Assembly (NCBI RefSeq): GCF_004322855.1 | Contig: NZ_CP036402.1 | Location: forward strand, 2,790,001-2,854,000 | Length of the DNA: 64,000 nucleotides | Direction of reading: 5' to 3' | From: Egibacter rhizosphaerae | Lineage (GTDB): Bacteria; Actinomycetota; Nitriliruptoria; Euzebyales; Egibacteraceae | Shown here: positions 1 to 64,000 of the stretch, piece after piece | How positions within the stretch are numbered: the first letter of the stretch is position 1 | Layout of the letters: every line of letters starts with the position of its first letter | Made by a program: the position numbers and the translations under genes | The notes under the pieces: model-generated | Databases searched by the model: none | The model's input: the letters and a program-made list of their open reading frames with translations, nothing else | What the model was told of the DNA's origin: nothing

Positions 1-1212
1 AGCGCCCTGGAGTTCGAGCGGGAGTTGGGCCTCGACCATTGGGAGAACATCGCTCCCAAGGGCGATGGGATCCACCTGCACTTCAACCCCACGCTCCGCA
101 ACACGCTGGTCACGCTGGTCGGCCGGCTCGATCACCACTACCTCGCGATCGACCTGCGGCTGCAGAGCGCCCGATGGCTCGAGGACCTGGAGGCCCGCGG
201 TGGCAAGGTCGAGCTCGAGACCGTCACCGTGGAGCGCCTCGACGAGCTCGCCGCCCAGTACGACCTCGTGCTGGTGGCCGCCGGCAAGGGGGAGACCCAG
301 CGGTTGTTCCCACGGGACGAGGCGCGCAGCACCTACGCCACCCCGCAGCGCTACCTCGCGATGGTCAACGTCACGGGTCCCGCGATGGAGTTCCCGTACC
401 TCCCGGGGCGCACGCCGGTGAAGTTCAACTTCTTCGCTCCGCACGGGGAGATGTTCTGGGTGCCGTGGCTCTCGAAGGACCTCGAGCCCTCGTGGAGCCT
501 GGTGTTCGAGGCGAAGGAGGGCGGGCCCGTGGACCGGTTCCGCGAGGTCTCCTCGGCCGACGAGGCCCTGCGCGTGGCCCAGCAGGTGATGGCCGAGATG
601 GCGCCGTGGGACGCCGAGTGGGTCCGCGACGCCCGCCCGTGCGACGAGAACTCGTGGCTTCGGGGCACCTTCGTCCCGGAGGTGCGCGACGTGGTGGGGA
701 CCCTGCCCTCCGGCCGCACGGTCATGGCGGTGGGCGACACCGCGCACACCCTCGACCCGATCGGAGGGCAGGGCGCGAACAACGGGAACAAGATGGCCCG
801 GACCGTGGTCGACGCGATCGTCGAGCGGGGCGGGGGGCCGTTCGGGTCCGACTGGATGCGGGACACCTTCGACCGGTTCTGGCAGCGGCACGGCCGGCAC
901 ACGGAGCGGTTCAACGCGGCGCTGCTGGAGCCCCTGACCGCGGCGGGAAAGGCGGTCCTGATCGCCCAGTACGGCAGCGGGGGCTCACCCGAGGAGTGGA
1001 CGCCCCAGGACGAGGTCGCCCGCGCGTTCTGCAACAACTTCGACGACCCCGCGCGACTCACCGACGCGTTCTACGACCCCGAGCGCGCCAAGGCCGCGGT
1101 CCGGGAGGCGCACGGCTCCACGCTGTGGCCGCTGCTGCGAGGTCGGGCGGGCATCGCGCGCGGGCAGATACGCCAACGGCTCGGCCGTGAGGCGGGACAC
1201 CCCGGCACGTAG
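1..1212 (+). CDS. Styrene-monooxygenase-like FAD-dependent oxygenase, 5'-partial
   Basis: The reading frame is open from base 1, so the start lies outside the window; a TTG at 25 is probably internal. The visible 400 residues resemble StyA-type single-component flavin monooxygenases, which take reduced FAD from a separate reductase and epoxidise or hydroxylate aromatic substrates. The N-terminal GxGxxG dinucleotide fold is missing because of the edge. The second FAD-binding segment is present (VGDTAHTLDPIGGQGANNG, about residues 246-264), with the Gly-rich turn typical of this family. An SDR and a Liv-type importer follow on the same strand, which suggests uptake and oxidation of an aromatic or branched compound. 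The substrate cannot be told from sequence. Confidence 0.8.
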   Translation, partial: SALEFERELGLDHWENIAPKGDGIHLHFNPTLRNTLVTLVGRLDHHYLAIDLRLQSARWLEDLEARGGKVELETVTVERLDELAAQYDLVLVAAGKGETQRLFPRDEARSTYATPQRYLAMVNVTGPAMEFPYLPGRTPVKFNFFAPHGEMFWVPWLSKDLEPSWSLVFEAKEGGPVDRFREVSSADEALRVAQQVMAEMAPWDAEWVRDARPCDENSWLRGTFVPEVRDVVGTLPSGRTVMAVGDTAHTLDPIGGQGANNGNKMARTVVDAIVERGGGPFGSDWMRDTFDRFWQRHGRHTERFNAALLEPLTAAGKAVLIAQYGSGGSPEEWTPQDEVARAFCNNFDDPARLTDAFYDPERAKAAVREAHGSTLWPLLRGRAGIARGQIRQRLGREAGHPGT

Positions 1213-1270
1213 CGGGCACCACGGCGCGGGCACCACGGCCCGCGTGTCGGCTCGGCGAACGGAGGAACGG

Positions 1271-2062
1271 ATGGGTGATCTCGACGGCAAGCGGGCGATC
1301 GTGACGGGAGGGGCCACACTGATCGGGGCCACGATCGTCGCGGCCATGGTGCGCGAGGGCGCGACGGTCGTCCTGGCCGACATCGACGAGGAGGCGGGAC
1401 GTCGGGAGGCCTCGCGCCTCGACCCCGAGCGGGTCGTGTTCCGGCACGTGGATGTGACCGCGGACGACCAGCTCGATCAGCTCGTCGACGAGACCGTCAC
1501 GCGTCTCGGTGGGATCGACGTGCTGGTGAACGGCGCCGCGACCTACCTCGACAACGCGCTCGAGACGACCCGCGAGGACTGGCTGCGCGCCCTCGACGTG
1601 AACCTCGTCTCGGGCGCACTCCTGACCGCCCGGGTGGCCCCGCACATGGCGGCCGCGGGCGGGGGCGCGGTCGTCAACCTCGCGTCGATCAGCGGGAAGC
1701 GCGCCCAGCCGCTGTTCTACGTCTACTCGGCGACGAAGGCGGCCATCCTCGGGGTGACACGCAACGAGGCGTTGAAGCTGTCCGACCGCGGCGTGCGCGT
1801 AAACTCCGTGTCGCCGGGCTGGATCTGGAGCAACCCGATCCAGGAGATGACGGGTGGCGACCGCGCCATGGCCGACGGGGTCGGCGAGCACCTCTTCCTG
1901 ACCGGCCGGATCGGTGACCCGGAGGAGGTCGCCGAGGCCGTGGTGTTCCTCGCCTCGGACCGCGCCTCGTTCATCACCGGCACGGATCTGGCGGTCGACG
2001 GAGGGTACACCGCGATCGGTCCGGAGCAGATGGGCCAGCCGCTGCGTCCGCTCCTGGAGTGA
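1271..2062 (+). CDS. Short-chain dehydrogenase/reductase
   Basis: This 263-residue protein is a classical NAD(P)-dependent SDR. It has the Rossmann cofactor segment TGGATLIG near residue 15 (a variant of TGxxxGxG), NGAA near residue 90 in place of the usual NNAG, a catalytic Ser in LASISG, and the YxxxK pair in YVYSATKAA. The C-terminus ends with the typical GTDLAVDGG segment. The ATG at 1271 is chosen because GGAGG lies directly upstream at 1261-1265; a longer reading frame from 1187 overlaps the preceding gene and has no such site. It lies 58 bases after the monooxygenase and probably oxidises its product or an alcohol derived from it. Confidence 0.9.
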   Translation: MGDLDGKRAIVTGGATLIGATIVAAMVREGATVVLADIDEEAGRREASRLDPERVVFRHVDVTADDQLDQLVDETVTRLGGIDVLVNGAATYLDNALETTREDWLRALDVNLVSGALLTARVAPHMAAAGGGAVVNLASISGKRAQPLFYVYSATKAAILGVTRNEALKLSDRGVRVNSVSPGWIWSNPIQEMTGGDRAMADGVGEHLFLTGRIGDPEEVAEAVVFLASDRASFITGTDLAVDGGYTAIGPEQMGQPLRPLLE

Positions 2063-2203
2063 TCCCGGACCGGGTCGGGGTGGGCGACCTGTCGGGCGTC
2101 GGACCGTCGCGCTCGGACGGCTGCGGCCCTCCCTCCGTACGCCGTGCCCGGGTCGACCTGACGCCGCTCCGACAAGGATCGTAATCCAGTGTTCCCTTGT
2201 GTC

Positions 2204-2217
2204 TGATCTTTGATAAT
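2204..2217. promoter_or_regulatory. AT-rich operator/-10 candidate before the Liv-type binding protein
   Basis: The sequence TGATCTTTGATAAT stands out in GC-rich DNA. It includes a GATAAT -10-like hexamer (2212-2217) and, on the other strand, ATCAAAGATC, which recurs exactly at 9397-9406 before a TRAP binding-protein gene. The gap 2063-2289 holds no gene. No good -35 box is visible at 17 bases upstream. Confidence 0.4.
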
Positions 2218-2289
2218 GTTGCACTCGAGGGATCGGGGCGGGAACGGCGGAGTCGCCCTGACCCACACTTCGATGGGGAGGGCGATGTC

Positions 2290-3642
2290 ATGGGCGCCAA
2301 GCGGGTCGGATGGCTGCTAGTGCTGATCGGCGGGGCGGCGTTGCTGCTCGCGGCCTGCGCGGACGACGCGGACGATGCCGTCGAGGACGATGCCGTCGAG
2401 GAGGCGGATGCGGCCGAGGACGACGACACGGACGATGACGACGACGATCCCGATGCCGCCGAGGCGGACGGGGACGAGGCGGACGAGGCGGACGAGGCGG
2501 ACGAGGCGGACGGGGACGAGGCGGACGAGGCGGACGGGGACGATCCCATCCTGATCGGTGGTGCGATCGACCAGTCGAACGACATGGCCCCGTTCGACGA
2601 GCCGGCGTGGGTCGCCGCGGAGATCGCCGCCGAGCGGATCAACGAGGACGGCGGTGTGAACGGACGGGAGATCGAGCTCACGGCGATCGACACCCAGCTC
2701 GACCCGGAGCGCACCCAGTCGGCCGCGCTCGACCTCATCGACGAGGGCGCGGACGTGCTGTTCGTGACCTGCGACTTCGACTGGTCGGTGCCGGCGGCGC
2801 AGGAGGCCTTGAACGAGGGGCTGCTCACGATCGCGCCCTGCATCGGCGACCCGATCTTCGGCCCCTCCGGCTTCGAGGGCGACCTGGGCCGGCTCGCGTT
2901 CACGTTCGGGAACGCGAGCTTTGCCGAGGGCGCCGCGCTCGCCGAGCTCGCCATGGACGAAGGGTGGGAGGAGACGATCACCGTCACCGACGACGCGATC
3001 CTCTACTTCCAGAACGTCTGCCGCGGGTTCACCGAGCGCTACGAGGAGCACGGCGGCGAGATCGTGCTCGAGGAGAGCTTCACCCAGGGCGACGGGACCG
3101 TCGAGCAGGTCACGGGCTCGGTGGCCGGGGGGGACAGCGACGCGGTGCTGCTCTGCAGCTTCCCACCGGACCTGCCGAGCTATCTCGCGCAGCTGCGCGC
3201 CACGGGCGTCGACCAGCCCCTGCTCGCCCCGTGGTCCGGGGACGGCGACTTCTGGATCGACGCCGTGCCCGACCTGAGCGACTACCACTACGCGACCTTC
3301 GTGTCCGTCTTCGGCGACGATCCCGAGGACGAGGTGAACGAGCTGATCGCGGCCTTCGAGGACCGCACGGGCGAGCCGCCGGCCACCGGAGGGTTCGTCA
3401 CCGGGGCGTCCGCGGTCCAGGCGATCGCCGAGGCGGTCGAGCGCGCGGGCACCACCGACGGGGAGGCGCTCGCCGACGAGTTCCTCGCCTTCGACGGGTT
3501 CGAGTCGGTCTCGGGGCCGATCACGTTCACCGAGGACGTGCACATCCTCACCGACCGGCCCTTCCGGATCATGGAGGTCCAGGACGGGGAGTACTCCGTG
3601 CGCGAGCTGCGGACGGCCGAGTCGCCGCCCATGCCGGAGTGA
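2290..3642 (+). CDS. ABC transporter substrate-binding lipoprotein, branched-chain amino acid type
   Basis: The 450-residue protein starts with a lipoprotein signal peptide (hydrophobic core, lipobox LAAC about residues 21-24). An extremely acidic linker of Asp, Glu and Ala to about residue 82 follows, then a periplasmic-binding fold of the Peripla_BP_6/LivK type. The linker DNA contains GAGGCGGAC units, four in direct tandem at 2476-2511. It should be anchored outside the membrane and feed the permeases and ATPases encoded just downstream. ATG 2290 is supported by GGGGAGG about 9 bases upstream. An amino acid or aromatic acid ligand is possible; the upstream monooxygenase favours the latter only by context. 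Confidence 0.88.
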   Translation: MGAKRVGWLLVLIGGAALLLAACADDADDAVEDDAVEEADAAEDDDTDDDDDDPDAAEADGDEADEADEADEADGDEADEADGDDPILIGGAIDQSNDMAPFDEPAWVAAEIAAERINEDGGVNGREIELTAIDTQLDPERTQSAALDLIDEGADVLFVTCDFDWSVPAAQEALNEGLLTIAPCIGDPIFGPSGFEGDLGRLAFTFGNASFAEGAALAELAMDEGWEETITVTDDAILYFQNVCRGFTERYEEHGGEIVLEESFTQGDGTVEQVTGSVAGGDSDAVLLCSFPPDLPSYLAQLRATGVDQPLLAPWSGDGDFWIDAVPDLSDYHYATFVSVFGDDPEDEVNELIAAFEDRTGEPPATGGFVTGASAVQAIAEAVERAGTTDGEALADEFLAFDGFESVSGPITFTEDVHILTDRPFRIMEVQDGEYSVRELRTAESPPMPE

Positions 3643-3670
3643 GGACCAGCGTCAGACCGTGGGGCCGGCC

Positions 3671-4447
3671 GTGACCGACGCAGGGGAGCGCGGGGCGCCC
3701 GGCGAACCGGAGCCGGGGACCCTGCGCGCGGTCGACATCCACCGCGCCTTCGAGGGGATCGCGGTCCTGCAGGGCGTGAACCTCGAGGTGCGCCCGGGCG
3801 AGGTGCTCGGGCTCATCGGGCCGAACGGGGCTGGCAAGACGACGCTGGTCAACATCCTGACCGGCTTCGACGGGCCGGACCGGGGTGCGATCTGGCTGAA
3901 CGGCCGCGGGGTGACGCGCCTGCGGGCGCACCGCCGCGCGAGGCTCGGGCTCGCCCGTACCTTCCAGCACGGGCACCTCTTCGCGGGTCTCACGGTGCGG
4001 GAGAACATCGAGGCCAGCGCGTTGGGGGTCGGGGCGTCGCCGCGGGCCGCGCGCGCTCGCGCCGACGAGCTCCTCGCGCGGTTCGGGCTCGCGGATCAGC
4101 CCACTGCGTCGGCGGGCGTCCTGCCGCCGGGCCAGGAACGCCGGCTCGGGATGGCCCGCGCGCTCGCGACCGAGCCGCGCTACGTGCTGCTCGACGAGCC
4201 CGCGGCCGGCCTGAACGAGGCCGAGGTGCCGGCCTTCGAGGACGCGATCCGGGCGATGGGCGCCAGCGGGACCGGGGTGCTGTTGATCGAGCACAACGTC
4301 GCGATGATCCTCGCGCTCTGCGACCGGATCGTCGTGCTCGACCAGGGCGTGGTGATCGCCGAGGGCGACCCCGCGACGATCCGCGGCGACGACCAGGTGG
4401 CCGCCGCCTACCTCGGGCTCGCCACCGATCACGGTCCGAGGGGCTGA
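3671..4447 (+). CDS. Liv-type ABC transporter ATPase (LivG-like)
   Basis: This is one of two ATPases energising the importer. Walker A (GPNGAGKT, residues 50-57), Walker B with D175-E176 and the switch His (LLIEHN) are intact. The ABC signature is odd: LPPGQ (residues 151-155) replaces the LSGGQ or LSYGQ seen in this family, so the Ser that contacts the partner subunit's ATP is Pro. GTG 3671 has GGGG six bases upstream; GTG 3659 is an equally possible start. It follows the binding protein by 28 bases and precedes the second ATPase by 2 bases, so it is part of a five-gene transport operon. Confidence 0.88.
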   Translation: MTDAGERGAPGEPEPGTLRAVDIHRAFEGIAVLQGVNLEVRPGEVLGLIGPNGAGKTTLVNILTGFDGPDRGAIWLNGRGVTRLRAHRRARLGLARTFQHGHLFAGLTVRENIEASALGVGASPRAARARADELLARFGLADQPTASAGVLPPGQERRLGMARALATEPRYVLLDEPAAGLNEAEVPAFEDAIRAMGASGTGVLLIEHNVAMILALCDRIVVLDQGVVIAEGDPATIRGDDQVAAAYLGLATDHGPRG

Positions 4448-4449
4448 GG

Positions 4450-5154
4450 ATGCTCGCGATCGACGGGCTCGACGTGCGCTACGGCTCGGTGCGAGCGCTC
4501 CACGGGGTCACACTGCGGGTCGAGGAGGGGGAGGTCGTCGGGCTCATCGGCCCGAACGGCGCGGGCAAGTCCACCCTCCTGCACACCGTCATGGGCCTCG
4601 TCGCCCCCGCCGCGGGCGATGTCCGGCTGCGTGGGGACTCCCTCGTGGGTCGCCCCACCGAGCGGATCACGCGCTCGGGGGTGGCGCTGGTGCCGGAGGG
4701 ACGGCGGGTCTTCGGCCAGATCACCGTCGACGAGAACCTGCGGCTCGGCCTGCTCGGACGGCGCGACGCGGGCGGGGCGGACGACGACCTCGCCCGCGTG
4801 CACGAGCTGTTCCCGGTGCTGCGCGACTTCCGCCAGCGCAAGGCCGGGATCCTGTCCGGCGGTCAGCAGCAGATGCTCGCGATCGCCCGCGCGCTCTTGT
4901 CCCAGCCGGACCTTCTCCTGCTCGACGAGCCGTCGCTGGGCCTCGCGCCCGCGCTCGTCGAAGACGTGTTCGCCGCCCTGGAGGCGATCCGCGCCGACGG
5001 GCGGACCATCCTGATCGTGGAGCAGCGGGCCCAGCGGACGGTCGCCTTCGCCGACCGGACCGAGGTCCTCGCCGGCGGGGAGATGCGGCTCACGCTGGGG
5101 CCGGAGGACGCCGCGGCGACGGAACGAATGGCGGAGGCGTACTTCGGCGCATGA
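4450..5154 (+). CDS. Liv-type ABC transporter ATPase (LivF-like)
   Basis: The 234-residue protein has an intact Walker A (GPNGAGKS near residue 36), a canonical signature LSGGQQQ near residue 137, Walker B LLLLDEPSLGL and the switch His region. It is the usual short LivF partner of LivG. ATG 4450 comes 2 bases after the LivG-like stop, and its own stop overlaps the LivH-like start (ATGA at 5151-5154), so translation is probably coupled. In a heterodimer this subunit would supply the one normal signature motif. Confidence 0.92.
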   Translation: MLAIDGLDVRYGSVRALHGVTLRVEEGEVVGLIGPNGAGKSTLLHTVMGLVAPAAGDVRLRGDSLVGRPTERITRSGVALVPEGRRVFGQITVDENLRLGLLGRRDAGGADDDLARVHELFPVLRDFRQRKAGILSGGQQQMLAIARALLSQPDLLLLDEPSLGLAPALVEDVFAALEAIRADGRTILIVEQRAQRTVAFADRTEVLAGGEMRLTLGPEDAAATERMAEAYFGA

Positions 5155-6035
5155 CTTATCTCCAGCTCGCCATCGACGCGATCAGCCTCGGGATGCTCTA
5201 CGCACTCGTGGCCACCGGGCTCGCGCTCGTGTTCGGGGTGATGCGCCTCATCAACCTCGCGCACGGGGAGCTGCTCACCGCGGGTGCGTACAGCCTCACG
5301 CTGACCGCGGCATGGGCGACCGGGGCGCGCTTGCTCGTGTTGTTGCTGGTGGTGCTCGGCCTCGCGTTGGTGCTCGAGCGCGTCGCCTTCCGGCCGGTGC
5401 GGGACGCGAGCCCGGCGACGATGCTCGTCCTCACGTTCGCCATCGCGTACTTCCTGCAAGCACTGTCCCGCCTGCTGTTCACCGCGCAGGGGCGAGGTGT
5501 GCAGGTGCTCCCGATCCTCGACGCGCCCGTTCTCGCCGGGGACCTGCGCTTGCGCCTGCTCACCGTCGTGACCGCGGTGCTCGGGGCGGTGCTCCTCACC
5601 GCCACCGGGCTCTTCCTGACCCGTACGAGCACGGGCCTGCAGATGCGCGCGGCCGCCGCGGACTTCGAGACGGCCCGGCTGTTGGGGGTGAACGCGAACC
5701 ACGTCATTCGCACCGCGTTCGTGATCGCCGCGGTCCTCGCGGCCGCGGTCGCGGTGATCCTCGTCGTGCAGCGACCCACGGTCACACCGGACTTCGGCTT
5801 CCAGGTCACGATCGTCGGGCTCATCGGCGTCGTGGTCGGCGGCCTCGACCGGTTGGTGAGCGGCGCCCTCGGCGGCTTCCTCATCGGAGTCATCAACTCC
5901 GTCCTCGGCAACACGCTGCCGACCGACACGCGGGTGTTCCTCACCTCGTGGCTGTTCCTGGCGGTGATCGCCCTCTTGGTGCTGCGGCCCCAGGGGCTGT
6001 TCGCGCGCCGCGACGCGATGGCGGAGCGCGTCTGA
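5151..6035 (+). CDS. Liv-type ABC permease (LivH-like)
   Basis: This 294-residue inner-membrane permease has about eight hydrophobic segments and the LivH family pattern, including GLALVFGVMRLINLAHGEL near the N-terminus and a C-terminal LRPQGLFAR. It should form the translocation channel with the LivM-like subunit. It overlaps both neighbours by four or one bases (ATGA at 5151, TGATG at 6033), which shows tight operon organisation. Confidence 0.92.
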   Translation: MTYLQLAIDAISLGMLYALVATGLALVFGVMRLINLAHGELLTAGAYSLTLTAAWATGARLLVLLLVVLGLALVLERVAFRPVRDASPATMLVLTFAIAYFLQALSRLLFTAQGRGVQVLPILDAPVLAGDLRLRLLTVVTAVLGAVLLTATGLFLTRTSTGLQMRAAAADFETARLLGVNANHVIRTAFVIAAVLAAAVAVILVVQRPTVTPDFGFQVTIVGLIGVVVGGLDRLVSGALGGFLIGVINSVLGNTLPTDTRVFLTSWLFLAVIALLVLRPQGLFARRDAMAERV

Positions 6036-7090
6036 TGCGGGCACGGGTGCAGGCACTCTGGCCGTTGCTGGGGCCGGCGTCGCTCGTCGTCGTCGCCGCC
6101 GTGGGATCGCTGGGCCTGTCGAGCGGGCTCCAGTTCCAGATGCGGTTCGCGTTCGTGTTGCTCACCATCGTGGTCGGGCTCTACGTGTTCGTCGGCAACT
6201 CCGGCGTGGTGTCGTTCGGCCACGTCAGCTTCGTCGCGGTCGGCGCGTTCACGGCGGGTCTGTTGACGATCGCGCCGCCCCAGAAGCAGGCGTTCATGCC
6301 CGACCTGTTGCCGGTCCTCGCCGAGGCGCGCGTGTCGCCGCCGGTGGCCCTGCTGGCCGCGGCCGCGGTGGGCGGGATCATGGCCTTCCTGGTGGCGTTG
6401 CCGCTCATGCGCCTCTCCGGGCTCGCGGCGGGGATCGCGACGTTCGGCGTGCTGATGATCACCCTGAACGTGCTGCGCAACTGGGAGAGCGTGGGGCCGG
6501 GCGTGCGGACCATGACCGGCATCCCGCAGCACACCGGCCTCGCGGTGGCGGCTGGCGGGGCCCTCGTAGCGATGGTGATCGCGTTCGCCTACCAGCGCAG
6601 CCGGTTCGGGCGCCGGCTGCGCGCGGCGCGCGAGGACCACAACGCCGCGCGGGCGACCGGAGTCAACATCTACCTCGAGCGGGTTCGCGCCTTCACGCTG
6701 AGCGGGGTCATCGCCGGATTCGCCGGCGCGCAGCTGGCCCACCTGCTCGGGAGCATCAGCACGGAGCAGGTGGCGCTCGACCTCACGTTCGTGACCCTCG
6801 CGATGCTCGTCGTCGGGGGAACGGGCAGCCTGTGGGCGGCCGTCGCCGGGACCGGCGTCATCAGCTTCCTGAACCAGTTCCTGGGGGAGGCCGAGACCGG
6901 GTTGTCGTTCGGGTTGTTCGAGGTGACGCTGCCGACCGGTACGCGCCCGCTGATCGTGGCCGGGGTCATGGCCGGGATGCTGATCCTGCGGCCCCAGGGC
7001 ATCACCGGAGGCCGCGAACTGCCGTGGCCCCGCCGCCCGGACACCGCGGCGGGCCGACGACGACGCCGGACGGCGAGGGAGGCGGCATGA
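6035..7090 (+). CDS. Liv-type ABC permease (LivM-like)
   Basis: The 351-residue protein has around nine membrane segments. It carries the LivM conserved block SGVVSFGHVSFVAVGAF and the cytoplasmic loop with RAAREDHNAARATGVN, which couples to the ATPases. The Arg-rich C-terminal tail after LILRPQG is unremarkable. ATG 6035 overlaps the LivH-like stop codon by one base. It completes a K-G-F-H-M importer whose ligand is unknown. Confidence 0.92.
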   Translation: MRARVQALWPLLGPASLVVVAAVGSLGLSSGLQFQMRFAFVLLTIVVGLYVFVGNSGVVSFGHVSFVAVGAFTAGLLTIAPPQKQAFMPDLLPVLAEARVSPPVALLAAAAVGGIMAFLVALPLMRLSGLAAGIATFGVLMITLNVLRNWESVGPGVRTMTGIPQHTGLAVAAGGALVAMVIAFAYQRSRFGRRLRAAREDHNAARATGVNIYLERVRAFTLSGVIAGFAGAQLAHLLGSISTEQVALDLTFVTLAMLVVGGTGSLWAAVAGTGVISFLNQFLGEAETGLSFGLFEVTLPTGTRPLIVAGVMAGMLILRPQGITGGRELPWPRRPDTAAGRRRRRTAREAA

Positions 7091-8682
7091 ACGCCGACGC
7101 GGACGCGGTCGTCATCGGTGCCGGGCACAACGGCTTGGCGTCGGCCATCGTGCTCGCCCGCGCGGGCTGGGACGTGGTGGTCTGCGAGCGCAACGAGTCG
7201 CCGGGTGGCGCGATTCGGACCGAGGAGGTCACGCTCCCCGGGTACCGCCACGACCTGTTCGCCGCGAACCTCAATCTGTTCATGGGGTCGGCGTTCTTCG
7301 CAGAGTTCGGCGACGATCTCGCACGCCACGGTTTCTCGGTCGTGACGGCCCAGCGGGCCTACGGGTCCGTGTTCCCCGACGGGCGGTTCCTCGGCGTCGA
7401 GCAGGACCCGGAGGCCACGCGGGCGAGCCTCGCGCAGGTGGATCCCGACGACGCGGAGGCGTGGGAAGCGCTGCACGCACGCTTCGCCGCGATCGCGCCG
7501 CACCTCTTCCCGCTGCTGGGGGTGCCGTTGCCCTCCGTGGCTGCGGTGCGCGGGCTGCTGCGCGGCACGCGGGCACTCGGTCGGCGGTGGCCCCTGGACC
7601 TCGCCCGCCTGCTGGCACAGTCACCCCGGGAGCTGTTCGAGGAGCACTTCGTCTCCCCCGAGGTGCAGGCACTCTGCGCGGCCTGGGGCATGCACCTGGA
7701 TTTCCCTCCGAGCATGTCCGGGGGCGCGCTGTTCCCCTTCCTCGAGTCGCAGGCGTCCGCCGCCAACGGGATGGCGCTCGGCCGCGGCGGGGCGGGCACC
7801 CTCATCGCCGCGATGGTCGGGCTACTGGAGGAGAAGGGGGGCGAGGTTCGCTGTGGCGCGCCGGTGGACCGGGTCATGGTCGACGGGGGCCGTGCCCTCG
7901 GGGTGCAGTTGGTCGGTGGCGAGCGCCTGAGGGCGCGCCGGGCCGTGATCGGCAACGTGACGCCGCAGGCGCTGTTCGGGCAGCTGATCCCGCCGGCGCA
8001 GGTGCCGGACGAGTTCGAACGACGGGTCCGGGCGTTCCGCCACGGCCCGGCGACGTTCATGCTCCACCTCGCGATGTCCGACCTGCCGGACTGGTCGGCG
8101 AGCGCGGAGGCCCGGGACTACGCGTACATCCACGTCGCCGGCTACCTCGAGGACATGGACCTCGCCTACGTCCGAGCGGTGGCGGGACGGCTGCCCGAGC
8201 ACCCGACACTCGTCGTGGGCCAGCCCACGGCGGTCGATCCGACCCGGGCCCCCGACGGCGAGCACGTGCTGTGGGTCCAGGTGCGTCAGGTCCCGAGCGC
8301 CATCCACGGGGACGCGGCGGGCGAGATCGAGGCGCGCTCCTGGGACGAGGCCAAGGAGCCGTACGCCGACCGGATCCTCGACCTGATCGAGGCGCACGCC
8401 CCGGGCACCCGCGACAAGGTCCGCGCACGCTCGGCGTGGTCGCCGGCCGACCTCGAGGCGGCCGACCCGAACCTGGTCGGAGGGGACTCGCTCGCCGGCA
8501 GCCACCACCTCATGCAGCACTTCTTCCTGCGACCCGTGCCCGGGTGGAGCCGCTATCGCACGCCCATCGACGGGCTCTACCTCTGCGGGGCGGCCACCTG
8601 GCCGGGCGCGGGCGTCGGTGCGGGATCGGGCCATCTGCTCGGCCAGCAGCTGACCCGCTCACGGACGCGCCGTCGGCGGTGA
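7087..8682 (+). CDS. Phytoene-dehydrogenase-like FAD/NAD(P) oxidoreductase
   Basis: The 531-residue protein begins with a dinucleotide-binding GAGHNGLASA motif followed by an acidic residue at the end of the second strand (ERN). It ends with LYLCGAATWPGAGVGAGSG, the second FAD-contact segment of the CrtI/COG1233 family. Members desaturate or oxidise hydrophobic substrates such as carotenoids, but many actinobacterial ones have unknown roles and sit in catabolic loci. ATG 7087 overlaps the LivM-like stop (ATGA), so it belongs to the transporter operon and may act on the imported compound. No carotenoid genes are nearby. Confidence 0.85.
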   Translation: MNADADAVVIGAGHNGLASAIVLARAGWDVVVCERNESPGGAIRTEEVTLPGYRHDLFAANLNLFMGSAFFAEFGDDLARHGFSVVTAQRAYGSVFPDGRFLGVEQDPEATRASLAQVDPDDAEAWEALHARFAAIAPHLFPLLGVPLPSVAAVRGLLRGTRALGRRWPLDLARLLAQSPRELFEEHFVSPEVQALCAAWGMHLDFPPSMSGGALFPFLESQASAANGMALGRGGAGTLIAAMVGLLEEKGGEVRCGAPVDRVMVDGGRALGVQLVGGERLRARRAVIGNVTPQALFGQLIPPAQVPDEFERRVRAFRHGPATFMLHLAMSDLPDWSASAEARDYAYIHVAGYLEDMDLAYVRAVAGRLPEHPTLVVGQPTAVDPTRAPDGEHVLWVQVRQVPSAIHGDAAGEIEARSWDEAKEPYADRILDLIEAHAPGTRDKVRARSAWSPADLEAADPNLVGGDSLAGSHHLMQHFFLRPVPGWSRYRTPIDGLYLCGAATWPGAGVGAGSGHLLGQQLTRSRTRRRR

Positions 8683-8700
8683 TCGGCGACCGGGCGTCCC

Positions 8701-8790
8701 CGGTGCCGGCCGTGTGCCCGGTGCCGGCCGTGTGCCCGGTGCCGGCCGTGTGCCTGGCGCCGGCCGTGTGCCCGGCGCCGGCCGTGCTCA
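8701..8790. repeat. Five tandem 18-bp units between convergent genes
   Basis: Five contiguous 18-base units are present: three identical (CGGTGCCGGCCGTGTGCC at 8701, 8719 and 8737) and two diverged (8755 and 8773). The last unit contains the stop codon of the ridA-like gene on the minus strand. Each unit contains the self-complementary GCCGGC, so the array could fold. There are no spacers, so it is not a CRISPR; it looks like a small minisatellite, possibly acting in termination between the two converging genes. Confidence 0.85.
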
Positions 8791-9177
8791 GCGGACGGCG
8801 ATGACCTCGACCTCCACCCGCATCCCCGGCAGGGCGAGCGCCTCGCATCCGACGACCGTCTGCGCCGGACGGTGCCCCTGGAGGAACTCGGCGGCGACCT
8901 GCCCGAACTCCCCGAGGTGCTCGGTCCCGACGAGGTAGACGGTCTGTTTCACGACGTCCTGCAGGCTGGCACCCGACCGTGCCAGCACGGTCTGCAGGTT
9001 CTCGTACGTGAGCCGCGTCTGCGCCGCGACGTCGTCGGGGTGCTGGACCTGCCCGTCGGCGTCGACGCTCGCCTGCCCGGAGACGAAGACGATCTCGTCG
9101 GCACCGCGCACACGCCAGGCGTGGCTGAAGCCGTACGGTTCCTGCCACATCCACGGGTCGATCTGCTCACGCTCCAC
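8788..9177 (-). CDS. RidA/YjgF/YER057c family protein
   Basis: RidA-family proteins hydrolyse reactive enamine or imine intermediates or act as related deaminases, as soluble trimers. The 129-residue length fits the family. Recognisable segments are VFVSGQASVDADG, LTYENLQTVLARSGASLQDVVK and VVGCEALALPGMRVEVEVIAV; the position near the C-terminus where RidA has the substrate-binding Arg reads GMRVEVE. The GTG at 9177 is preferred over GTG 9210 because AGAGGA lies five bases upstream of it. The gene converges with the oxidoreductase gene. Confidence 0.85.
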   Translation of the reverse strand: MEREQIDPWMWQEPYGFSHAWRVRGADEIVFVSGQASVDADGQVQHPDDVAAQTRLTYENLQTVLARSGASLQDVVKQTVYLVGTEHLGEFGQVAAEFLQGHRPAQTVVGCEALALPGMRVEVEVIAVR

Positions 9178-9381
9178 GGGGGTTCCTCTCACTCGGGACG
9201 GACCGGCCACGGCCGCGGGAGAAGCGCTCGAGCCCGCCCTCTCGACGCCGACCGTGCAGCAGGACGGACGGTAGACGGCATCGCGGCGGCGTCAAGGTCC
9301 CCAGGGAGGTCGGGGGTCGTCCCGACGACATCGCTGGGGCGGGTACGGGGCGATCGGTGCGGGGTTTCTGCCCGTCGAACC

Positions 9382-9406
9382 TTGACAACCCGTTTGATCA
9401 AAGATC
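9382..9406 (+). promoter_or_regulatory. Promoter/operator candidate before the first TRAP operon
   Basis: A consensus -35 TTGACA (9382-9387) is followed by a perfect 10-bp palindrome TTTGATCAAA (9393-9402) that runs on into GATC. A repressor there would cover the -35 to -10 spacer. No strong -10 hexamer is visible. The 10-mer ATCAAAGATC (9397-9406) also occurs inverted at 2204-2213. The rest of 9178-9470 has no gene. Confidence 0.45.
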
Positions 9407-9470
9407 CAATCACTTGCCACGCGGGAATCCGTGGCCGGAGGGATCGCCGGCCGACAGGGAAGGACTGGAC

Positions 9471-10610
9471 ATGCGCAGACCCACCGTGCTGTGGCTCCTC
9501 GCGCTGATGGCCGTGCTGGCCCTCGCCGCTGCTGCGTGCGCCGAGGACGAGCCCGACGAAGCCGCCGGCGACGCGGAGGACGAGCCGGACGACGAACCCG
9601 ACGAGGAGCCCGACGACGAGCCGGACGACGAGCCGGACGACGAGCCGGACGAGGCGGCCGAGAGCGTCGAGCTCACCTACGCGTTCTTCGCGCCCGAGGG
9701 CACGTTCCCCGCGGTCCAGATGCAGGAGTGGGCGGAGCGGCTGCAGGAGCGGACCGAGACCGACGTCGAGGTGGACATGTTCTTCGGCGGAACCCTGCTC
9801 GAGGCCGGGGACATCTACTCCGGCGTGCAGCAGGGGACCGCGGACATGGGCCTCGGCTCGCCCGGCTACGACACGGGACAGTTCCCGCTCATGTCGGGCA
9901 TCGCCCTGCCGGTCGGATTCCCGAACGCGACGGTGGCGAGCGTGACCCTCTGGGATCTCCTCGAGGAGTTCGAGCCCGACGAGCTCTACGACGACTTCAA
10001 GGTGCTCACGGCGTTCACCACCGAGCCCGCGCATCTCATGACCATCGACCGCGTCGAGGGCGTCGAGGACGTCGAGGGCACGGACATGCGGGCGACCGGG
10101 AGCGGCATCCCGGTCCTGGAGGCGTTCGGCGCGAGCGGGACCGGCATGCCGATGCCGGAGGTCCCGGAGGCGGTCGAGACCGGGGTCATCGAGGGGGTGC
10201 TCACCTCCCGCGAGACCCTGGAGGACTTCGCGCTCGCCGAGAACCTCGGCTACACGGTCGATCACCCGACGGTGGTGAACTCCTTCGCTGCGGTCATGGA
10301 CCTCGACCAGTACGAGGGCCTGCCCGCCGACGTCCAGGAGGCCATCGACGGGCTCGGCCCCGAGATGGCGGAGTGGACCGGCAACTACCACGACACCGAC
10401 AACGTCGAGGGCGCGCTCGAGTGGGCCGATCAGGAGCACGGCCACGAGATCGTCGAGCTCGACGAGGACGAGGCCGAGCGCTGGGACGAGCTCATGGAGC
10501 CGATCACCGAAGCGTGGCTCGACGAGGCCGAGGACGCGGGGCTCCCGGGCGACGAGTTCCACGAGCGCATGCTCGAGCTCCGCGACGAGCACGCCGAGGA
10601 GCACGGATAG
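9471..10610 (+). CDS. TRAP transporter substrate-binding lipoprotein (DctP-like)
   Basis: This 379-residue extracytoplasmic binding protein belongs to a sodium- or proton-driven TRAP system. A lipoprotein signal (lipobox AAAC, residues 19-22) is followed by a Glu/Asp/Pro linker to about residue 63, encoded partly by three exact 12-bp GACGACGAGCCG units (9612-9647), then the DctP fold. The segment GTDMRATGSGIPVLEAFGA holds the region where the family's substrate-carboxylate Arg lies (MRATG). ATG 9471 has AGGGAAGGA just upstream. Unusually, the Q and M subunits are separated from it by a dehydrogenase gene. Confidence 0.88.
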   Translation: MRRPTVLWLLALMAVLALAAAACAEDEPDEAAGDAEDEPDDEPDEEPDDEPDDEPDDEPDEAAESVELTYAFFAPEGTFPAVQMQEWAERLQERTETDVEVDMFFGGTLLEAGDIYSGVQQGTADMGLGSPGYDTGQFPLMSGIALPVGFPNATVASVTLWDLLEEFEPDELYDDFKVLTAFTTEPAHLMTIDRVEGVEDVEGTDMRATGSGIPVLEAFGASGTGMPMPEVPEAVETGVIEGVLTSRETLEDFALAENLGYTVDHPTVVNSFAAVMDLDQYEGLPADVQEAIDGLGPEMAEWTGNYHDTDNVEGALEWADQEHGHEIVELDEDEAERWDELMEPITEAWLDEAEDAGLPGDEFHERMLELRDEHAEEHG

Positions 10611-10766
10611 CCCGGGCGGGTTGCGGGCTGATCCGCCCGCAGCCCGCCCGCCACCGTGGGACGATCGACGGCCACGACGTCAGGAGGGGCGAGTGGGGAC
10701 ACCACCGCGGACGCCCCCTCGCTCCGGTGCTGAGCGAGCGGAACCGGCGGGATCCGGACGCGACCG

Positions 10767-11828
10767 TTGAGCGTGGTCGCGGTGCTCGGCGGCGGCAACG
10801 GGGCGCATGCCGCCGTGGTCGACCTGCAACTCAAGGGCTATCGCGTCGCGTGGTGGCGTCGCGACGCGGGGGCCTTCCCCCCCGACGGGTGCCTCCGCTA
10901 CACGGGGATCCTCGGCGAGGGCGAGATCACCGTCGAACGGTGCACCGACGTCCTCGCCGAGGCCGTCGAGGACGCCGATCTCGTCGTCGCGCCGCTGCCG
11001 GCCGACGCGCAACCGCCGCTGCTCGACCGGCTCGCGCCCGCCCTCCGGGACGGGCAGGCGGTCGCCTTCACGCCGGGCACGTTCGGCTCCTGGTTGGGAG
11101 CGCAGCGGCGGCCCGGGGTCACGTTCCTCGAGACCGGGACGCTGCCGTACCTCGCGCGCGTGACCGCCCCCGGCGAGGTGTCGATCCCGGTCGTCGCGAC
11201 CCGGCTGCCGACCGGTTCGATCCCCGGGGAGGGGCCGGCCGCGGACGCGGCCCACGAGGCGTTCGCGGCCGCCTACCCGTCGGCCGTTCGCGTCAGCGAC
11301 GGGTGGGACGCGGCGCTGTGCAACTGGGGGCCGGTGCTGCACCCGCCGCTGATCGTGCAGAATCTCGGCGCGATCGAGTCGCTCGGGGACGCGTTCGACA
11401 TCCATGCGGCCGGGACGTCCGAGGGCGTGGTCCGCACGATCCTCGCGGTCGACGAGGAGCGCATCGCGCTGCGGCGCACCCTGAACCTCCCCGGTGAGCA
11501 CTGGCCCATCCGCACGCACTACGACGAATCGCCCCAGGGGATGTACGGCAGCGACGCGAAGCGGCGTCTCGTCGAGAGCGGCCTGTGGCGGGAACGGCTG
11601 CACCCACGTCACCGCTACGTGACCGAGGACCTGCTCTGCGGGCTCGTCCTGACCGCCTCGTGGGGGCGCGCCGCGGGCCAGCCGATGCCTGTCAGCGAGG
11701 CCCTGCTGACGCTCGCGGCCCCGTCCCTCGGGGTCGATCCCTGGACGGAAGGGCGGAGCGCCGCCTCGATCGGCGCCGAGGACCTCGAGGTGCTCCGTGC
11801 CGCGGCACGCCATGGAGGGGGGCGATGA
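10767..11828 (+). CDS. Octopine/nopaline-dehydrogenase family NAD(P)-dependent oxidoreductase
   Basis: Opine dehydrogenases reversibly join an amino acid and a 2-oxo acid by reductive amination. The N-terminal Rossmann motif is GGGNGAHAAVVDLQLKGY with the NGxH pattern of this family. The C-terminal half fits the octopine-dehydrogenase domain: a catalytic-His candidate in VLHPP (PVPH in characterised members) and RYVTEDLLCGLV (family TEDVPYGLV). The 353-residue length fits. TTG 10767 or GTG 10773 may be the start. The stop overlaps the TRAP small-permease ATG (ATGA), placing this enzyme inside the TRAP operon, which suggests that the transported substrate is an N-carboxyalkyl amino acid or a related acid. 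That is inference. Confidence 0.8.
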   Translation: MSVVAVLGGGNGAHAAVVDLQLKGYRVAWWRRDAGAFPPDGCLRYTGILGEGEITVERCTDVLAEAVEDADLVVAPLPADAQPPLLDRLAPALRDGQAVAFTPGTFGSWLGAQRRPGVTFLETGTLPYLARVTAPGEVSIPVVATRLPTGSIPGEGPAADAAHEAFAAAYPSAVRVSDGWDAALCNWGPVLHPPLIVQNLGAIESLGDAFDIHAAGTSEGVVRTILAVDEERIALRRTLNLPGEHWPIRTHYDESPQGMYGSDAKRRLVESGLWRERLHPRHRYVTEDLLCGLVLTASWGRAAGQPMPVSEALLTLAAPSLGVDPWTEGRSAASIGAEDLEVLRAAARHGGGR

Positions 11829-12421
11829 GCAGCGAGGCGGCGGCACGGGGAGGACTCGACGAGCGGGTCGACCGGGTGAGCCGCCGCGCGAACGGTGCGC
11901 TGGCGACGCTGGCGGCCATCGCGGTGCTGTCGATCATGCTGCTCACGGTCGTGAACATGGTCCTGCGGTTCGCGGGCGCGCCGATCGCGGGCTCGTTCGA
12001 GCTCGTGGGGTGGCTGGCCGCCCTCACGAACGGTCTCGCGGTCGGCTACACGCAGACCCGGCGCGGCCACGTCGACATCGACGTGCTGACCCGGTTGATG
12101 CCCCTCCGCATCCAGGCCGTCCTGCGCGCCGTGATGACCGGGGTGGCCACGGGGTTCTTCGTCATCGTCACCTGGCAGCTCGTCGAGCACGGCCTGCACC
12201 TGCGCGACGTGGGGAGCCTCTCGGACGTGCTGCGCGTCCCCTTCTATCCGTTCACGTTCGCCGTGGCTGTCGGGTTCGCCGGGTTCGTCCTCGCGCTGTT
12301 CGCTGATCTCCTTCGGCACGGGCGGGAGGCGATGGTTCCGCGTCGTGAGGGCGATCGGACGGGGTGGACGGGGACGGCCACGGACATGGCCGACGACGAC
12401 GGGTCGGAAGGACGGGAATGA
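11825..12421 (+). CDS. TRAP transporter small permease (DctQ-like)
   Basis: The 198-residue membrane protein has four hydrophobic segments and the DctQ loop around TRRGHVDIDVLTRLMP, which fits the family pattern GHV.ID. It stabilises the large permease and links it to the binding protein. The last 25 residues are a polar, acidic tail beyond the usual end. The gene overlaps both neighbours by four bases. Confidence 0.9.
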   Translation: MSSEAAARGGLDERVDRVSRRANGALATLAAIAVLSIMLLTVVNMVLRFAGAPIAGSFELVGWLAALTNGLAVGYTQTRRGHVDIDVLTRLMPLRIQAVLRAVMTGVATGFFVIVTWQLVEHGLHLRDVGSLSDVLRVPFYPFTFAVAVGFAGFVLALFADLLRHGREAMVPRREGDRTGWTGTATDMADDDGSEGRE

Positions 12422-13707
12422 GCGATCTCGCGATCGCGGGCATCGGCGTCGTCGCGATGCTCGCGTTGATGCTGCTGCGCATGCCCGTCGCGTTCGCGAT
12501 GATGATCGTCGGGTTCGTGGGCGCCATGGTCGTGCTCACACCGGATGCGGCGCTCCAGTTGATCAGCGCCGACGTGTGGAACCAGCTCTCGGCGTTCAGC
12601 CTCAGCGTCATCCCGATGTTCGTACTCATGGGGCAGGTCGCCTACCGCTCGGGCATCACCCAGCGGCTGTACGAGACCGCCTACAACTGGCTCGGCCACC
12701 TGCCCGGCGGGGTCGCCGCCACGACGATCCTCGCGAGCATGGGCTTCGCGATGGTCTCCGGCTCGAACACCGCCACCACGGCGACGATGGGCACGGTGGC
12801 GCTGCCGGAGATGCGTCGCTACGGCTACGCGCGCTCCCTCGCGAGCAGCAGCGTCGCGATGGGCGGGACCCTCGGCGTGGTCATCCCCCCGAGCGTGGTC
12901 CTGATCGTGATCGCCATCCAGGCCGAGCTGTCCATCGGACGGCTGTTCGTCGCCGCGATCGCCCCCGGGATCATGCTCACGATCATGCTGCTCCTGACCG
13001 TCGTCGTCCTGTGCCGCCTGCGCCCCGAGCTGGGACCGCCGAGCGAGAAGGCCTCCTGGGGACAGCGGCTCGGCTCGCTCGGTGGTGTCATCGAGACGCT
13101 CGTGCTGTTCGCGCTCGTGATCGGGGGCTTGTACCTGGGCTGGTTTACCCCCACCGAGTCGGGCGCCATCGGCGCCTTCGGGGCGTTCGTGATCGGGTTC
13201 GCGCGCCGGAACCTGAACTGGGAGCAGATCAAGCTGGCCACGCTCGAGACGCTGCGGATCTCGGCGATGGTGATCCTCCTGCTCGCCGGCGCGGTCGTGA
13301 TCAGCCGCTTCCTGACCGTGACGCGCCTGCCGTTCGAGTTGGCCGAGTGGGCGGCGGACGTCGCCGTCGATCCCCTGTGGATGCTGCTGATGGTGTTGCT
13401 GATCTACCTGATCGGCGGCCTGATCATGGATGCGCTGGGCTTCCTCGTCGCGACGATCCCGATCTTCTTCCCGCTCGCGCTCGCGCTCGACTTCAACCCG
13501 ATCTGGTTCACCCTGCTCATCACGCTCGTGACGAGCCTGGGGGCGGTCACCCCGCCGGTCGGGGTCAACGTGTACATCGTGAGCTCCCTGGACCCCGACC
13601 TGGGCGTGGTGGAGGTCTTCCGGGGCGTCCTGCCGTTCATGCTCTCCTACGTGCTCGTGATCGCGTTGCTGATCGCCTTCCCGGGCATCGCGCTCTTCGC
13701 GCTCTAG
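12418..13707 (+). CDS. TRAP transporter large permease (DctM-like)
   Basis: This 429-residue protein has about twelve membrane segments and is the ion-coupled transport channel. It has typical DctM motifs: LLRMPVAFAMMIVGF at the start, SGSNTATTATMGTVALPEM in the middle, IPPSVVLIVIAI and TPPVGVNVYIV near the end. ATG 12418 overlaps the DctQ-like stop. Together with 9471 and 11825 it makes a complete TRAP system. Confidence 0.93.
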   Translation: MSDLAIAGIGVVAMLALMLLRMPVAFAMMIVGFVGAMVVLTPDAALQLISADVWNQLSAFSLSVIPMFVLMGQVAYRSGITQRLYETAYNWLGHLPGGVAATTILASMGFAMVSGSNTATTATMGTVALPEMRRYGYARSLASSSVAMGGTLGVVIPPSVVLIVIAIQAELSIGRLFVAAIAPGIMLTIMLLLTVVVLCRLRPELGPPSEKASWGQRLGSLGGVIETLVLFALVIGGLYLGWFTPTESGAIGAFGAFVIGFARRNLNWEQIKLATLETLRISAMVILLLAGAVVISRFLTVTRLPFELAEWAADVAVDPLWMLLMVLLIYLIGGLIMDALGFLVATIPIFFPLALALDFNPIWFTLLITLVTSLGAVTPPVGVNVYIVSSLDPDLGVVEVFRGVLPFMLSYVLVIALLIAFPGIALFAL

Positions 13708-13740
13708 CACCCATCCCCCGACGTCGAGGAGGAGACAGCG

Positions 13741-14811
13741 ATGATCCAGCCCTACTCCGCGGTCGGCCTGATCCCCACGGTGCGGGGGATCAGGACCCGC
13801 GACGACATCCAGCGCAACCTCGATCACCTCGCCGAGCTCGTCACCGCGGCCTCGTGGCTGTCGAGCATGGACCTGCCGGTCCGCCTCGTCATCGTGCCGG
13901 AGGGCGCCCTGCAGGGCTTCAACGACGAGGTCCTCGATCTGCACCACGAGACCTTCGCCCGGGAGTGCGCGATCGACCTGCCGGGCAAGGAGACCGAGTT
14001 CCTCGGCGACCTCGCGCGCAAGTGGGGCGTGTACCTCATGGCCCAGGCGAAGGTCCGCCACCCGGAGTTCCCCGGCCGCTTCTTCAACGCCGGGTTCGTC
14101 CTCGACCCGCAGGGCGAGTTGATCCTCATCCACTACAAGGTGGTACCGCTGCTGCCGGTGGAGCACTCGGTGACCCCGCACAACGTGTGGGACCGGTGGG
14201 TCGAGCTCTACGGCGAGACGCTCGACGCCTTCTACCCGGTTGTCGACACCGACATCGGCCGCCTCGGCGTCATGATGGCCAACGAGGGCTCCTACCCCGA
14301 GAACGCGCGCGGCCTCGCGATGAACGGGGCCGAGGTGGTCTACCGCGCGTCGTACCCGCACCCGCACACCGGCAACGAGCTGTTCGAGGTCCAGAACCGG
14401 GCGCGGGCGCTCGACAACAACTTCTACGTCCTCGCGCCGAACATGGGGACCTACTACCTGCACGCCGAGGACGAGCTGCCGATCGACACGTTCGGCGGGC
14501 GGTCGATGATGTGCGACTACAAGGGCCGGGTCGTGGGCCAGCAGGACTACGGCGCGGGTTCGACCTACATCGCCGGACAGATCGACGTCGAGGCGCTCCG
14601 GGACTTCCGCACGCGGGCCCAGATGAACAACTGGATGAAGGATCTCACCACCGAGCAGTACCGGCTGATCTACGACCAGCCCGTGTATCCGAAGAACCTC
14701 TACCTCGATCGTGAGCCGTACGACCACGCGGATTACAAGGCACAGGTGACCGACCGGCAGATCGAGTACCTCGTCGAGCGCGACATCTACCGCTGGCCCG
14801 AGGGTCGGTGA
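13741..14811 (+). CDS. Nitrilase-superfamily protein lacking the catalytic cysteine
   Basis: The 356-residue protein has the carbon-nitrogen hydrolase fold. Glu (E54, in IVPEGALQG) and Lys (K133, in HYKVVP) of the Glu-Lys-Cys triad are in place. Where the family has the nucleophile (pattern GVxICYDxxFPE) this protein reads GVMMANEGSYPE, so Ala180 (codon GCC at 14278-14280) replaces Cys. The rest of the core (NARGLAMNGAEVV) is well conserved and the frame is intact, which argues for a maintained but non-hydrolytic role, or a different nucleophile. ATG 13741 follows AGGAGGAGA. It is 33 bases after the TRAP large permease and probably cotranscribed, so it might sense or bind the transported amide-like substrate. 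Confidence 0.85.
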   Translation: MIQPYSAVGLIPTVRGIRTRDDIQRNLDHLAELVTAASWLSSMDLPVRLVIVPEGALQGFNDEVLDLHHETFARECAIDLPGKETEFLGDLARKWGVYLMAQAKVRHPEFPGRFFNAGFVLDPQGELILIHYKVVPLLPVEHSVTPHNVWDRWVELYGETLDAFYPVVDTDIGRLGVMMANEGSYPENARGLAMNGAEVVYRASYPHPHTGNELFEVQNRARALDNNFYVLAPNMGTYYLHAEDELPIDTFGGRSMMCDYKGRVVGQQDYGAGSTYIAGQIDVEALRDFRTRAQMNNWMKDLTTEQYRLIYDQPVYPKNLYLDREPYDHADYKAQVTDRQIEYLVERDIYRWPEGR

Positions 14812-14869
14812 GCGTGGCGCGGGCGTCGGCGGGTCCGTGGTGGATCCGCACGGTGCGATCGGAGATCCC

Positions 14870-15337
14870 ATGGACATCGTGCTCGGCTACGTCGACACCC
14901 CACACGGTCAGCGGGCGCTCGACGAGGCGACGGCGCAGGCCCGCGCGCACGGCGCCCGGCTGCACGTGGTCGTGTGCGACACGACGAGCGTCGGCGAGCA
15001 CGCCTCGCAGGCCCGGGATCGGGAGGAGGGGGTCGCGGCGGCGGCCGAGCGGCTCGACGAGCTCGTCGCAAGGCTCGTCGACGACGGTCTCGACGCTCGC
15101 GGCGAGGTGGTGCGCGACGACCGCGACAGCGCCGGTGCAGCGCTCGTGGACTACGCGACGCGCGCCGAGGCCGATCTGATCGTGGTCGGGGTGCGCAAGC
15201 GCTCCCGGGTCGGCAAGCTGCTGCTCGGCAGCAACCTGCAGGACGTCATCCTCGCGGCGCCCTGCTCGGTGCTGGCGGCCAAGCCCGCCGACCCCGCGTC
15301 GGGCGGCACCGTAGGTGGTGAGGAGCCGTCGGCGTGA
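14870..15337 (+). CDS. Universal stress protein (UspA family)
   Basis: The 155-residue single-domain Usp has an N-terminal IVLGYVDTPHGQRALDEA strand-helix. It also has the ATP-binding loop GVRKRSRVGKLLLGS, which fits G-x2-G-x9-G(S/T) loosely (the second Gly is missing), and a terminal APCSVLA strand. ATG 14870 is taken because GGAG lies five bases upstream; a GTG 33 bases earlier is possible. It lies at the end of the first TRAP operon. Confidence 0.85.
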   Translation: MDIVLGYVDTPHGQRALDEATAQARAHGARLHVVVCDTTSVGEHASQARDREEGVAAAAERLDELVARLVDDGLDARGEVVRDDRDSAGAALVDYATRAEADLIVVGVRKRSRVGKLLLGSNLQDVILAAPCSVLAAKPADPASGGTVGGEEPSA

Positions 15338-15392
15338 CCCGGTTCACTCCGCACCACCGCACGGTTCGCGGCCGTCTGCACGGGCGGGCCTG

Positions 15393-16384
15393 ATGCGGTT
15401 CGGGCTGCAGCTGCACGGCACCCTCGAGCTCGAGCAGTTCCCGGCGCTAGCGAGCCGAGCGGAGGCGCTCGGGCTCGAGGACGTCACCTTCCACGACACC
15501 TTGATGCGCCGACCCGTGTGGCCCGTGCTCTGCGACATCGCGCGGGCCACCGAGCACGTGCGCGTCGGGCCGAACGTCACGCACCCGTTCGTGCAGCACC
15601 CGGCCGTGATCGCGACGAACTGCGCGCACCTCGACGAGGTGTCGGGGGTCGTGCGACGCTCGGCCTTGGACGCGGGTCGCTCTACTCCCTGATCGGCGAG
15701 CGTCACCGCGGCTCGCTGCAGGGGCTCACCGAGGCCGTGCACGTGTGCCGGATGCTGCTCGAGGGCGACGACACCCCGTGGCAGGGGGAGGTGTTCGCGC
15801 TCGGACCGGGTCACGGGTTGAAGTTCGGGACGCGCCGGCGCGTGCCGATCTCACTCGGGGTCTTCGGACCGAAGGGCTGCCGCCGCGCCGGCGCGATCGC
15901 CGACGGCGTGCGAGCCGCGGCGCAGTGGGACCCCGCGTACATGTCCCGGGCGCGCGAGTGGATCGCCGAGGGGGCGCGGGAGGCCGGTCGTGACCCCTCG
16001 GCGGTGGAGGTCGTGCTCGAGAACTGGACGTGCCTCGACGCCGACCGTGAGCGCGCGCGAGCCCGGGCGCGGGAGGTGCTCGCCACGTTCCTGCCGGAGT
16101 TGGGTCCGCTGCTGTCGTTCTACGAGATCCCCGACGTCGAGGTGCAGGCCGCCCGCGACGCCACGGTTCACGGGGACCGCGACGCGCTCGCGACGATCAG
16201 CGAGCAGACCATCGATCGGTTCATGGCCGCGGGCGACGCCGACGACCTGCGTCGCGGGCTCGGTCGGCTCGAGGCGGCCGGCTTCGACGCGGTGTCGTTC
16301 TCCGGGATCCTCGGCCCGCGACCCGAAGACGCCTTGGAGATCCTCGGTGCCGAGATCGCACGTCGGGCGGAAGCGACCCGCTGA
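15393..16384 (+). pseudogene. Luciferase-like (F420-type) monooxygenase, frameshifted
   Basis: Two overlapping frames make one luciferase-like flavin or F420-dependent oxidoreductase of about 330 residues. The first (15393-15692) encodes MRFGLQLHG through HLDEVSG; the second encodes GRATLGLGRGSLYSLIGERHRG onward to 16384. The break is a run of five G at 15644-15648; six would restore EVSGGRATLGLGRG, the family's conserved loop. It is thus a one-base deletion in a homopolymer, either real decay or a sequencing error. The rest shows normal codon use and no other lesion. ATG 15393 starts 55 bases after the Usp gene. Confidence 0.85.
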
Positions 16385-16402
16385 GGCTCGAGCGGGGCCC
16401 TC

Positions 16403-16783
16403 TCACTCGTTGCCGAAGAACAGCTGACGCCCGACGCGGGCCTCGATCTTCAGGTAGCGCCACAGGCGGTACTCGTCGATCTCCCCGTCGCGGACGATGT
16501 TGCAGACGCCGGTGACGGCCTCCAGCGACGGGGCGTCGGCCAGGATGTACGCCGTCCAGGGCCACGTGGGCGACGAGCCGACCATGAGCTCGTCGTCGTC
16601 CATCGTGCCGAGGACCGTGATCCCGAAGCGCCCACCGAGGTCGGCGAAGGCGTCGGCGATCTGGGGGATCAGCTCGGGGATCTTGGCGGCCGGCTCCTCG
16701 AACAGCGGCTGCTGCACGCCGATGCAGAAGAGCACCCGCAGCGCTGGGCCCTTGTCGCGGTAGCTCTGCTGGTCGTCGGACAT
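16403..16783 (-). CDS. Small conserved protein, paralogue of the gene at 34513
   Basis: The 126-residue soluble protein has no motif I can assign to a named enzyme. It is clearly homologous to the 34513-34890 product: both have DDD(E/L)LMVG near the middle and R.(W/Y)(R/F)YLKIEA-type then GR(Q/R)(L/F)FF at the end. Alternating strands and helices suggest a ferredoxin-like fold; a distant similarity to IacB of indole-acetate catabolism is possible but unproven. ATG 16783 follows AGGAGGAG, only 2 bases after the regulator's stop, so it is the second gene of that operon. Confidence 0.75.
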   Translation of the reverse strand: MSDDQQSYRDKGPALRVLFCIGVQQPLFEEPAAKIPELIPQIADAFADLGGRFGITVLGTMDDDELMVGSSPTWPWTAYILADAPSLEAVTGVCNIVRDGEIDEYRLWRYLKIEARVGRQLFFGNE

Positions 16784-16785
16784 CG

Positions 16786-17607
16786 TTACTCCTCCTGTGC
16801 CGTGTCGGGGGACGTGTCGACGGCGCGGGCGCGCCGCCACTCCTGCTGGAACAACAACTGCAACGGGGCCACGAGATCCGGGTGGCGGATCGCGACCGTG
16901 CGAACGCCCTCACCACCGTCCCGCGCCTCGCTGAGCAGCACGACGAGTGCCTCCTCGCCGTCGCGGATCGCGAGCTTCAGGGGGAACGTCGCCGAGATCC
17001 GCACCGCGCCTCCCGCCTCCTCGACGGGTCTCCAGCGCGCGGGATCGTCGAGGAGCTCAGGGGCGAAGAGGACACGCACGCGCACGCCGCGGTCGAGGGC
17101 GCCGCGCTCGGCGTCGGCCCACCGCTCCCGGGGGCGTACGCCGAAGCCCGCGTACGAGACGTCGACGGTACGGTTCGTGCGCGCCACGAGGTCCTCGTAC
17201 AGGCCGGCGGTCTCCTCCCGGCCCTCCGTGACATCGATGAGTTCGGTGTGCGCGGGCGCCGGGGTGGGCTCGGGTGGGCTCGGCAGGGTCGCGGAGAGCT
17301 CGTCGGCCAGGCGCTGCTCTCGCTCGGCTTCGAGCTTGCGCTCCTGGTCGCGTCGGCTCACCCACTCGGGCAGGGCCACCTCGCTGTGCACGGCCTCGAA
17401 CGCCCGGACCCGCTGACCCCCGGACCGCACGAACCCGCGCCGCTCGAGCGCGTTCAGCGCCTCGTACACCTTCGGGCGGGGGATTCCGGCCGCCTCGGCG
17501 ACCTCGGCGGCGGATCGGCGGCCGTGGCGCAGCAGCGAGAGGTAGGCCCGGGCCTCGTTGCGTGTGAGGCCGAGTTCGACGAGCCGCTCCGTGATCGTGT
17601 CGTCCAT
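16786..17607 (-). CDS. TrmB-family transcriptional regulator
   Basis: The 273-residue protein has an N-terminal winged helix of the TrmB type (LVELGLTRNEARAYLSLL, then AAEVAEAAGIPRPKVYEALNALERRGFV) and a C-terminal sensory domain. That domain includes EETAGLYEDLVARTNRTVDVSYAGFGVRPRE, which resembles the phospholipase-D-like ligand domain of TrmB proteins. ATG 17607 is the start that places the helix at residue 6; longer starts run into the promoter zone. It is divergent from the acyl-CoA dehydrogenase gene and may act on the repeats between them, as local regulators often do. Confidence 0.85.
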   Translation of the reverse strand: MDDTITERLVELGLTRNEARAYLSLLRHGRRSAAEVAEAAGIPRPKVYEALNALERRGFVRSGGQRVRAFEAVHSEVALPEWVSRRDQERKLEAEREQRLADELSATLPSPPEPTPAPAHTELIDVTEGREETAGLYEDLVARTNRTVDVSYAGFGVRPRERWADAERGALDRGVRVRVLFAPELLDDPARWRPVEEAGGAVRISATFPLKLAIRDGEEALVVLLSEARDGGEGVRTVAIRHPDLVAPLQLLFQQEWRRARAVDTSPDTAQEE

Positions 17608-17687
17608 GGCCGCCTCGTGTCGCCGGCGCCGCTCGGGCGGTGGACCGGTGCCGTACTCGGGACGGGTGGCGCGGCCCCGCTCGCCCC

Positions 17688-17778
17688 TTGACAGCGCGGG
17701 TGCGAGGTCGGCTATGGTGTCACTAACCCTAGGTAGTATCAAGTATCAACCCTCGTGCACCCGAACTCGTGCACCCGA
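17688..17778 (+). promoter_or_regulatory. Promoter and repeated operator candidates before the acyl-CoA dehydrogenase
   Basis: The 269-base divergent gap holds TTGACA (17688-17693) and TATGGT (17713-17718) spaced by 19. After these come a tandem AGTATCA pair (17735-17741 and 17742-17748), then a 13-bp direct repeat CTCGTGCACCCGA (17752-17764 and 17766-17778) containing the palindrome GTGCAC. The repeats lie where a repressor or activator could control the rightward transcript. The TrmB-type regulator encoded on the other side is the obvious candidate. Confidence 0.5.
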
Positions 17779-17876
17779 GTCGTCGTTCGTGATCCGCCCA
17801 ACGCTCCGGCTCGGTGTCCCGGGGGTCGGCGCGCTCGGTGGTGACCGTGCCCACGACGGCGAGGAAGGTGGTAGCA

Positions 17877-19124
17877 ATGCAGCACTGCCTCACGGATCGG
17901 CAACGGGAGATCGTCGAGCTGGCGGGCCGGCTCGCCGACACGTTCGCGGAGCGTGCCGACGGTCCCGACCGGGAGAACCGCTTCCCGGTGGAGAACTACG
18001 AGGACATGCGCGAGACCGGGTACCTGCGCCTCACGGTGCCCGAGGAGCTCGGTGGGTACGGCGCCGACTTCCACGAGCTCCTGCTCGCGCAAGAGCGTCT
18101 CGCGATGGGCGACGGCGCCACGGCGCTCGCGGTGAACATGCACGTGTCCCCGGTGGGGCAGTGGGCCGCGATTTGGCGCGAGACGGGCAACCCCAAACTC
18201 GAGGAGTTCCTGCGGGCGGTGGCCCGCGATGAGATCGTCTGGGCGTCGATCACCTCCGAGCGGGGCGTCGGCAACGACCTCACGGACTCGACCGTCACCG
18301 CCGAGCGCGCGGACGGGGGCTACCGCGTGAACGGCCGGAAGATCTTCGGGACCAACTCGGCGGTCGCGACGCACTTCTCGTTCACGGCGCGCACCGAGGA
18401 CCACGAGCACGGGCCGCGGGTGCTGCTGATGCGCACGGCGATGGGCGAGGAGGCCGTCGAGATCAAGCAGACCTGGGACACCCTCGGCATGCGCGGGACC
18501 CAGAGCAACGACCTCGTGTTCACGGATCTGTTCGTGCCGGACGAGGACGTCGTGCACTCGATGCCCGTCGGGCACTTCGACGCGACGGTCCTGAAGACGG
18601 CGTTCGCCCGCGGGATCGCGACGTTCGGGGCCGTCTACATCGGCATCGCCGGCGGCGGGATCGAGTGGGCCCGGCAGATGGTCCTCCAGCGCGGCCGAGA
18701 GACCGACCCGGTCGTCCAGCACATCTTCGGGGAGGTGGAGCTGTTGCAGGAGTCGGCGCGGGCGATGCTCTACCGGCACGCGCAGGAGGTGATGTCCGGG
18801 GACCTGTTCGACAAGTACTCCGTGCAGGAGGGCCTCGCCCGCACCTCGCTGTCGAAGGCCGTGTGCGCGAACAACGGGCTGCAGATCATGCAGCGTCTCG
18901 TCGACGTCGTCGGGGGCCCGGCCTACATGAAGCGGTTCCCGTTCGAGCGCATGCTCCGCGACAGCCTGGCCGGCCCGATCATGCCGTACAACAACGTCGA
19001 CACCCAGCGCATGCTCGGCGCGACGAGCCTCGGCGTGCAATTGAAGCCGGAGATCCCGCCCGACGAGTCCGGCCACGGCAGCCGGCCGCACACCGACGAG
19101 CTGGTGGGCAGCGGCGAGGCCTAG
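17877..19124 (+). CDS. Acyl-CoA dehydrogenase family flavoprotein
   Basis: The 415-residue protein has all three acyl-CoA dehydrogenase regions. They are the N-terminal helical domain (VPEELGGYGADFHELLLAQE), the middle beta domain with the FAD-contact segment IVWASITSERGVGNDLTDS, and the C-terminal helical domain with LVDVVGGPAYMKRFPFERMLRD. It would transfer electrons from a thioester, or a related substrate, to an electron-transfer flavoprotein; some members act instead as monooxygenases. ATG 17877 has GAGGAAGG upstream. It stands next to the TrmB-type regulator and an SDR. Confidence 0.88.
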   Translation: MQHCLTDRQREIVELAGRLADTFAERADGPDRENRFPVENYEDMRETGYLRLTVPEELGGYGADFHELLLAQERLAMGDGATALAVNMHVSPVGQWAAIWRETGNPKLEEFLRAVARDEIVWASITSERGVGNDLTDSTVTAERADGGYRVNGRKIFGTNSAVATHFSFTARTEDHEHGPRVLLMRTAMGEEAVEIKQTWDTLGMRGTQSNDLVFTDLFVPDEDVVHSMPVGHFDATVLKTAFARGIATFGAVYIGIAGGGIEWARQMVLQRGRETDPVVQHIFGEVELLQESARAMLYRHAQEVMSGDLFDKYSVQEGLARTSLSKAVCANNGLQIMQRLVDVVGGPAYMKRFPFERMLRDSLAGPIMPYNNVDTQRMLGATSLGVQLKPEIPPDESGHGSRPHTDELVGSGEA

Positions 19125-19138
19125 ACCCCGGGCGAGAC

Positions 19139-19184
19139 GAGACCCCCGGGGGCGAGACCCCCGGAAGGCAGAGACCCCCGGGGG
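19139..19184 (+). terminator. GAGACCCCCGG triple repeat with CCCCCGGGGG palindromes
   Basis: The 11-mer GAGACCCCCGG occurs three times (19139, 19154 and 19171) just after the acyl-CoA dehydrogenase stop. The first and third are followed by GGG, making CCCCCGGGGG palindromes, and CCCCCGG at 19158 can pair with CCGGGGG at 19178-19184. A strong GC stem without a clear T-run is likely, as is common for actinobacterial terminators. Confidence 0.5.
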
Positions 19185-19272
19185 TTCGTTCGCGCCGGGT
19201 CGCCGAAGGCGGCCTTCCGCGTCTGCTCGCCAACCGTCATGATCTGGGGGGAGCACGAGCCAAGGAGGGGTC

Positions 19273-20034
19273 ATGACCCAGAGCCAGACACCCGACGAGC
19301 CCCGCGTCGCCGTCGTGACCGGCGCCGGGCAGGGCCTCGGCAAGGCGATCGCGGCCTCCTTGCAGGACTCCGGACACCGGGTCGCGCTCGTGGATCTCGA
19401 TGCCGACGCCGCGAAGGCCGCCGCGCACGAGCTCGATCCGTCCGAGCAGGCGACCATGGCCGTGTCCGCCGACGTGGGCGATCGGGAGGCGTTCGCGCAC
19501 GCGCTGGACGAGGTCGGCGCGCGCTGGCGGCGCGTGGACGTGCTCGTCAACAACGCGGCCGCCTCGGTGATGCGGAGTTTCTGGGCGATCGAGCCCGAGG
19601 AGTGGGATCACGTGCTCGGGGTGAACCTGCGCAGCGTGTTCCTCGGCTGTCAGCTCGCCGGTCCGCTCATGCGCGAGGGGGGATGGGGCCGCATCATCAA
19701 CCTCTCCTCGATCGCCGGCCAGCAGGGCGGCGCGGTGATGGGTGCGCACTACGCGGCGTCGAAGGCCGGGATCCTCGTGCTGACCAAGATCGTGGCGCAG
19801 GAGCTCGCCGGATCCGGCGTGACCGTCAACGCGCTCGCGCCGGCGGCGATCGACAGTCCCCTCCTGCAAGGGCTCGGTGACGACGCGATCGAGTCACTGG
19901 CCGACAAGATCCCGGTCGGGCGGGTCGGGCGCCCCGAGGAGGTCGGCGCGCTCGCGGCCTTCCTCGCCTCGGAGGACGCCGGCTACATCACCGGCGCGAC
20001 GCTGGACATCAACGGCGGGTTGCACATGCGCTGA
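19273..20034 (+). CDS. Short-chain dehydrogenase/reductase
   Basis: The 253-residue classical SDR has an intact TGAGQGLG cofactor motif (residues 16-23), NNAA, the catalytic Ser in NLSSIAG and YAASK, and a C-terminal GATLDINGG. It resembles 3-oxoacyl-(ACP/CoA) reductases and sugar or alcohol dehydrogenases. ATG 19273 follows AAGGAGGGG. It is separated from the acyl-CoA dehydrogenase by the terminator-like repeats, so it may be transcribed independently. Confidence 0.9.
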   Translation: MTQSQTPDEPRVAVVTGAGQGLGKAIAASLQDSGHRVALVDLDADAAKAAAHELDPSEQATMAVSADVGDREAFAHALDEVGARWRRVDVLVNNAAASVMRSFWAIEPEEWDHVLGVNLRSVFLGCQLAGPLMREGGWGRIINLSSIAGQQGGAVMGAHYAASKAGILVLTKIVAQELAGSGVTVNALAPAAIDSPLLQGLGDDAIESLADKIPVGRVGRPEEVGALAAFLASEDAGYITGATLDINGGLHMR

Positions 20035-20043
20035 CCGCCGGGA

Positions 20044-20068
20044 CGCGTTGCGGTGGCTCCGCGACGCG
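20044..20068. terminator. Hairpin between convergent genes
   Basis: CGCGTTGCGG (20044-20053) pairs with CCGCGACGCG (20059-20068) across a 5-base loop, with one G-U wobble. It lies in the 70-base gap between the SDR and the minus-strand HMGL-like gene and could stop transcription from both sides. Confidence 0.5.
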
Positions 20069-20104
20069 GTGCCCGCTCGTCGTGACGTCGCTCGGAGCGG
20101 GTGG

Positions 20105-21289
20105 CTACCCGTTCTGCGCGCGCTTCACGAGCTCGACGAACTCGGCGTCGGTGATCGTGCGGCGGTGATCCTCGCTCAAGCGCTTGACCTCCTGCAGGAG
20201 CGCCATCTGGTCGAGTCCGTCGAGGTCGAGTCCGAGCTCCTCGGCCTTGATGTCGAGGCTGACCGCGCCGCTCTTCTTGCCGAGCACGATCTTGCGCTCG
20301 GCTCCGACGAGGTCGGCGGCGTAGGGCTCGACGGCCTCGGGCTCGTGGAACTGCATCGCCACCGCGCCGCTCTCGCGGATGAACAGGTTGTCGCCCACCA
20401 CCGACTTCCACGGCTCGTAGCCGTGGCCGGCGAGCTCCGCCACGAGCTGGGACGTCTCGCGCAGGCGATCGAGGCGCAGGCCCGTCTGGTGCTCGTACAG
20501 GCCCTCGAACGCGAGCGCGATCTCGGCGATGTTCGCGTTGCCGGCGCGCTCGCCGATCCCGTTGATCGTCGCCTGGATCCAGTTGGCCCCGCCGTCGACG
20601 GCGGCGACCGCTCCCGCCGTGGCCAGCCCGAAGTCGTTGTGCCCGTGCCAGTGGATCGGGATGTCGGGACCCACCCATCCCCGGACCGAGCCGACGAGGT
20701 GGCGGACCGCCTCGGGCGCCAGCACGCCGATGGTGTCGACCACCGCGATCTCCTCGGCCCCACCCTCGAGCGCGGCCTCGTAGGACGCGCGGAGGTGGTC
20801 CATATGCGCGCGCGACCCGTCGACGCCGAAGAAGCACACGCGCATGCCGCTCTCGACCCCGGCCTGCACCGCCGTACGGATCCGCTCGAGCATCTTCTCG
20901 GGCTCGACCCCGTACGCGGCGAGCTTGGTGTGGCTGACCGGCGCCTCGATGATGGTGGCGGGCAGCCCGAGCCCCGCGAGCAACTCGATGTCGGCGGGGA
21001 CCGCGCGCCCGAAGCCCCACAGCTGCGCGTCGAGGTCCTCCTGGACCAGCAGGCGGATCGCCTCCTCGTCGCGCGGTGACACACGCGGGAAGCTCGCCTC
21101 GATCCGCGGCACCCCGAGCCGGTCGAGCGCGTGGGCGATGCGCACCTTGTCCTCGGGGTCGAACACCACGCCGACGCTCTGCTCTCCGTCCCGCAGCGTC
21201 GTGTCGTAGATCCCGATCCTCCGGCCGACGGCATCGCCGAGCACCTGGGCGTTGAGCGGGCTCGTGTAGAACTGCGCGCGGTCCACCAT
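20105..21289 (-). CDS. HMGL-like enzyme, 2-isopropylmalate/homocitrate synthase family
   Basis: The protein has 394 residues. It has the TIM-barrel signature YDTTLRDGEQ near the start with the catalytic Arg, the metal-binding HWHGHNDFG and GIGERAGNANIAE. It should condense acetyl-CoA with a 2-oxo acid. There is no C-terminal leucine-binding regulatory domain, which points to the homocitrate- or citramalate-like short forms or to a catabolic relative rather than housekeeping LeuA. ATG 21289 has GGAGCG upstream; the earlier ATG 21325 has no ribosome site and lies within a palindrome. A class V aminotransferase gene lies just upstream on the same strand. Confidence 0.8.
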   Translation of the reverse strand: MVDRAQFYTSPLNAQVLGDAVGRRIGIYDTTLRDGEQSVGVVFDPEDKVRIAHALDRLGVPRIEASFPRVSPRDEEAIRLLVQEDLDAQLWGFGRAVPADIELLAGLGLPATIIEAPVSHTKLAAYGVEPEKMLERIRTAVQAGVESGMRVCFFGVDGSRAHMDHLRASYEAALEGGAEEIAVVDTIGVLAPEAVRHLVGSVRGWVGPDIPIHWHGHNDFGLATAGAVAAVDGGANWIQATINGIGERAGNANIAEIALAFEGLYEHQTGLRLDRLRETSQLVAELAGHGYEPWKSVVGDNLFIRESGAVAMQFHEPEAVEPYAADLVGAERKIVLGKKSGAVSLDIKAEELGLDLDGLDQMALLQEVKRLSEDHRRTITDAEFVELVKRAQNG

Positions 21290-21316
21290 GGGGTTCGTCG
21301 CTCCAGGCTGGAGGGC

Positions 21317-21341
21317 TGTGATCATTCGATATTAGATCACA
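21317..21341. promoter_or_regulatory. Perfect palindromic operator TGTGATC-N11-GATCACA
   Basis: A perfect inverted repeat with 7-bp arms (21317-21323 and 21335-21341) and an AT-rich 11-base centre sits 28 bases upstream of the HMGL-like start. The spacing of the half-sites fits a dimeric regulator on adjacent major grooves. It shares the GATC core with the sites near 9393 and 26146. Confidence 0.55.
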
Positions 21342-21471
21342 TCGCCAGGTGATTCGAAAGCCTCGAACCGGCCCGTGTGGTTTCCCAGCCTCGAGCTCGG
21401 CGGAGGGTCGCCGCGGTGGGCGTCGAGCGGTTTCGTGCCGGCGCAGTGGTCGGTGTCGCTCGCACGGGCGC

Positions 21472-22641
21472 TCAGGGCGCGGGGGCACGCTCCTGGGGAG
21501 GGCCGGCGGCAACGATGTCGGCCACCGCGTCCAGCGCGTCGGTCAGTTCGGTGGGGCGTGTGTAGAAGTGGGGCGCGATCCGCACCACATCGCGGCGCGG
21601 GGAGACGATGATGTCCTGTCCAGCCAGCCGCTCGGCGACGGCGTTGGCATCGCCCACGCGTACCGCGACGTTCGGGCCCACCCGATCCGGCTGGTCCGGT
21701 GTCGCGAGCTCGAGCCCACGTTCCCGGGCCTGCTGGAGACCGAACCCCGTGAGCTCGCGTAGGTAGGTCTCGATCCTGTCGATGCCGACCGTGAGGAGCA
21801 GGTCGAGCCCCGCGGCGGCTGCCGCGCCGTTGACCATCGGTGGCGTGCCGGCGTCGAAGCGCCGGGCGCCGGGCGCCGGGTCGCCGCCGTGGATGTCGAA
21901 CGCGAAGGGGTTGCCCTGACCGAACCATCCGGTCACCCGGGGCGACAGACGCTCGGCGAGTTCGCGGCGCAGGTAGAGGAAGGCGATGCCAGGCATCCCG
22001 AGCAGGTACTTCTGGGCCCCGGCCACCAGCGCATCGATTCCGAGCGCACGGACGTCGACGCGGCACGTGCCGAGTGACTGGTAGGCGTCCACGAGCAGGA
22101 GGGTCCCGTGCTCCTGCGCCAGCGCCGCCACCTCTACCAGGTCGGCCCGCGCGCCGTTGTAGTAGCTCTGGTGCGGGATCGAGAGCACCCGCGTGCTCCT
22201 CGACACGTGCGGCTCCAGGGCCTCCACGCGCAACGGACCCCCGTCCCAGGGGACGAACCGGATCCGAGCACCTCCCTGTTCCTGGGGGAGCCACGAGTGC
22301 CCCACCGTGGGGAAATCCATCTCGGTCGTGACGACGTCCGGGCGGTCCGAGGGGTAGTCCAGCGTGGTGCCCAGTGCGGCGACCGCGTGGCTGACCGAGG
22401 AAACCACCGCGACCTCGTCGGGTTCGGCGCCGATTAGCGTGGCGAAGGCCCTCCGCGACGCCTCGACCCCGTCCATCCAGGCCACCCACGCCATGCCGTC
22501 CTCGCGCCAGTGCGTGAGGTACCGCTGAACGGCTGCCTCGACGGGTCTGGCCAGCGCGCTTTGCGAACAGCTCGTGAGCTGGCTGCGTTCGCTCAAGATG
22601 GGAAAGCTCGAACGCTCCCGCTCGAACGGGAACTCGATCAT
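21472..22641 (-). CDS. Class V aminotransferase, cysteine-desulfurase-like fold
   Basis: The 389-residue PLP enzyme has an Asp of the VDAYQSLG segment (pyridine-nitrogen contact) and the Schiff-base Lys in VAGAQKYLLGMPGIAFLYLR. This is the class V pattern shared by cysteine desulfurases, isopenicillin-N epimerase and kynureninase. The exact reaction cannot be assigned. ATG 22641 gives a normal N-terminus (IEFPFERERSSFP) after a G-rich site; an ATG 57 bases earlier is possible. It is 182 bases upstream of the HMGL-like gene on the same strand. Confidence 0.82.
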   Translation of the reverse strand: MIEFPFERERSSFPILSERSQLTSCSQSALARPVEAAVQRYLTHWREDGMAWVAWMDGVEASRRAFATLIGAEPDEVAVVSSVSHAVAALGTTLDYPSDRPDVVTTEMDFPTVGHSWLPQEQGGARIRFVPWDGGPLRVEALEPHVSRSTRVLSIPHQSYYNGARADLVEVAALAQEHGTLLLVDAYQSLGTCRVDVRALGIDALVAGAQKYLLGMPGIAFLYLRRELAERLSPRVTGWFGQGNPFAFDIHGGDPAPGARRFDAGTPPMVNGAAAAAGLDLLLTVGIDRIETYLRELTGFGLQQARERGLELATPDQPDRVGPNVAVRVGDANAVAERLAGQDIIVSPRRDVVRIAPHFYTRPTELTDALDAVADIVAAGPPQERAPAP

Positions 22642-22768
22642 GACAGGCCCCCAACCGCTTCGCTGGTCGACACCGAATCGTTGCTGCCACGTCGCCACCT
22701 CTCGGGTGCAGGCTAGCGCACCGGCCGTTCAGGCGGTCCACTGGGGGCCGCGGCCGGACGCGTCGAGC

Positions 22769-22796
22769 TTGAGTGCGACCGGACGCTTCGTATGAT
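22769..22796 (+). promoter_or_regulatory. Promoter of the CoA-ligase operon
   Basis: TTGAGT (22769-22774) and TATGAT (22791-22796) are spaced by 16 bases, and the ATG follows 38 bases later. ATTCATCAAAC just after the -10 resembles the ATCAAA half-sites seen before other operons here. Confidence 0.55.
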
Positions 22797-22833
22797 TCAT
22801 CAAACCTAGCCGATCGAGCGCATCGGGGAACGC

Positions 22834-24441
22834 ATGAGCGAGCCGACGATCGCCGCGCCGGGGGCGCACCCCCTGCGCGCGCTGAGCCCGCGCGACCGCA
22901 CCGTGCAGGAACTCGTCGTGCGGCAGTTCCGCGATCGGGCCGACGACCCGCTCCTGCGGGGGCCGGCCGACCGAACGTACGGGGAGACCCACCGGCAGGT
23001 GGCCGGGGTGGTCGCCTGGCTCGAGGCTCGCGCGGTGGGCGAGGGCGAGCGGGTCGTGGTCGTGAGCGAGAACCGGGTCGAACTGCTCGACCTGTTCCTC
23101 GGCTGCGCGTTCGCCGGGGCGATCTACGTCCCGGTCAACCCCTTCCTGCGCGGCGAGCAGCTGCGCCACCAGCTCGAGGATGCCGCGCCCACGCTGGTCC
23201 TGTGCGAGCAGGGCACCCACGACCAGGTCCGTGAGGTGCTGACCGGGTTCTCCGACCCACCCGAACTGCTCGTGCTGGGGGAGGGGACCTGGGAGCTCGA
23301 TGGCGCCACGCCACCGCGGCCGTCCACGCGCGAGCTCTCCGCCGGTCACCCGCCCAGCCACCCCACCGGGGTGCTCTACACGTCCGGGACGACCGGGCCC
23401 TCCAAGGGAGTGGTCTGCCCCGCGGGCCAGTTCTTCTGGTGGGGGGTGCTGACGGCCGAGTACCTCCGGCTGCGGCCGTCCGACCACCTCTACACGACCC
23501 TGCCGCTCTACCACATCAACGCGCTCGGGGCGTACCTGCAGGCGATCGGGGTCGGCGCCTCCTACACGTTCCGGCGCGGGTTCTCCGCGTCGCGATTCAT
23601 CGCCGAGGCCCGGGAGGCAGAGGCCACGGTCACCTATCTGCTCGGCGCGATGCTCACGATCCTCTGGAAGCAGGAACCGAGCGAGCGGGACCGCGAGCAC
23701 GATCTACGGGTGGCCCTCGCGCCCGCCACCCCGCCGGACATCTTCGAACGCTTCCGGGAGCGCTTCGGGTTCGACCTCGTCGACGGCTTCGGCATGACCG
23801 AGCTGAACCTCGTCGTCTCCTCGCTCCCGGAAGCCACCCGCCCGGGGCGCATGGGGTGGGTGCTCGACGACTTCGAGGCGCGTGTCGTCGACGACGAGGA
23901 CATCGAGGTCTCCGACGGCGAGCCCGGTGAGCTGGTGGTGCGGCCGCGGGAGCCGCACAGCATGTGTCAGGGCTACTGGCGCCGGCCGGAGGCGACGGCC
24001 GAGGCGTGGGCCAACCTCTGGTTCCACACCCAGGACCGCGTGGTGCGCGACGACGACGGCGCGCTGCGCTACCTCGACCGGATGAAGGACGCGATCCGCC
24101 GACGGGGGGAGAACATCTCCAGTTTCGAGGTCGAGGCGGTCGTCGCGAACCACCCGGCGGTCGCCGAGGCGGCCTGCATCGGGGTACCGTCCGAGCTCGG
24201 CGAGGAGGAGGTCATGGTCCACGTGGTGCCGCAGCCGGGCGAGCAGCCATCGGGCGAGGACATCGTGCGGTGGTGCGCCGACCGTCTCGCGCACTTCGCG
24301 GTGCCGCGCTACATCGCGGTCGTCGGCGACCTCCCCCGCACGCCGAACGGGAAGGTGCGCAAGGCCGCGCTGCGCGAACAGGGCGCGGCCACCGGGACGT
24401 TCGACCGCGAGGCGGCGGGCGTCGAGATCCGGCGCGGCTGA
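22834..24441 (+). CDS. AMP-dependent acyl-CoA synthetase/ligase
   Basis: The 535-residue ANL-superfamily enzyme activates a carboxylic acid with ATP and CoA. It shows the P-loop-like LYTSGTTGPSKG (about residue 183), the A5 motif GFGMTE, the hinge LDRMKDAIRRRGENISSFEVE and the catalytic Lys in TPNGKVRKAAL. It most resembles the CaiC/FadK group, so a medium-chain, carnitine-like or aromatic acid is plausible. It opens a three-gene unit with a thiolase-like and a DUF35 protein, which together suggest side-chain shortening by beta-oxidation-like chemistry. Confidence 0.9.
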   Translation: MSEPTIAAPGAHPLRALSPRDRTVQELVVRQFRDRADDPLLRGPADRTYGETHRQVAGVVAWLEARAVGEGERVVVVSENRVELLDLFLGCAFAGAIYVPVNPFLRGEQLRHQLEDAAPTLVLCEQGTHDQVREVLTGFSDPPELLVLGEGTWELDGATPPRPSTRELSAGHPPSHPTGVLYTSGTTGPSKGVVCPAGQFFWWGVLTAEYLRLRPSDHLYTTLPLYHINALGAYLQAIGVGASYTFRRGFSASRFIAEAREAEATVTYLLGAMLTILWKQEPSERDREHDLRVALAPATPPDIFERFRERFGFDLVDGFGMTELNLVVSSLPEATRPGRMGWVLDDFEARVVDDEDIEVSDGEPGELVVRPREPHSMCQGYWRRPEATAEAWANLWFHTQDRVVRDDDGALRYLDRMKDAIRRRGENISSFEVEAVVANHPAVAEAACIGVPSELGEEEVMVHVVPQPGEQPSGEDIVRWCADRLAHFAVPRYIAVVGDLPRTPNGKVRKAALREQGAATGTFDREAAGVEIRRG

Positions 24442-24460
24442 GCGACGGGACGTGACGGGG

Positions 24461-25627
24461 ATGCGGGTGCGGCGGTTCGATCGGGCGGGCATCACCGGGC
24501 TCGCCGAGTTGCCGGTCCGCGTGCGCGGCGAGACCCGGCAGACGATCGAGCTGCTCGGTGAGGCCGCGCGCGGTGCGGTCGGCCGTGCCGGCGTCGCATG
24601 GGAGGACGTCGACGGCCTCGCGCTCGGGGGGTTCACCCTCGGGCCGGATGGGGCGGTGCACGTCGCGACCCGCCTCGGGTTGCAGCCACGGTGGCTCGCC
24701 CCCCAGGACCCGGGGGGCGCGAGCGGGGTCGCGGCGGTGCTCGCGGCCGCGCGCGCGGTCGAGGCCGGCGACGCCGACGTCGTCCTCTGCGTCGCCGGCG
24801 ACGCGCTCGACGGGCCCGCCCTCGTCGACCTCGGCAAGCGCTTCAGCGCGGACACCCGCGATTGGCTGACCCCGATCGGGGCCGAGCCCGCGAACGTCAC
24901 GTTCGCGCTGCTCGCCGACCACTACCTGCGGGCGCACGGGCTCACCCGCGCCGACATGGGCGTGGTCTCGGTGCTCCAGCGCCGTCACGGCGCGATGAAT
25001 CCGAACGCGGTGTTCGGTGACCCGATCGCGCTGTTCGACTACCTCGGCGCGCCGCCGGTCGCCACGCCGCTGCACCTTCTCGACTGCGTGCGCCCGGGGT
25101 CGGGCGCCAGCGCGGTGGTGGTGCAGAAGGTCAGCCGGCGGCGGTCGTCACGACCGCGCGGGGTTCGGGTGCTGGCGGGCGCGGAGGCCCACGGCGCGGC
25201 GCCCGAGTGGCCGCCGCGCGAGCTGGGCTGGCGCGGGTTCGTCGACGACCTCTTCGATGCGGCCGGGATGATCCACGACGACCTCGACGTGCTCGAGCTC
25301 TACGACGACTATCCCTTCATGGTGCTCTGGCAGCTCGAGGAACTCGGGTTCTGCGCGCCCGGTGGGGCCTCCGCGTGGCTGCGCAACCACGATCTCGGTG
25401 TCGCCGCGCCCCCGGCGCTGAACACCGGCGGCGGCATGCTCGCGTGCGGGCAGGCCGGCGCCGCCGGCGGGTACGTGCCCGTCGTCGAGGCGGCTCGACA
25501 GCTGCTCGGCACGGCGGGCACCCGACAGGTGCCGGGAGCGCGCCGCGGTCTGGTGAGCGGGCTCGGCATGGTCCGGTACGGCGCGCCGTTGTCGGTGAGC
25601 GCGATGATGCTGGAGACGATCCCGTGA
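24461..25627 (+). CDS. Thiolase-like protein (SCPx type, Cys-less N-terminal loop)
   Basis: The roughly 388-residue protein has the thiolase fold. The nucleophile loop reads DPGGASGVAAV, with Gly where classical thiolases have Cys. The C-terminal segment reads LNTGGGMLACGQAGAAGG in place of NPSGG...GHPLG. Such divergent members usually work as a heteromer with a DUF35 zinc-ribbon partner, as in steroid side-chain aldolases and related retro-aldol enzymes; the adjacent gene encodes exactly that partner. ATG 24461 is used, although GTG 24452 is possible. A retro-aldol or C-C lyase role on a CoA thioester is therefore favoured over true thiolysis. Confidence 0.82.
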   Translation: MRVRRFDRAGITGLAELPVRVRGETRQTIELLGEAARGAVGRAGVAWEDVDGLALGGFTLGPDGAVHVATRLGLQPRWLAPQDPGGASGVAAVLAAARAVEAGDADVVLCVAGDALDGPALVDLGKRFSADTRDWLTPIGAEPANVTFALLADHYLRAHGLTRADMGVVSVLQRRHGAMNPNAVFGDPIALFDYLGAPPVATPLHLLDCVRPGSGASAVVVQKVSRRRSSRPRGVRVLAGAEAHGAAPEWPPRELGWRGFVDDLFDAAGMIHDDLDVLELYDDYPFMVLWQLEELGFCAPGGASAWLRNHDLGVAAPPALNTGGGMLACGQAGAAGGYVPVVEAARQLLGTAGTRQVPGARRGLVSGLGMVRYGAPLSVSAMMLETIP

Positions 25628-25640
25628 GCCGGGTGGTGCC

Positions 25641-26036
25641 ATGAGTCGCCGCTCCGAGGAGATCGCCTCGCTCGACACGCTGCGCGAGCGCTGGCTCACC
25701 GCCGCGCGCGAGGGGCCGCCGCGGTTCCCGGCCTGCGCCGGTTGCCAGGCCTGGTCCTGGCCCCCGACGGTCGTCTGCCCCGTGTGCGGGGAGGGACGCT
25801 GGAGGCTCGTGAGCGTGCCAGGCACGGGGCTCGTCCGTGCCGCGACGACCGTGCATCGCGGCGTCGCGCCGGAGTTCGCGGACGAAGCCCCCTACCGGGT
25901 CGGCGCGGTCGCCCTGGACGACGGCCCCCTCTTCCTGACGCGCCTCGACGTGGGGGTGCATCAGGGCTCACGGGTGCGACTGCGCTGGCGCGACCGGCCC
26001 GGCGACGGGTGGCTGTGGGCGAGTGCCGGCGCGTAG
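25641..26036 (+). CDS. DUF35 OB-fold protein with zinc ribbon
   Basis: The 131-residue protein has a rubredoxin-like zinc ribbon (CAGC near residue 32 and CPVC near residue 46) followed by an OB fold (VPGTGLVRAATTVHRG...DGPLFLTRLDVGVHQGSRVRLRWR). These proteins bind acyl-CoA and pair with thiolase-like subunits such as the one directly upstream. ATG 25641 lies 14 bases after that stop. Loss of either gene should inactivate the pair. Confidence 0.88.
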   Translation: MSRRSEEIASLDTLRERWLTAAREGPPRFPACAGCQAWSWPPTVVCPVCGEGRWRLVSVPGTGLVRAATTVHRGVAPEFADEAPYRVGAVALDDGPLFLTRLDVGVHQGSRVRLRWRDRPGDGWLWASAGA

Positions 26037-26145
26037 TCCGTGCGCGGGCTCCCCCTGGATGCCTCGGCGCGCTCGCGGGCGCCGGGCGTGACGTGTCACC
26101 GAGGGTCTGCTCGGAGAGTGGCCGCGCGAAAGTCGTTGACCGAAG

Positions 26146-26169
26146 TGATCAAATATTGAACACTTGATC
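26146..26169. promoter_or_regulatory. AT-rich near-palindrome before the second TRAP operon
   Basis: TGATCAA-ATA-TTGAACA (26146-26162, one mismatch) is followed at once by TTGATC (26164-26169). It is the only AT-rich patch in the 257-base gap 26037-26293 and carries the same GATCAAA core as the palindrome at 9393. A repressor or activator site is likely; no consensus promoter boxes can be set with confidence. Confidence 0.45.
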
Positions 26170-26293
26170 GTGATCGGTCAGGCACCGCCCGGCGAACCGA
26201 GGCATTCGGACCGAGCTCTCCGACCGGCGACCCGGGAACTTGGCGCCGGTCGGAGGGCTGTGCGAGGTCCCGGAAGTAGGAGGCTGAGGCCAC

Positions 26294-27484
26294 ATGCACA
26301 CGACCAGGACCCCCGCACACCCGCGGATCCCACGTCGCCCTCGCGCGGCGCTGCTCGTCGTGGGGCTTCTCGCCCTCGCGCTCGCGCTCGCGGCGTGCGC
26401 CGAGGACGAACCCGACGACGCCGTCGACGAGCCCGACGATGACGTCGAGGAACCCGAGGACGAGCCCGACGACGACGACGACGACGCCGCCGACGATCCT
26501 GCCGACGGCGACGCCGACGAACCCGACGAGGACGCTGACGATCCCGAGGACGAAGCCGACGAGGACGGCGACGAGCCCGAGGAGGTGACCCTCGAGTTCG
26601 TGACCGCGTGGGAGGATGACTCGGACGAGGTCCAGGGGTTCTGGCAGTTCGCCGAGCGCCTGGAGGAGGAGGCCCCCTGGATCGAGCTGGAGTACCGGGG
26701 CGGCCCCGAGACCTTCCCGAACGATCAACAGGGTGAGGCGGTCCGGGACGGTGCGGTCGACATGTCCGTCGTGGCGGCAACCTACTACACGCAGAACATG
26801 CCGTTCGCACACGCCATGAAGCTCACGCCCTTCCTGCCCGAGGAGGAGCGCGAGCACGGCATCTACGACCTCTACCGGGAGCAGCACCGCGAACACCTCA
26901 ACGCGCACTACCTCGGCAAGACGAAGGCGAACACGCCGTTCTTCCTGTACTCGAACGAGCCGATCGAGTCCGCCGACCTGAGCGGCTTGCGGGTGCGCGT
27001 GTCCCCGGTCTACGAACCGTTGGTGCAGGAGCTCGACGGTTCCGCGGTCTCCATGGCCCCCGACGAGGTCTACACCGCGTTGGAGCGTGGCGCCGTCGAC
27101 GCGTTCGGCTGGCCGGCGACCGGTGTCACCGACCGCGGCTGGGAGGAGGTCACCGAGTACGAGCTGCGGCCCGGCTTCTACGAGCTGGACGTCGGCGTGA
27201 TCGTGAACATCGATGTGTGGGAGGGCCTCGACGAGCGGACCCGGGAGGCCATGACCGACGCGATGGAGGAGACTGAGCGCGAGATCCCCGACTTCTACGA
27301 GGAGTCCCTCGAGGAGGAGGTCGCCGAACGCGAGGCGGCGGGCATGGAGATCATCGAGCTGCCCGACGACGAGGCCGAGGCCTTCCTCGAGGCCGCCGAT
27401 CGGGCCGGCTGGGAGGACGCGATCGAACAGGCCCCGGAGGCCGAGGAGTTCCGCGAGCTCATCGAGGAGATCGAGGGCGAGTAA
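26294..27484 (+). CDS. TRAP transporter substrate-binding lipoprotein (DctP-like)
   Basis: The 396-residue protein has a twin-Arg-free lipoprotein signal with lipobox LAAC near residue 34. It then has an exceptionally acidic linker of about 60 Asp/Glu/Pro/Ala residues and a DctP fold. The conserved Arg region appears as SGLRVRVSPVYEPLVQELDGSAVSM, and DEVYTALERGAVDAFGWP matches the family's YTALQ.G.VDG segment. The C-terminus is also Glu-rich. An ATG at 26294 follows AGGAGG. DctQ- and DctM-like genes follow directly, making a complete second TRAP system. Confidence 0.9.
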   Translation: MHTTRTPAHPRIPRRPRAALLVVGLLALALALAACAEDEPDDAVDEPDDDVEEPEDEPDDDDDDAADDPADGDADEPDEDADDPEDEADEDGDEPEEVTLEFVTAWEDDSDEVQGFWQFAERLEEEAPWIELEYRGGPETFPNDQQGEAVRDGAVDMSVVAATYYTQNMPFAHAMKLTPFLPEEEREHGIYDLYREQHREHLNAHYLGKTKANTPFFLYSNEPIESADLSGLRVRVSPVYEPLVQELDGSAVSMAPDEVYTALERGAVDAFGWPATGVTDRGWEEVTEYELRPGFYELDVGVIVNIDVWEGLDERTREAMTDAMEETEREIPDFYEESLEEEVAEREAAGMEIIELPDDEAEAFLEAADRAGWEDAIEQAPEAEEFRELIEEIEGE

Positions 27485-27525
27485 GCGCGGGCCGCGCCCA
27501 AAGACGCGTGCCAGAGAGGGGAGCC

Positions 27526-28068
27526 ATGGGCCTGCGGAGCCCGTGGGGCCCGCTCGAGACCGTCGAGCGGGCCCTCACCGCCGTCGGGGCGATCATCCTC
27601 GCCTGGCTCGCGGTCAGCATCACGGTCGCGGTGCTCTCCCGTCACTTCGCCGGGGAGCCCATCGGGTGGACCTTCGAGATCGCCGAGTACAGCCTCGTCG
27701 TCATCACGTTTGCTGCGATCGCGTTGGTGGGGCGCGAGGACGGTCACGTCAGGATGGAGCTGCTCGGTGAGGTGCTGCCGCAGCGGGTCCAGCGCGTTCT
27801 CACCCTGATCGCCGAGACCATCTCCCTGCTCGTGCTCGCCGCCGCCTTCGTCGCAGCGGTGGCGATCACCGCCGAGAACCTCGCCGATGGGACGCGCGTC
27901 AGCGGCATCCTGCGCATCCCGCGCTGGTTGGTGCTCGCGATCATGCCCGTCGGCCTCGGGCTCCTCGCGATCGAGCACGGGAAACGCCTGGCTCGCGCCG
28001 TGCGGCCGGGCTCGACCGGGTGGGCCGGCTCGACCGGCTCCGCCGCGGATCCGGACACCCAGGGGTAG
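27526..28068 (+). CDS. TRAP transporter small permease (DctQ-like)
   Basis: The 180-residue protein has four membrane segments. The family loop appears as GREDGHVRMELLGEVLPQRVQRVL. ATG 27526 is preferred over GTG 27508 because of GAGAGGGGAG just upstream. It lies between the second TRAP binding protein and the large permease, 41 and 2 bases away. Confidence 0.88.
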   Translation: MGLRSPWGPLETVERALTAVGAIILAWLAVSITVAVLSRHFAGEPIGWTFEIAEYSLVVITFAAIALVGREDGHVRMELLGEVLPQRVQRVLTLIAETISLLVLAAAFVAAVAITAENLADGTRVSGILRIPRWLVLAIMPVGLGLLAIEHGKRLARAVRPGSTGWAGSTGSAADPDTQG

Positions 28069-28070
28069 CG

Positions 28071-29462
28071 GTGGAGTGGCCCCTCCTGCTCGCCGCCTTC
28101 CTCGGTGCCCTGATCATCCTCCTGCTGCTGCGCGTCCCCGTGGCCATCGCGCTGCTGGGCGTGAACCTCGTGGGGGTCGTCTGGCTGTTCGGCTGGGACG
28201 CGGGAACGCGCCAGCTGGTGCTGAGCGTGCAGGGGGGCTTGTCCACGTTCGTGCTGTCGCCGGTCCCGCTGTTCATCCTCATGGGCGAGGTGCTCATGGC
28301 CTCGGGCCTGGCGAGCCGCGCCTTGAGCGCGGTGGAGCGCAGCATGGGCAGACTCCCCGGCCGGCTGGGGCTCGTCACCACCGCGGGGGGCACCCTGTTC
28401 GGCATCCTGTCGGGATCGACGCTCGCGAACACCGCGTTGCTGGGCAAGGCCTTCCTCCCCCAGATGCTGCGCGAGGGCTACGGGGTGCGTTACGGGATGG
28501 GCTCGATCCTCGCCTCCGGTGGCCTGGCGATGATCATCCCCCCGAGCGCGCTGGCGGTCGTGTGGGGGGCGACAGCGGGCGTGGCGATCGGGCCCTTGCT
28601 CATCGGGGGTCTGCTCCCCGGGCTGCTGATGGCGGTGAACTACGCGATCGTCCTCATCGGCTGGAGTTGGCTGGCGGGCCGACGATCGCGTCGCTCGGCG
28701 CCGGTGGTGGCGACCGAGGGGGCGACCGAGGGGGCGACGGTGGAGGGCCGCGTCGAGCGGTCGGGGGACCAGGAGGCGACCCGCGACCACGAGACGCCCG
28801 ATGCCCCTCCCTCGTTGTTGGTCGACGTCGCCCCGCTGGCCCTGCTGATCGCGCTGGTCCTGGGCCTGATCTTCTTCGGAGTCGCGACCCCGACCGAGTC
28901 GGCGGCGGCCGGGGCGGTGGGCTCGGTCGTCCTCGCGGCGGCCTACCGCCGATTGGGCCGCGCCACGATGTGGTCGGCGCTGGTCGGCAGTGCGAAGGTG
29001 TCGGCGGTCATCTTCTTCATCCTGGCCGGCTCCGACGTCTACAGCCGCATCATGAGCTTCAGCGGCGCGACGTCCGGCGTGATCGGCGCGCTGCTCGACG
29101 TCGACGCGGGCCCGATCGTGACCCTGATCCTGATGCAGGTCGCCGTCGTGCTGCTGGGGCTGTTCCTCGAGCAGATCTCGATCATGCTCGTGACGCTGCC
29201 GTTCTTCATGCCGGTCGTGGAGGCGATGGGCTGGCACCCGGTCTGGTTCGGGATCATCATGCTCATCAACCTGCAGATCGCGCTCACGACACCGCCGTTC
29301 GGGATGAGCCTGTTCGTGATGAAGGGCGTCGCACCGCGCGGGGTCAAGCTCACCGACGTCTACCTCGCGGCCGTGCCGTTCGTGCTCGCGGACGTCGTCG
29401 CCATCGCGCTGCTCATCCTCGTACCCGGCATCGCCCTCTGGTTGCCCGAGCTCATGCTCTGA
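28071..29462 (+). CDS. TRAP transporter large permease (DctM-like)
   Basis: The 463-residue protein has about twelve membrane segments with DctM motifs LRVPVAIALLGVNLVG, SGSTLANTALLGKAFLPQM, IIPPSALAVVWG and TTPPFGMSLFVM. A polar insert of about 45 residues in the central loop (rich in Thr, Glu and Arg, with a short GCGACCGAGGGG duplication near 28719-28738) is unusual. GTG 28071 is the start, with AGGGG upstream and only 2 bases from the DctQ-like stop. Confidence 0.92.
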   Translation: MEWPLLLAAFLGALIILLLLRVPVAIALLGVNLVGVVWLFGWDAGTRQLVLSVQGGLSTFVLSPVPLFILMGEVLMASGLASRALSAVERSMGRLPGRLGLVTTAGGTLFGILSGSTLANTALLGKAFLPQMLREGYGVRYGMGSILASGGLAMIIPPSALAVVWGATAGVAIGPLLIGGLLPGLLMAVNYAIVLIGWSWLAGRRSRRSAPVVATEGATEGATVEGRVERSGDQEATRDHETPDAPPSLLVDVAPLALLIALVLGLIFFGVATPTESAAAGAVGSVVLAAAYRRLGRATMWSALVGSAKVSAVIFFILAGSDVYSRIMSFSGATSGVIGALLDVDAGPIVTLILMQVAVVLLGLFLEQISIMLVTLPFFMPVVEAMGWHPVWFGIIMLINLQIALTTPPFGMSLFVMKGVAPRGVKLTDVYLAAVPFVLADVVAIALLILVPGIALWLPELML

Positions 29463-29510
29463 CCGTTCGTCGCGGGCGGGGAGCGAACCCCCATGTCGAA
29501 GGAGCCCACC

Positions 29511-30278
29511 GTGTCAACCGAAGCGATCGACCTCCCCGGTCTCGGGGCCCTCACCGTCGTGGATCTGGCGCAGCCGCTGACCGAGACGACGCCGACCATC
29601 CAACTGCCCGAGCCGTTCGCGAACACCCCCCCGTTCCGACTGCACGAGATCAGCCGTTACGACGAACGCGGACCCGTCTCCTACTGGAACTGGTTCGAGT
29701 GCGGCGAGCACGTCGGGACCCACCTCGACGCGCCCAACCACTGGGTCTCGGGGCAGGGGGGTCGCCCGGTCGACGAGATCCCGCTGCGGCAACTCGTCGC
29801 ACCGGCGGTCGTGATCGACCGCACCGACGAGGCGGCTGCCGATCCCGACTACCTGCTGGGGCTCGAGGACGTGCGCGCGTTCGAGGCGGAGCACGGCCCG
29901 CTGCCGGAGGGCGGTTGGCTGCTGTACCGGACCGGTTGGAGCCGGTACGCCCAGGACCAGGAACAGTTCCTGAACGCGGACGAGAGCGGCGCGCACACCC
30001 CCGGCATCCAAGCGGAGTGCGCCCGGTGGCTGGCCGAGGAGAGCGGCATCATCGGGATCGGCGTCGAGACCGTCGGCACCGATGCGGGGCAGGCCTTCGA
30101 GCTCGATCCCGTCTTTCCCGTGCACCACTACATGCACGGTGCGGGCAAGCTGGGGCTGACCCAGCTCGCGAACCTCGATCGGCTCCCCGCGACCGGCACG
30201 ACCCTGGCCGCCGCGCCGCTCAAGATCGAGGGAGGCTCGGGCAGCCCGACCAGGGTCTACGGCTTGCTGCCGCGTTGA
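29511..30278 (+). CDS. Cyclase-family metal hydrolase (kynurenine-formamidase-like)
   Basis: The 255-residue protein belongs to the putative cyclase/KynB family. The metal-binding motif HxGTHxDxPxH appears as HVGTHLDAPNHW, and downstream residues include VETVGTDAG and the final VHHYMH. Members hydrolyse N-formylkynurenine, isatin or cyclic amides using Mn or Zn. GTG 29511 has AAGGAG six bases upstream; ATG 29493 is the alternative. It is the last gene of the second TRAP operon and may open the ring or amide of the imported compound. Confidence 0.85.
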   Translation: MSTEAIDLPGLGALTVVDLAQPLTETTPTIQLPEPFANTPPFRLHEISRYDERGPVSYWNWFECGEHVGTHLDAPNHWVSGQGGRPVDEIPLRQLVAPAVVIDRTDEAAADPDYLLGLEDVRAFEAEHGPLPEGGWLLYRTGWSRYAQDQEQFLNADESGAHTPGIQAECARWLAEESGIIGIGVETVGTDAGQAFELDPVFPVHHYMHGAGKLGLTQLANLDRLPATGTTLAAAPLKIEGGSGSPTRVYGLLPR

Positions 30279-30347
30279 CCGACGCGCACGCCGGGTCTCC
30301 GGGATTGCCCTGGCACGGGGGGCGAACCCCGGGCGATGGGCTCCTCG

Positions 30348-31601
30348 CTACCCGTCGGGCTCCCATGCCACCGGCAACCTGCTGAGGCCGCGGGCGAAGA
30401 AGATCGTGTCGCGTTCGGGCTCGCCGGCCAGGCGCGGGCCGGGCAGGCGCCGCAGGAGCTTCGTCAAGGCGATCCGCAGTTCCAGGCGCGCCAGGGGCGC
30501 GCCGATGCAGACGTGGATCCCCGTGCCGAACGCGAGGTGCTTGCGGACACCCGCGCGCTCGAGGTCGGCCTCGTCGGGATCCTCGTAGCGGCGGGGGTCC
30601 CGATTCGCCGAGCCGTAGTGCAGCATCACCCGGGCGCCGGCGGGGAGCGTGACCCCGTCGACCTCGACCTGCCTGGTGGTGGTGCGGAACAGGCCCTGCG
30701 CGGGGGACTCGAGCCGCAGGAACTCCTCCACGGCCGCGGGCATCCGCTGTTCCAGGTCGGCCTCGAGCGTCTCGCGCAGCCGGGGGTTCTGGAAGAGGAG
30801 CAGCAGGGAGTTGCCGATCGCGCGCGTCACCGTCACGTGTCCGGCGATGATGAGGTTGAGCGGAACCCAGAGGGCTTCCTCCAGCGAGAGGGGTCGCTCG
30901 CCCTCGAGCCGAGCCTCGAGCAGGGCGGACATGAGGTCCTCGGTGGGCTGCTCCTGCCGCGCTTCGAGCTCCCGCATCACCAACCGCTGCAGCGCGACGA
31001 AGCTCTCGGCGTAGGCGACCTGGTCCTCGACCGGGTCGGTGGCCTGGATCAGCTTGAGCCAGTGGTAGCTCCACAGGTGGAGGTCCTCGAGGTCCGCACG
31101 GTTCAGGCCGAGCATGTCGGCGATCCCTGCGAGCGGGTACGGCCAGGCGAAACGGTCGATGAGCTCGGCCTCACCGTCGCTGGCGAATCCGGCGATGAGC
31201 TCCTCGGCGAGTTGGTCGAGGCGTGGCTCCAGCATCGCGACGCGCTTGGGCGTGAACGCCTGGTTCACGAGCCCGCGGAGGCGCCGGTGGTAGGGCTCGT
31301 CGCTGTCGGTGAGCGTCCCCAGCTGTGGGTAGCCCTCGGCGAGCACCGCCTCGACCTCGGGCGGCGGCGTCGCCATCGAGGATCGCACCGCGTGCCGCGA
31401 CGAGAAGGTCTCGTGGTCCCTCGCTGCGGCGAGGACGTCCTCGTAGCGGCTGATCACCCAGAGATCGAACGGCTCGGCGTAGAAGACGGGCGCCTCGTCC
31501 CGGAGTTGTTCGTAGATCCCGTAGGGGTTCTCCAGCTGTTCGGGGCTCAGGGGGTCGAACCGCAGCGGGTGCGGCTCGCCGAGCGCGGACCGACGGGCCA
31601 T
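30348..31601 (-). CDS. Cytochrome P450
   Basis: The 417-residue bacterial P450 has an ExxR helix (EEFLR) and the heme loop FGTGIHVCIG with Cys365 as the iron ligand. The I-helix oxygen-activation motif is AGHVT (residues 253-257): Thr is kept, but the usual acidic residue (AGxE/DT) is Val256, which is uncommon and may change proton delivery. ATG 31601 is set by AAGGAG eight bases upstream. It is the last gene after an ABC importer on the same strand, suggesting hydroxylation of the imported compound. Redox partners are not in the window. Confidence 0.93.
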   Translation of the reverse strand: MARRSALGEPHPLRFDPLSPEQLENPYGIYEQLRDEAPVFYAEPFDLWVISRYEDVLAAARDHETFSSRHAVRSSMATPPPEVEAVLAEGYPQLGTLTDSDEPYHRRLRGLVNQAFTPKRVAMLEPRLDQLAEELIAGFASDGEAELIDRFAWPYPLAGIADMLGLNRADLEDLHLWSYHWLKLIQATDPVEDQVAYAESFVALQRLVMRELEARQEQPTEDLMSALLEARLEGERPLSLEEALWVPLNLIIAGHVTVTRAIGNSLLLLFQNPRLRETLEADLEQRMPAAVEEFLRLESPAQGLFRTTTRQVEVDGVTLPAGARVMLHYGSANRDPRRYEDPDEADLERAGVRKHLAFGTGIHVCIGAPLARLELRIALTKLLRRLPGPRLAGEPERDTIFFARGLSRLPVAWEPDG

Positions 31602-31665
31602 GGAGGGCACTCCTTGTGCGTGGCCGACCGTTCACCTGGTCGGAAGTGGGTGGTCCCGGGGGCCG

Positions 31666-32475
31666 TCAGTCGCCGGTGGTCGATGCCCACGGGACGAGGA
31701 GTCGTTCGAGTGCAACGAGCCCGTAGAACAGCGCGACGCTCATCGCGCTGAGCAGCAGGATGGACGCGAAGGCCAGTGAGGTGTTCGCCGTTCCGCCAGC
31801 GATGATGACGACGAACCCGAGGCCCGCGTCAGCGCCGCTGAACTCACCCACGACCGCCCCGATCACGGCGAGGGTCATCGCGACCTTCAGGCCCACGAAC
31901 GTCTGGGGCAGGGCGGAGGGGAAGCGCACCTTGCGGAAGATCTGCCATTCGGACGCCTTGAGCGAGCGGCTGAGCTCGATGAACTCCTCGTCGGTGGATT
32001 TGAGGCCGGCTGCGCACGACACCACGATCGGGAAGATGCAGATCAGGATGATGAGGATCACCTTGGGCAGGATCCCGAACCCGAGCCACATCACCAGGAT
32101 GGGCGCGATCGCCACCTTCGGGACGGATTGTGCGGTGACGAGCAGCGGGTACAGGGTTCGCTCCGCGATCCTCGAGTAGGCGATCAGGAACGCGAGCGGG
32201 ACCCCCAGCACGATGGCTGCCGCGTAGCCGAGGAGTGTCTGGCCGAGGGTGGTCAGGAAGTGCCCAGTGAGGCTCTCGGCGTCCTCCAGCAACGTGGCGG
32301 CGATGGAGGTGGGCGCGGGGAGCGTGAACTCCCGGACGCCCAGTACGCGGACGAGGAGTTCCCACAGCAGGATCAATCCGACCAGCAACGCAACGGGGGC
32401 CATCCCCGCGCCCAGTCGTTCCCGGGCGCGGCCTCCCGCTGCGCCGGTCGTCAGCACCGGTGTCCGCTCACTCAC
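31666..32475 (-). CDS. ABC transporter permease (SsuC/TauC type)
   Basis: The 269-residue membrane protein has six hydrophobic segments. The EAA-loop region appears as ELSRSLKASEWQIFRKVRFPSALPQTFVGLKVAMTLAV. Members carry sulfonates, nitrate, taurine or pyrimidines across the membrane. It overlaps the ATPase gene by 8 bases and lies 64 bases before the P450 gene, forming a binding-protein/ATPase/permease/P450 operon. Confidence 0.92.
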   Translation of the reverse strand: MSERTPVLTTGAAGGRARERLGAGMAPVALLVGLILLWELLVRVLGVREFTLPAPTSIAATLLEDAESLTGHFLTTLGQTLLGYAAAIVLGVPLAFLIAYSRIAERTLYPLLVTAQSVPKVAIAPILVMWLGFGILPKVILIILICIFPIVVSCAAGLKSTDEEFIELSRSLKASEWQIFRKVRFPSALPQTFVGLKVAMTLAVIGAVVGEFSGADAGLGFVVIIAGGTANTSLAFASILLLSAMSVALFYGLVALERLLVPWASTTGD

Positions 32476-33274
32476 GGTCGGGCCTTGACGTCGATTGCTC
32501 GTCCGGCGGGACCGGGTCGCCGATCAGCTCTCGGCGCACGCGTTCCGCGTGATCGGCGAGCTCAGGAGAGTTCTCGGAGCGCGGTCTGGACGCGTCGATC
32601 GGCTGGACGGATCCTATGCGCCCGGGGCGAGGGGTCAGCGTGACCACGCGGTCGGACAGCGTGACCGCCTCGGTGATGCTGTGCGTCACGAGGACGATCG
32701 TCTTCGTCGTCTCCAGCCAGATCCGTTGCAGCTCCTGGCTGAGCTCTTCGCGCGTCAGGGCATCCAGCGCGGCGAACGGTTCGTCCATGAGGAGGATGTC
32801 CGGATCGTGCACGAGCGCGCGACACAGGGCAGCGCGTTGCTGCATCCCCCCGGAGAGCGCCTTCGGCCGCCGATGCTCGAAGCCGCCCAAGCCGACCATG
32901 TCGAGCAGGGCGCGGGCCCGGTCGAGGTGTGCGTCGGACGTGCCGCCGAGGATCTCGACCGGGAAGAGGACGTTCTCGAGGACGGTCCGCCAGGGGAACA
33001 GCGCCGGGCGCTGGAACATGAGGCCGACGTCCTCGCGCGGCCCCGTGACGACCTCGTCGGCGACGGACACCGTCCCCGCCGTCGGGGGGATCAGTCCGGC
33101 GATGAGCCGCAGCAAGGTGGACTTGCCGCAGCCAGAGCGCCCGACCAGCGACACGAACTCGTGCCGGCCGACATCGAGGTCGATTCCGTGGAGCGCGTCG
33201 ACCGCCCCGGCGGTCCCGGGGCCGAAGGTCTTGGACACCCCTTGGAGTCGGAGCAGCGCCGTCGAGTGTTCCAC
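32468..33274 (-). CDS. ABC transporter ATPase (SsuB/TauB type)
   Basis: The 268-residue ATPase has intact Walker A (GRSGCGKS), Q-loop (MFQRPALFPW), signature (LSGGMQQR), Walker B (ILLMDEPFAALD) and switch His (VTHS). Its length and the LFPWRTVLENV segment fit the nitrate/sulfonate/taurine group. The GTG start at 33274 lies 55 bases after the binding-protein stop. Confidence 0.93.
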   Translation of the reverse strand: MEHSTALLRLQGVSKTFGPGTAGAVDALHGIDLDVGRHEFVSLVGRSGCGKSTLLRLIAGLIPPTAGTVSVADEVVTGPREDVGLMFQRPALFPWRTVLENVLFPVEILGGTSDAHLDRARALLDMVGLGGFEHRRPKALSGGMQQRAALCRALVHDPDILLMDEPFAALDALTREELSQELQRIWLETTKTIVLVTHSITEAVTLSDRVVTLTPRPGRIGSVQPIDASRPRSENSPELADHAERVRRELIGDPVPPDEQSTSRPDRE

Positions 33275-33328
33275 GCGGACGTCCCGTTCTCTTCTTCTCG
33301 CCGAAGCGGGTCTGACGCGCTCAGGAGC

Positions 33329-34351
33329 TCAGGGTGCCAACGGCTCGTAGACCTCGTCCAGGGACACCGGTTGCTCCAGTTCGAAGGCCTCCTCGGCCGT
33401 GTCCAGCAGCGATTCGAGGCGTGACTCGTCGATGTGTCCGAGACCGTGCTCCTCGGTGTAGTCGGTCACGACGTAGTCGCGCATGATCTCGAGCTCTCGG
33501 GCGGCGATGTCGACATCCACTTCGTCGACCCGCTCCTCCATGACCGTCGCAGCCTCCTCCGGGTCGTCCAGGGCCTCCTGGAGGCCGTGGTTGAGGGCGG
33601 TGACGAACCTGGTGATCAGCTCGGGATCCTCCTCGATGAGGTCGTCGCTGGCAGCGATGCCGAGACCGGGGAGGTCGGGGATGTGGTCGGCGTAGGGGAA
33701 GGCGACGATGTCGTCATCCGTGGCCTGCTCGAACAGCGGGATGCCCACCACGAACTGCTGCACCGCGTCCGCCTCTCCACCGGCCAGGATCTGCGGCAGC
33801 TGTGGAGGCTCGGTGGGGCGGAAGTCGACGGCGTCGCCATCGAATCCGGCCGCGTCCGCGTAGGGACCGAACAGCAGGGTGTCGGCACCCGCCGGGGCTC
33901 CGGCGAGGGTCCGGCCCTCGAGCTCGCCCGGCTCCTCGATCCCGGCGCCCTCCGGGGCGAGGATGGCCGTCAACGCGTCCTGGTGCACGAAGCTCACGAT
34001 CTTCACGGGCACCTCCTCGTTGGCCCGGACGATCGCCGTGGACGCGAAATCGATCGGTGCGAACTCCAGTTGGCCCTGGGCGATGAGCTGTGCGTTGTCG
34101 ACGGACCCTCCACCGGGGACGATGTCCACTTCGAGGCCGGCGTCCTCGAAGTGGCCGTGTGCGTCGGCGACGTAGACGTAGGCGTCGCGCCCGAACGTGC
34201 CGAACGACGTCGCGTAGGAGATCTCGGTGACCGTGTCGGCCTCCGCGTCGTCGGCCGGAGTATCCTCGGCGCCCTCGGTCGCGCATGCGCCCACGCCGAG
34301 CGCGACGACGACGCCGCTCAAGGCAAGCAGTACCCTCCGCGAGTATGGCAT
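33329..34351 (-). CDS. ABC substrate-binding lipoprotein, NMT1/THI5-like
   Basis: The 340-residue protein has a lipoprotein signal (lipobox VGAC, about residues 20-23) and a short acidic linker. It then has an NMT1-type binding domain (SYATSFGTFGRDAYVYVADAHGHFEDAGLEVDIVPGGGSVDNAQLIAQGQ, read in pieces). Known relatives bind the thiamine pyrimidine, taurine or sulfonates; the PGGGSVDNAQLI loop fits ligand binding but not a specific ligand. ATG 34351 is used with GGGGG upstream. It is the first gene of the ABC/P450 operon. Confidence 0.88.
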   Translation of the reverse strand: MPYSRRVLLALSGVVVALGVGACATEGAEDTPADDAEADTVTEISYATSFGTFGRDAYVYVADAHGHFEDAGLEVDIVPGGGSVDNAQLIAQGQLEFAPIDFASTAIVRANEEVPVKIVSFVHQDALTAILAPEGAGIEEPGELEGRTLAGAPAGADTLLFGPYADAAGFDGDAVDFRPTEPPQLPQILAGGEADAVQQFVVGIPLFEQATDDDIVAFPYADHIPDLPGLGIAASDDLIEEDPELITRFVTALNHGLQEALDDPEEAATVMEERVDEVDVDIAARELEIMRDYVVTDYTEEHGLGHIDESRLESLLDTAEEAFELEQPVSLDEVYEPLAP

Positions 34352-34386
34352 GTTAACCCCCAAATGGACATGGATTTGCTGTGGAG

Positions 34387-34402
34387 GCCTGACACCTCAG
34401 GC
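34387..34402. promoter_or_regulatory. Inverted repeat in the leader of the THI5-like gene
   Basis: GCCTGA-CACC-TCAGGC is a perfect 6-bp hairpin or operator inside a longer GGAGG...CCTCC pairing, 36 bases upstream of the ATG at 34351. It is not a TPP riboswitch: the conserved CUGAGA and the terminal pairing elements are missing. The 161-base gap has no gene. Confidence 0.3.
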
Positions 34403-34512
34403 GAGACCTCCAACGAGATGGATCGTTCGGATCTGAAACACTCTGTGATGCCGGACCCTGTCGTGTCACGCTATCAGCACCCGTAGCGTGGTGCAGTTGC
34501 ACGGAAACACCT

Positions 34513-34890
34513 TCACTCGGCGGGGAAGAAGCGTCGGCCCAGCAGGGCCTCGAACCGGAAGTACCGGTCGAGACGGACGCCCTCGAGCTCCTGGCGGGGG
34601 AGGTTGAGCATCGCGGTCACGAGCTCGAGGTCGTCGACCTCGTAGAGCAGGTAGAAGCTGGTGTCGCGACTGCGGGGGTTGCCCACCATCAGCAGGTCGT
34701 CGTCGAAGGTCGCGAGCAGGTCCGCGCCCCACTCCTGCCACCGCGCGAAGCACGCGGTGAGCGCCGGCACGACCCGCTCCTGTCGCAGCGTGTCGTCGGC
34801 GGTGTACCAGGAGGGCTCGGCGCTGCCGAGCACGAGGACGCGCAGCGGCGACTCGAGCGTCGGGGCGTAGGCGGGATCGTCAGCGGTCAC
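34513..34890 (-). CDS. Small conserved protein, paralogue of the gene at 16403
   Basis: The 125-residue protein aligns with the product at 16403-16783 along most of its length: DDDLLMVGNPRS against DDDELMVGSSPT, and LDRYFRFEALLGRRFF against LWRYLKIEARVGRQLFF. No catalytic motif is recognised, so a binding or small-barrel role is only a guess. GTG 34890 has GGGAGGAG upstream and overlaps the stop of the racemase-family gene, so it is the last gene of the third TRAP operon. Confidence 0.75.
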   Translation of the reverse strand: MTADDPAYAPTLESPLRVLVLGSAEPSWYTADDTLRQERVVPALTACFARWQEWGADLLATFDDDLLMVGNPRSRDTSFYLLYEVDDLELVTAMLNLPRQELEGVRLDRYFRFEALLGRRFFPAE

Positions 34891-35603
34891 GGTACGACTC
34901 CTCCCTCGGCAAGGCGTGTCCGCAGGGCCTCGGCGAGCGCCCGGTTGCTCGTCACGACCGGCACGCCCGCGGCCGCCTCGAGCTGCACGATCCGGTCCGC
35001 GGTCGGCAACCCGGTGCAGCTCAGCAGTACCGCGTCCGCGGACGCGCCCACCCGGCCGACCAACGCGATCAGGTCCTCGTCGGGTAGCCCCGCGATCACA
35101 TGGTTGTCGGCGATCCCCAGGCAGGCGTCGCCGGCGAGGCTGAACCCCTGAACGGTCACGTGCTCGCAACCGCGCGCGTGCACCTCGGCGGGATAGGGGG
35201 AGGCGAAGCCGACCCGGAGGGCGCCGGTCGCGCGCAGGGCTTCGGTCACCGCTCCTGCGGCCGTCACCAGGGGGATTCCGGCCGCCGCGACCGCCAGGCG
35301 CTCGCGGAGCTCGTGCTCGTACGTCGTCCCGCCGAAGAAGCTCCCGGACGTGCATCCGTAGGCGATGGCGCCGGGCCGCGCCTCGACGAGCTTCGCGACC
35401 TCCACCTCGGCCTCCTCGGCCATGCGGCTCAGGAGTTCGGCGTCGAGCTCGTGTCCCCCTCCCACCCGCGCGGCGAGGACCCCGGTCCCACCCCCGAGGT
35501 GGCGTCGGACGTCCTCCTCGATGACCGCGTTGGAGGCCGGAACGACGAGACCCACGACCGAACGCGCGTCGCGCTGGGGCGGCGGCGAATCCCCCCAGGT
35601 CAT
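34887..35603 (-). CDS. Asp/Glu-racemase-superfamily protein (maleate isomerase/arylmalonate decarboxylase-like)
   Basis: The 238-residue protein has the two-cysteine pattern of this superfamily, in AYGCTSGSF (about residue 84) and LLSCTGLPT (about residue 188). It also has the N-terminal VGLVVPASNAVIEEDV typical of maleate cis-trans isomerases and arylmalonate decarboxylases. It should act on a dicarboxylic or malonic acid without cofactors. ATG 35603 overlaps the TRAP large-permease stop, so the enzyme is produced with the transporter and probably uses its substrate. Confidence 0.85.
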   Translation of the reverse strand: MTWGDSPPPQRDARSVVGLVVPASNAVIEEDVRRHLGGGTGVLAARVGGGHELDAELLSRMAEEAEVEVAKLVEARPGAIAYGCTSGSFFGGTTYEHELRERLAVAAAGIPLVTAAGAVTEALRATGALRVGFASPYPAEVHARGCEHVTVQGFSLAGDACLGIADNHVIAGLPDEDLIALVGRVGASADAVLLSCTGLPTADRIVQLEAAAGVPVVTSNRALAEALRTRLAEGGVVP

Positions 35604-36898
35604 CTCATCACCTCGGGCAGCCACGTGGCGATCTGCGGGAAGACGAACAGGATCACGATGGCCAGGAGCATGAGGCCCACGAAGGGGACCTGCCAGCGCA
35701 TCACGGTCTCGATGGGCAGGCCGGTCGCGCCCTCGAGCACGTACAGGTTGAACCCGAGAGGCGGGGTGAGCTGCGAGATCTCGATGAGGATCGCGAGCAC
35801 CACGGCGAACCAGATGGGGTCGTAGCCGAGGTTCGTCACGATCGGGAACACGATCGGCAGCGTGAGGAGCATCATCGAGAGCCCCTCGAGGAACGTCCCG
35901 AGGAACAGGTACAGCACGACGATCGCCGCCAGCACGACGACAGGCGCGAGGTCGGCGGCCTCGATCGCCGTGGCGAGGTGAGCGGGGATCTGCAGGTAGC
36001 CGATGAAGTTGGCGATCACGGTCGCGCCCATGAACACGAGCATGATCATGCCGGTGATCCGGATGGTCTCGCGCAGTGCCTCATTGAGCGCGCTGATCGT
36101 GAAGGTCCGGAACGCGACCATCAGCGCGAGCGCGCCGATGACGCCCACCGCGGCAGCCTCGGTGACGGTCGCGATCCCGAAGTAGATCGAACCCAGCACC
36201 GCCGCGGCGAGCAGCACCACCGGCCCCATGCTCGGGATGCTCGCGAGCAGCGCCCGCGGGGTCACCGGCTCCCGCTCGGCCGGCACGAGGCCGGGCCTGG
36301 CCAGCGCGATCGAGCCGATGAACGTCATGAAGAGCAGCTGGATCAGCAGCGCCGGCAACAGGCCGGCGATGTAGAGGCGGCTGATCGAGGTGCCCGTCAT
36401 GAGCCCGAACAGGATGAAGTACAGGCTCGGTGGGATGAGCATGCCGAGGGACGCCCCGCCGATCGAGCCCACGACCGGCCCCGGCGCGTAGCCGCGGCGC
36501 CGGAGCTCGGGAACCGCGGTGCTGCCGACGGTGGCGCAGGTGGCCACCGTGCTGCCGGTGGTCGCCGAGATCATCGTGCACGCCAGCACGTTGGACTGCA
36601 GCAGCTTTCCAGGGAACCGGGCCAGCCAGGGGGTCAGGCCGGTGAAGAGCCGCTCGACCACCCCGGACTTCGTCAGCGCCTGGCCCATGAAGACGAACAT
36701 CGGGATGGCGAGCAGGGTGTGGCTGACGCTCTCGGAGAACTGCAGCCGGGTGACGATGTCCCAGACCGGCACGTCGGTGAAGATCAGCCCCGTGAGGACG
36801 CCCACCACGGTGAGCCCGATGCCCAACCAGAACTTCGACGCGAGGACGAGCAGCAGCGCCGCGAGGATGAACAGCCCCGGCAACGCGATCTCACCCAC
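35600..36898 (-). CDS. TRAP transporter large permease (DctM-like)
   Basis: The 432-residue protein has the DctM pattern: about twelve membrane segments, MFVFMGQALTKSGVVERL, SATTGSTVATCATVGSTAVPELRRRGYA, IPPSLYFILFG and LTPPLGFNLYVLEG. GTG 36898 has GGAGG directly upstream; a TTG 48 bases earlier is possible. It overlaps the racemase-family gene by four bases. Confidence 0.92.
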   Translation of the reverse strand: MGEIALPGLFILAALLLVLASKFWLGIGLTVVGVLTGLIFTDVPVWDIVTRLQFSESVSHTLLAIPMFVFMGQALTKSGVVERLFTGLTPWLARFPGKLLQSNVLACTMISATTGSTVATCATVGSTAVPELRRRGYAPGPVVGSIGGASLGMLIPPSLYFILFGLMTGTSISRLYIAGLLPALLIQLLFMTFIGSIALARPGLVPAEREPVTPRALLASIPSMGPVVLLAAAVLGSIYFGIATVTEAAAVGVIGALALMVAFRTFTISALNEALRETIRITGMIMLVFMGATVIANFIGYLQIPAHLATAIEAADLAPVVVLAAIVVLYLFLGTFLEGLSMMLLTLPIVFPIVTNLGYDPIWFAVVLAILIEISQLTPPLGFNLYVLEGATGLPIETVMRWQVPFVGLMLLAIVILFVFPQIATWLPEVMR

Positions 36899-36982
36899 GG
36901 GGCCTCCTTCCGCGGACCCGCCACGACGGTCGTCGCCCCCCGACAAGCGGCGGCGTGGGTCCGGGCACGCCTCGACCGGCGA

Positions 36983-37543
36983 TCACGAGGCGCCCACCGA
37001 GTAGTGCCGTGCCCGATGCCATCGGGCGACGTCGTCGATCAGCCGGACCGCGAACTGCAGGGCGAACAGCGCCGCGCCGGTCAGGACGACCGTGTAGAGC
37101 CACCACGTCGGGTAGCCGGTCTCGACGCCGGTCTGCCCCGTGTCCCGGAAGTACTCCCAGCGATCGAACATGGCCCACACCAGGACGGCCATGAACCCGA
37201 GCGCAAGAGTGCTGATCACGACCGAGAGCCCGTGTCGGGCCCGGGGCGGGAGGCGGTCCGCGAGGATCCGCACCTGGATGTGGCCATCGCAGCGCAGCGT
37301 GTAGCTGAGAGCCAGCCACCCGATCGCGGCCATGAGCCACGAGGACATCTCCGTCGTGCCGGCGATCGAGCGATTCAGCAGGTTGCGCCAGAGCATGTCG
37401 GTGGCGACCAAACCGATCGCGGCCAGGAGGAGGGCGGCCGCCACGACCGCGGCGACCACCGAGAGGCCGGACAGAGCGCGCAGCAGCGCCACCCGCTCGC
37501 TGGGCAGCGGGGCCTCGGTGGGTGACGGCTCGGGTTCGGTCAT
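36983..37543 (-). CDS. TRAP transporter small permease (DctQ-like)
   Basis: The 186-residue protein has four membrane segments. The family loop appears as TLRCDGHIQVRILADRLPPRARHGL, and a Pro/Ser-rich N-terminus precedes the first helix. It lies between the third binding protein (60 bases upstream) and the large permease on the same strand. Confidence 0.9.
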   Translation of the reverse strand: MTEPEPSPTEAPLPSERVALLRALSGLSVVAAVVAAALLLAAIGLVATDMLWRNLLNRSIAGTTEMSSWLMAAIGWLALSYTLRCDGHIQVRILADRLPPRARHGLSVVISTLALGFMAVLVWAMFDRWEYFRDTGQTGVETGYPTWWLYTVVLTGAALFALQFAVRLIDDVARWHRARHYSVGAS

Positions 37544-37603
37544 CGATGCGTCCTCGCGTGGGGCGGGGGCGATGGCACCGACCCCGCCCCGGCGTCGAGT
37601 GGG

Positions 37604-38752
37604 TCAGTCCTGCATGTCGAGCGTCGCCTCGAGGAGGTCGACGGCCTCGTCCCCGGTCTCCTCCGCCCAGGACCACCAGGCCTCCTCGCCCTGGTCCCGC
37701 ATCTCGGCGATCGTCTCGTCGGGGACCTCGTAGGTGGTCATGCCCTCCTCGTCGAAGCGCTGCTCGGCCTCCTCGTCCTCCTCGAGGAGCCGTTCGCGGC
37801 CGTGCTCGGTCGCCTCCTGCGCGACCTCCACGACGGTGTCCTGCAGGTCGTCGGGCAGGGCCTCGAACGACTCCTGGTTGATGCCGTAGAGCGACGAGCC
37901 GATCACCGAGCCCAGCACACCGCGGTATTCGTAGTGCTCCCAGGCCTCGAGCTGACTGATGAGCGGGTTGCTGTTCGGCATCCCGTCCATCTGGCCGCGC
38001 TCCATGGCGGTGGCGAGGTCCTCGACGGGCAGGTAGAGCGGCGAGACCCCCAGCTGCTCCCAGAACTCCCCGTGCACGGGGCTGAGGACGCGGAACTCGG
38101 CGCCCTCGAGCTGCTCCACGTCCTCGAGCTGCTCGTCCCAGAGCAGGTACTCCTGACCGAAGGTGAACGTGCCGACCGGCATGACCCCCCAATCGTCGGT
38201 GAGGTGTTCCTGCATCTCCGGCACGTAGAGTTCGTCGAGCCACTCCCAGTGCTCGTCGTAGCCCTCGTGCAGGAAGGGCAGCGCGCCGAACTGGGCGAGG
38301 GGCTCCGCCCCCGCGTTGTGAGGCAGCGAGATGTCGCCGCCGTCGACGAAGCCCTCTCCGATCACCTCGATCATCTCGCCGGCCTCGTAGCCGAGCGCCC
38401 CGCCGAAGTGCAGGTCGAGCGTGATCTGCCCGTCCGTCCGCGCCTCGAGCTCCTCGGCGAAGTACTCCGCGGTCATCCCGAACGCGGAGTCCCGTTCGCC
38501 GGTCTCGCTCACGTTCCAGGTCCACGTGACCGGGTCGAAGTCCTCGTCGGGCTCGTCGGCGTCGTCCTCGGACTCGTCGTCGGGCTCGTCGTCCGGGTCC
38601 TCGTCGGGTTCGTCGTCCTCGTCGTCGAGGTCGTCCGTGGGCTCCTCGTCCTCTTCGGCCACGTCGTCGTCGGGCTCCTCGGCGGCCTCCTCCTCCGCAC
38701 AGGCCGCGACGAGCAGCAGCAGCGCAAGGGCGAGCAACAGCAGGCGTCTCAT
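37604..38752 (-). CDS. TRAP transporter substrate-binding lipoprotein (DctP-like)
   Basis: The 382-residue protein has a lipoprotein signal (lipobox VAAC, near residues 14-17), a Glu/Asp/Pro linker to about residue 70 and a DctP domain. The substrate-Arg segment is EGAEFRVLSPVHGEFWEQLGVSPLYL, and DLATAMERGQMDGMP corresponds to the family's ..ALQ.G.VDG. ATG 38752 follows GAAGGAG. It is the first gene of the third TRAP operon (binding protein, small permease, large permease, racemase-family enzyme, small protein). Confidence 0.9.
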   Translation of the reverse strand: MRRLLLLALALLLLVAACAEEEAAEEPDDDVAEEDEEPTDDLDDEDDEPDEDPDDEPDDESEDDADEPDEDFDPVTWTWNVSETGERDSAFGMTAEYFAEELEARTDGQITLDLHFGGALGYEAGEMIEVIGEGFVDGGDISLPHNAGAEPLAQFGALPFLHEGYDEHWEWLDELYVPEMQEHLTDDWGVMPVGTFTFGQEYLLWDEQLEDVEQLEGAEFRVLSPVHGEFWEQLGVSPLYLPVEDLATAMERGQMDGMPNSNPLISQLEAWEHYEYRGVLGSVIGSSLYGINQESFEALPDDLQDTVVEVAQEATEHGRERLLEEDEEAEQRFDEEGMTTYEVPDETIAEMRDQGEEAWWSWAEETGDEAVDLLEATLDMQD

Positions 38753-38833
38753 GGTTGGCTCCTTCTCTCGACGTCGCGCATGGCGTGGCGCGGGGTGACC
38801 ACCAGCCCTCCGGTCAGCCGCCCCGACGAATGG

Positions 38834-38857
38834 TTTGAGCATATATAGGATGCCAAA
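38834..38857. promoter_or_regulatory. AT-rich imperfect palindrome in the divergent TRAP/EamA gap
   Basis: TTTGAGCAT followed by ATATAGG and ATGCCAAA forms an imperfect palindrome (left TTTGAGCAT, right read back as TTTGGCAT, one base shorter). It contains TATATA, the only AT-rich patch between the divergent genes. The ends TTTG/CAAA resemble the sites at 9393 and 26146. It may serve the minus-strand TRAP operon. Confidence 0.4.
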
Positions 38858-38948
38858 GTCGTGTCCGTGCGACGAGGGGTCGCCGATGCCCTGAAGGGCT
38901 CGCCGACCACGCGTGGCGACGAGAATCAATCGGAGGAGCGGGTTTACG

Positions 38949-39809
38949 TTGACGGTCGGGTTGGGACTCCTCGCAGCGGGTTGCTACGGGACCTCCGACT
39001 TCCTCGGCGGGCTGGCCTCGCGTCGGGCCGGCGGGGTGTTCGGGGTGGTGCTGGCGGCCCGGTTCACGGCGGTCCTCGTGCTCCTGGGGCTGGCCCCACT
39101 GCTGGCCACGGGCGCGCCGGCCGTTGACGAGTTGCTGTGGGGCGGGATGGCGGGCCTCGGTGGTTCGGGCGGCGTCCTGCTGCTCTACCGCGGGATGGTG
39201 CTCGGGCGGATGAGCGTCGTCGCGCCCGTGAGCGCGATCGGATCGTCGGCGCTCCCGGCCCTGGTGGGCGTCGCGCTGGGCGAGCGCCCGTCCGCCCTCG
39301 CCGCGAGCGGCGTGCTGCTGGGCATCGTCGCGATCGCGCTGGTCTCGGCACCCTCCGGCGAGCGGATCACGCCGCGCGCGATCGTCGCCGAGCTTCGCCC
39401 GGGCGGCGCGACGCTGTACGGCTTGGGGGCGGGCAGCGGGTTCGCGCTCGTCTTCGTGTCCTTGGACCAGGCAGGCGGCCAGGGCGACCTCTGGCCGATC
39501 CTGGCGGCGCAGGCAGCGAGTCTCCTCGTGGTGGCCGTCGCTGCGGGTCTCGGACGCCGAAGGGTGCGCCTGCCGGCGAAGGTGGTCCCGCTGGCCGTGG
39601 TGATCGGGCTGTTGAGCGTCGGGGCGATGACCAGCTTCCTCTTCGCCGCCAGGACCGGATTGCTGGCGCTCGTGGCCGTGCTCACGTCGCTCTATCCCGC
39701 AGTGACCGTGGTGCTCGCCCGAGTCGTGCTCGCCGAACGGCTCGCGAGTGCGCAGCGTGTCGGCGTCGGGCTCGCGATCTTGGGCGTGCTGCTGATCGGG
39801 ATCGGTTAG
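38949..39809 (+). CDS. EamA/DMT-family permease
   Basis: The 286-residue protein has ten hydrophobic segments in two EamA repeats. It should export or import small metabolites such as amino acids; some relatives export nucleosides or drugs. TTG 38949 is chosen because GGAGGAG lies ten bases upstream; GTG 38913 would put that site inside the gene. The family's closing VLLIGIG segment is present. Confidence 0.85.
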   Translation: MTVGLGLLAAGCYGTSDFLGGLASRRAGGVFGVVLAARFTAVLVLLGLAPLLATGAPAVDELLWGGMAGLGGSGGVLLLYRGMVLGRMSVVAPVSAIGSSALPALVGVALGERPSALAASGVLLGIVAIALVSAPSGERITPRAIVAELRPGGATLYGLGAGSGFALVFVSLDQAGGQGDLWPILAAQAASLLVVAVAAGLGRRRVRLPAKVVPLAVVIGLLSVGAMTSFLFAARTGLLALVAVLTSLYPAVTVVLARVVLAERLASAQRVGVGLAILGVLLIGIG

Positions 39810-39841
39810 ACGCGCGCCCGACGCGGCCGGATGCGCGTCTA
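39807..39841. terminator. Bidirectional hairpin joining two stop codons
   Basis: TAGACGCGC (39807-39815) pairs perfectly with GCGCGTCTA (39833-39841) across a 17-base loop. The left TAG is the EamA stop and the right one is the stop of the minus-strand phzF-like gene. It separates the convergent genes. Confidence 0.6.
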
Positions 39842-40687
39842 CGCCTCGATCGCCCCGTCGACGCAGACGTGGGTCGGGCCGCCGACCCAGACGGACCCGT
39901 CGGCGTCCGCATCGATGCGGGGACGACCAGCGCGGTGCATCCGCGTGCCCTGGCTCGCGGTGTACGGGGCGGTCGCGCGCCCGGAGGCCAGCAACCACTG
40001 TCCGAGCGAGGCGTTCAGGCTGCCGGTGACCGGGTCCTCCCGCAGGTTCCCCTCTCCGTCGGCGAACAGCGCGCGCACCTCGAACGCGAATGGCGAGTCC
40101 GGGGGGTACGGACCCACGATGCCGATGTCCGACGGCGTCTCCGCGACCGCGGAGGCGTCCGGCTCGACGGCGAGCACCTCGTCAGCGGTGCCGAGCAGGA
40201 CCGCGACCCACCCTGGTCCGTTGTCGACCCATTGCGCGTCGACGATGTCGGCCGGGTCGAGGCGCAGCACCGCCGCGAGGTCGGCCACCAGCGCCTCGTC
40301 GACCGGCCCCGACCGCTTCAGCGGCGGCGCGGCGAACGCGAGCTCGGCGTCGGTCCGACGCACGGTGACCAGCCCCGCCCCGCATTCCTGGACGACCGCG
40401 TCGGCGTCGCGCGGCCGACCCCCCGACTCGAGCCACGCGCGGCACGCGCCGAGCGTCGGGTGGCCCGCGAACGGCAGCTCGCTGCCGAGGTTGAAGATCC
40501 GCACACGGTAGTCCGCACCGGGCGCGTCCGGGGGCAGGAGGAACACCGTCTCCGACAGGTTGGTCCACCGCGCGATCCGCCGCATGTCGTCGGTGTCGAG
40601 CCCCTCGGCGTCGACGACGACCGCCAGCGGGTTCCCGAGGTACGGCACCGGCGAGAACACGTCGAGCTGCAGGAAGCGGCGGCGCAT
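39839..40687 (-). CDS. PhzF-family isomerase/epimerase-like protein
   Basis: The 282-residue protein has the diaminopimelate-epimerase-type double domain. The catalytic Glu lies in TNLSETVFLL (about residue 47), followed by RIFNLGSELPFAGHPTLGACRAWLE and the second-half DPVTGSLNASLGQWL. Except for true PhzF of phenazine synthesis, most members have unknown isomerase roles, and no phenazine gene is near. ATG 40687 lies 20 bases after the aminotransferase stop, so the two are probably cotranscribed. Confidence 0.88.
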   Translation of the reverse strand: MRRRFLQLDVFSPVPYLGNPLAVVVDAEGLDTDDMRRIARWTNLSETVFLLPPDAPGADYRVRIFNLGSELPFAGHPTLGACRAWLESGGRPRDADAVVQECGAGLVTVRRTDAELAFAAPPLKRSGPVDEALVADLAAVLRLDPADIVDAQWVDNGPGWVAVLLGTADEVLAVEPDASAVAETPSDIGIVGPYPPDSPFAFEVRALFADGEGNLREDPVTGSLNASLGQWLLASGRATAPYTASQGTRMHRAGRPRIDADADGSVWVGGPTHVCVDGAIEA

Positions 40688-40707
40688 CGGCGGTCCCCCG
40701 GGAATGG

Positions 40708-41892
40708 TCAGTCGTGCGCGGGCGCGACCGACTGGACGTACTTCGCCATCCGGTCCATGGCCTCCTCGAGGCGGGCGTAGGGCTCCGACCCGAAGCAGAC
40801 CCGAAGATGGCCCTGCCCCATCGCACCGTACGAGCTGCCCGGCTCGGTCGCCACGTGGGCCTCGTGCAGGAGCTGCTCGGCGAACTCCGGGTCCGGTTGC
40901 CCGAGCCCGGAGACGTCGGGGAAGGCGTAGATGGAGCCCTCGGGGAGGTGGCAGCGCACGCCGGGCATCGCGTTGAGGCGCTCGTACACGAGGTCCCGGC
41001 AGCGGCGATCCTCGGCGACCATGTCGTGCCGGGGCTGCTGGTCGCCCTCGACCGCCGCGACTGCGCCCTCCTGGGCGAAGACGTTGGGGTGCGTGGTCTC
41101 GTTCATGGCGATGCGGTGAATGTCCCCGAGGAGCTCGGTGGGCGCGACCGCGTAACCCAGACGCCAGCCGTCCATCGCGTAGGCCTTGGTGAACGCGAAG
41201 AGGCTGACCGTGCGCTCCCACATGCCCGGCAGCGCGGCGATGCTCGTGTGCTGCCGACCGTCGTAGGTGATGTACTCGTAGACCTCGTCGGTGACGACGA
41301 GGAGGTCGCGGCGGATCGCGATGTCGGCGAGCACGGCGAGTTCGTCGCGGGTGAACACCGTGCCGACCGGGTTGGCCGGGTTGACGAGCACCAGCATCTT
41401 CGTTCGCGGCGTGATCGCGGCCTCCACCCGTTCGGGGTCCACCCGGTATCCGCGTTCGGGGTCGAGTGGGACGGGGACCACCGTCGCGCCGGTGAGCGCG
41501 ATCTTCGGGGGATGTTGCGGGTAACGCGGTTCGAGCACCAGGACCTCGTCGCCGGGGTCGAGCGCGGCCATGAACGTCGCGAACGACGCCTGGGTCAACC
41601 CGGTCGTCACGAGGACGTTCTCCGGTCCGGCGGGCAGACCGTTGAACTCGCTCAGCTTGCGCGCGAGTGCCTGGCGTAGGCGCTCGGTCCCCTGCAGGTC
41701 CCCGTAGTGGACGATGCCTGCGTCGAGGGCCTGCTTGGCCGCCTCCTTGATGTCGACAGGGGTGTCGAAGGCGGGGCGACCGACCTCGAGGTGGATGACG
41801 TCGGCGCCCTCGCGCTCGAGCGCGGCGGCACGGGGGTACATCCCGAAGCCCTTCCCGCGCTGGCTCTCCATGCGGTCCGCTGGCCATTTCAT
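40708..41892 (-). CDS. Class I/II aminotransferase, PLP-dependent
   Basis: The 394-residue enzyme has the fold-type I pattern. It includes an N-terminal HLEVGRPAFDTP, NPANPVGTVF, the Asp contact in VVTDEVYEYITYDG, the Schiff-base Lys in FAFTKAYAMDGWRLGYAVAP and the carboxylate Arg in LRVCFG. It resembles aspartate/aromatic aminotransferases of the AspC-like subgroup; the amino acid is not predictable. ATG 41892 has GAAGGTGA at good spacing. The 224-base upstream gap 41893-42116 holds no gene apart from the AT-rich ATTATCAAAT at 42093. Confidence 0.9.
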   Translation of the reverse strand: MKWPADRMESQRGKGFGMYPRAAALEREGADVIHLEVGRPAFDTPVDIKEAAKQALDAGIVHYGDLQGTERLRQALARKLSEFNGLPAGPENVLVTTGLTQASFATFMAALDPGDEVLVLEPRYPQHPPKIALTGATVVPVPLDPERGYRVDPERVEAAITPRTKMLVLVNPANPVGTVFTRDELAVLADIAIRRDLLVVTDEVYEYITYDGRQHTSIAALPGMWERTVSLFAFTKAYAMDGWRLGYAVAPTELLGDIHRIAMNETTHPNVFAQEGAVAAVEGDQQPRHDMVAEDRRCRDLVYERLNAMPGVRCHLPEGSIYAFPDVSGLGQPDPEFAEQLLHEAHVATEPGSSYGAMGQGHLRVCFGSEPYARLEEAMDRMAKYVQSVAPAHD

Positions 41893-42116
41893 GAGCATCA
41901 CCTTCGGGTGTCGGCCCGGCTGGGGTCTCGCCCCTGCTGGGGTGTGTCGGTCTGGAGCGGCGGGTGGTGCGCTCGTGGAGCTCGGCTCTCTGCGTGCGTG
42001 AGTGTGGCCTCGGCGGCCGGGCACCGAGTGTCACGGCGGGACGTCGCGAGGCCGTGCGGCCGGCGGCGAGGACCGGACCATGGACGTGCGAGATTATCAA
42101 ATCCCGCCGGAGGTGG

Positions 42117-42605
42117 GTGGCTGAGCTCAGCCACGTCTACAACCGCGACATCCTGATCGGGTCGATCGCGGCGACGATCGCGACGGCGATCACCGCGCTC
42201 AGCCGCTTCGCGTTGTTCTTCGGAGGCGACGAGGACGCGAACCCGATCGCGCAGATCGCGATGATCCTGCTCGCGCCGATCGCGGCGATCCTCATCCAGT
42301 TCGCGGTCACCCGCAGCCGCGAGACGCAGGCCGACACGAGCGGCGCGGACCTGTCCGGCAAGCCCCTGGCGCTGGCGAGCGCGCTCCGGAAGCTCGAGGC
42401 CGGCGGCAAGGAGCTCGCCCGGCGCGGGGTCGGCGGCACGCCGGCGGAGCAGCCGAACAACGCGTTCTCGAGCCTCTACATCTCGGCGCCCTTCGGTGGC
42501 GCGGTTCGTGGCGGCCTGGGCAACGCCTTCCGCACGCACCCCAAGACCGAGGACCGCGTGCGCAACCTGGAACAGCTCGCTCGCCGCATGGGCCAGATGG
42601 CGTAG
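42117..42605 (+). pseudogene. Truncated HtpX-type membrane metalloprotease (C-terminal half)
   Basis: The open reading frame gives 162 residues that match the second half of HtpX: ELSHVYNRDILIGSIAA, two hydrophobic segments, the third zinc ligand in SRETQAD, and LASALRKLEAG to RTHPKTEDRV. The first half is absent, and the cut lies in the zinc motif itself: HELSH has become AELSH (GTG GCT GAG CTC AGC CAC). Only about 220 bases separate it from the divergent aminotransferase, so the missing 120 residues are not nearby. GTG 42117 is the only start near CGGAGG. It cannot bind zinc normally, so it is called a pseudogene or remnant. Confidence 0.8.
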
Positions 42606-42632
42606 CTCGCCGCGTGCTCGAAGCGGACACGG

Positions 42633-42671
42633 ACGATGCCGGCCCGTGGGGAACCCACGGGCCGGCATCGT
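42633..42671. terminator. Perfect 18-bp hairpin between convergent genes
   Basis: Bases 42633-42650 pair perfectly with 42654-42671 across a GAA loop. The right arm abuts the stop codon of the yajQ-like gene. It is a very strong terminator candidate for both strands, with no T-run. Confidence 0.8.
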
Positions 42672-43159
42672 CAGTTGTAGTTGGTGAACTTGATCGGCAG
42701 GTCCTGGTCGTTGTTGCGCAACAGCGTCTGGCACTCCTGGAGCGCGTCCTTCGACTTGCTCGAGATGCGCAACTGATCGCCCTGGATGCTGGGCGTCACC
42801 TTCAGCTTGCTCGCCTTGATCTGCTTGACCATCGCCTTGGCCTTGTCCTGGGGGATGCCCTCGACGAGGCCGATGTCGAGGCGGTACGTGCCTTTCGCGG
42901 CGGGCTGCGGTCGGTCGTGGTCGAGCGACTTGAGGCTCACCTTGCGCTTCACGAGCTTGTCCTTGAGCACGTCGAGGGCGGCATCGACGCGGTCCTCGGA
43001 GTTCGTGGTGATCGCGATGCCGTCGCCCGACCAGGCGATCTCGGCATTCGCGCCCTTGAAATCGAAGCGCTGCCCGACCTCCTTGGCGGCCTGGTTGATC
43101 GCGTTGTCGACCTCCTGACGGTCGGTCTCGGCGACCACGTCGAAGCTGTTCTCGGCCAT
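42671..43159 (-). CDS. yajQ: YajQ family nucleotide-binding protein
   Basis: The 162-residue protein is typical for YajQ (DUF520): it begins MAENSFDVVAETDRQEVDNAINQA and ends LPIKFTNYN. Members bind nucleotides, and some bind cyclic di-GMP. ATG 43159 follows AAGGAG. It stands alone upstream of the tRNA-Tyr gene on the opposite strand. Confidence 0.93.
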   Translation of the reverse strand: MAENSFDVVAETDRQEVDNAINQAAKEVGQRFDFKGANAEIAWSGDGIAITTNSEDRVDAALDVLKDKLVKRKVSLKSLDHDRPQPAAKGTYRLDIGLVEGIPQDKAKAMVKQIKASKLKVTPSIQGDQLRISSKSKDALQECQTLLRNNDQDLPIKFTNYN

Positions 43160-43239
43160 GCGCGACTCCTTCTCCATGCCGATGTCCGCGAGTCCTTCAC
43201 GGCAGGATAGTGACGAGCTCTCGCGCGGGCCCGCCCTGG

Positions 43240-43268
43240 TTGCGGGGGGTGCGGGCCGGGCCTAGCAT
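43240..43268 (+). promoter_or_regulatory. Promoter of tRNA-Tyr
   Basis: TTGCGG (43240-43245) and TAGCAT (43263-43268) are spaced by 17 bases, and the mature tRNA starts at 43280. The spacing fits a strong housekeeping promoter. Confidence 0.6.
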
Positions 43269-43279
43269 TCCGACGTCCT

Positions 43280-43362
43280 GGTGGGTTGCCCGAGCGGCCA
43301 AAGGGAGCGGACTGTAAATCCGCCGGCTTATGCCTACGAAGGTTCGAATCCTTCACCCACCA
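43280..43362 (+). tRNA. tRNA-Tyr (GTA)
   Basis: The acceptor arms GGTGGGT and ACCCACC pair, the anticodon GTA lies at 43314-43316, and there is a long variable arm as expected for this class II tRNA. The discriminator is A43362 and CCA is not encoded. The 3' half overlaps a minus-strand protein frame (stop at 43334-43336). Confidence 0.96.
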
Positions 43363-45547
43363 CCCCAGGTGCCGCCGGATCCTCTCCGGCGGCGTTCTCG
43401 TGTGACCGCTGCGACTGTGACCCCGGCGACGCCACGACCGAGTGCAGGTGCGCGAGCGACTCGGGCAGCCGCACAGCCCCTCGCGCGGTGCCGTCATCCG
43501 CGGGCAGGCTCCGCGCGAGCCAGCGCCCGCCCCACGCCGTCGCGCCGTCGTCCCGGGTGCCCAGCTCGAGGCCGAGCGGTCCGGGCTCCTCGAACCCGAA
43601 CTGCTCCAGGAAGTCCACCGGGCCGGCGGCGACGATCCGGTGCGCCCCGAACGCTGCCGCGATGTTCGTCGCGCGCTTGACCAGCCGACCGCCGATGCCC
43701 TGGCGTTGGCGGTCGGGGCGCACGGCGATGGGGGCCACCGCGAGCACGCGGCCGTCAGGTGGCGGCACCCCGGGTGGGGCTGTCGCGCTGGGCCCGAGCC
43801 CGATCGGGACCAGGAGCGCGTGTGCGACGACTTCGCCGTCCTCCTCGACGACGAGGGAGTGGACCGACTCGGTGTCGGACCCCGTGCGGAGCGACTCGAC
43901 GAGCTCGGCCTCGGCGTCCCGCCCGAACGCCGCTGCCAGGAGATCATGGACCGCCGAGTGGTCCTCGGTTGTCTCGGCGCGCATGATGCGCCCGTCGATG
44001 GTGCGGGGGCGTCGGGCGGCGGCGTCCGCCACCTCGGCCAGGCGCACGAGCTCGCGCCTGCCCTCGTCGACGGCGATGTCGATCAGCGCGGGATCGTCTC
44101 CGCCGCCGGGCGAGCGCGCGATGTGCAGCTCCAGTGTCGCGAGGCGACGACGGCGCTGGAACGGCGTCGCCGACAGCGCGATGCCCTGGAGCGAGCGCTC
44201 GGGCGTCACATGGGTCGTGCGGACGAACACACCGGAGCGGGCGACGATCGCCTGCGGCAGGCGGGCGCGTCCCAGCGCGCGATAGGACGAGCGACCGAGC
44301 AGCGCGAACGGCACGGCGAGTGCCAGCCCCGCCACACCCGCCGGGCCCTGCCACACGAGCAGGCCGACCGTCGCCGCCAGCGTTGCCAACGCGGCCCGGA
44401 CGTCGCGGCGGTGTCGCGCACCGATCGGGGCCGGTGTGAGCTCGACGCCGGCCACGTCGTCCCGCCCGGTGATGCGATCGACGAGCGCGAAGGCCTCTTG
44501 CCGGGTGCCGATCGGCAACACCGTGCTCGTGTCGCTGGCCTCGCCGGCGGCGCGTCCGGCGACCTCGACCTTCACGGTGGCTCGTCCGAGGGGGCGTCGC
44601 AGCAGGTTCTCCTCGACCCGCAGGGACTGCAGGCGGTACAGCGGGATCGTGCCCGAACGCTGCTCCAGCAGGCCCCGTGTGGTGTGCAGCCGCCGGTCGG
44701 CGGCGCTGAGCCGGAAGTCCCAGTAGGCGAAGACCGTCGCAACGACCGAGAGGACGAACACCGCGAGGAGGAACCCCCCGACCGCCATCACGATCCCCAC
44801 CCAGCCCTGCGCACCGAAGAACTGGGTGACCTGCTCGACCACCGGGTCGATCTGCTCGGCGAACAGCTGGGAGGCGAAGCCGAGCAGGGCCGCGACGACA
44901 CCGACACGGCCCCCGGTCAGGCCCGCGAGCACGAGGTCGCCGGGCCGCATGCGCACGAGTTCGTCATCGCCCCCCTGGTCGTCGGCGTCGGTGTCGGCGG
45001 ACGCGGCGGGGCGCGGCGTGCTGGGGCGCCCGACGAGTTCGGTGCGCACGAGGTCCGCGATCTCCGGATCGAGCGCGTCGAGTTGGCCCTCGGTCGTGCC
45101 GCCCCCCACCGACTCGACGCGCAGCTCCACGACGCCGAAGAGGCGGTGACGCAGCCGACGGATCCGCTCGACCGACTGGATCCGCTCGCGGGGGATGACC
45201 CGACGTTGGCGCTGGAGGAGTCCTTGCTCGATGACGAGCGACTCCGCGTCGATGTGCCAGGTGAACCGCCACCATCGGACCCCCGAGGAGACGAGCGCCC
45301 CGACGATCACGATCGCCGCGAAGGCCGGGGCGACGGTCCCGGCGATGATCAACAGGATGATCGGGCCCGCGCTCGACAAGGCCCACACGCCCAGCGCGCC
45401 GATGTGCAGGCGTTGGCGTCCGCGCAGCACGGCCTGCGCCGGGGGCGTCGGGACCTGCGGCCACACGGTCGGTCCGGAGCCTGCGCTCCGCCGGGTCGAC
45501 GCGCCCGCGGGGTCTCCCCCTGGTGGGGTCGGGGTTGGACGGCTCAC
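43334..45547 (-). CDS. Membrane protein with three bacterial PH domains (YdbT-like) fused to a GNAT acetyltransferase
   Basis: The 737-residue frame begins with a hydrophobic pair and three bPH2-type domains, each followed by a family block (RRVIPRERIQSVERI, SGTIPLYRLQSLRVEEN, THVTPERSLQGIALSATPF), with more membrane segments between them. From about residue 522 (Met, codon at 43984) the frame continues without a stop into a GNAT domain with acetyl-CoA motif RPDRQRQGIGGRLV. It may be a genuine fusion or the result of a lost stop. The last ten or so codons lie antisense within the tRNA-Tyr gene (ending GEGFEPS), so the true C-terminus is set by the tRNA sequence. GTG 45547 follows the next PH gene's stop by 1 base. 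Confidence 0.75.
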   Translation of the reverse strand: MSRPTPTPPGGDPAGASTRRSAGSGPTVWPQVPTPPAQAVLRGRQRLHIGALGVWALSSAGPIILLIIAGTVAPAFAAIVIVGALVSSGVRWWRFTWHIDAESLVIEQGLLQRQRRVIPRERIQSVERIRRLRHRLFGVVELRVESVGGGTTEGQLDALDPEIADLVRTELVGRPSTPRPAASADTDADDQGGDDELVRMRPGDLVLAGLTGGRVGVVAALLGFASQLFAEQIDPVVEQVTQFFGAQGWVGIVMAVGGFLLAVFVLSVVATVFAYWDFRLSAADRRLHTTRGLLEQRSGTIPLYRLQSLRVEENLLRRPLGRATVKVEVAGRAAGEASDTSTVLPIGTRQEAFALVDRITGRDDVAGVELTPAPIGARHRRDVRAALATLAATVGLLVWQGPAGVAGLALAVPFALLGRSSYRALGRARLPQAIVARSGVFVRTTHVTPERSLQGIALSATPFQRRRRLATLELHIARSPGGGDDPALIDIAVDEGRRELVRLAEVADAAARRPRTIDGRIMRAETTEDHSAVHDLLAAAFGRDAEAELVESLRTGSDTESVHSLVVEEDGEVVAHALLVPIGLGPSATAPPGVPPPDGRVLAVAPIAVRPDRQRQGIGGRLVKRATNIAAAFGAHRIVAAGPVDFLEQFGFEEPGPLGLELGTRDDGATAWGGRWLARSLPADDGTARGAVRLPESLAHLHSVVASPGSQSQRSHENAAGEDPAAPGVVGEGFEPS

Positions 45548-45548
45548 G

Positions 45549-46109
45549 TCAGACCGCGAGGATGTCGGCTTCGACGGACGCCAGGCGCTCGCGCAGGCGT
45601 TCGGCCTCGGCCGAGTCCAGTCCCGGCAACTGGCCGCTCGTGCCGAGTGCCGCCGTGTGCACCACGAGCTGGGCAAGCCCGAACAGTCGGTCCAGGGGCC
45701 CGGCCCGCGTGTCGACGAACTGCAGCCGGGCGTAGGGGATGACGCTCACGTTGCGCCAGAAGACGCCGTGGCGGATCCACAGGTCGCGTTCGCGCAGCGC
45801 GTACCCCCACCGGCGGTAGCGGATGATGGGTAGCACGATCGCCAGCGCGGTCCCCCCGGCCAGGACCGCGCCCGTGAGGAGGCCGGTCGGGGTGGGCAGC
45901 GGCGCGAGCAGGTCGACGACCCCGGCCACGATCACCCCTTGGAGCACGAAGATGAACCCGGTCAGCCACCACACCTTGCGCACGCGTGGGTCGAGTGGGA
46001 CGAGCTCGGGGATCCCGTCACCGGTGCCGGGATCGGCATCCGGCAGCGAAGGTGGACCGGCCGGTGCGTCGGCGGCCTCGGCGGTGGGAGGGGGCTCCTG
46101 AGCGTCCAT
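45549..46109 (-). CDS. Bacterial PH-domain membrane protein (YdbS-like)
   Basis: The 186-residue protein has a Pro/Asp-rich N-terminus, two membrane segments and one bPH2 domain (YALRERDLWIRHGVFWRNVSVIPYARLQFVDTRAGPL, read in pieces). YdbS/YdbT-type pairs occur in many actinobacteria and firmicutes with unclear roles, some linked to resistance. ATG 46109 has GGAG five bases upstream. Its stop is one base from the start of the larger PH gene, so translation is coupled. Confidence 0.87.
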   Translation of the reverse strand: MDAQEPPPTAEAADAPAGPPSLPDADPGTGDGIPELVPLDPRVRKVWWLTGFIFVLQGVIVAGVVDLLAPLPTPTGLLTGAVLAGGTALAIVLPIIRYRRWGYALRERDLWIRHGVFWRNVSVIPYARLQFVDTRAGPLDRLFGLAQLVVHTAALGTSGQLPGLDSAEAERLRERLASVEADILAV

Positions 46110-46135
46110 CACCTCTCCAGCCTATGCGGCCCAGG

Positions 46136-46164
46136 TTGCAGGGCATGGGGCCCCATTCCATACT
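46136..46164 (+). promoter_or_regulatory. Promoter of tRNA-Thr (and probably tRNA-Met, tuf)
   Basis: TTGCAG (46136-46141) and CATACT (46159-46164) are spaced by 17 bases, 12 bases before the mature tRNA-Thr. No other clear promoter occurs before tuf, so one transcript may carry both tRNAs and tuf. Confidence 0.55.
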
Positions 46165-46175
46165 GTCGGGGGCTC

Positions 46176-46248
46176 GCCCCCCTAGCTCAGTCGGCAGAGC
46201 GACTCCATGGTAAGGAGTAGGTCAGCGGTTCGATTCCGCTGGGGGGCT
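46176..46248 (+). tRNA. tRNA-Thr (GGT)
   Basis: The acceptor GCCCCCC pairs with GGGGGGC. The anticodon loop ATGGTAA is between ACTCC and GGAGT, giving GGT. The T-arm is GCGGTTCGATTCCGC and the discriminator is T; CCA is not encoded. Confidence 0.96.
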
Positions 46249-46331
46249 CGAGTCACCGCGCGAGTACACATCCGACTGGTTCGATGGGTAGGCTCCCGGT
46301 GGCGCGGTCGCCCGCGGGCGACCGCCGTGCC

Positions 46332-46403
46332 GGCGGCGTAGCTCAGGGGCAGAGCACTCGGCTCATAATCGAGTAGTCGGTGGTTCGAATCCACCCGCCG
46401 CCA
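46332..46403 (+). tRNA. tRNA-Met (CAT), elongator type
   Basis: The acceptor GGCGGCG pairs with CGCCGCC, the loop CTCATAA between CTCGG and TCGAG gives CAT, and the T-arm is GGTGGTTCGAATCCACC. The first base pair G-C, without the mismatch of initiators, indicates an elongator tRNA. CCA is not encoded. Confidence 0.95.
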
Positions 46404-46433
46404 CGACGCCCGCAACTGCACCTGGGCGCTCCG

Positions 46434-46459
46434 CCAGGGACCCGCACCCGGGTCCCTGG
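46434..46459 (+). terminator. 10-bp hairpin between tRNA-Met and tuf
   Basis: CCAGGGACCC (46434-46443) pairs perfectly with GGGTCCCTGG (46450-46459) across GCACCC. It could end tRNA transcription, attenuate tuf or be a processing signal. The 155-base gap has no gene. Confidence 0.5.
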
Positions 46460-46558
46460 TCGCGTGCGTCGTGCCACCCCCACCGCGGCGAGCGCGGAGG
46501 CCGGGACGACACACCCGCACCCGACCCTTGCCCCGAAACCTCGAGAGGACCACGACCC

Positions 46559-47746
<1,188 letters not shown>

Positions 47747-47852
47747 GCGCGGCTGTCGGGTCGGGGGCTGGTGGGCTCTCGACCCGGCGGCCGCGGCGCC
47801 ACCCGCGGCGCGAGCGCGCTGCCGACGAACACGAGAGCAGGGAAGGCCCGAC

Positions 47853-48017
47853 ATGCCGAAAAGCGACACCCGTCCCCACGTGACGCTTGCCTGTACCGAG
47901 TGTCGCGAGCGCAACTACACGACGACCAAGAACCGCCACAAGCAGCGCGAGCGGCTCGAGATGCGCAAGCACTGCCCCCGCTGCAAACAGCACCGCCCCC
48001 ACCGCGAGACCAAGTAG
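47853..48017 (+). CDS. rpmG: 50S ribosomal protein L33
   Basis: The 54-residue protein begins [22 protein letters not shown] and has two CxxC pairs (CTEC and CPRC) that bind zinc. ATG 47853 has AGGGAAGG upstream. It occupies the usual actinobacterial place before the had/secE genes. It is too small for a long-frame scan but every codon fits the family. Confidence 0.96.
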
Positions 48018-48156
48018 TCGCGCCGGCGCGCCGGTCCCGAGGGCCGGCCGCGCCGGGCGGAGCGACGACTGCCTCTTGCATCGGCCCGAATCCGGGTCAC
48101 CATGGTGCAGCGAGCGCGCAGAGGTGTGCCGCGCGACCGACGACCCGGGAGGACCA

Positions 48157-48702
48157 TTGGCTGACCGACCCGCAATCAACGCCGAGATCCGTTCGAAGGA
48201 GGTCCGCCTCGTCGGACCCGAGGGCAAACAGGTGGGCGTCGTGCCCCTGAAGATCGCAATCGACGCCGCCGAGGAACTCGGCATGGATCTGGTCGAGGTC
48301 GCGCCGAACGCAAGCCCGCCGGTTGCCAAGGTCATGGACTACGGCAAGCACCAGTACGAGCAGGAGCGGGCGGAGCGCGAGCAGCGCAAGCAGCAGAAGG
48401 GTGGCGGTCAGAAGTCGATCCGGCTGCGCCCGAAGATCGACGACCACGACTTCGAGACGAAGGTGCGCCACGCGCGCCAGTTCCTCGAGGACGGGCACTC
48501 CGTGCGCGTGCAGATCATGTTCCGTCGACGGGAGCTCCGGCGACCCGAGATGGGCGCCCGGGTCCTCGACCGCTTCGCCGAGGAGATCAGCGACGTGGCG
48601 AACGTGGACTCGCGCTCGCAGATGGAGGGGCGCTTCATCACCATGACCTTCTCGCCGAAGTCGAAGAAGGAACGCCAGCAGCAGGGTCAGCAGCAGGAGT
48701 GA
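48157..48702 (+). CDS. infC: Translation initiation factor IF-3
   Basis: The 181-residue protein has both IF-3 domains: the N-terminal INAEIRSKEVRLVGPEGKQVGVV and the C-terminal LRPKIDDHDFETKVRHARQFLEDG to SDVANVDS...RFITMTF. It prevents premature 50S joining and checks the start codon. TTG 48157 has GGGAGG four bases upstream; the overlapping ATT at 48156 is out of frame. It is not followed by rpmI and rplT, the usual partners, but by hadA and hadB. It could be the only copy or a second, special one. Confidence 0.9.
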   Translation: MADRPAINAEIRSKEVRLVGPEGKQVGVVPLKIAIDAAEELGMDLVEVAPNASPPVAKVMDYGKHQYEQERAEREQRKQQKGGGQKSIRLRPKIDDHDFETKVRHARQFLEDGHSVRVQIMFRRRELRRPEMGARVLDRFAEEISDVANVDSRSQMEGRFITMTFSPKSKKERQQQGQQQE

Positions 48703-48735
48703 CGCCGCGCGCGTGACACGCCGGGTCGGCGGTGT

Positions 48736-48773
48736 TCGCGCGCACCCGGCGCTCTCGCGCGCACCCGGCGCTC
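48736..48773. repeat. Two tandem 19-bp units
   Basis: TCGCGCGCACCCGGCGCTC occurs twice in direct tandem (48736-48754 and 48755-48773), with a partial third TCGCG. It lies in the gap between infC and hadA, upstream of the hadA ribosome site. Confidence 0.8.
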
Positions 48774-48836
48774 TCGCGGGGGCCAACGGCGGGAGGACCG
48801 CGGCCTCGGAAGCAACGAGGACGAACGGAGGGGGCC

Positions 48837-49277
48837 ATCGCGCTGAACTACGACCGCAATGGGCACGTCTACCCCGCCTACACCTACGAGATCACGCGCC
48901 CGAAGGTGTGTGAGTACGCGCTGGCGACCGGCTCGACCGACCCGGTGTACACCGCGGACCCCAGCGAGATCCCGCCCGAGCAGGTCCCGGTGCCCCCGAC
49001 GTTCGCCGCCTGCTTCAGCGGGGCCGCCGCGCCGCTGCTGATCGGCGACCCCGAGCTCGGTGCCCACTGGAACCTCGTGCACGGGGCCCAGGAGTACGAC
49101 TTCACGCGCGCCCTGCGTGTCGGGGACTGGCTGAGGTGTACCCCGCAGATCGCCGACATGCGTGATCGCGGGAGGATGGACATCCTCACGATGCGGGTCG
49201 AATGCGTGGAACGGGACACCGGCGCGCCGGTCGTGCGCAGTCAGAGCACGATCATCTTCTTCAAGGAGGGCGGTTGA
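48837..49277 (+). CDS. hadA: (3R)-hydroxyacyl-ACP dehydratase subunit HadA-like, likely non-ATG start
   Basis: The roughly 146-residue hot-dog-fold protein resembles the HadA/FAS1-like hydratase subunit: YPAYTYEITRPKVCEYALATGSTDPVY, then PPTFAACFSGA, LVHGAQEYDFTRALRVGDWLRCTPQI and QSTIIFFKEG. It pairs with the catalytic HadB-like product encoded next. GGAGGGGG (48827-48834) is correctly placed for ATC at 48837, or less well for CTG 48843; the only usual in-frame start is GTG 48732, lying before the repeats. So an AUC/CUG start or a lost ATG is suspected. The stop overlaps the hadB ATG by one base. Confidence 0.8.
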   Translation: MALNYDRNGHVYPAYTYEITRPKVCEYALATGSTDPVYTADPSEIPPEQVPVPPTFAACFSGAAAPLLIGDPELGAHWNLVHGAQEYDFTRALRVGDWLRCTPQIADMRDRGRMDILTMRVECVERDTGAPVVRSQSTIIFFKEGG

Positions 49278-49699
49278 TGCCCGCGCGGGAGACCGTCGAG
49301 GTCGGCGACCAGTTGCCCGTTGTCGAGCACGTCATCGACCAGGACATGCTCATCCGGTACGCCGGGGCGAGCGGTGACTTCAACCGCCTGCACTGGGATC
49401 CCGAGTTCGCCGCCCAGGTCAGCCCGACCGGGGGGGTCATCGGCCACGGCATGCTGTCGATGGGGCTGGTGTCCAGCGCCGTCACGGCGTGGGCGGGCGG
49501 GCCCGAACACGTTGCCCACCTCTCGGCCTCCTTCCGGGCGCCGTGCCCGGTGGGCGCGACGCTGCGAGTCGGCGGCGAGGTCACCGAGGTCGACCACGAC
49601 GGGGGGGCCGCGACCGTCGCGGTGTGGGCGGAGACCGAGGACGGTGCGAGGGTGGTCGACGCGAAGGGCTCGCGCGCGGTCGTGCGGTTGAGCGACTGA
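49277..49699 (+). CDS. hadB: (3R)-hydroxyacyl-ACP dehydratase, catalytic subunit (HadB-like)
   Basis: The 140-residue MaoC-type hydratase carries the catalytic Asp/His motif: YAGASGDFNRLHWDPEFA, with D and H in the right spacing, and GVIGHGMLSMG. In mycobacteria HadAB and HadBC act in fatty-acid elongation of FAS-II. Here there is no hadC; tRNA-Trp follows directly. ATG 49277 lies at the hadA stop (TGATG). Confidence 0.87.
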   Translation: MPARETVEVGDQLPVVEHVIDQDMLIRYAGASGDFNRLHWDPEFAAQVSPTGGVIGHGMLSMGLVSSAVTAWAGGPEHVAHLSASFRAPCPVGATLRVGGEVTEVDHDGGAATVAVWAETEDGARVVDAKGSRAVVRLSD

Positions 49700-49773
49700 T
49701 CCGCCGCCCGGGGTCGGTCAGGGTGGGGGTCGGTCCACCGGCCGAAGGGTCGGGCAACGAAACCGGCCGTGCG

Positions 49774-49803
49774 TTGCCGGCACGTCGGGTGCCTGCCTAT
49801 ACT
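49774..49803 (+). promoter_or_regulatory. Promoter of tRNA-Trp (and secE)
   Basis: TTGCCG (49774-49779) and TATACT (49798-49803) are spaced by 18 bases. The mature tRNA starts at 49857, about 50 bases on. Confidence 0.55.
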
Positions 49804-49856
49804 GTCCGCTGCGCTGTCGTTGCGCCCATCTCGGGCTGTCGATGACAGGCTGCCAG

Positions 49857-49929
49857 AGGGGCGTAGCTCAATTGGCAGAGCATCGGTCTCCAAAACCGAA
49901 GGTCGGGGGTTCGATTCCCTCCGCCCCTG
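49857..49929 (+). tRNA. tRNA-Trp (CCA)
   Basis: The acceptor AGGGGCG pairs with CGCCCCT. The loop CTCCAAA between TCGGT and ACCGA gives anticodon CCA, and the T-arm is GGGGGTTCGATTCCCTC. The discriminator is G; CCA is not encoded. It sits right before secE, as in Mycobacterium. Confidence 0.96.
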
Positions 49930-50008
49930 CGCCACGCACGCGGTCACCGCGTGCCCTACCGCCCCGAGATCGCCCTGGGGGATCGCTGAACGCCGCGAGG
50001 AGCAAGCA

Positions 50009-50374
50009 GTGAGCCGCGAGTCGAGACGAGAGCGCGAGCGCATCGAGCGCCGCCAGGCCAGTGGCGACATCGACGCCGAGGCCGGCGGCTCGGGCGGTCG
50101 CGGCTCCGGTGAGGGCGGCTCCGGCGGCCCGAGCGGAGGTTCGGGCGGCTCCGGCGGCTCCGGCGGCGCGGGTCGGTCCGATGACAAGCCGCGGACCAGC
50201 CCCCCGCAGTTCGTGCGCGAGGTCCGCAGCGAGCTGCGCCGCGTCCATTGGCCGAACCGCCGCGAGCTCGGCCAGTACAGCATGGTCGTGCTGTTCGCGG
50301 TCGCCATCCTCACGATCTACATCTTCGGCATCGACCAGGTCTTCAGTCAGTTCGCGGTGTGGGTGTTCGGATGA
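50009..50374 (+). CDS. secE: Preprotein translocase subunit SecE
   Basis: The 121-residue protein has the SecE core ([27 protein letters not shown]) and one membrane helix ([19 protein letters not shown]) that clamps SecY. Before it lies a 60-residue Gly/Ser-rich stretch (about residues 27-58), longer than in most SecE. GTG 50009 has GAGGAG upstream. The stop overlaps the nusG start by four bases. Confidence 0.93.
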
Positions 50375-51363
50375 GCGACCCTCAGAGCGACCAGGAGCAC
50401 GCCGACGCTGCAGCCGACGAGGAACTCGGCGAGGACTCGTCGCAGGGCGCGGCGGATGACCCGCGTGCACGCGGCGAGGCCGAGACGCCGGTGGACTACG
50501 AGGAGGGCGATCCCGAGATCGAGGCACTCGTCGCGGAGGCCATGGCCGATGCGACCGAGGCGCCCGAGGCACGTGACGCCGTGGAGGACGACACCGACGA
50601 CCTCGACGAGTTGCTGGAGGCCGCTGGGGCCGACGGTGGCGACGGTCCGAGCCTCGAGGACGTCAGCCGTGCCCTGGGCGTCACCGAGGAGGGCAGCGCC
50701 GGGACCGACACCGAGGAGGCGCCCGCGCCGGTGCCGGACGGCGACACCGTGCCCGCCGAGGAGGAAGCTCCGGCGGAGGAGGCCGCCCCCGCGCGGCCTC
50801 GCATGCCCGACCGTCGGGACTTCATGCGCCAGACGGGCGACTACTACGTCGTCCACACCTACTCCGGCTACGAGCAGCGCGTGAAGGCGAACCTCGAGAA
50901 CCGGATCCAGTCCATGAACATGGAGGACCGGATCTTCGAGGTGATCATCCCGACCGAGGACGCCGTCGAGATCAAGGGTGGCAAGAAGCAGCAGGTCAAG
51001 CGCAAGGTCTTCCCGGGGTACGTCCTCGTGCGCATGGACCTCGACGACGACTCCTGGTACGTGGTCCGCAACACGCCCGCGGTCACCGGGTTCGTGGGCC
51101 CGCCGGGCACCAAGCCCGTGCCGCTGTCGTTGCGCGAGGTCGAGCGGATCCTGGCCGAGCCCGACGAGGAGGAGAAGGCGGTCCCGCCCTCGATCGAGTT
51201 CGAGGAGGGCGAGAACGTGCGGGTCACCAGCGGCCCGTTCGCGGACTTCACCGGGACGATCAGCGAGATCAACGCCGACGCGACGAAGCTCAAGGTGCTC
51301 GTCTCGATCTTCGGCCGCGAGACACCAGTCGAGCTCACCTTCGAGCAGGTCGCCAAGCTCTAG
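50371..51363 (+). CDS. nusG: Transcription termination/antitermination protein NusG
   Basis: The protein has 330 residues, nearly twice the usual 180. The last 180 contain the NGN domain ([22 protein letters not shown] from about residue 157, and [13 protein letters not shown]) and the KOW domain ([21 protein letters not shown]). The first 150 residues are an acidic, low-complexity extension (rich in Asp, Glu, Ala), which may interact with other factors or adapt the protein to salt. Actinobacterial NusG often has an extension, but this one is long. Confidence 0.93.
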
Positions 51364-51472
51364 TCGGGCGACGACGCCCCCGGGCGAAGGTCGCTCGGCC
51401 CCGAAGCAGCACAGAAACCGTGGGAGGACGTCCGAGCCGCGGCGTCCGCGCGCACCACACCGAGGAGAGAAC

Positions 51473-51898
51473 ATGGCGAAGAAGGTCGCAGGCCTCATCA
51501 AGCTGCAGATTCCCGCCGGCCAGGCCACGCCGGCGCCGCCGGTGGGCCCCGCCCTGGGCCAGCACGGCGTGAACATCATGGAGTTCTGCAAGTCCTACAA
51601 CGAGCGCACGGCCGACCAGCAGGGCGACGTGATCCCCGTGGAGATCACGGTCTACGAGGACCGCAGCTTCACGTTCGTCACGAAGACCCCGCCCGCCTCG
51701 AAGCTGTTGCTCAAGGCCGCGAGCATCGAGAAGGGCTCCCAGGAGCCGGGTCGGGCGGGCGCCGGCACGGTCAGACGGGAGACGATCCGCGAGATCGCCG
51801 AGCGCAAGTACCCCGACCTGAACGCCAACGACGTCGATGGCGCGGTGAAGATCGTCGAGGGCACCGCCCGTTCGATGGGGCTCAAGGTCCAGGACTAG
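51473..51898 (+). CDS. rplK: 50S ribosomal protein L11
   Basis: This 141-residue protein binds the GTPase-associated centre of 23S rRNA. It has the typical start [30 protein letters not shown] and the C-terminal RNA-binding block ending [13 protein letters not shown] 51473 has GAGGAGAG upstream. It lies 109 bases after nusG. Confidence 0.97.
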
Positions 51899-51966
51899 TC
51901 CGTCCGCGACGTGGGAGGGCGAGCCGGGCGACCGGCGCGCCCGCCGGTACCACGAGGAGGATCATC

Positions 51967-52698
51967 ATGGCCAAGCGCGGCAAGCGCTACCAGGCGGCTG
52001 CGGCGAAGATCGATCGCGACCGCCGCTACCGTCCGACCGAGGCGATGCGCCTCGTCCAGGAGACCGTCACCGTCAACTACGACCCGACCGTCGAGCTCGC
52101 GGTCCGCCTCGGGGTCGACCCCCGCAAGGCCGACCAGATGCTGCGGGGGTCGGTCCCCCTGCCGCACGGAGTCGGCAAGGAGGCCCGGGTCGCGGTGTTC
52201 GCCGAGGGCGACGCGGCGACGGCGGCTGAGAGCGCCGGCGCCGACATCGTCGGCGCCGAGCGGGTGACCGAGCTCATCGAGTCCGGTGAGCTCGACGTCG
52301 ATGCGGTGATCGCCACCCCGGATCAGATGGGCAAGATCGGTCGCTACGGGAAGACGCTCGGCCCTCGCGGGCTGATGCCGAACCCGAAGAGCGGCACGGT
52401 CACCACCGACGTCGCCACCGCGGTCAGCGAGATCAAGGCCGGCAAGGTCGAGTACCGCACCGACCGCCAGGGCAACGTGCACCTTCCCATCGGCAAGGCG
52501 AGCTTCGAGGTCCGCCAGCTGGTGGAGAACTACGGCGCGGTGATCGACGAGTTGGTCCGGCAGCGTCCGAGCGCCGCCAAGGGGCGCTACCTGCGGTCCA
52601 TCCACGTGTCGACCGCCCAGGGCCCCTCGGTGCCGGTGGATCCCGGCATCGTCCGCGTCTCGTACCAGCCCCAGGAGGAGGAGTCCGTCGCCGCCTAG
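51967..52698 (+). CDS. rplA: 50S ribosomal protein L1
   Basis: The 243-residue protein has both L1 domains: [16 protein letters not shown] at the start, the conserved block [24 protein letters not shown] in the middle and a C-terminal [16 protein letters not shown]1 forms the stalk that moves the E-site tRNA and represses its own mRNA. ATG 51967 follows GAGGAG. Confidence 0.97.
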
Positions 52699-52933
52699 GG
52701 GCTCGGCCGCGAGTTGCGGCCACCCCGCGGCAGCCGTACCGTTACCCGTTGAGCCGAAGACCGCTCGGTCCCGCGTCCCACGCGGCGAAGGAGCCGGCAC
52801 TGCCGGTCGACCAGCGCAGGTGACTTCGCGACGCCCTCGGGCTCGCGTGGGCCCGTGCTGACTCCGCGCCGCTCCTGACCCCAGGCGCTTCGGCTCGCGC
52901 GCACCCGCGCATAAACACCCGAGAGGAGCGTCG
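52699..52933 (+). promoter_or_regulatory. Leader of rplJ, candidate L10-binding (L10 leader) RNA
   Basis: The 235-base gap has no gene and is at the usual position of the L10 leader, where L10-(L7/L12)4 represses its own translation. It is rich in stem-forming G/C blocks around CCGCGGCAGCC and GGCTCGCGTGGGCCC. A new promoter cannot be excluded. I did not fold it. Confidence 0.45.
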
Positions 52934-53692
52934 ATGGCGACGAACGAGGAGGCCCGCCCCGAGAAGGTGGCGCAGGTCGCCGAGATCGCCGAGTGGCTGG
53001 AGCAGTCCAACGCGACCGTGCTGACCGACTACCGCGGTCTTTCGGTGGCGGCGACCGCGGAGCTGCGGCGGCAGTTGCGTGAGACCGACGCGGAGTACCG
53101 CGTCGTCAAGAACACCCTCACGCGGCGCGCGGTGCGCGAAGCCGGCGTGGACATCCCGGACGACGTGCTCGTGGGCCCGACCGCCATCACCTTCTGCGCC
53201 GGTGACCCCGTCGCGGCCGCCAAGGTCCTCAAGCGGTTCTCGAAGAGTCACCCCGGCCTGCAGATCAAGGCCGGGGTCCTCGACGGCAAGCTGCTCGACG
53301 CCAACGACGCGGCGCGTCTCGCCGACCTCGAGTCCCGCGAGGAGTTGCTCGGCAGGATCGCCGTGATGCTCGGCACGGTCCTCGCCCAGCCCGCACGGCT
53401 CGCGAACGCGAACCTCGAGAAGCTCGCTCGTGTGCTCGGCGCGTTGCAGGACAAGACGCCCGATGACGGGGGCGCTCTCACGCAGGCCGAGTCGGCCGGT
53501 TCCGAGGCCGCCGGTTCCGAGGACGCCGAGCCCGAGGCCGCCGAGCCCGAGGCCGCCGAGCCCGAGGAGGCGACCGAGGCGAGCGCCGAATCCGGGGCCG
53601 CTGAGGAAACCGGTGACCAAGCCGAGGCCGGCGACGGCGCCGACGAAGCCGAGGCCGCCGAGACCGGCGAGGACCCCGCGCAGCAGACGTAG
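52934..53692 (+). CDS. rplJ: 50S ribosomal protein L10 with long acidic tail
   Basis: The first 172 residues are a normal L10: [30 protein letters not shown] to the L7/L12-binding helix [13 protein letters not shown] tail of about 80 residues follows, made of Glu, Ala, Pro and Asp in repeats such as [12 protein letters not shown], so the protein has 252 residues instead of about 170. The tail could extend the stalk or bind factors. The tail coding DNA has GCCGAGCCCGAG-type repeats near 53526-53565. Confidence 0.93.
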
Positions 53693-53799
53693 GTCGATGC
53701 CGTCGCGCGGGCCCGACGGCCACGGCCCGCACCCGATCACCCGACAGACCGTCCCCGGTCCGCCGCGCGCGTCCGGGACCTGAACCGAGGAGCAGCACC

Positions 53800-54189
53800 A
53801 TGGCGAAGCTTTCCACCGACGACCTGCTCGAGCAGTTCAAGGAGATGACCCTCCTCGAGCTCAGCGAGTTCGTGAAGAAGTTCGAGGAGGAGTTCGACGT
53901 CAGCGCCGCGGCACCCGCGGCCGTGGCCGCCCCGGCGGCCGCCGGCGGCGGCGATGAGGCGGAGGCCGAGGAGGAGCAGACGGCCTTCGACGTCGTCCTC
54001 TCCGACCCGGGCGACAAGAAGATCCAGGTCATCAAGGAGGTCCGGGGGGTCACCAACCTCGGGCTGAAGGAGGCCAAGGAGCTCGTCGACTCGACGCCGA
54101 AGCCGGTCCTCGAAGGTGTCACCAGGGAGCAAGCCGACCAGGCCAAGGAGGCCATCGAGGCCGCCGGCGGCTCGGTCGAGCTCAAGTAG
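53800..54189 (+). CDS. rplL: 50S ribosomal protein L7/L12
   Basis: The 129-residue protein has the N-terminal dimer/L10-binding helices, an Ala-rich hinge ([15 protein letters not shown]) and the C-terminal factor-binding domain with EKTAFDV-like [25 protein letters not shown]. Acidic and complete. It ends the first block before the long gap to rpoB. Confidence 0.97.
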
Positions 54190-54720
54190 CAGCCACCGCG
54201 GTCCGCGGCGCCGTCACGGTGTCGCGCCCGCGACGGCGAGCGCCGCTCCGGACGGGTTGACCGGGCCACGGTCGCCGATCCGTGGTCCCCGGCAGTGTCC
54301 CGGAGCTGCGGCCCGTCCCGAATGCCCTTGTTGACACCCATCCCGCGGATCGGCATCCTTACGGGGCCGACGAGCGGAACACGCGCACGAGGAGTTGCGT
54401 GCCGGTCCACATTCCGCGTCGATCACGGATCGCAGTCAGCAGTGTAGCCATGCGCTACACTGCCTGTTCGTGTCTCGATCGCCGTGCATTCCGCGTGTCG
54501 AACCGCTCAGCCGACGGTCAAGCGGCTACGGCGGGGCACCCGACCGCACAACACCATCCTTTCCTCCCGGGCCAGCAGCGCCCGGACCGCCGGTCTCCGT
54601 CGCGACCGGCGGAGGCCGTGAGCGGCCACCCACCCGCGACCGCGGTTGGCCGCGGCCCTCGCCGAGCGTCGCCGACGTTCGGCGTTCAGTGCGTTCACCG
54701 CGCAGTGTGAGGAGCGAGCA
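54190..54720 (+). promoter_or_regulatory. 531-base rplL-rpoB region with promoter and inverted repeat
   Basis: There is no convincing gene. A TTGACA (54331-54336) with a weak CATCCT (54354-54359) after 17 bases is a promoter candidate. A perfect 9-bp inverted repeat CAGTGTAGC-CATGC-GCTACACTG lies at 54440-54462; it contains a -10-like TACACT (54456-54461), so it may be an operator over a promoter or a hairpin. Together they would allow rpoBC to be controlled separately from rplJL. Confidence 0.5.
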
Positions 54721-57700
54721 TTGTCGACCTCTGTGGAGCACGACGTTACGCCCGCGCGTTCCGCGGCCGCTCGCGCGAGCGACCCGCCGCGGCACTCGTT
54801 CTCGAAGATCTCGGAACCGCTGCCCATCGAGGATCTCGACCTCGTCGCGATCCAGCGCAGTTCCTTCGAGTGGCTGACCGAGGAGGGCCTGGGGGAGGTC
54901 CTGAGCGAGATCAGCCCCATCGAGGACTTCACCGGACAGATGGCGCTGTCGTTCTCCGAGCACCGCTTCGACGAGCCCAAGAACACCGTCGAGGAGTGCA
55001 AGACGAAGGACCTCACGTACGCGGCGCCGCTGTTCGTCACCGCCGAGTTCGTGAACCGGTCCACGGGCGAGATCAAGTCGCAGACCGTGTTCATGGGCGA
55101 CTTCCCGATGATGACCGACCAGGGCACGTTCATCATCAACGGGACCGAGCGGATCGTCGTCAGCCAGCTCGTCCGCAGCCCCGGGGTGTACTTCGACCGC
55201 ACCTTCGACAAGTCGACCGGTCAGCTCCTGCACGGGTGCAAGATCATCCCGTCGCGCGGCGCCTGGCTGGAGTTCGAGATCGACAAGCGGGGCATGGTCG
55301 GCGTGCGCGTCGACCGCAAGCGCAAGCAGCACATCACCGTGCTGTACCGGGCGCTGAAGGGTCTGGTGTGGAACCCCGAGTCGGGTGAGTACGAGCTCGC
55401 CGACCGCGAGCGGCTCGACACCCCGGTGACCGACGAGGAGATCCTCGACTTCTTCGATCACGACGAGGGCATCAGGGCGACGCTGGAGAAGGATGTGCTC
55501 CAGACGCCCGACGAGGCGCTGCAGGACATCTACCGCAAGCTGCGGCCCGGTGAGCCGCCGACCGCGGAGTCCGCGGGCGGGTTGCTGATCAACCTCTTCT
55601 TCAACCCCAAGCGCTACGACCTCGCCAAGGTCGGCCGCTACAAGGCCAACAAGAAGCTCGGCGAGGAGCTCGTGCGGCTCGGCCTCGCCGACGTCGACGA
55701 AGCCAGCTGGCTCGTCGACGACCACGGCGTGCCCGAACCGCTGCAGGAGGCCGAGGGACAGCGCACGGGCATCGGTGAGGTGGCCGTCTCCGGCGAGGAC
55801 CGTGCACCGCTCAAGTCGCACACGCTCACCAAGCAGGACGTGCTCGCGACGATGAGCTACATGGTGAACCTGTCGAAGTCGGGCGAGGAGGACCGGACCT
55901 ACGACCACGACGACATCGACCACTTCGGCAACCGCCGCCTGCGCAGCGTCGGCGAGTTGATCCAGAACCAGGTCCGCATCGGGCTGTCCCGGATGGAGCG
56001 GGTCGTCCGCGAGCGTATGACCACCCAGGACGTCGAGGCGATCACGCCGCAGACGCTCATCAACATCCGACCGGTGGTCGCCTCGATCAAGGAGTTCTTC
56101 GGGGCCAGTCAGCTCAGCCAGTTCATGGACCAGACGAATCCGCTGTCCGGCCTCACCCACAAGCGGCGCTTGTCCGCGCTGGGTCCGGGTGGGCTGTCCC
56201 GCGAGCGGGCCGGGTTCGAGGTCCGCGACGTGCACCCGTCGCACTACGGACGCATGTGCCCCATCGAGACGCCCGAGGGTCCCAACATCGGCCTGATCGG
56301 TTCGCTGGCGACGTACGCGCGGATCAACCCGTTCGGGTTCGTGGAGACCCCCTACCGCAAGGTCGAGGACGGGACCGTCACTGACCGCATCGACTTCCTC
56401 ACCGCGGACGAGGAGGACCGCAACGTCATCGCGCAGGCGAACGCGCCGCTCGACAACAACGGGCACTTCACGAACCCGCTGGTGCTCTGCCGTGCCCGGG
56501 ACGGGGAGGTCCGCGAGGTCCTGCCCGAAGAGGTCGACTACATGGACGTCAGCCCGCGGCAGACCGTCTCGGTCGCCGCGGCGATGATCCCGTTCCTCGA
56601 GCACGACGACGCTAACCGCGCGCTCATGGGGACCAACATGCAGCGCCAGGCGGTGCCGCTGGTGAAGTCGCAGGCGCCCTACGTCGGTACCGGCCTCGAG
56701 GGCAAGAGCGCCCGCGACGCCGGCGACGTGATCGTGGTCGAGAACGACGGGATCATCGTCGAGGTCGCCGCGGACCGGATCATCTCCAAGACCACCGACG
56801 GCCGGCTCGAGAAGCACTTCCTGCGCAAGTTCGAGCGGACGAACCAGGGCACCTGCTACAGCCAGAAGCCGCTGGTCGACGAGGGCGACGAGGTCGTCGC
56901 CGGCCAGGTCGTGGCCGACGGGCCGTGCACCGACTACGGCGAGATCGCGCTCGGCGCCAACCTGATGTGCGCCTTCATGTCCTGGGAGGGCTTCAACTTC
57001 GAGGACGCCGTCATCATCTCCGAGCGACTCGTGAAGGACGACGTCATGACGTCGATCCACATCGAGGAGTACGAGATCGATGCGCGCGACACCAAGCTCG
57101 GGGCCGAGGAGATCACGCGCGACATCCCCAACGTCGGTGAGGAGGTCCTCGGCAACCTCGACGAGCGCGGGATCATTCGCATCGGCGCTGAGGTGAGCCC
57201 GGGCGACATCCTCGTCGGCAAGGTCACCCCCAAGGGCGAGACCGAGCTCACGCCGGAGGAGCGGCTGCTGCGGGCGATCTTCGGCGAGAAGGCCCGCGAG
57301 GTGCGCGACACGAGCCTCAAGGTCCCCCACGGCGAGTCCGGCCGCGTCATCGGCGTTCGGACGTTCAGCCGCGAGGCGGGGGACGAGATGCCGCCGGGCG
57401 TCAACGAGCTCGTGCGCGTGTACGTCGCGCAGAAGCGCAAGATCTCCGACGGCGACAAGCTCGCCGGGCGGCACGGGAACAAGGGCGTCATCGCGAAGGT
57501 GCTGCCCGAGGAGGACATGCCCTTCCTGCCCGACGGCACGCCCGTCGAGATCATCCTGAACCCGCTGGGCGTCCCGAGCCGCATGAACGTCGGCCAGGTC
57601 CTCGAGACGCACCTCGGGTGGGTGGCCGCCAACGGGTGGAGCTTCGACTCGAAGCCCGAGTGGTTCGACGACGTCGGCTGGAACGAGGAGCTGCTCGAGA

Positions 57701-58350
57701 GCCGGGGCGGCGAGCGGCTCGCGACCCCCGTCTTCGACGGGTGCCGCGAGCGTGAGCTCGGCGACCTGCTCGCCCACACGCAGCCGAACCAGGACGGCGA
57801 CCGGCAGGTGGGCGGCGACGGCAAGGCCCGCCTGATCGACGGGCGGACCGGTGAGCCGGTCGACCAGCCGATCACGGTCGGCTACATGTACATCCTGAAG
57901 CTCTTGCACCTCGTGGACGACAAGATCCACGCCCGCTCGACCGGGCCCTACTCGATGATCACCCAGCAGCCGCTGGGCGGGAAGGCACAGTTCGGCGGGC
58001 AGCGCTTCGGTGAGATGGAGGTCTGGGCGCTGGAGGCCTACGGGGCCTCGTACGCCCTGCAGGAGCTGCTCACCGTGAAGTCCGACGACGTGCTCGGGCG
58101 AGTCAAGGTCTACGAGGCGATCGTCAAGGGCGACAACATCCCCGAACCGGGCATCCCCGAGAGCTTCAAGGTGCTCGTCAAGGAGATGCAGTCGCTCTGC
58201 CTGAACGTCGAGGTGCTCAGCGCCGAAGGGCAGGAGATCGAGTTCCGCGAGTCCGACGACGACGCGTTCCGCGCCGCGGAGGAGCTCGGCATCGACCTCT
58301 CGCGGCCCGAGCGCTACTCCGACGAGTTCCAGATCGGGAGTCAGTCCTAG
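54721..58350 (+). CDS. rpoB: DNA-directed RNA polymerase subunit beta
   Basis: The 1209-residue subunit is complete to its C-terminus; the family's conserved blocks are all present. TTG 54721 has AGGAG seven bases upstream. The rifampicin pocket reads [20 protein letters not shown] with D470, H480 and S485 at the positions of E. coli D516, H526 and S531, so it is expected to be sensitive type. The segment GAKKQQ-like lid and switch regions ([24 protein letters not shown] near the end) are normal. It lies 104 bases before rpoC. Confidence 0.98.
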
Positions 58351-58454
58351 GTGGCCGGGAACCCGACCACGCACCGCGCACGCCCCGCTGCACGACCGCC
58401 GCGCGCCGCCGCGCCGGCGCGCCCGGCCGTCGACCCACAGAGGAGCCTCTGAGA

Positions 58455-62471
<4,017 letters not shown>

Positions 62472-62502
62472 CGAGGCTGCCCCGTCGAGCACGCACGTCC
62501 CA

Positions 62503-62536
62503 CCGTCGGCCCCGCCCCTGTTGGCGGGGCCGACGG
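62503..62536. terminator. 14-bp hairpin after rpoC
   Basis: CCGTCGGCCCCGCC (62503-62516) pairs perfectly with GGCGGGGCCGACGG (62523-62536) across CCTGTT. It lies between the rpoC stop and the stop of the minus-strand lipoprotein gene, serving both. Confidence 0.8.
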
Positions 62537-62543
62537 CGGTCGG

Positions 62544-63155
62544 TCACTCGTCGCGGTGGGTGAGCCACCCGTCGATGACGACCCGCACGTCCCCGTCGTC
62601 GAACTCCTCGCGCACCGCTGCGGCCAGCGGACCGCGCGGGTCGACGACCGTCACCTCCAAGGCGTCGCCGACGGCGCGATAGCCGAGGACCGTCGCGTCC
62701 CGCTCGTCGGCCAGGTCGAGGACCGCGTCGCGCGCCTCGGCGACTGCGCCCTCGATCGGTCCACCCGTCGTGCTCGTCCCTGCGGGCTCACCCGAGACCG
62801 CCGCGGGAGCTTCGGTCAGGGTAAGCCGCTCCCCGTCGAAGGTACCGGTGAGCCGCGCCGCGCCCCAGAGCACGCCCCCGTCGCGGCCGGCACCGTCGAG
62901 GCCGTCGAGGTCGTCGGGATCGAGTCCCTCGATGCCGACCCCGGCACCGCACTGGGGCGGCAGCGACTCGCGAACCACCGCGCAGACCTGCGGTTCGGCC
63001 CCGTCGGCAACGATGACGGTGCCCTCCACCTCCACGAGTGGGGCATCGTCCGGCTCCCAGCCGTCATCGGTCTGCGGGTCCGCGCGGTCGTCGCTCCCGC
63101 ACGCGGCCAGCAGGAGCCCGAGGGTGAGCATCGTGCCGAGCGCGGTGCGGCGCAT
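62544..63155 (-). CDS. Putative lipoprotein, unknown function
   Basis: The 203-residue protein has a lipoprotein signal (lipobox LAAC, residues 16-19) and a short acidic stretch. Its domain includes VEGTVIVADGAEPQVCAVVRESLPPQCGAG, in which two Cys may form a disulfide, and a C-terminal half ending VRVVIDGWLTHRDE. I do not recognise a family. ATG 63155 has GAGGAG upstream. Confidence 0.8.
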   Translation of the reverse strand: MRRTALGTMLTLGLLLAACGSDDRADPQTDDGWEPDDAPLVEVEGTVIVADGAEPQVCAVVRESLPPQCGAGVGIEGLDPDDLDGLDGAGRDGGVLWGAARLTGTFDGERLTLTEAPAAVSGEPAGTSTTGGPIEGAVAEARDAVLDLADERDATVLGYRAVGDALEVTVVDPRGPLAAAVREEFDDGDVRVVIDGWLTHRDE

Positions 63156-63257
63156 GAGGGGCTCCTCGTCGATGTCGGGTTCCCGCCGCGACGGGGCGGG
63201 TGATCGTCGAGGCGCGTAGGACGTCGCCCCGCCGGCGGAGGTTCCGCCGGTCCCAAG

Positions 63258-63286
63258 TTGACATCGCCTCGCGCCACCCATAGGCT
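63258..63286 (+). promoter_or_regulatory. Consensus promoter upstream of rpsL
   Basis: TTGACA (63258-63263) and TAGGCT (63281-63286) are spaced by exactly 17 bases, on the rpsL strand. It lies in the 491-base gap 63156-63646, which otherwise shows no gene, and would give a leader of about 350 bases. A nearer promoter may exist. Confidence 0.65.
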
Positions 63287-63646
63287 TGGCGGTCGTGGTG
63301 GCGCTCGGCTCGTTCCCGGGCGCCCTCGATTCACGCCATCGACTCGTTCGAAGGCCGAACCGGGGTCCAGCCCCGGTGCAGCGAGCTGGCGCGTGCGCCG
63401 CCGCTGTCGGCCGCACCACGCAGCCCGATGAGGGGTACTGCGGGGTGAGCACCAACCGAAACGCCCGGCCCCGTGGATCGGGGTGCCCGCACCATGCGGG
63501 CGGACGACAACGATCGGGCACGGGACGCGACCGACCGCTCGGACCCGTGCCTGCACGGCCCCGGATCGACGACCCCCTGAGCGGGGGCTGACCGGGGGTG
63601 TGCGATCAGCGCCCTGCCAGCACAGACCGGAGGCGGTCCAGACGCC

Positions 63647-64000
63647 ATGCCAACCATCCAGCAACTCGTCCGCAAGGGACGCAAGCAGCGCGCCGAGAAG
63701 GCGACGACCCCGGCACTGAAGGGTTCCCCTCAGCGCCGAGGTGTCTGCACGCGCGTCTACACGACGACGCCGAAGAAGCCCAACTCGGCACTGCGCAAGG
63801 TGTGCCGTGTCCGGCTCACCTCGGGCATCGAGGTCACGGCTTACATCCCCGGCGAGGGCCACAACCTGCAGGAGCACTCCATCGTGCTCGTGCGTGGCGG
63901 CCGGGTGAAGGATCTGCCGGGCGTGCGCTACAAGGTCGTGCGCTCGGCCCTCGACGCGGCCGCTGTCCGGGGCCGCAAGCAGGCACGGTCGAAGTACGGC
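63647..64000 (+). CDS. rpsL: 30S ribosomal protein S12, 3'-partial
   Basis: The first 118 codons are present, and the frame runs off the window end; the normal length is about 124. It begins [13 protein letters not shown] and has [11 protein letters not shown] with K43 (streptomycin-resistance position, wild type) and [11 protein letters not shown]. It is the first gene of the str operon (rpsG, fusA and possibly another tuf should follow). ATG 63647 follows GGAGG at short distance. Confidence 0.97.

Follow-up and report, generated by a model that had tools for sequence, protein, structure and literature searches.

A TRAP transporter operon with an opine-type dehydrogenase gene and a Cys-less nitrilase homologue in Egibacter rhizosphaerae

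In the window analysed here (the whole 64,000-nucleotide stretch of the Egibacter rhizosphaerae contig NZ_CP036402.1), five genes form a TRAP operon in which the gene for an opine-type dehydrogenase (opDH) stands between those for the binding protein and the two permeases, and a nitrilase homologue with alanine in place of the nucleophilic cysteine comes last. We rate at about even chances that the operon imports and processes an aromatic, most likely indolic, monocarboxylate, and not an opine. The nitrilase homologue is part of a Cys-to-Ala family with members in six or more phyla, among them archaea.

Organisation of the operon

The features of the operon and its immediate surroundings are as follows.

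9471–10610, + strand: dctP, TRAP substrate-binding lipoprotein (PF03480, E 1e-28)
10613–10650, + strand: GC hairpin of 16 bp directly 3' of the dctP stop, with no T-run (z -2.6)
10767–11828, + strand: opDH, opine-dehydrogenase-like, NAD(P) (PF02317, E 1e-21)
11825–12421, + strand: dctQ, small permease (PF04290, E 4e-19)
12418–13707, + strand: dctM, large permease (PF06808, E 8e-98)
13741–14811, + strand: nitrilase homologue, Cys-less (Ala180; PF00795, E 1.5e-31)
14870–15337, + strand: universal stress protein gene (PF00582, E 2e-18)

DctP, DctQ and DctM all scored above their family cut-offs and are encoded by adjacent genes, with opDH separating P from QM. The Pfam assignments and the coordinates agree with the gene order described in an earlier note on this DNA (P, opDH, Q, M, nitrilase, all on the + strand), and the overlap that it described between the opDH stop and the dctQ start was seen as well. 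This overlap is 4 bp long, as is that between dctQ and dctM, and the 33-bp gap between dctM and the nitrilase homologue carries a GGAGGAG ribosome site. The opDH gene starts with TTG, or with a GTG at 10773. The gap from dctP to opDH measures 156 bp and bears the hairpin, which is perfect over 16 bp. Hairpins of this kind in transporter operons are a usual means of obtaining more binding protein than permease, and the one after dctP is probably an mRNA stabiliser or a partial terminator between dctP and the remaining genes. A terminator scan of the window sequence found no terminator-like site in the operon. The universal stress protein gene begins 58 bp past the nitrilase homologue and may be the last operon member. 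The set had been read previously as a dedicated import and processing route, and an uptake-and-processing operon is supported by our analysis; an opine ligand was not supported, nor was conservation of the whole neighbourhood, which the earlier note had named as a check.

The dehydrogenase, the binding protein and the ligand

Judged from its residues, opDH is an opine-type dehydrogenase with the catalytic pair intact. It contains an Octopine_DH domain (PF02317) above cut-off and a GGGNGA Rossmann motif, and it aligned over the full length with N-(1-D-carboxylethyl)-L-norvaline dehydrogenase (CENDH, 1bg6; E 1e-25), with His192 and Asp288 matching the catalytic His202 and Asp297 of CENDH, although the two proteins are distant (94 bits). 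The presence of such an enzyme between P and QM, as noted earlier, is thus confirmed by the domain and the His192/Asp288 pair, and opDH–TRAP adjacency recurs in three proteobacterial plasmids. In these and the other related loci described below, neighbours were identified by tblastn with checked proteins or from the annotation of the record. The closest plasmid relatives of opDH (37–44% identical) are paired with a 3-hydroxybutyryl-CoA-dehydrogenase-like (HBDH) gene, and a TRAP transporter follows the pair in three of the five annotated cases (Paracoccus saliphilus, Azospirillum thermophilum and Pseudooceanicola algae). These plasmid units resemble the window operon in their opDH and adjoining transporter, but their opDH lies outside P-Q-M, the HBDH partner is absent from the window, and they are devoid of a nitrilase gene. 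A literature search for an opine dehydrogenase with a TRAP transporter returned nothing relevant.

The PF02317 domain with both CENDH catalytic residues, the location between P and Q with the overlap into dctQ, and the opDH–TRAP adjacency elsewhere would fit a route in which the transporter imports an N-carboxyalkyl amino acid, opDH oxidises it to an amino acid and a keto acid, and the nitrilase homologue acts in binding or sensing. We nevertheless regard this route as improbable: the closest solved relatives of DctP are of a type that binds an indolic acid, relatives of opDH reside in or beside auxin-degradation clusters and not with recognisable opine-utilisation genes, and no nitrilase relative among the 80 loci collected is accompanied by opDH or this TRAP transporter. 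The opine or N-carboxyalkyl ligand put forward in the earlier note is therefore disfavoured, as the relatives of DctP and the neighbours of both the opDH relatives and the nitrilase family all suggest indolic or other aromatic carboxylates.

DctP has an acidic Asp/Glu/Pro linker and a conserved Arg207 at the usual position for contacting the ligand carboxylate. Its best PDB matches, 4pgn, 4pgp and 4nap (E 8e-70, 225–239 bits), are of the Dde_0634 type, and the next distinct PDB group follows at E 4e-30 and 109 bits. The ligands in crystals of this type are presumably indole-pyruvate, indole-3-acetate (IAA) and D-Trp. Dde_0634 is stated to have been shown to bind IAA in a paper in which the PDB code 4PGP also appears (PMC9973260). 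The window transporter thus falls into the same binding protein subfamily by a wide margin and has P, Q and M all present; it differs from the Dde_0634-type systems in the opDH gene between P and Q and the terminal nitrilase homologue. At 239 bits, DctP is a distant relative of the IAA binder. DctM shares 45% identity with a TRAP transporter of Thermus that adjoins catechol and 4-hydroxybenzoate genes.

Several opDH relatives are found in or near auxin-degradation genes. In Paracoccus saliphilus, the opDH unit lies inside a locus with IorA/IorB, ring-hydroxylating dioxygenase (RHO) alpha/beta, a CoA ligase, a thiolase, two cyclases, two TRAP transporters and MarRs; IorA/IorB mark iad auxin loci exclusively (PMC9613470), and by its gene content this locus appears to be iad-like. 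In Acinetobacter sp. SH20PTE14, the opDH–HBDH pair is directly upstream of a cluster that we name iac-type from its gene content and of cat genes, and in Burkholderia arboris an iacC-like dioxygenase gene (58%) is located ~8 kb from the opDH relative. Paraburkholderia provides a non-auxin counter-example, with the opDH–HBDH pair beside rhizopine-type genes. Rokubacterial opDH genes (40–46%) adjoin LIV-type ABC and molybdenum-hydroxylase genes, both of which also occur in the island around the window operon.

The Cys-less nitrilase family

The product of the terminal gene has the CN_hydrolase fold (PF00795), and its AlphaFold model (mean pLDDT 76, with poor loops at 136–144 and 206–212) is closest to formamidase and amidase folds among the Foldseek matches. 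In the alignment with formamidase, Glu54, Lys133 and Glu141 are kept and Ala180 occupies the position of the nucleophilic Cys. Of the Glu-Lys-Cys triad, the Glu and Lys are present, and Ala replaces the Cys in all 86 rows of the Ala family. The earlier assignment as a Cys-less protein holds, with Ala retained in all 80 nearest relatives. The family shares its fold and Glu54/Lys133/Glu141 with the formamidase AmiF and aliphatic amidase but differs from them in having Ala180 throughout and in its specific residues H131, R174, R222 and D225. Loss of the nucleophile makes the thioester route impossible. Cys76 was considered as a moved nucleophile and rejected, as 11 of the 86 rows have Gly or Ile at this position; the Ala group has no universal Cys at all, so a simple shift of the nucleophile to another site is rejected as well. 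The same Foldseek list contained 4izs and 5ny7, amide-bound forms of NitN amidase with an artificial C145A mutation. They are an earlier example of binding without turnover by a Cys-to-Ala protein, and a role as a dead binder or sensor is possible for the window protein.

The nearest relatives were collected as 80 loci from genome contigs (66–74% identical, nearly full length), and every one keeps the Ala in the motif [ML]MANE[GA]SYPENA. Since one of the six search peptides contained this motif, the plasmid search serves as an independent check: plasmid members from haloarchaea and Tsukamurella (54–58%) and from Flammeovirga (39%) also have Ala, and those of another group (37–46%) have Cys. 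Its retention in the 80 loci and in the more distant Ala members argues that Ala180 is not a chance substitution. In an unrooted tree, all Cys rows fall into a single supported group (96/96) and the Ala rows into two groups, with two changes required for the Ala rows and one for the Cys rows; the Cys was likely lost once in the Ala family. Twenty-one positions, H131, R174, P206, R222 and D225 among them, are shared by ≥97% of the Ala group and lacking in the Cys group, which we take as a sign of a new function under constraint and not of decay. Though rare in the sample of 396 phylum genomes described below, the family occurs in Actinomycetota, Chloroflexota, Acidobacteriota, Pseudomonadota, Bacillota, Rokubacteria, Bacteroidota and haloarchaea. 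A literature search for catalytically dead nitrilases gave nothing relevant, and no described function was found for the Ala family.

The neighbourhood comparison proposed in the earlier note was carried out, and the neighbourhood is not conserved as a whole. None of the 80 nearest nitrilase loci has opDH or a TRAP transporter of the window type beside it, and the complete five-gene set was found neither in the 396 phylum genomes searched with opDH nor in the 50 genomes with a nitrilase relative. The combination is so far unique to the window genome; opDH–TRAP and nitrilase neighbourhoods recur separately. A TrpB-like PLP enzyme (NCBIfam PRK12391, above cut-off) is encoded on the same strand in the fetched flanks of 28 of the 80 nitrilase loci, a figure that counts loci and not independent events, as many of the 28 come from related Rokubacteria. 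These loci span at least four phyla, and in nine of them (alphaproteobacteria, another proteobacterium and an acidobacterium) the TrpB-like gene is within 170 bp of the nitrilase homologue. The TrpB-like gene of the window genome is located elsewhere, away from the operon. Group E flavin monooxygenase genes are present in acidobacterial nitrilase loci, in several cases together with an SDR 51–53% identical to that of the window. In Tsukamurella, an isatin-hydrolase homologue (E 1e-75) precedes the nitrilase homologue at a distance of 14 bp, beside IorA/IorB.

The 0/80 result bears on whether the nitrilase homologue belongs functionally to the operon. Together with the patchy distribution (among the 396 sampled phylum genomes, an Ala member was found solely in the window's own genome), it would agree with a passenger gene that was acquired alone and is unlinked to TRAP and opDH, an explanation compatible with either type of ligand. 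We find it doubtful, given the shared strand, the 33-bp gap with its strong ribosome site and the lack of a terminator-like site in the operon, and because the isatin-hydrolase homologue, the monooxygenase with SDR and the TrpB-like enzyme that neighbour the family elsewhere match the metabolic theme. As the five-gene set is unique so far, the grounds for linking the nitrilase homologue functionally to the TRAP transporter are the operon structure and this shared theme, and not conservation.

The surrounding island and the proposed role of the operon

The operon is part of an island of ~60 kb with three TRAP transporters, a LIV ABC and a NitT ABC transporter and many oxidoreductases. The features relevant to the ligand question are listed below.

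1–1212, + strand: group E (styrene/indole) flavin monooxygenase homologue (PF17885, E 1e-21)
1271–2062, + strand: SDR dehydrogenase, the partner of the monooxygenase; acidobacterial nitrilase loci also carry this pair
2290–7090, + strand: ABC importer of the branched-chain (LIV) type, consisting of a binding protein with two ATPases and two permeases
22834–25627, + strand: CoA ligase with a thiolase-like partner; identities to the pair in the Paracoccus iad-like locus are 32% and 43%
26360–30278, + strand: second TRAP transporter (P, Q, M) and isatin-hydrolase homologue
29493–30278, + strand: the isatin-hydrolase homologue itself (PDB 5nmp isatin hydrolase, E 5e-76)

The first 165 bp of the monooxygenase gene fall outside the window, upstream of it. 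Its product is closest to 7z4x (E 1e-60), which we take to be the indole monooxygenase VpIndA1, and matches StyA (3ihm) at E 5e-22; together with the SDR it may correspond to the indole monooxygenase and SDR pair of iif-type indole degradation. The isatin-hydrolase homologue and the monooxygenase belong to separate transcription units 8–15 kb from the operon.

Neither IorA nor a RHO alpha subunit of the iad or iac type was found in the window genome at E 1e-10, in a search run without a positive control. The combination that defines iad loci (iorA/iorB with the IadDE ring dioxygenase; PMC9613470) was thus not seen at the thresholds used, nor was the iac combination of IacA, IacC/D and IacE, for which RHO alpha was likewise not found in the genome; the sole IacA-type match, at 18000–19049, is weak (23%). 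The locus therefore does not belong to the canonical iac or iad types. It resembles such loci in the isatin-hydrolase-type cyclase, CoA ligase, thiolase and TRAP transporter, and in that opDH relatives occur inside or beside them, but differs in having no detected IorA or ring-hydroxylating dioxygenase in the genome at these thresholds.

The absence of iad and iac markers from that uncontrolled search, the mixed transporters and oxidoreductases of the island and the Thermus relative of DctM are consistent with import of some other acid, benzoate- or arylpyruvate-like or unrelated, with the indole-type genes as mere neighbours. This is possible but on balance rather unlikely, as the IAA-binding type is the best solved relative of DctP by a wide margin and opDH relatives are independently placed at auxin loci. 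An indolic or aryl ligand is favoured by the DctP relatives, the neighbours of the opDH relatives and of the nitrilase family, and the genes of the island. On the indolic reading, DctP would capture an auxin-like aryl acid (indole-acetate, indole-pyruvate or a close compound) outside the cell and DctQM would import it. opDH, co-translated with the permeases, would oxidise or reduce the imported acid or a derivative altered in its side chain, and the product would feed the indole-monooxygenase-like enzyme, SDR, CoA ligase, thiolase and isatin-hydrolase homologue of the island. The nitrilase homologue may take part in this metabolism either through Glu/Lys chemistry that needs no covalent Cys intermediate or by binding an amide or acid. 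Several observations speak against this reading: IorA and RHO were not detected in the genome, DctP is distant from the IAA binder, the Paraburkholderia pair has rhizopine-type neighbours, the island genes are in separate transcription units, and no other genome found has the five genes together.

The Cys-less family is the more unusual part of the finding and merits separate study. A tentative view of both parts is that the Ala180 family comprises Cys-free nitrilase-fold enzymes, using Glu-Lys-Glu with His131/Arg222/Asp225, that act on an indole- or tryptophan-derived compound, and that opine-type dehydrogenases are unrecognised TRAP-coupled auxiliaries of auxin and indole-acid catabolism. 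With the nucleophile lost and the remaining site kept in bacteria and archaea, the family is a test case for distinguishing a pseudoenzyme from new chemistry. Importers of indolic acids have been raised as a possible extra of iad strains (Conway et al., PMC9613470), and if the link of opDH and TRAP to auxin-degrading loci is true, it would provide direct candidates for them.

The catabolic island around the operon

The operon lies in a catabolic island of ∼55 kb, which extends over window positions 1-39000 and L155, the 20 kb that precede the window.

Gene content of the ∼55-kb island (several names in the first three lines were assigned by eye)
Enzymes: molybdenum hydroxylase subunits, several FAD and LLM monooxygenases, P450
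Further genes: two of the creatinase/M24 type, one of the FAH type
Importers: three TRAPs, LIV ABC, NitT ABC
34513-35555, reverse strand: two genes beside the NitT ABC importer, maleate isomerase/arylmalonate decarboxylase-like (by eye)

Downstream of the operon, the gene of an LLM luciferase-like monooxygenase (15393-16384) is divided: its parts, 15393-15692 and 15518-16384, lie in different frames, which a frameshift or an error in the sequence could explain.

Acidic linkers of the binding lipoproteins

Several binding lipoproteins of the window share long acidic Asp/Glu/Pro repeats downstream of the lipobox, which perhaps represent a salt adaptation.

Binding lipoproteins with acidic repeats (window positions)
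9530-9665 (within dctP)
2290-3642
26360-27484
37604-38752

Relatives of the operon genes at other loci

The pair of opDH and 3-hydroxybutyryl-CoA-dehydrogenase-like genes adjoins iac- and iad-type auxin degradation genes in Acinetobacter (L180), Paracoccus (L181) and Burkholderia (L184). The nitrilase family has a sister group in which the Cys is present; at loci L092 and L168, M20 peptidase and amidohydrolase genes directly precede the nitrilase gene of this group, which suggests that its substrate is a ring-opened amide or carbamoyl compound.

Follow-up and report, generated by a model that had tools for sequence, protein, structure and literature searches.

The window analysed here is a 64,000-nucleotide stretch of the Egibacter rhizosphaerae genome, which is a single contig of 4.64 Mb. 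Its minus strand carries one open reading frame (43334–45547) of 737 sense codons, with a GTG start and a TAG stop at 43336–43334. Pfam recognizes in this frame three bPH_2 stretches (PF03703, 1e-34) and one GNAT domain (PF00583, 1.1e-11; residues 534–652, 45.5 bits against a cut-off of 20.7), and a search of NCBIfam with the fusion protein returned no family. Coordinates and Pfam thus agree with the initial annotation, which had described a single continuous frame for three PH domains and an acetyltransferase, stopping within a tRNA gene. The frame can be divided into four parts, all on the minus strand: a YdbT-like part with three bPH_2 domains and putative membrane helices (residues 1–505, 44033–45547; delimited by Pfam, orthologues, hydrophobic segments and the structural model), a linker (residues 506–520, 43988–44032), a YhbS-type GNAT domain with an internal ATG at 43984 (residues 521–704, 43436–43987; delimited by Pfam, fold and sequence relatives) and a tail (residues 705–737, 43337–43435). 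The stop codon lies within a convergent tRNA-Tyr (GTA) gene on the plus strand (43280–43362 by Rfam, 43279–43365 by ARAGORN), and directly behind this gene is a plus-strand GC-rich hairpin (43371–43393) that the tail reads as codons. On the other side the frame is preceded, also on the minus strand, by a YdbS-like partner gene (45549–46112; 187 aa, one bPH_2 domain, PF03703, 4.3e-20) whose stop comes 1 nt before the GTG.

The portions of PMC8657885 used here describe YdbS as a membrane protein with one PH domain and YdbT as one with three, and report that in Enterococcus the transport of a leaderless bacteriocin depends on both of their relatives, DdE and DdF. The window pair resembles Bacillus subtilis YdbS/YdbT and Enterococcus faecalis 14 DdE/DdF, as presented in those portions, in being encoded by neighbouring genes for proteins with one versus three bPH_2 domains and in the hydrophobic segments of the larger protein. 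YdbT-like proteins are characterized by six transmembrane helices and a role in transport or resistance; on a simple scale the YdbT-like part of the window protein has four hydrophobic stretches, two of them exceeding one helix, and long helices appear in the model. It differs from both systems, so far as the same portions of PMC8657885 go, in the C-terminal GNAT domain and the run-on tail that have been added.

To judge how unusual the fusion is, 66 genomes of the class were compared, many of them incomplete. Any match to the fusion protein was found in 52 of these and none in 14, but a match running from the PH part into the GNAT core was seen in just two, the window genome and G001, which belongs to the same family but another genus. 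The G001 protein, 713 aa long, comes from a single frame in which the domains follow in the same order uninterrupted by a stop; its identity with the window protein is 263/466 in the PH part, 6/15 in the linker and 67/162 in the GNAT domain. As the fusion is common to G001 it is more than chance, and an assembly error at the PH–GNAT join is unlikely because G001 has this join too. One further match, in G035, extends to residue 536, but across a stop. Within the order (30 genomes) there are 13 others with clear PH matches (G019, G011, G020, G002, G003, G018, G009, G015, G027, G021, G023, G028 and G026), none of which goes beyond query residue 521, and further genomes have weak matches only. G017, from the genus of G001, stands outside the comparison (it is 76% complete and its yajQ contig begins 140 bases before yajQ), and a scan of genome contigs gave a single distant PH match (L001). 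The initial annotation had called the fusion uncommon and had named relatives with two genes as one of two observations that would speak against it. The count of two genomes in 66 bears out the first point, and no such relatives were seen: the G001 gene is continuous, while the remaining orthologues found stop short of the GNAT core. The PH alignments (A1 and A4) comprise 19 of the 27 processed PH loci, two having been dropped for a wrong frame or an in-frame stop (L014 and L026) and six by choice (L022, L024, L025, L028, L030 and L032); A1 placed the N-terminal ends of free-standing GNATs wrongly, opposite the PH region, and the GNAT domain was analysed with A2. The PH gene of G009 has an in-frame TAG in the first PH domain (L014:1723–1725), indicating either a pseudogene or an assembly error, and that of G015 falls into three matches in differing frames (L020, L035 and L039; G015:C24:67176–68929), which suggests frameshifts.

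A wider sample of 296 genomes of the phylum gave 30 matches to the GNAT part at 1e-9, in 28 genomes. The longest open frame among these, apart from the window genome (G000) and G001, is 494 aa, which is too short for YdbT plus GNAT, so no further PH–GNAT fusion is present among those matches. Three of the frames exceed 450 aa and hold other domains, a STAS domain in L060 and a methyltransferase domain in L061 and L062, indicating that the YhbS-like type of GNAT joins various partners; as in the window protein, the GNAT domain there is C-terminal to another domain, although the partner domains are different. No published YdbT–acetyltransferase fusion was among the matches listed in searches of the literature. 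Among 19 GNAT domains placed in a tree, those of the window protein and G001 pair with support of 99/98, which fits one fusion event; the end branches of both are long (0.8 and 1.32), and rapid evolution may have contributed to the pairing. The fusion is genuine and rare, and lies within known kinds, joining one half of a YdbS/YdbT-like membrane pair to a YhbS-type GNAT.

The best matches of the GNAT domain, both in a fold search and by sequence, are E. coli YhbS with CoA (PDB 4rs2, 6.8e-12 in the fold search) and a Brucella melitensis GNAT with acetyl-CoA (PDB 4zbg, 3.2e-10). When modelled by itself the domain is predicted with pLDDT above 85 in most blocks; in the whole-protein model, for which the alignment had only two fused rows, confidence is lower (57–79 in most blocks). 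Like these two relatives the window protein has the acetyl-CoA P-loop, Q614-R-Q-G-I-G619 (43691–43708, minus strand), and this fits the consensus Gln/Arg-x-x-Gly-x-Gly/Ala quoted from the part of PMC4964394 consulted, but the corresponding EGEGVD of G001 is off that consensus at two positions. Apart from its place behind a membrane PH protein, the domain differs from 4rs2 and 4zbg at the position two before RFGF in the YxRFGF motif, where both PH-fused GNATs have leucine (Leu647 here; 43607–43609, minus strand) and both structures have tyrosine. Elsewhere the column is Tyr in 16 of 17 homologues and Cys in the remaining one, and the tyrosine is also kept in L060, L061 and L062 and in a free-standing YhbS-like GNAT of 173 aa in the window genome (L003:1525–2046; about 2199193–2199714 of G000:C1), which is not near the fused GNAT in the tree. 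We take this column to be the general-acid tyrosine position of GNATs. The general acid of these enzymes is usually a tyrosine, according to the sections drawn on from PMC6199490 and PMC4964394.

The leucine in both fused GNATs, together with the altered P-loop of G001, suggests that catalysis may have been lost or changed. The leading alternative, which we consider possible but distinctly the less probable reading, is that the fused GNAT is a membrane-tethered enzyme still able to catalyse, whose acetylation target lies close to the membrane. The P-loop of the window protein is intact, the Pfam score is above its cut-off, the fold is confidently predicted and the coding signature is held through the domain (GC3 of 0.91, compared with 0.90 in the PH part). 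Moreover the excerpted text of PMC4964394 lists exceptions among GNATs (one whose tyrosine is not the acid, another for which no acid was found, and a third in which the P-loop is atypical), so that Leu647 is no proof of lost activity. Against a normal enzyme are the replacement of the tyrosine in both fused proteins, the two consensus positions lost in G001 and the lower identity between the two proteins in the GNAT domain than in the PH part.

Separate translation of the GNAT domain from an internal start, the other such observation named in the initial annotation, would make the fusion partly formal. That the domain is made also, or only, as a separate protein is rather improbable. The ATG at 43984 is residue 522, which is where free-standing GNATs begin, and G001 has a GTG at the equivalent place, but neither genome has a stop between the parts, no clear Shine–Dalgarno sequence was seen by eye within 25 bases upstream of either codon, and the linker can be aligned between the two proteins.

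With the Rfam ends, the frame overlaps tRNA-Tyr by 29 bases including the stop, and eight of its codons (V730 to S737) lie wholly within the tRNA gene. The tail as a whole has no counterpart in other GNATs, and the end of the G001 protein is shorter and different. Its GC3 is 0.667, as against 0.788 for the lowest 33-codon stretch of residues 1–704 (mean 0.909), and it is predicted to be disordered in both models, with mean pLDDT per block of ten of 47–56 in the GNAT model and 27–37 across the final three blocks of the whole-protein model. From base composition alone (71% GC) a frame would stay open for 33 codons with a probability of 0.54 and for 24 codons with a probability of 0.63, so the overlap is not beyond chance; the open fractions at 20,000 random window places and frames, followed to the next stop, were 0.70 and 0.76, values that are inflated by real genes. 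All three minus-strand frames are in fact open from the end of the GNAT domain to tRNA-Tyr, and for that reason sequence alone cannot tell whether a frameshift hides an earlier stop.

The C-terminal GFEPS is the antisense of the T arm of tRNA-Tyr, and GFEPS or GFEPP occurs in one antisense frame of all nine distinct tRNA-Tyr genes compared, including that of the window. Seven of the nine have an antisense frame of 100 or more open codons running into the tRNA gene, counting from the previous stop to the tRNA end with no start required, and some of these frames are real genes. The material consulted from PMC8743544 and PMC9710616 treats shadow ORFs along tRNA genes as a recognized type of spurious translation, the AntiFam class. 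The last residues of the window protein are like the shadow ORFs described in that material in being an antisense T arm, but unlike them only the last eight are of this kind and a real protein precedes them: residues 1–704 have homologues and a GC3 of 0.90–0.91, and just the tail fits the class. Two other minus-strand ORFs of the window, 46182–46553 and 46343–47914, terminate within or close to tRNA-Thr and tRNA-Met and have similar tRNA-shadow peptides.

None of the five relatives examined in which the PH gene is convergent with tRNA-Tyr shows the overlap, the gaps being 27 nt in G001, 28 in G018, 29 in G019, 81 in G009 (the copy with the internal TAG) and 951 in G020; in four other loci (L008, L009, L011 and L012) the two genes are co-directional. 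The initial annotation also saw a conflict between the transcription of the two genes; such a conflict is possible, and the five relatives share the convergent arrangement though not the overlap. No CDS–tRNA overlap of this kind was among the matches listed in searches of the literature. Taken literally, the statement that the protein's C-terminal residues are set by the tRNA is true of the last eight, but there is no sign that they matter, and the lack of a counterpart, the weak codon bias and the low predicted order all argue against giving them weight. A functional overlap, through regulation of the tRNA by the antisense end of the mRNA or through some role of the C-terminal residues that the tRNA encodes, is very improbable and was rejected: because the stop is inside the tRNA, a full-length mRNA does have to pass antisense through the 3′ part of that gene, but the overlap is not conserved, the tail shows neither homology nor codon bias nor predicted order, and long antisense frames reach seven of the nine tRNA-Tyr genes compared. 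The stop inside tRNA-Tyr looks like ordinary antisense run-on in GC-rich DNA, and its main message is one of caution about such frames in GC-rich genomes.

The reading that we prefer, which as a whole has a probability of roughly 55%, takes the gene as the YdbT-like half of a YdbS/YdbT-type membrane pair. A YhbS-type GNAT then joined it, most likely in a single event, in an ancestor shared by the window organism and G001, and the frame reaches its end in tRNA-Tyr by running on accidentally for about 33 codons through DNA of 71% GC; the fused genomes behind this reading are two only. On the same reading the pair would, by analogy, probably form a YdbS/YdbT-type complex, with the GNAT domain on the cytosolic side and following the third PH domain on a short linker. 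The window GNAT, with a P-loop that fits the consensus, should have kept acetyl-CoA binding, but it is unlikely to be a normal acetyltransferase because the tyrosine kept by relatives is missing; a weak, altered or non-catalytic acetyl-CoA-binding module, which may have an effect on the membrane complex, seems the better description. A more specific version, that the domain is a retired enzyme which senses acetyl-CoA and so adjusts the YdbS/YdbT complex, we regard as speculative and rather unlikely; if true, it would give a membrane transport or envelope-stress protein a built-in metabolite sensor. As the role of YdbS/YdbT is poorly known, a natural fusion of this kind is useful as a hint at a partner function, either acetyl-CoA binding or acetylation at the membrane.

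Some minor features of the region around tRNA-Tyr should also be noted. Arrival of the GNAT domain by integration at the tRNA 3′ end was considered, but the best copies of the tRNA end in 43366–44600 are no better than those in shuffled sequences. The hairpin at 43371–43393 is only mildly stable relative to shuffles (z −1.53; 18 of 200 as good) and was not listed by the terminator scan. The sole terminator-like site found in 42600–46700 (0.8 expected) is a 19-pair hairpin with a T-rich tail at 42632–42672, which overlaps the end of yajQ and follows a plus-strand ORF ending at 42605. Between the PH gene and tRNA-Tyr extra ORFs are present in G002 (L009:355–1461) and G020 (L007:290–1240), and one of those in G002 (L009:557–967) looks like what we presume to be a PIN-domain (VapC-like) protein. 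This spot may take up insertions.
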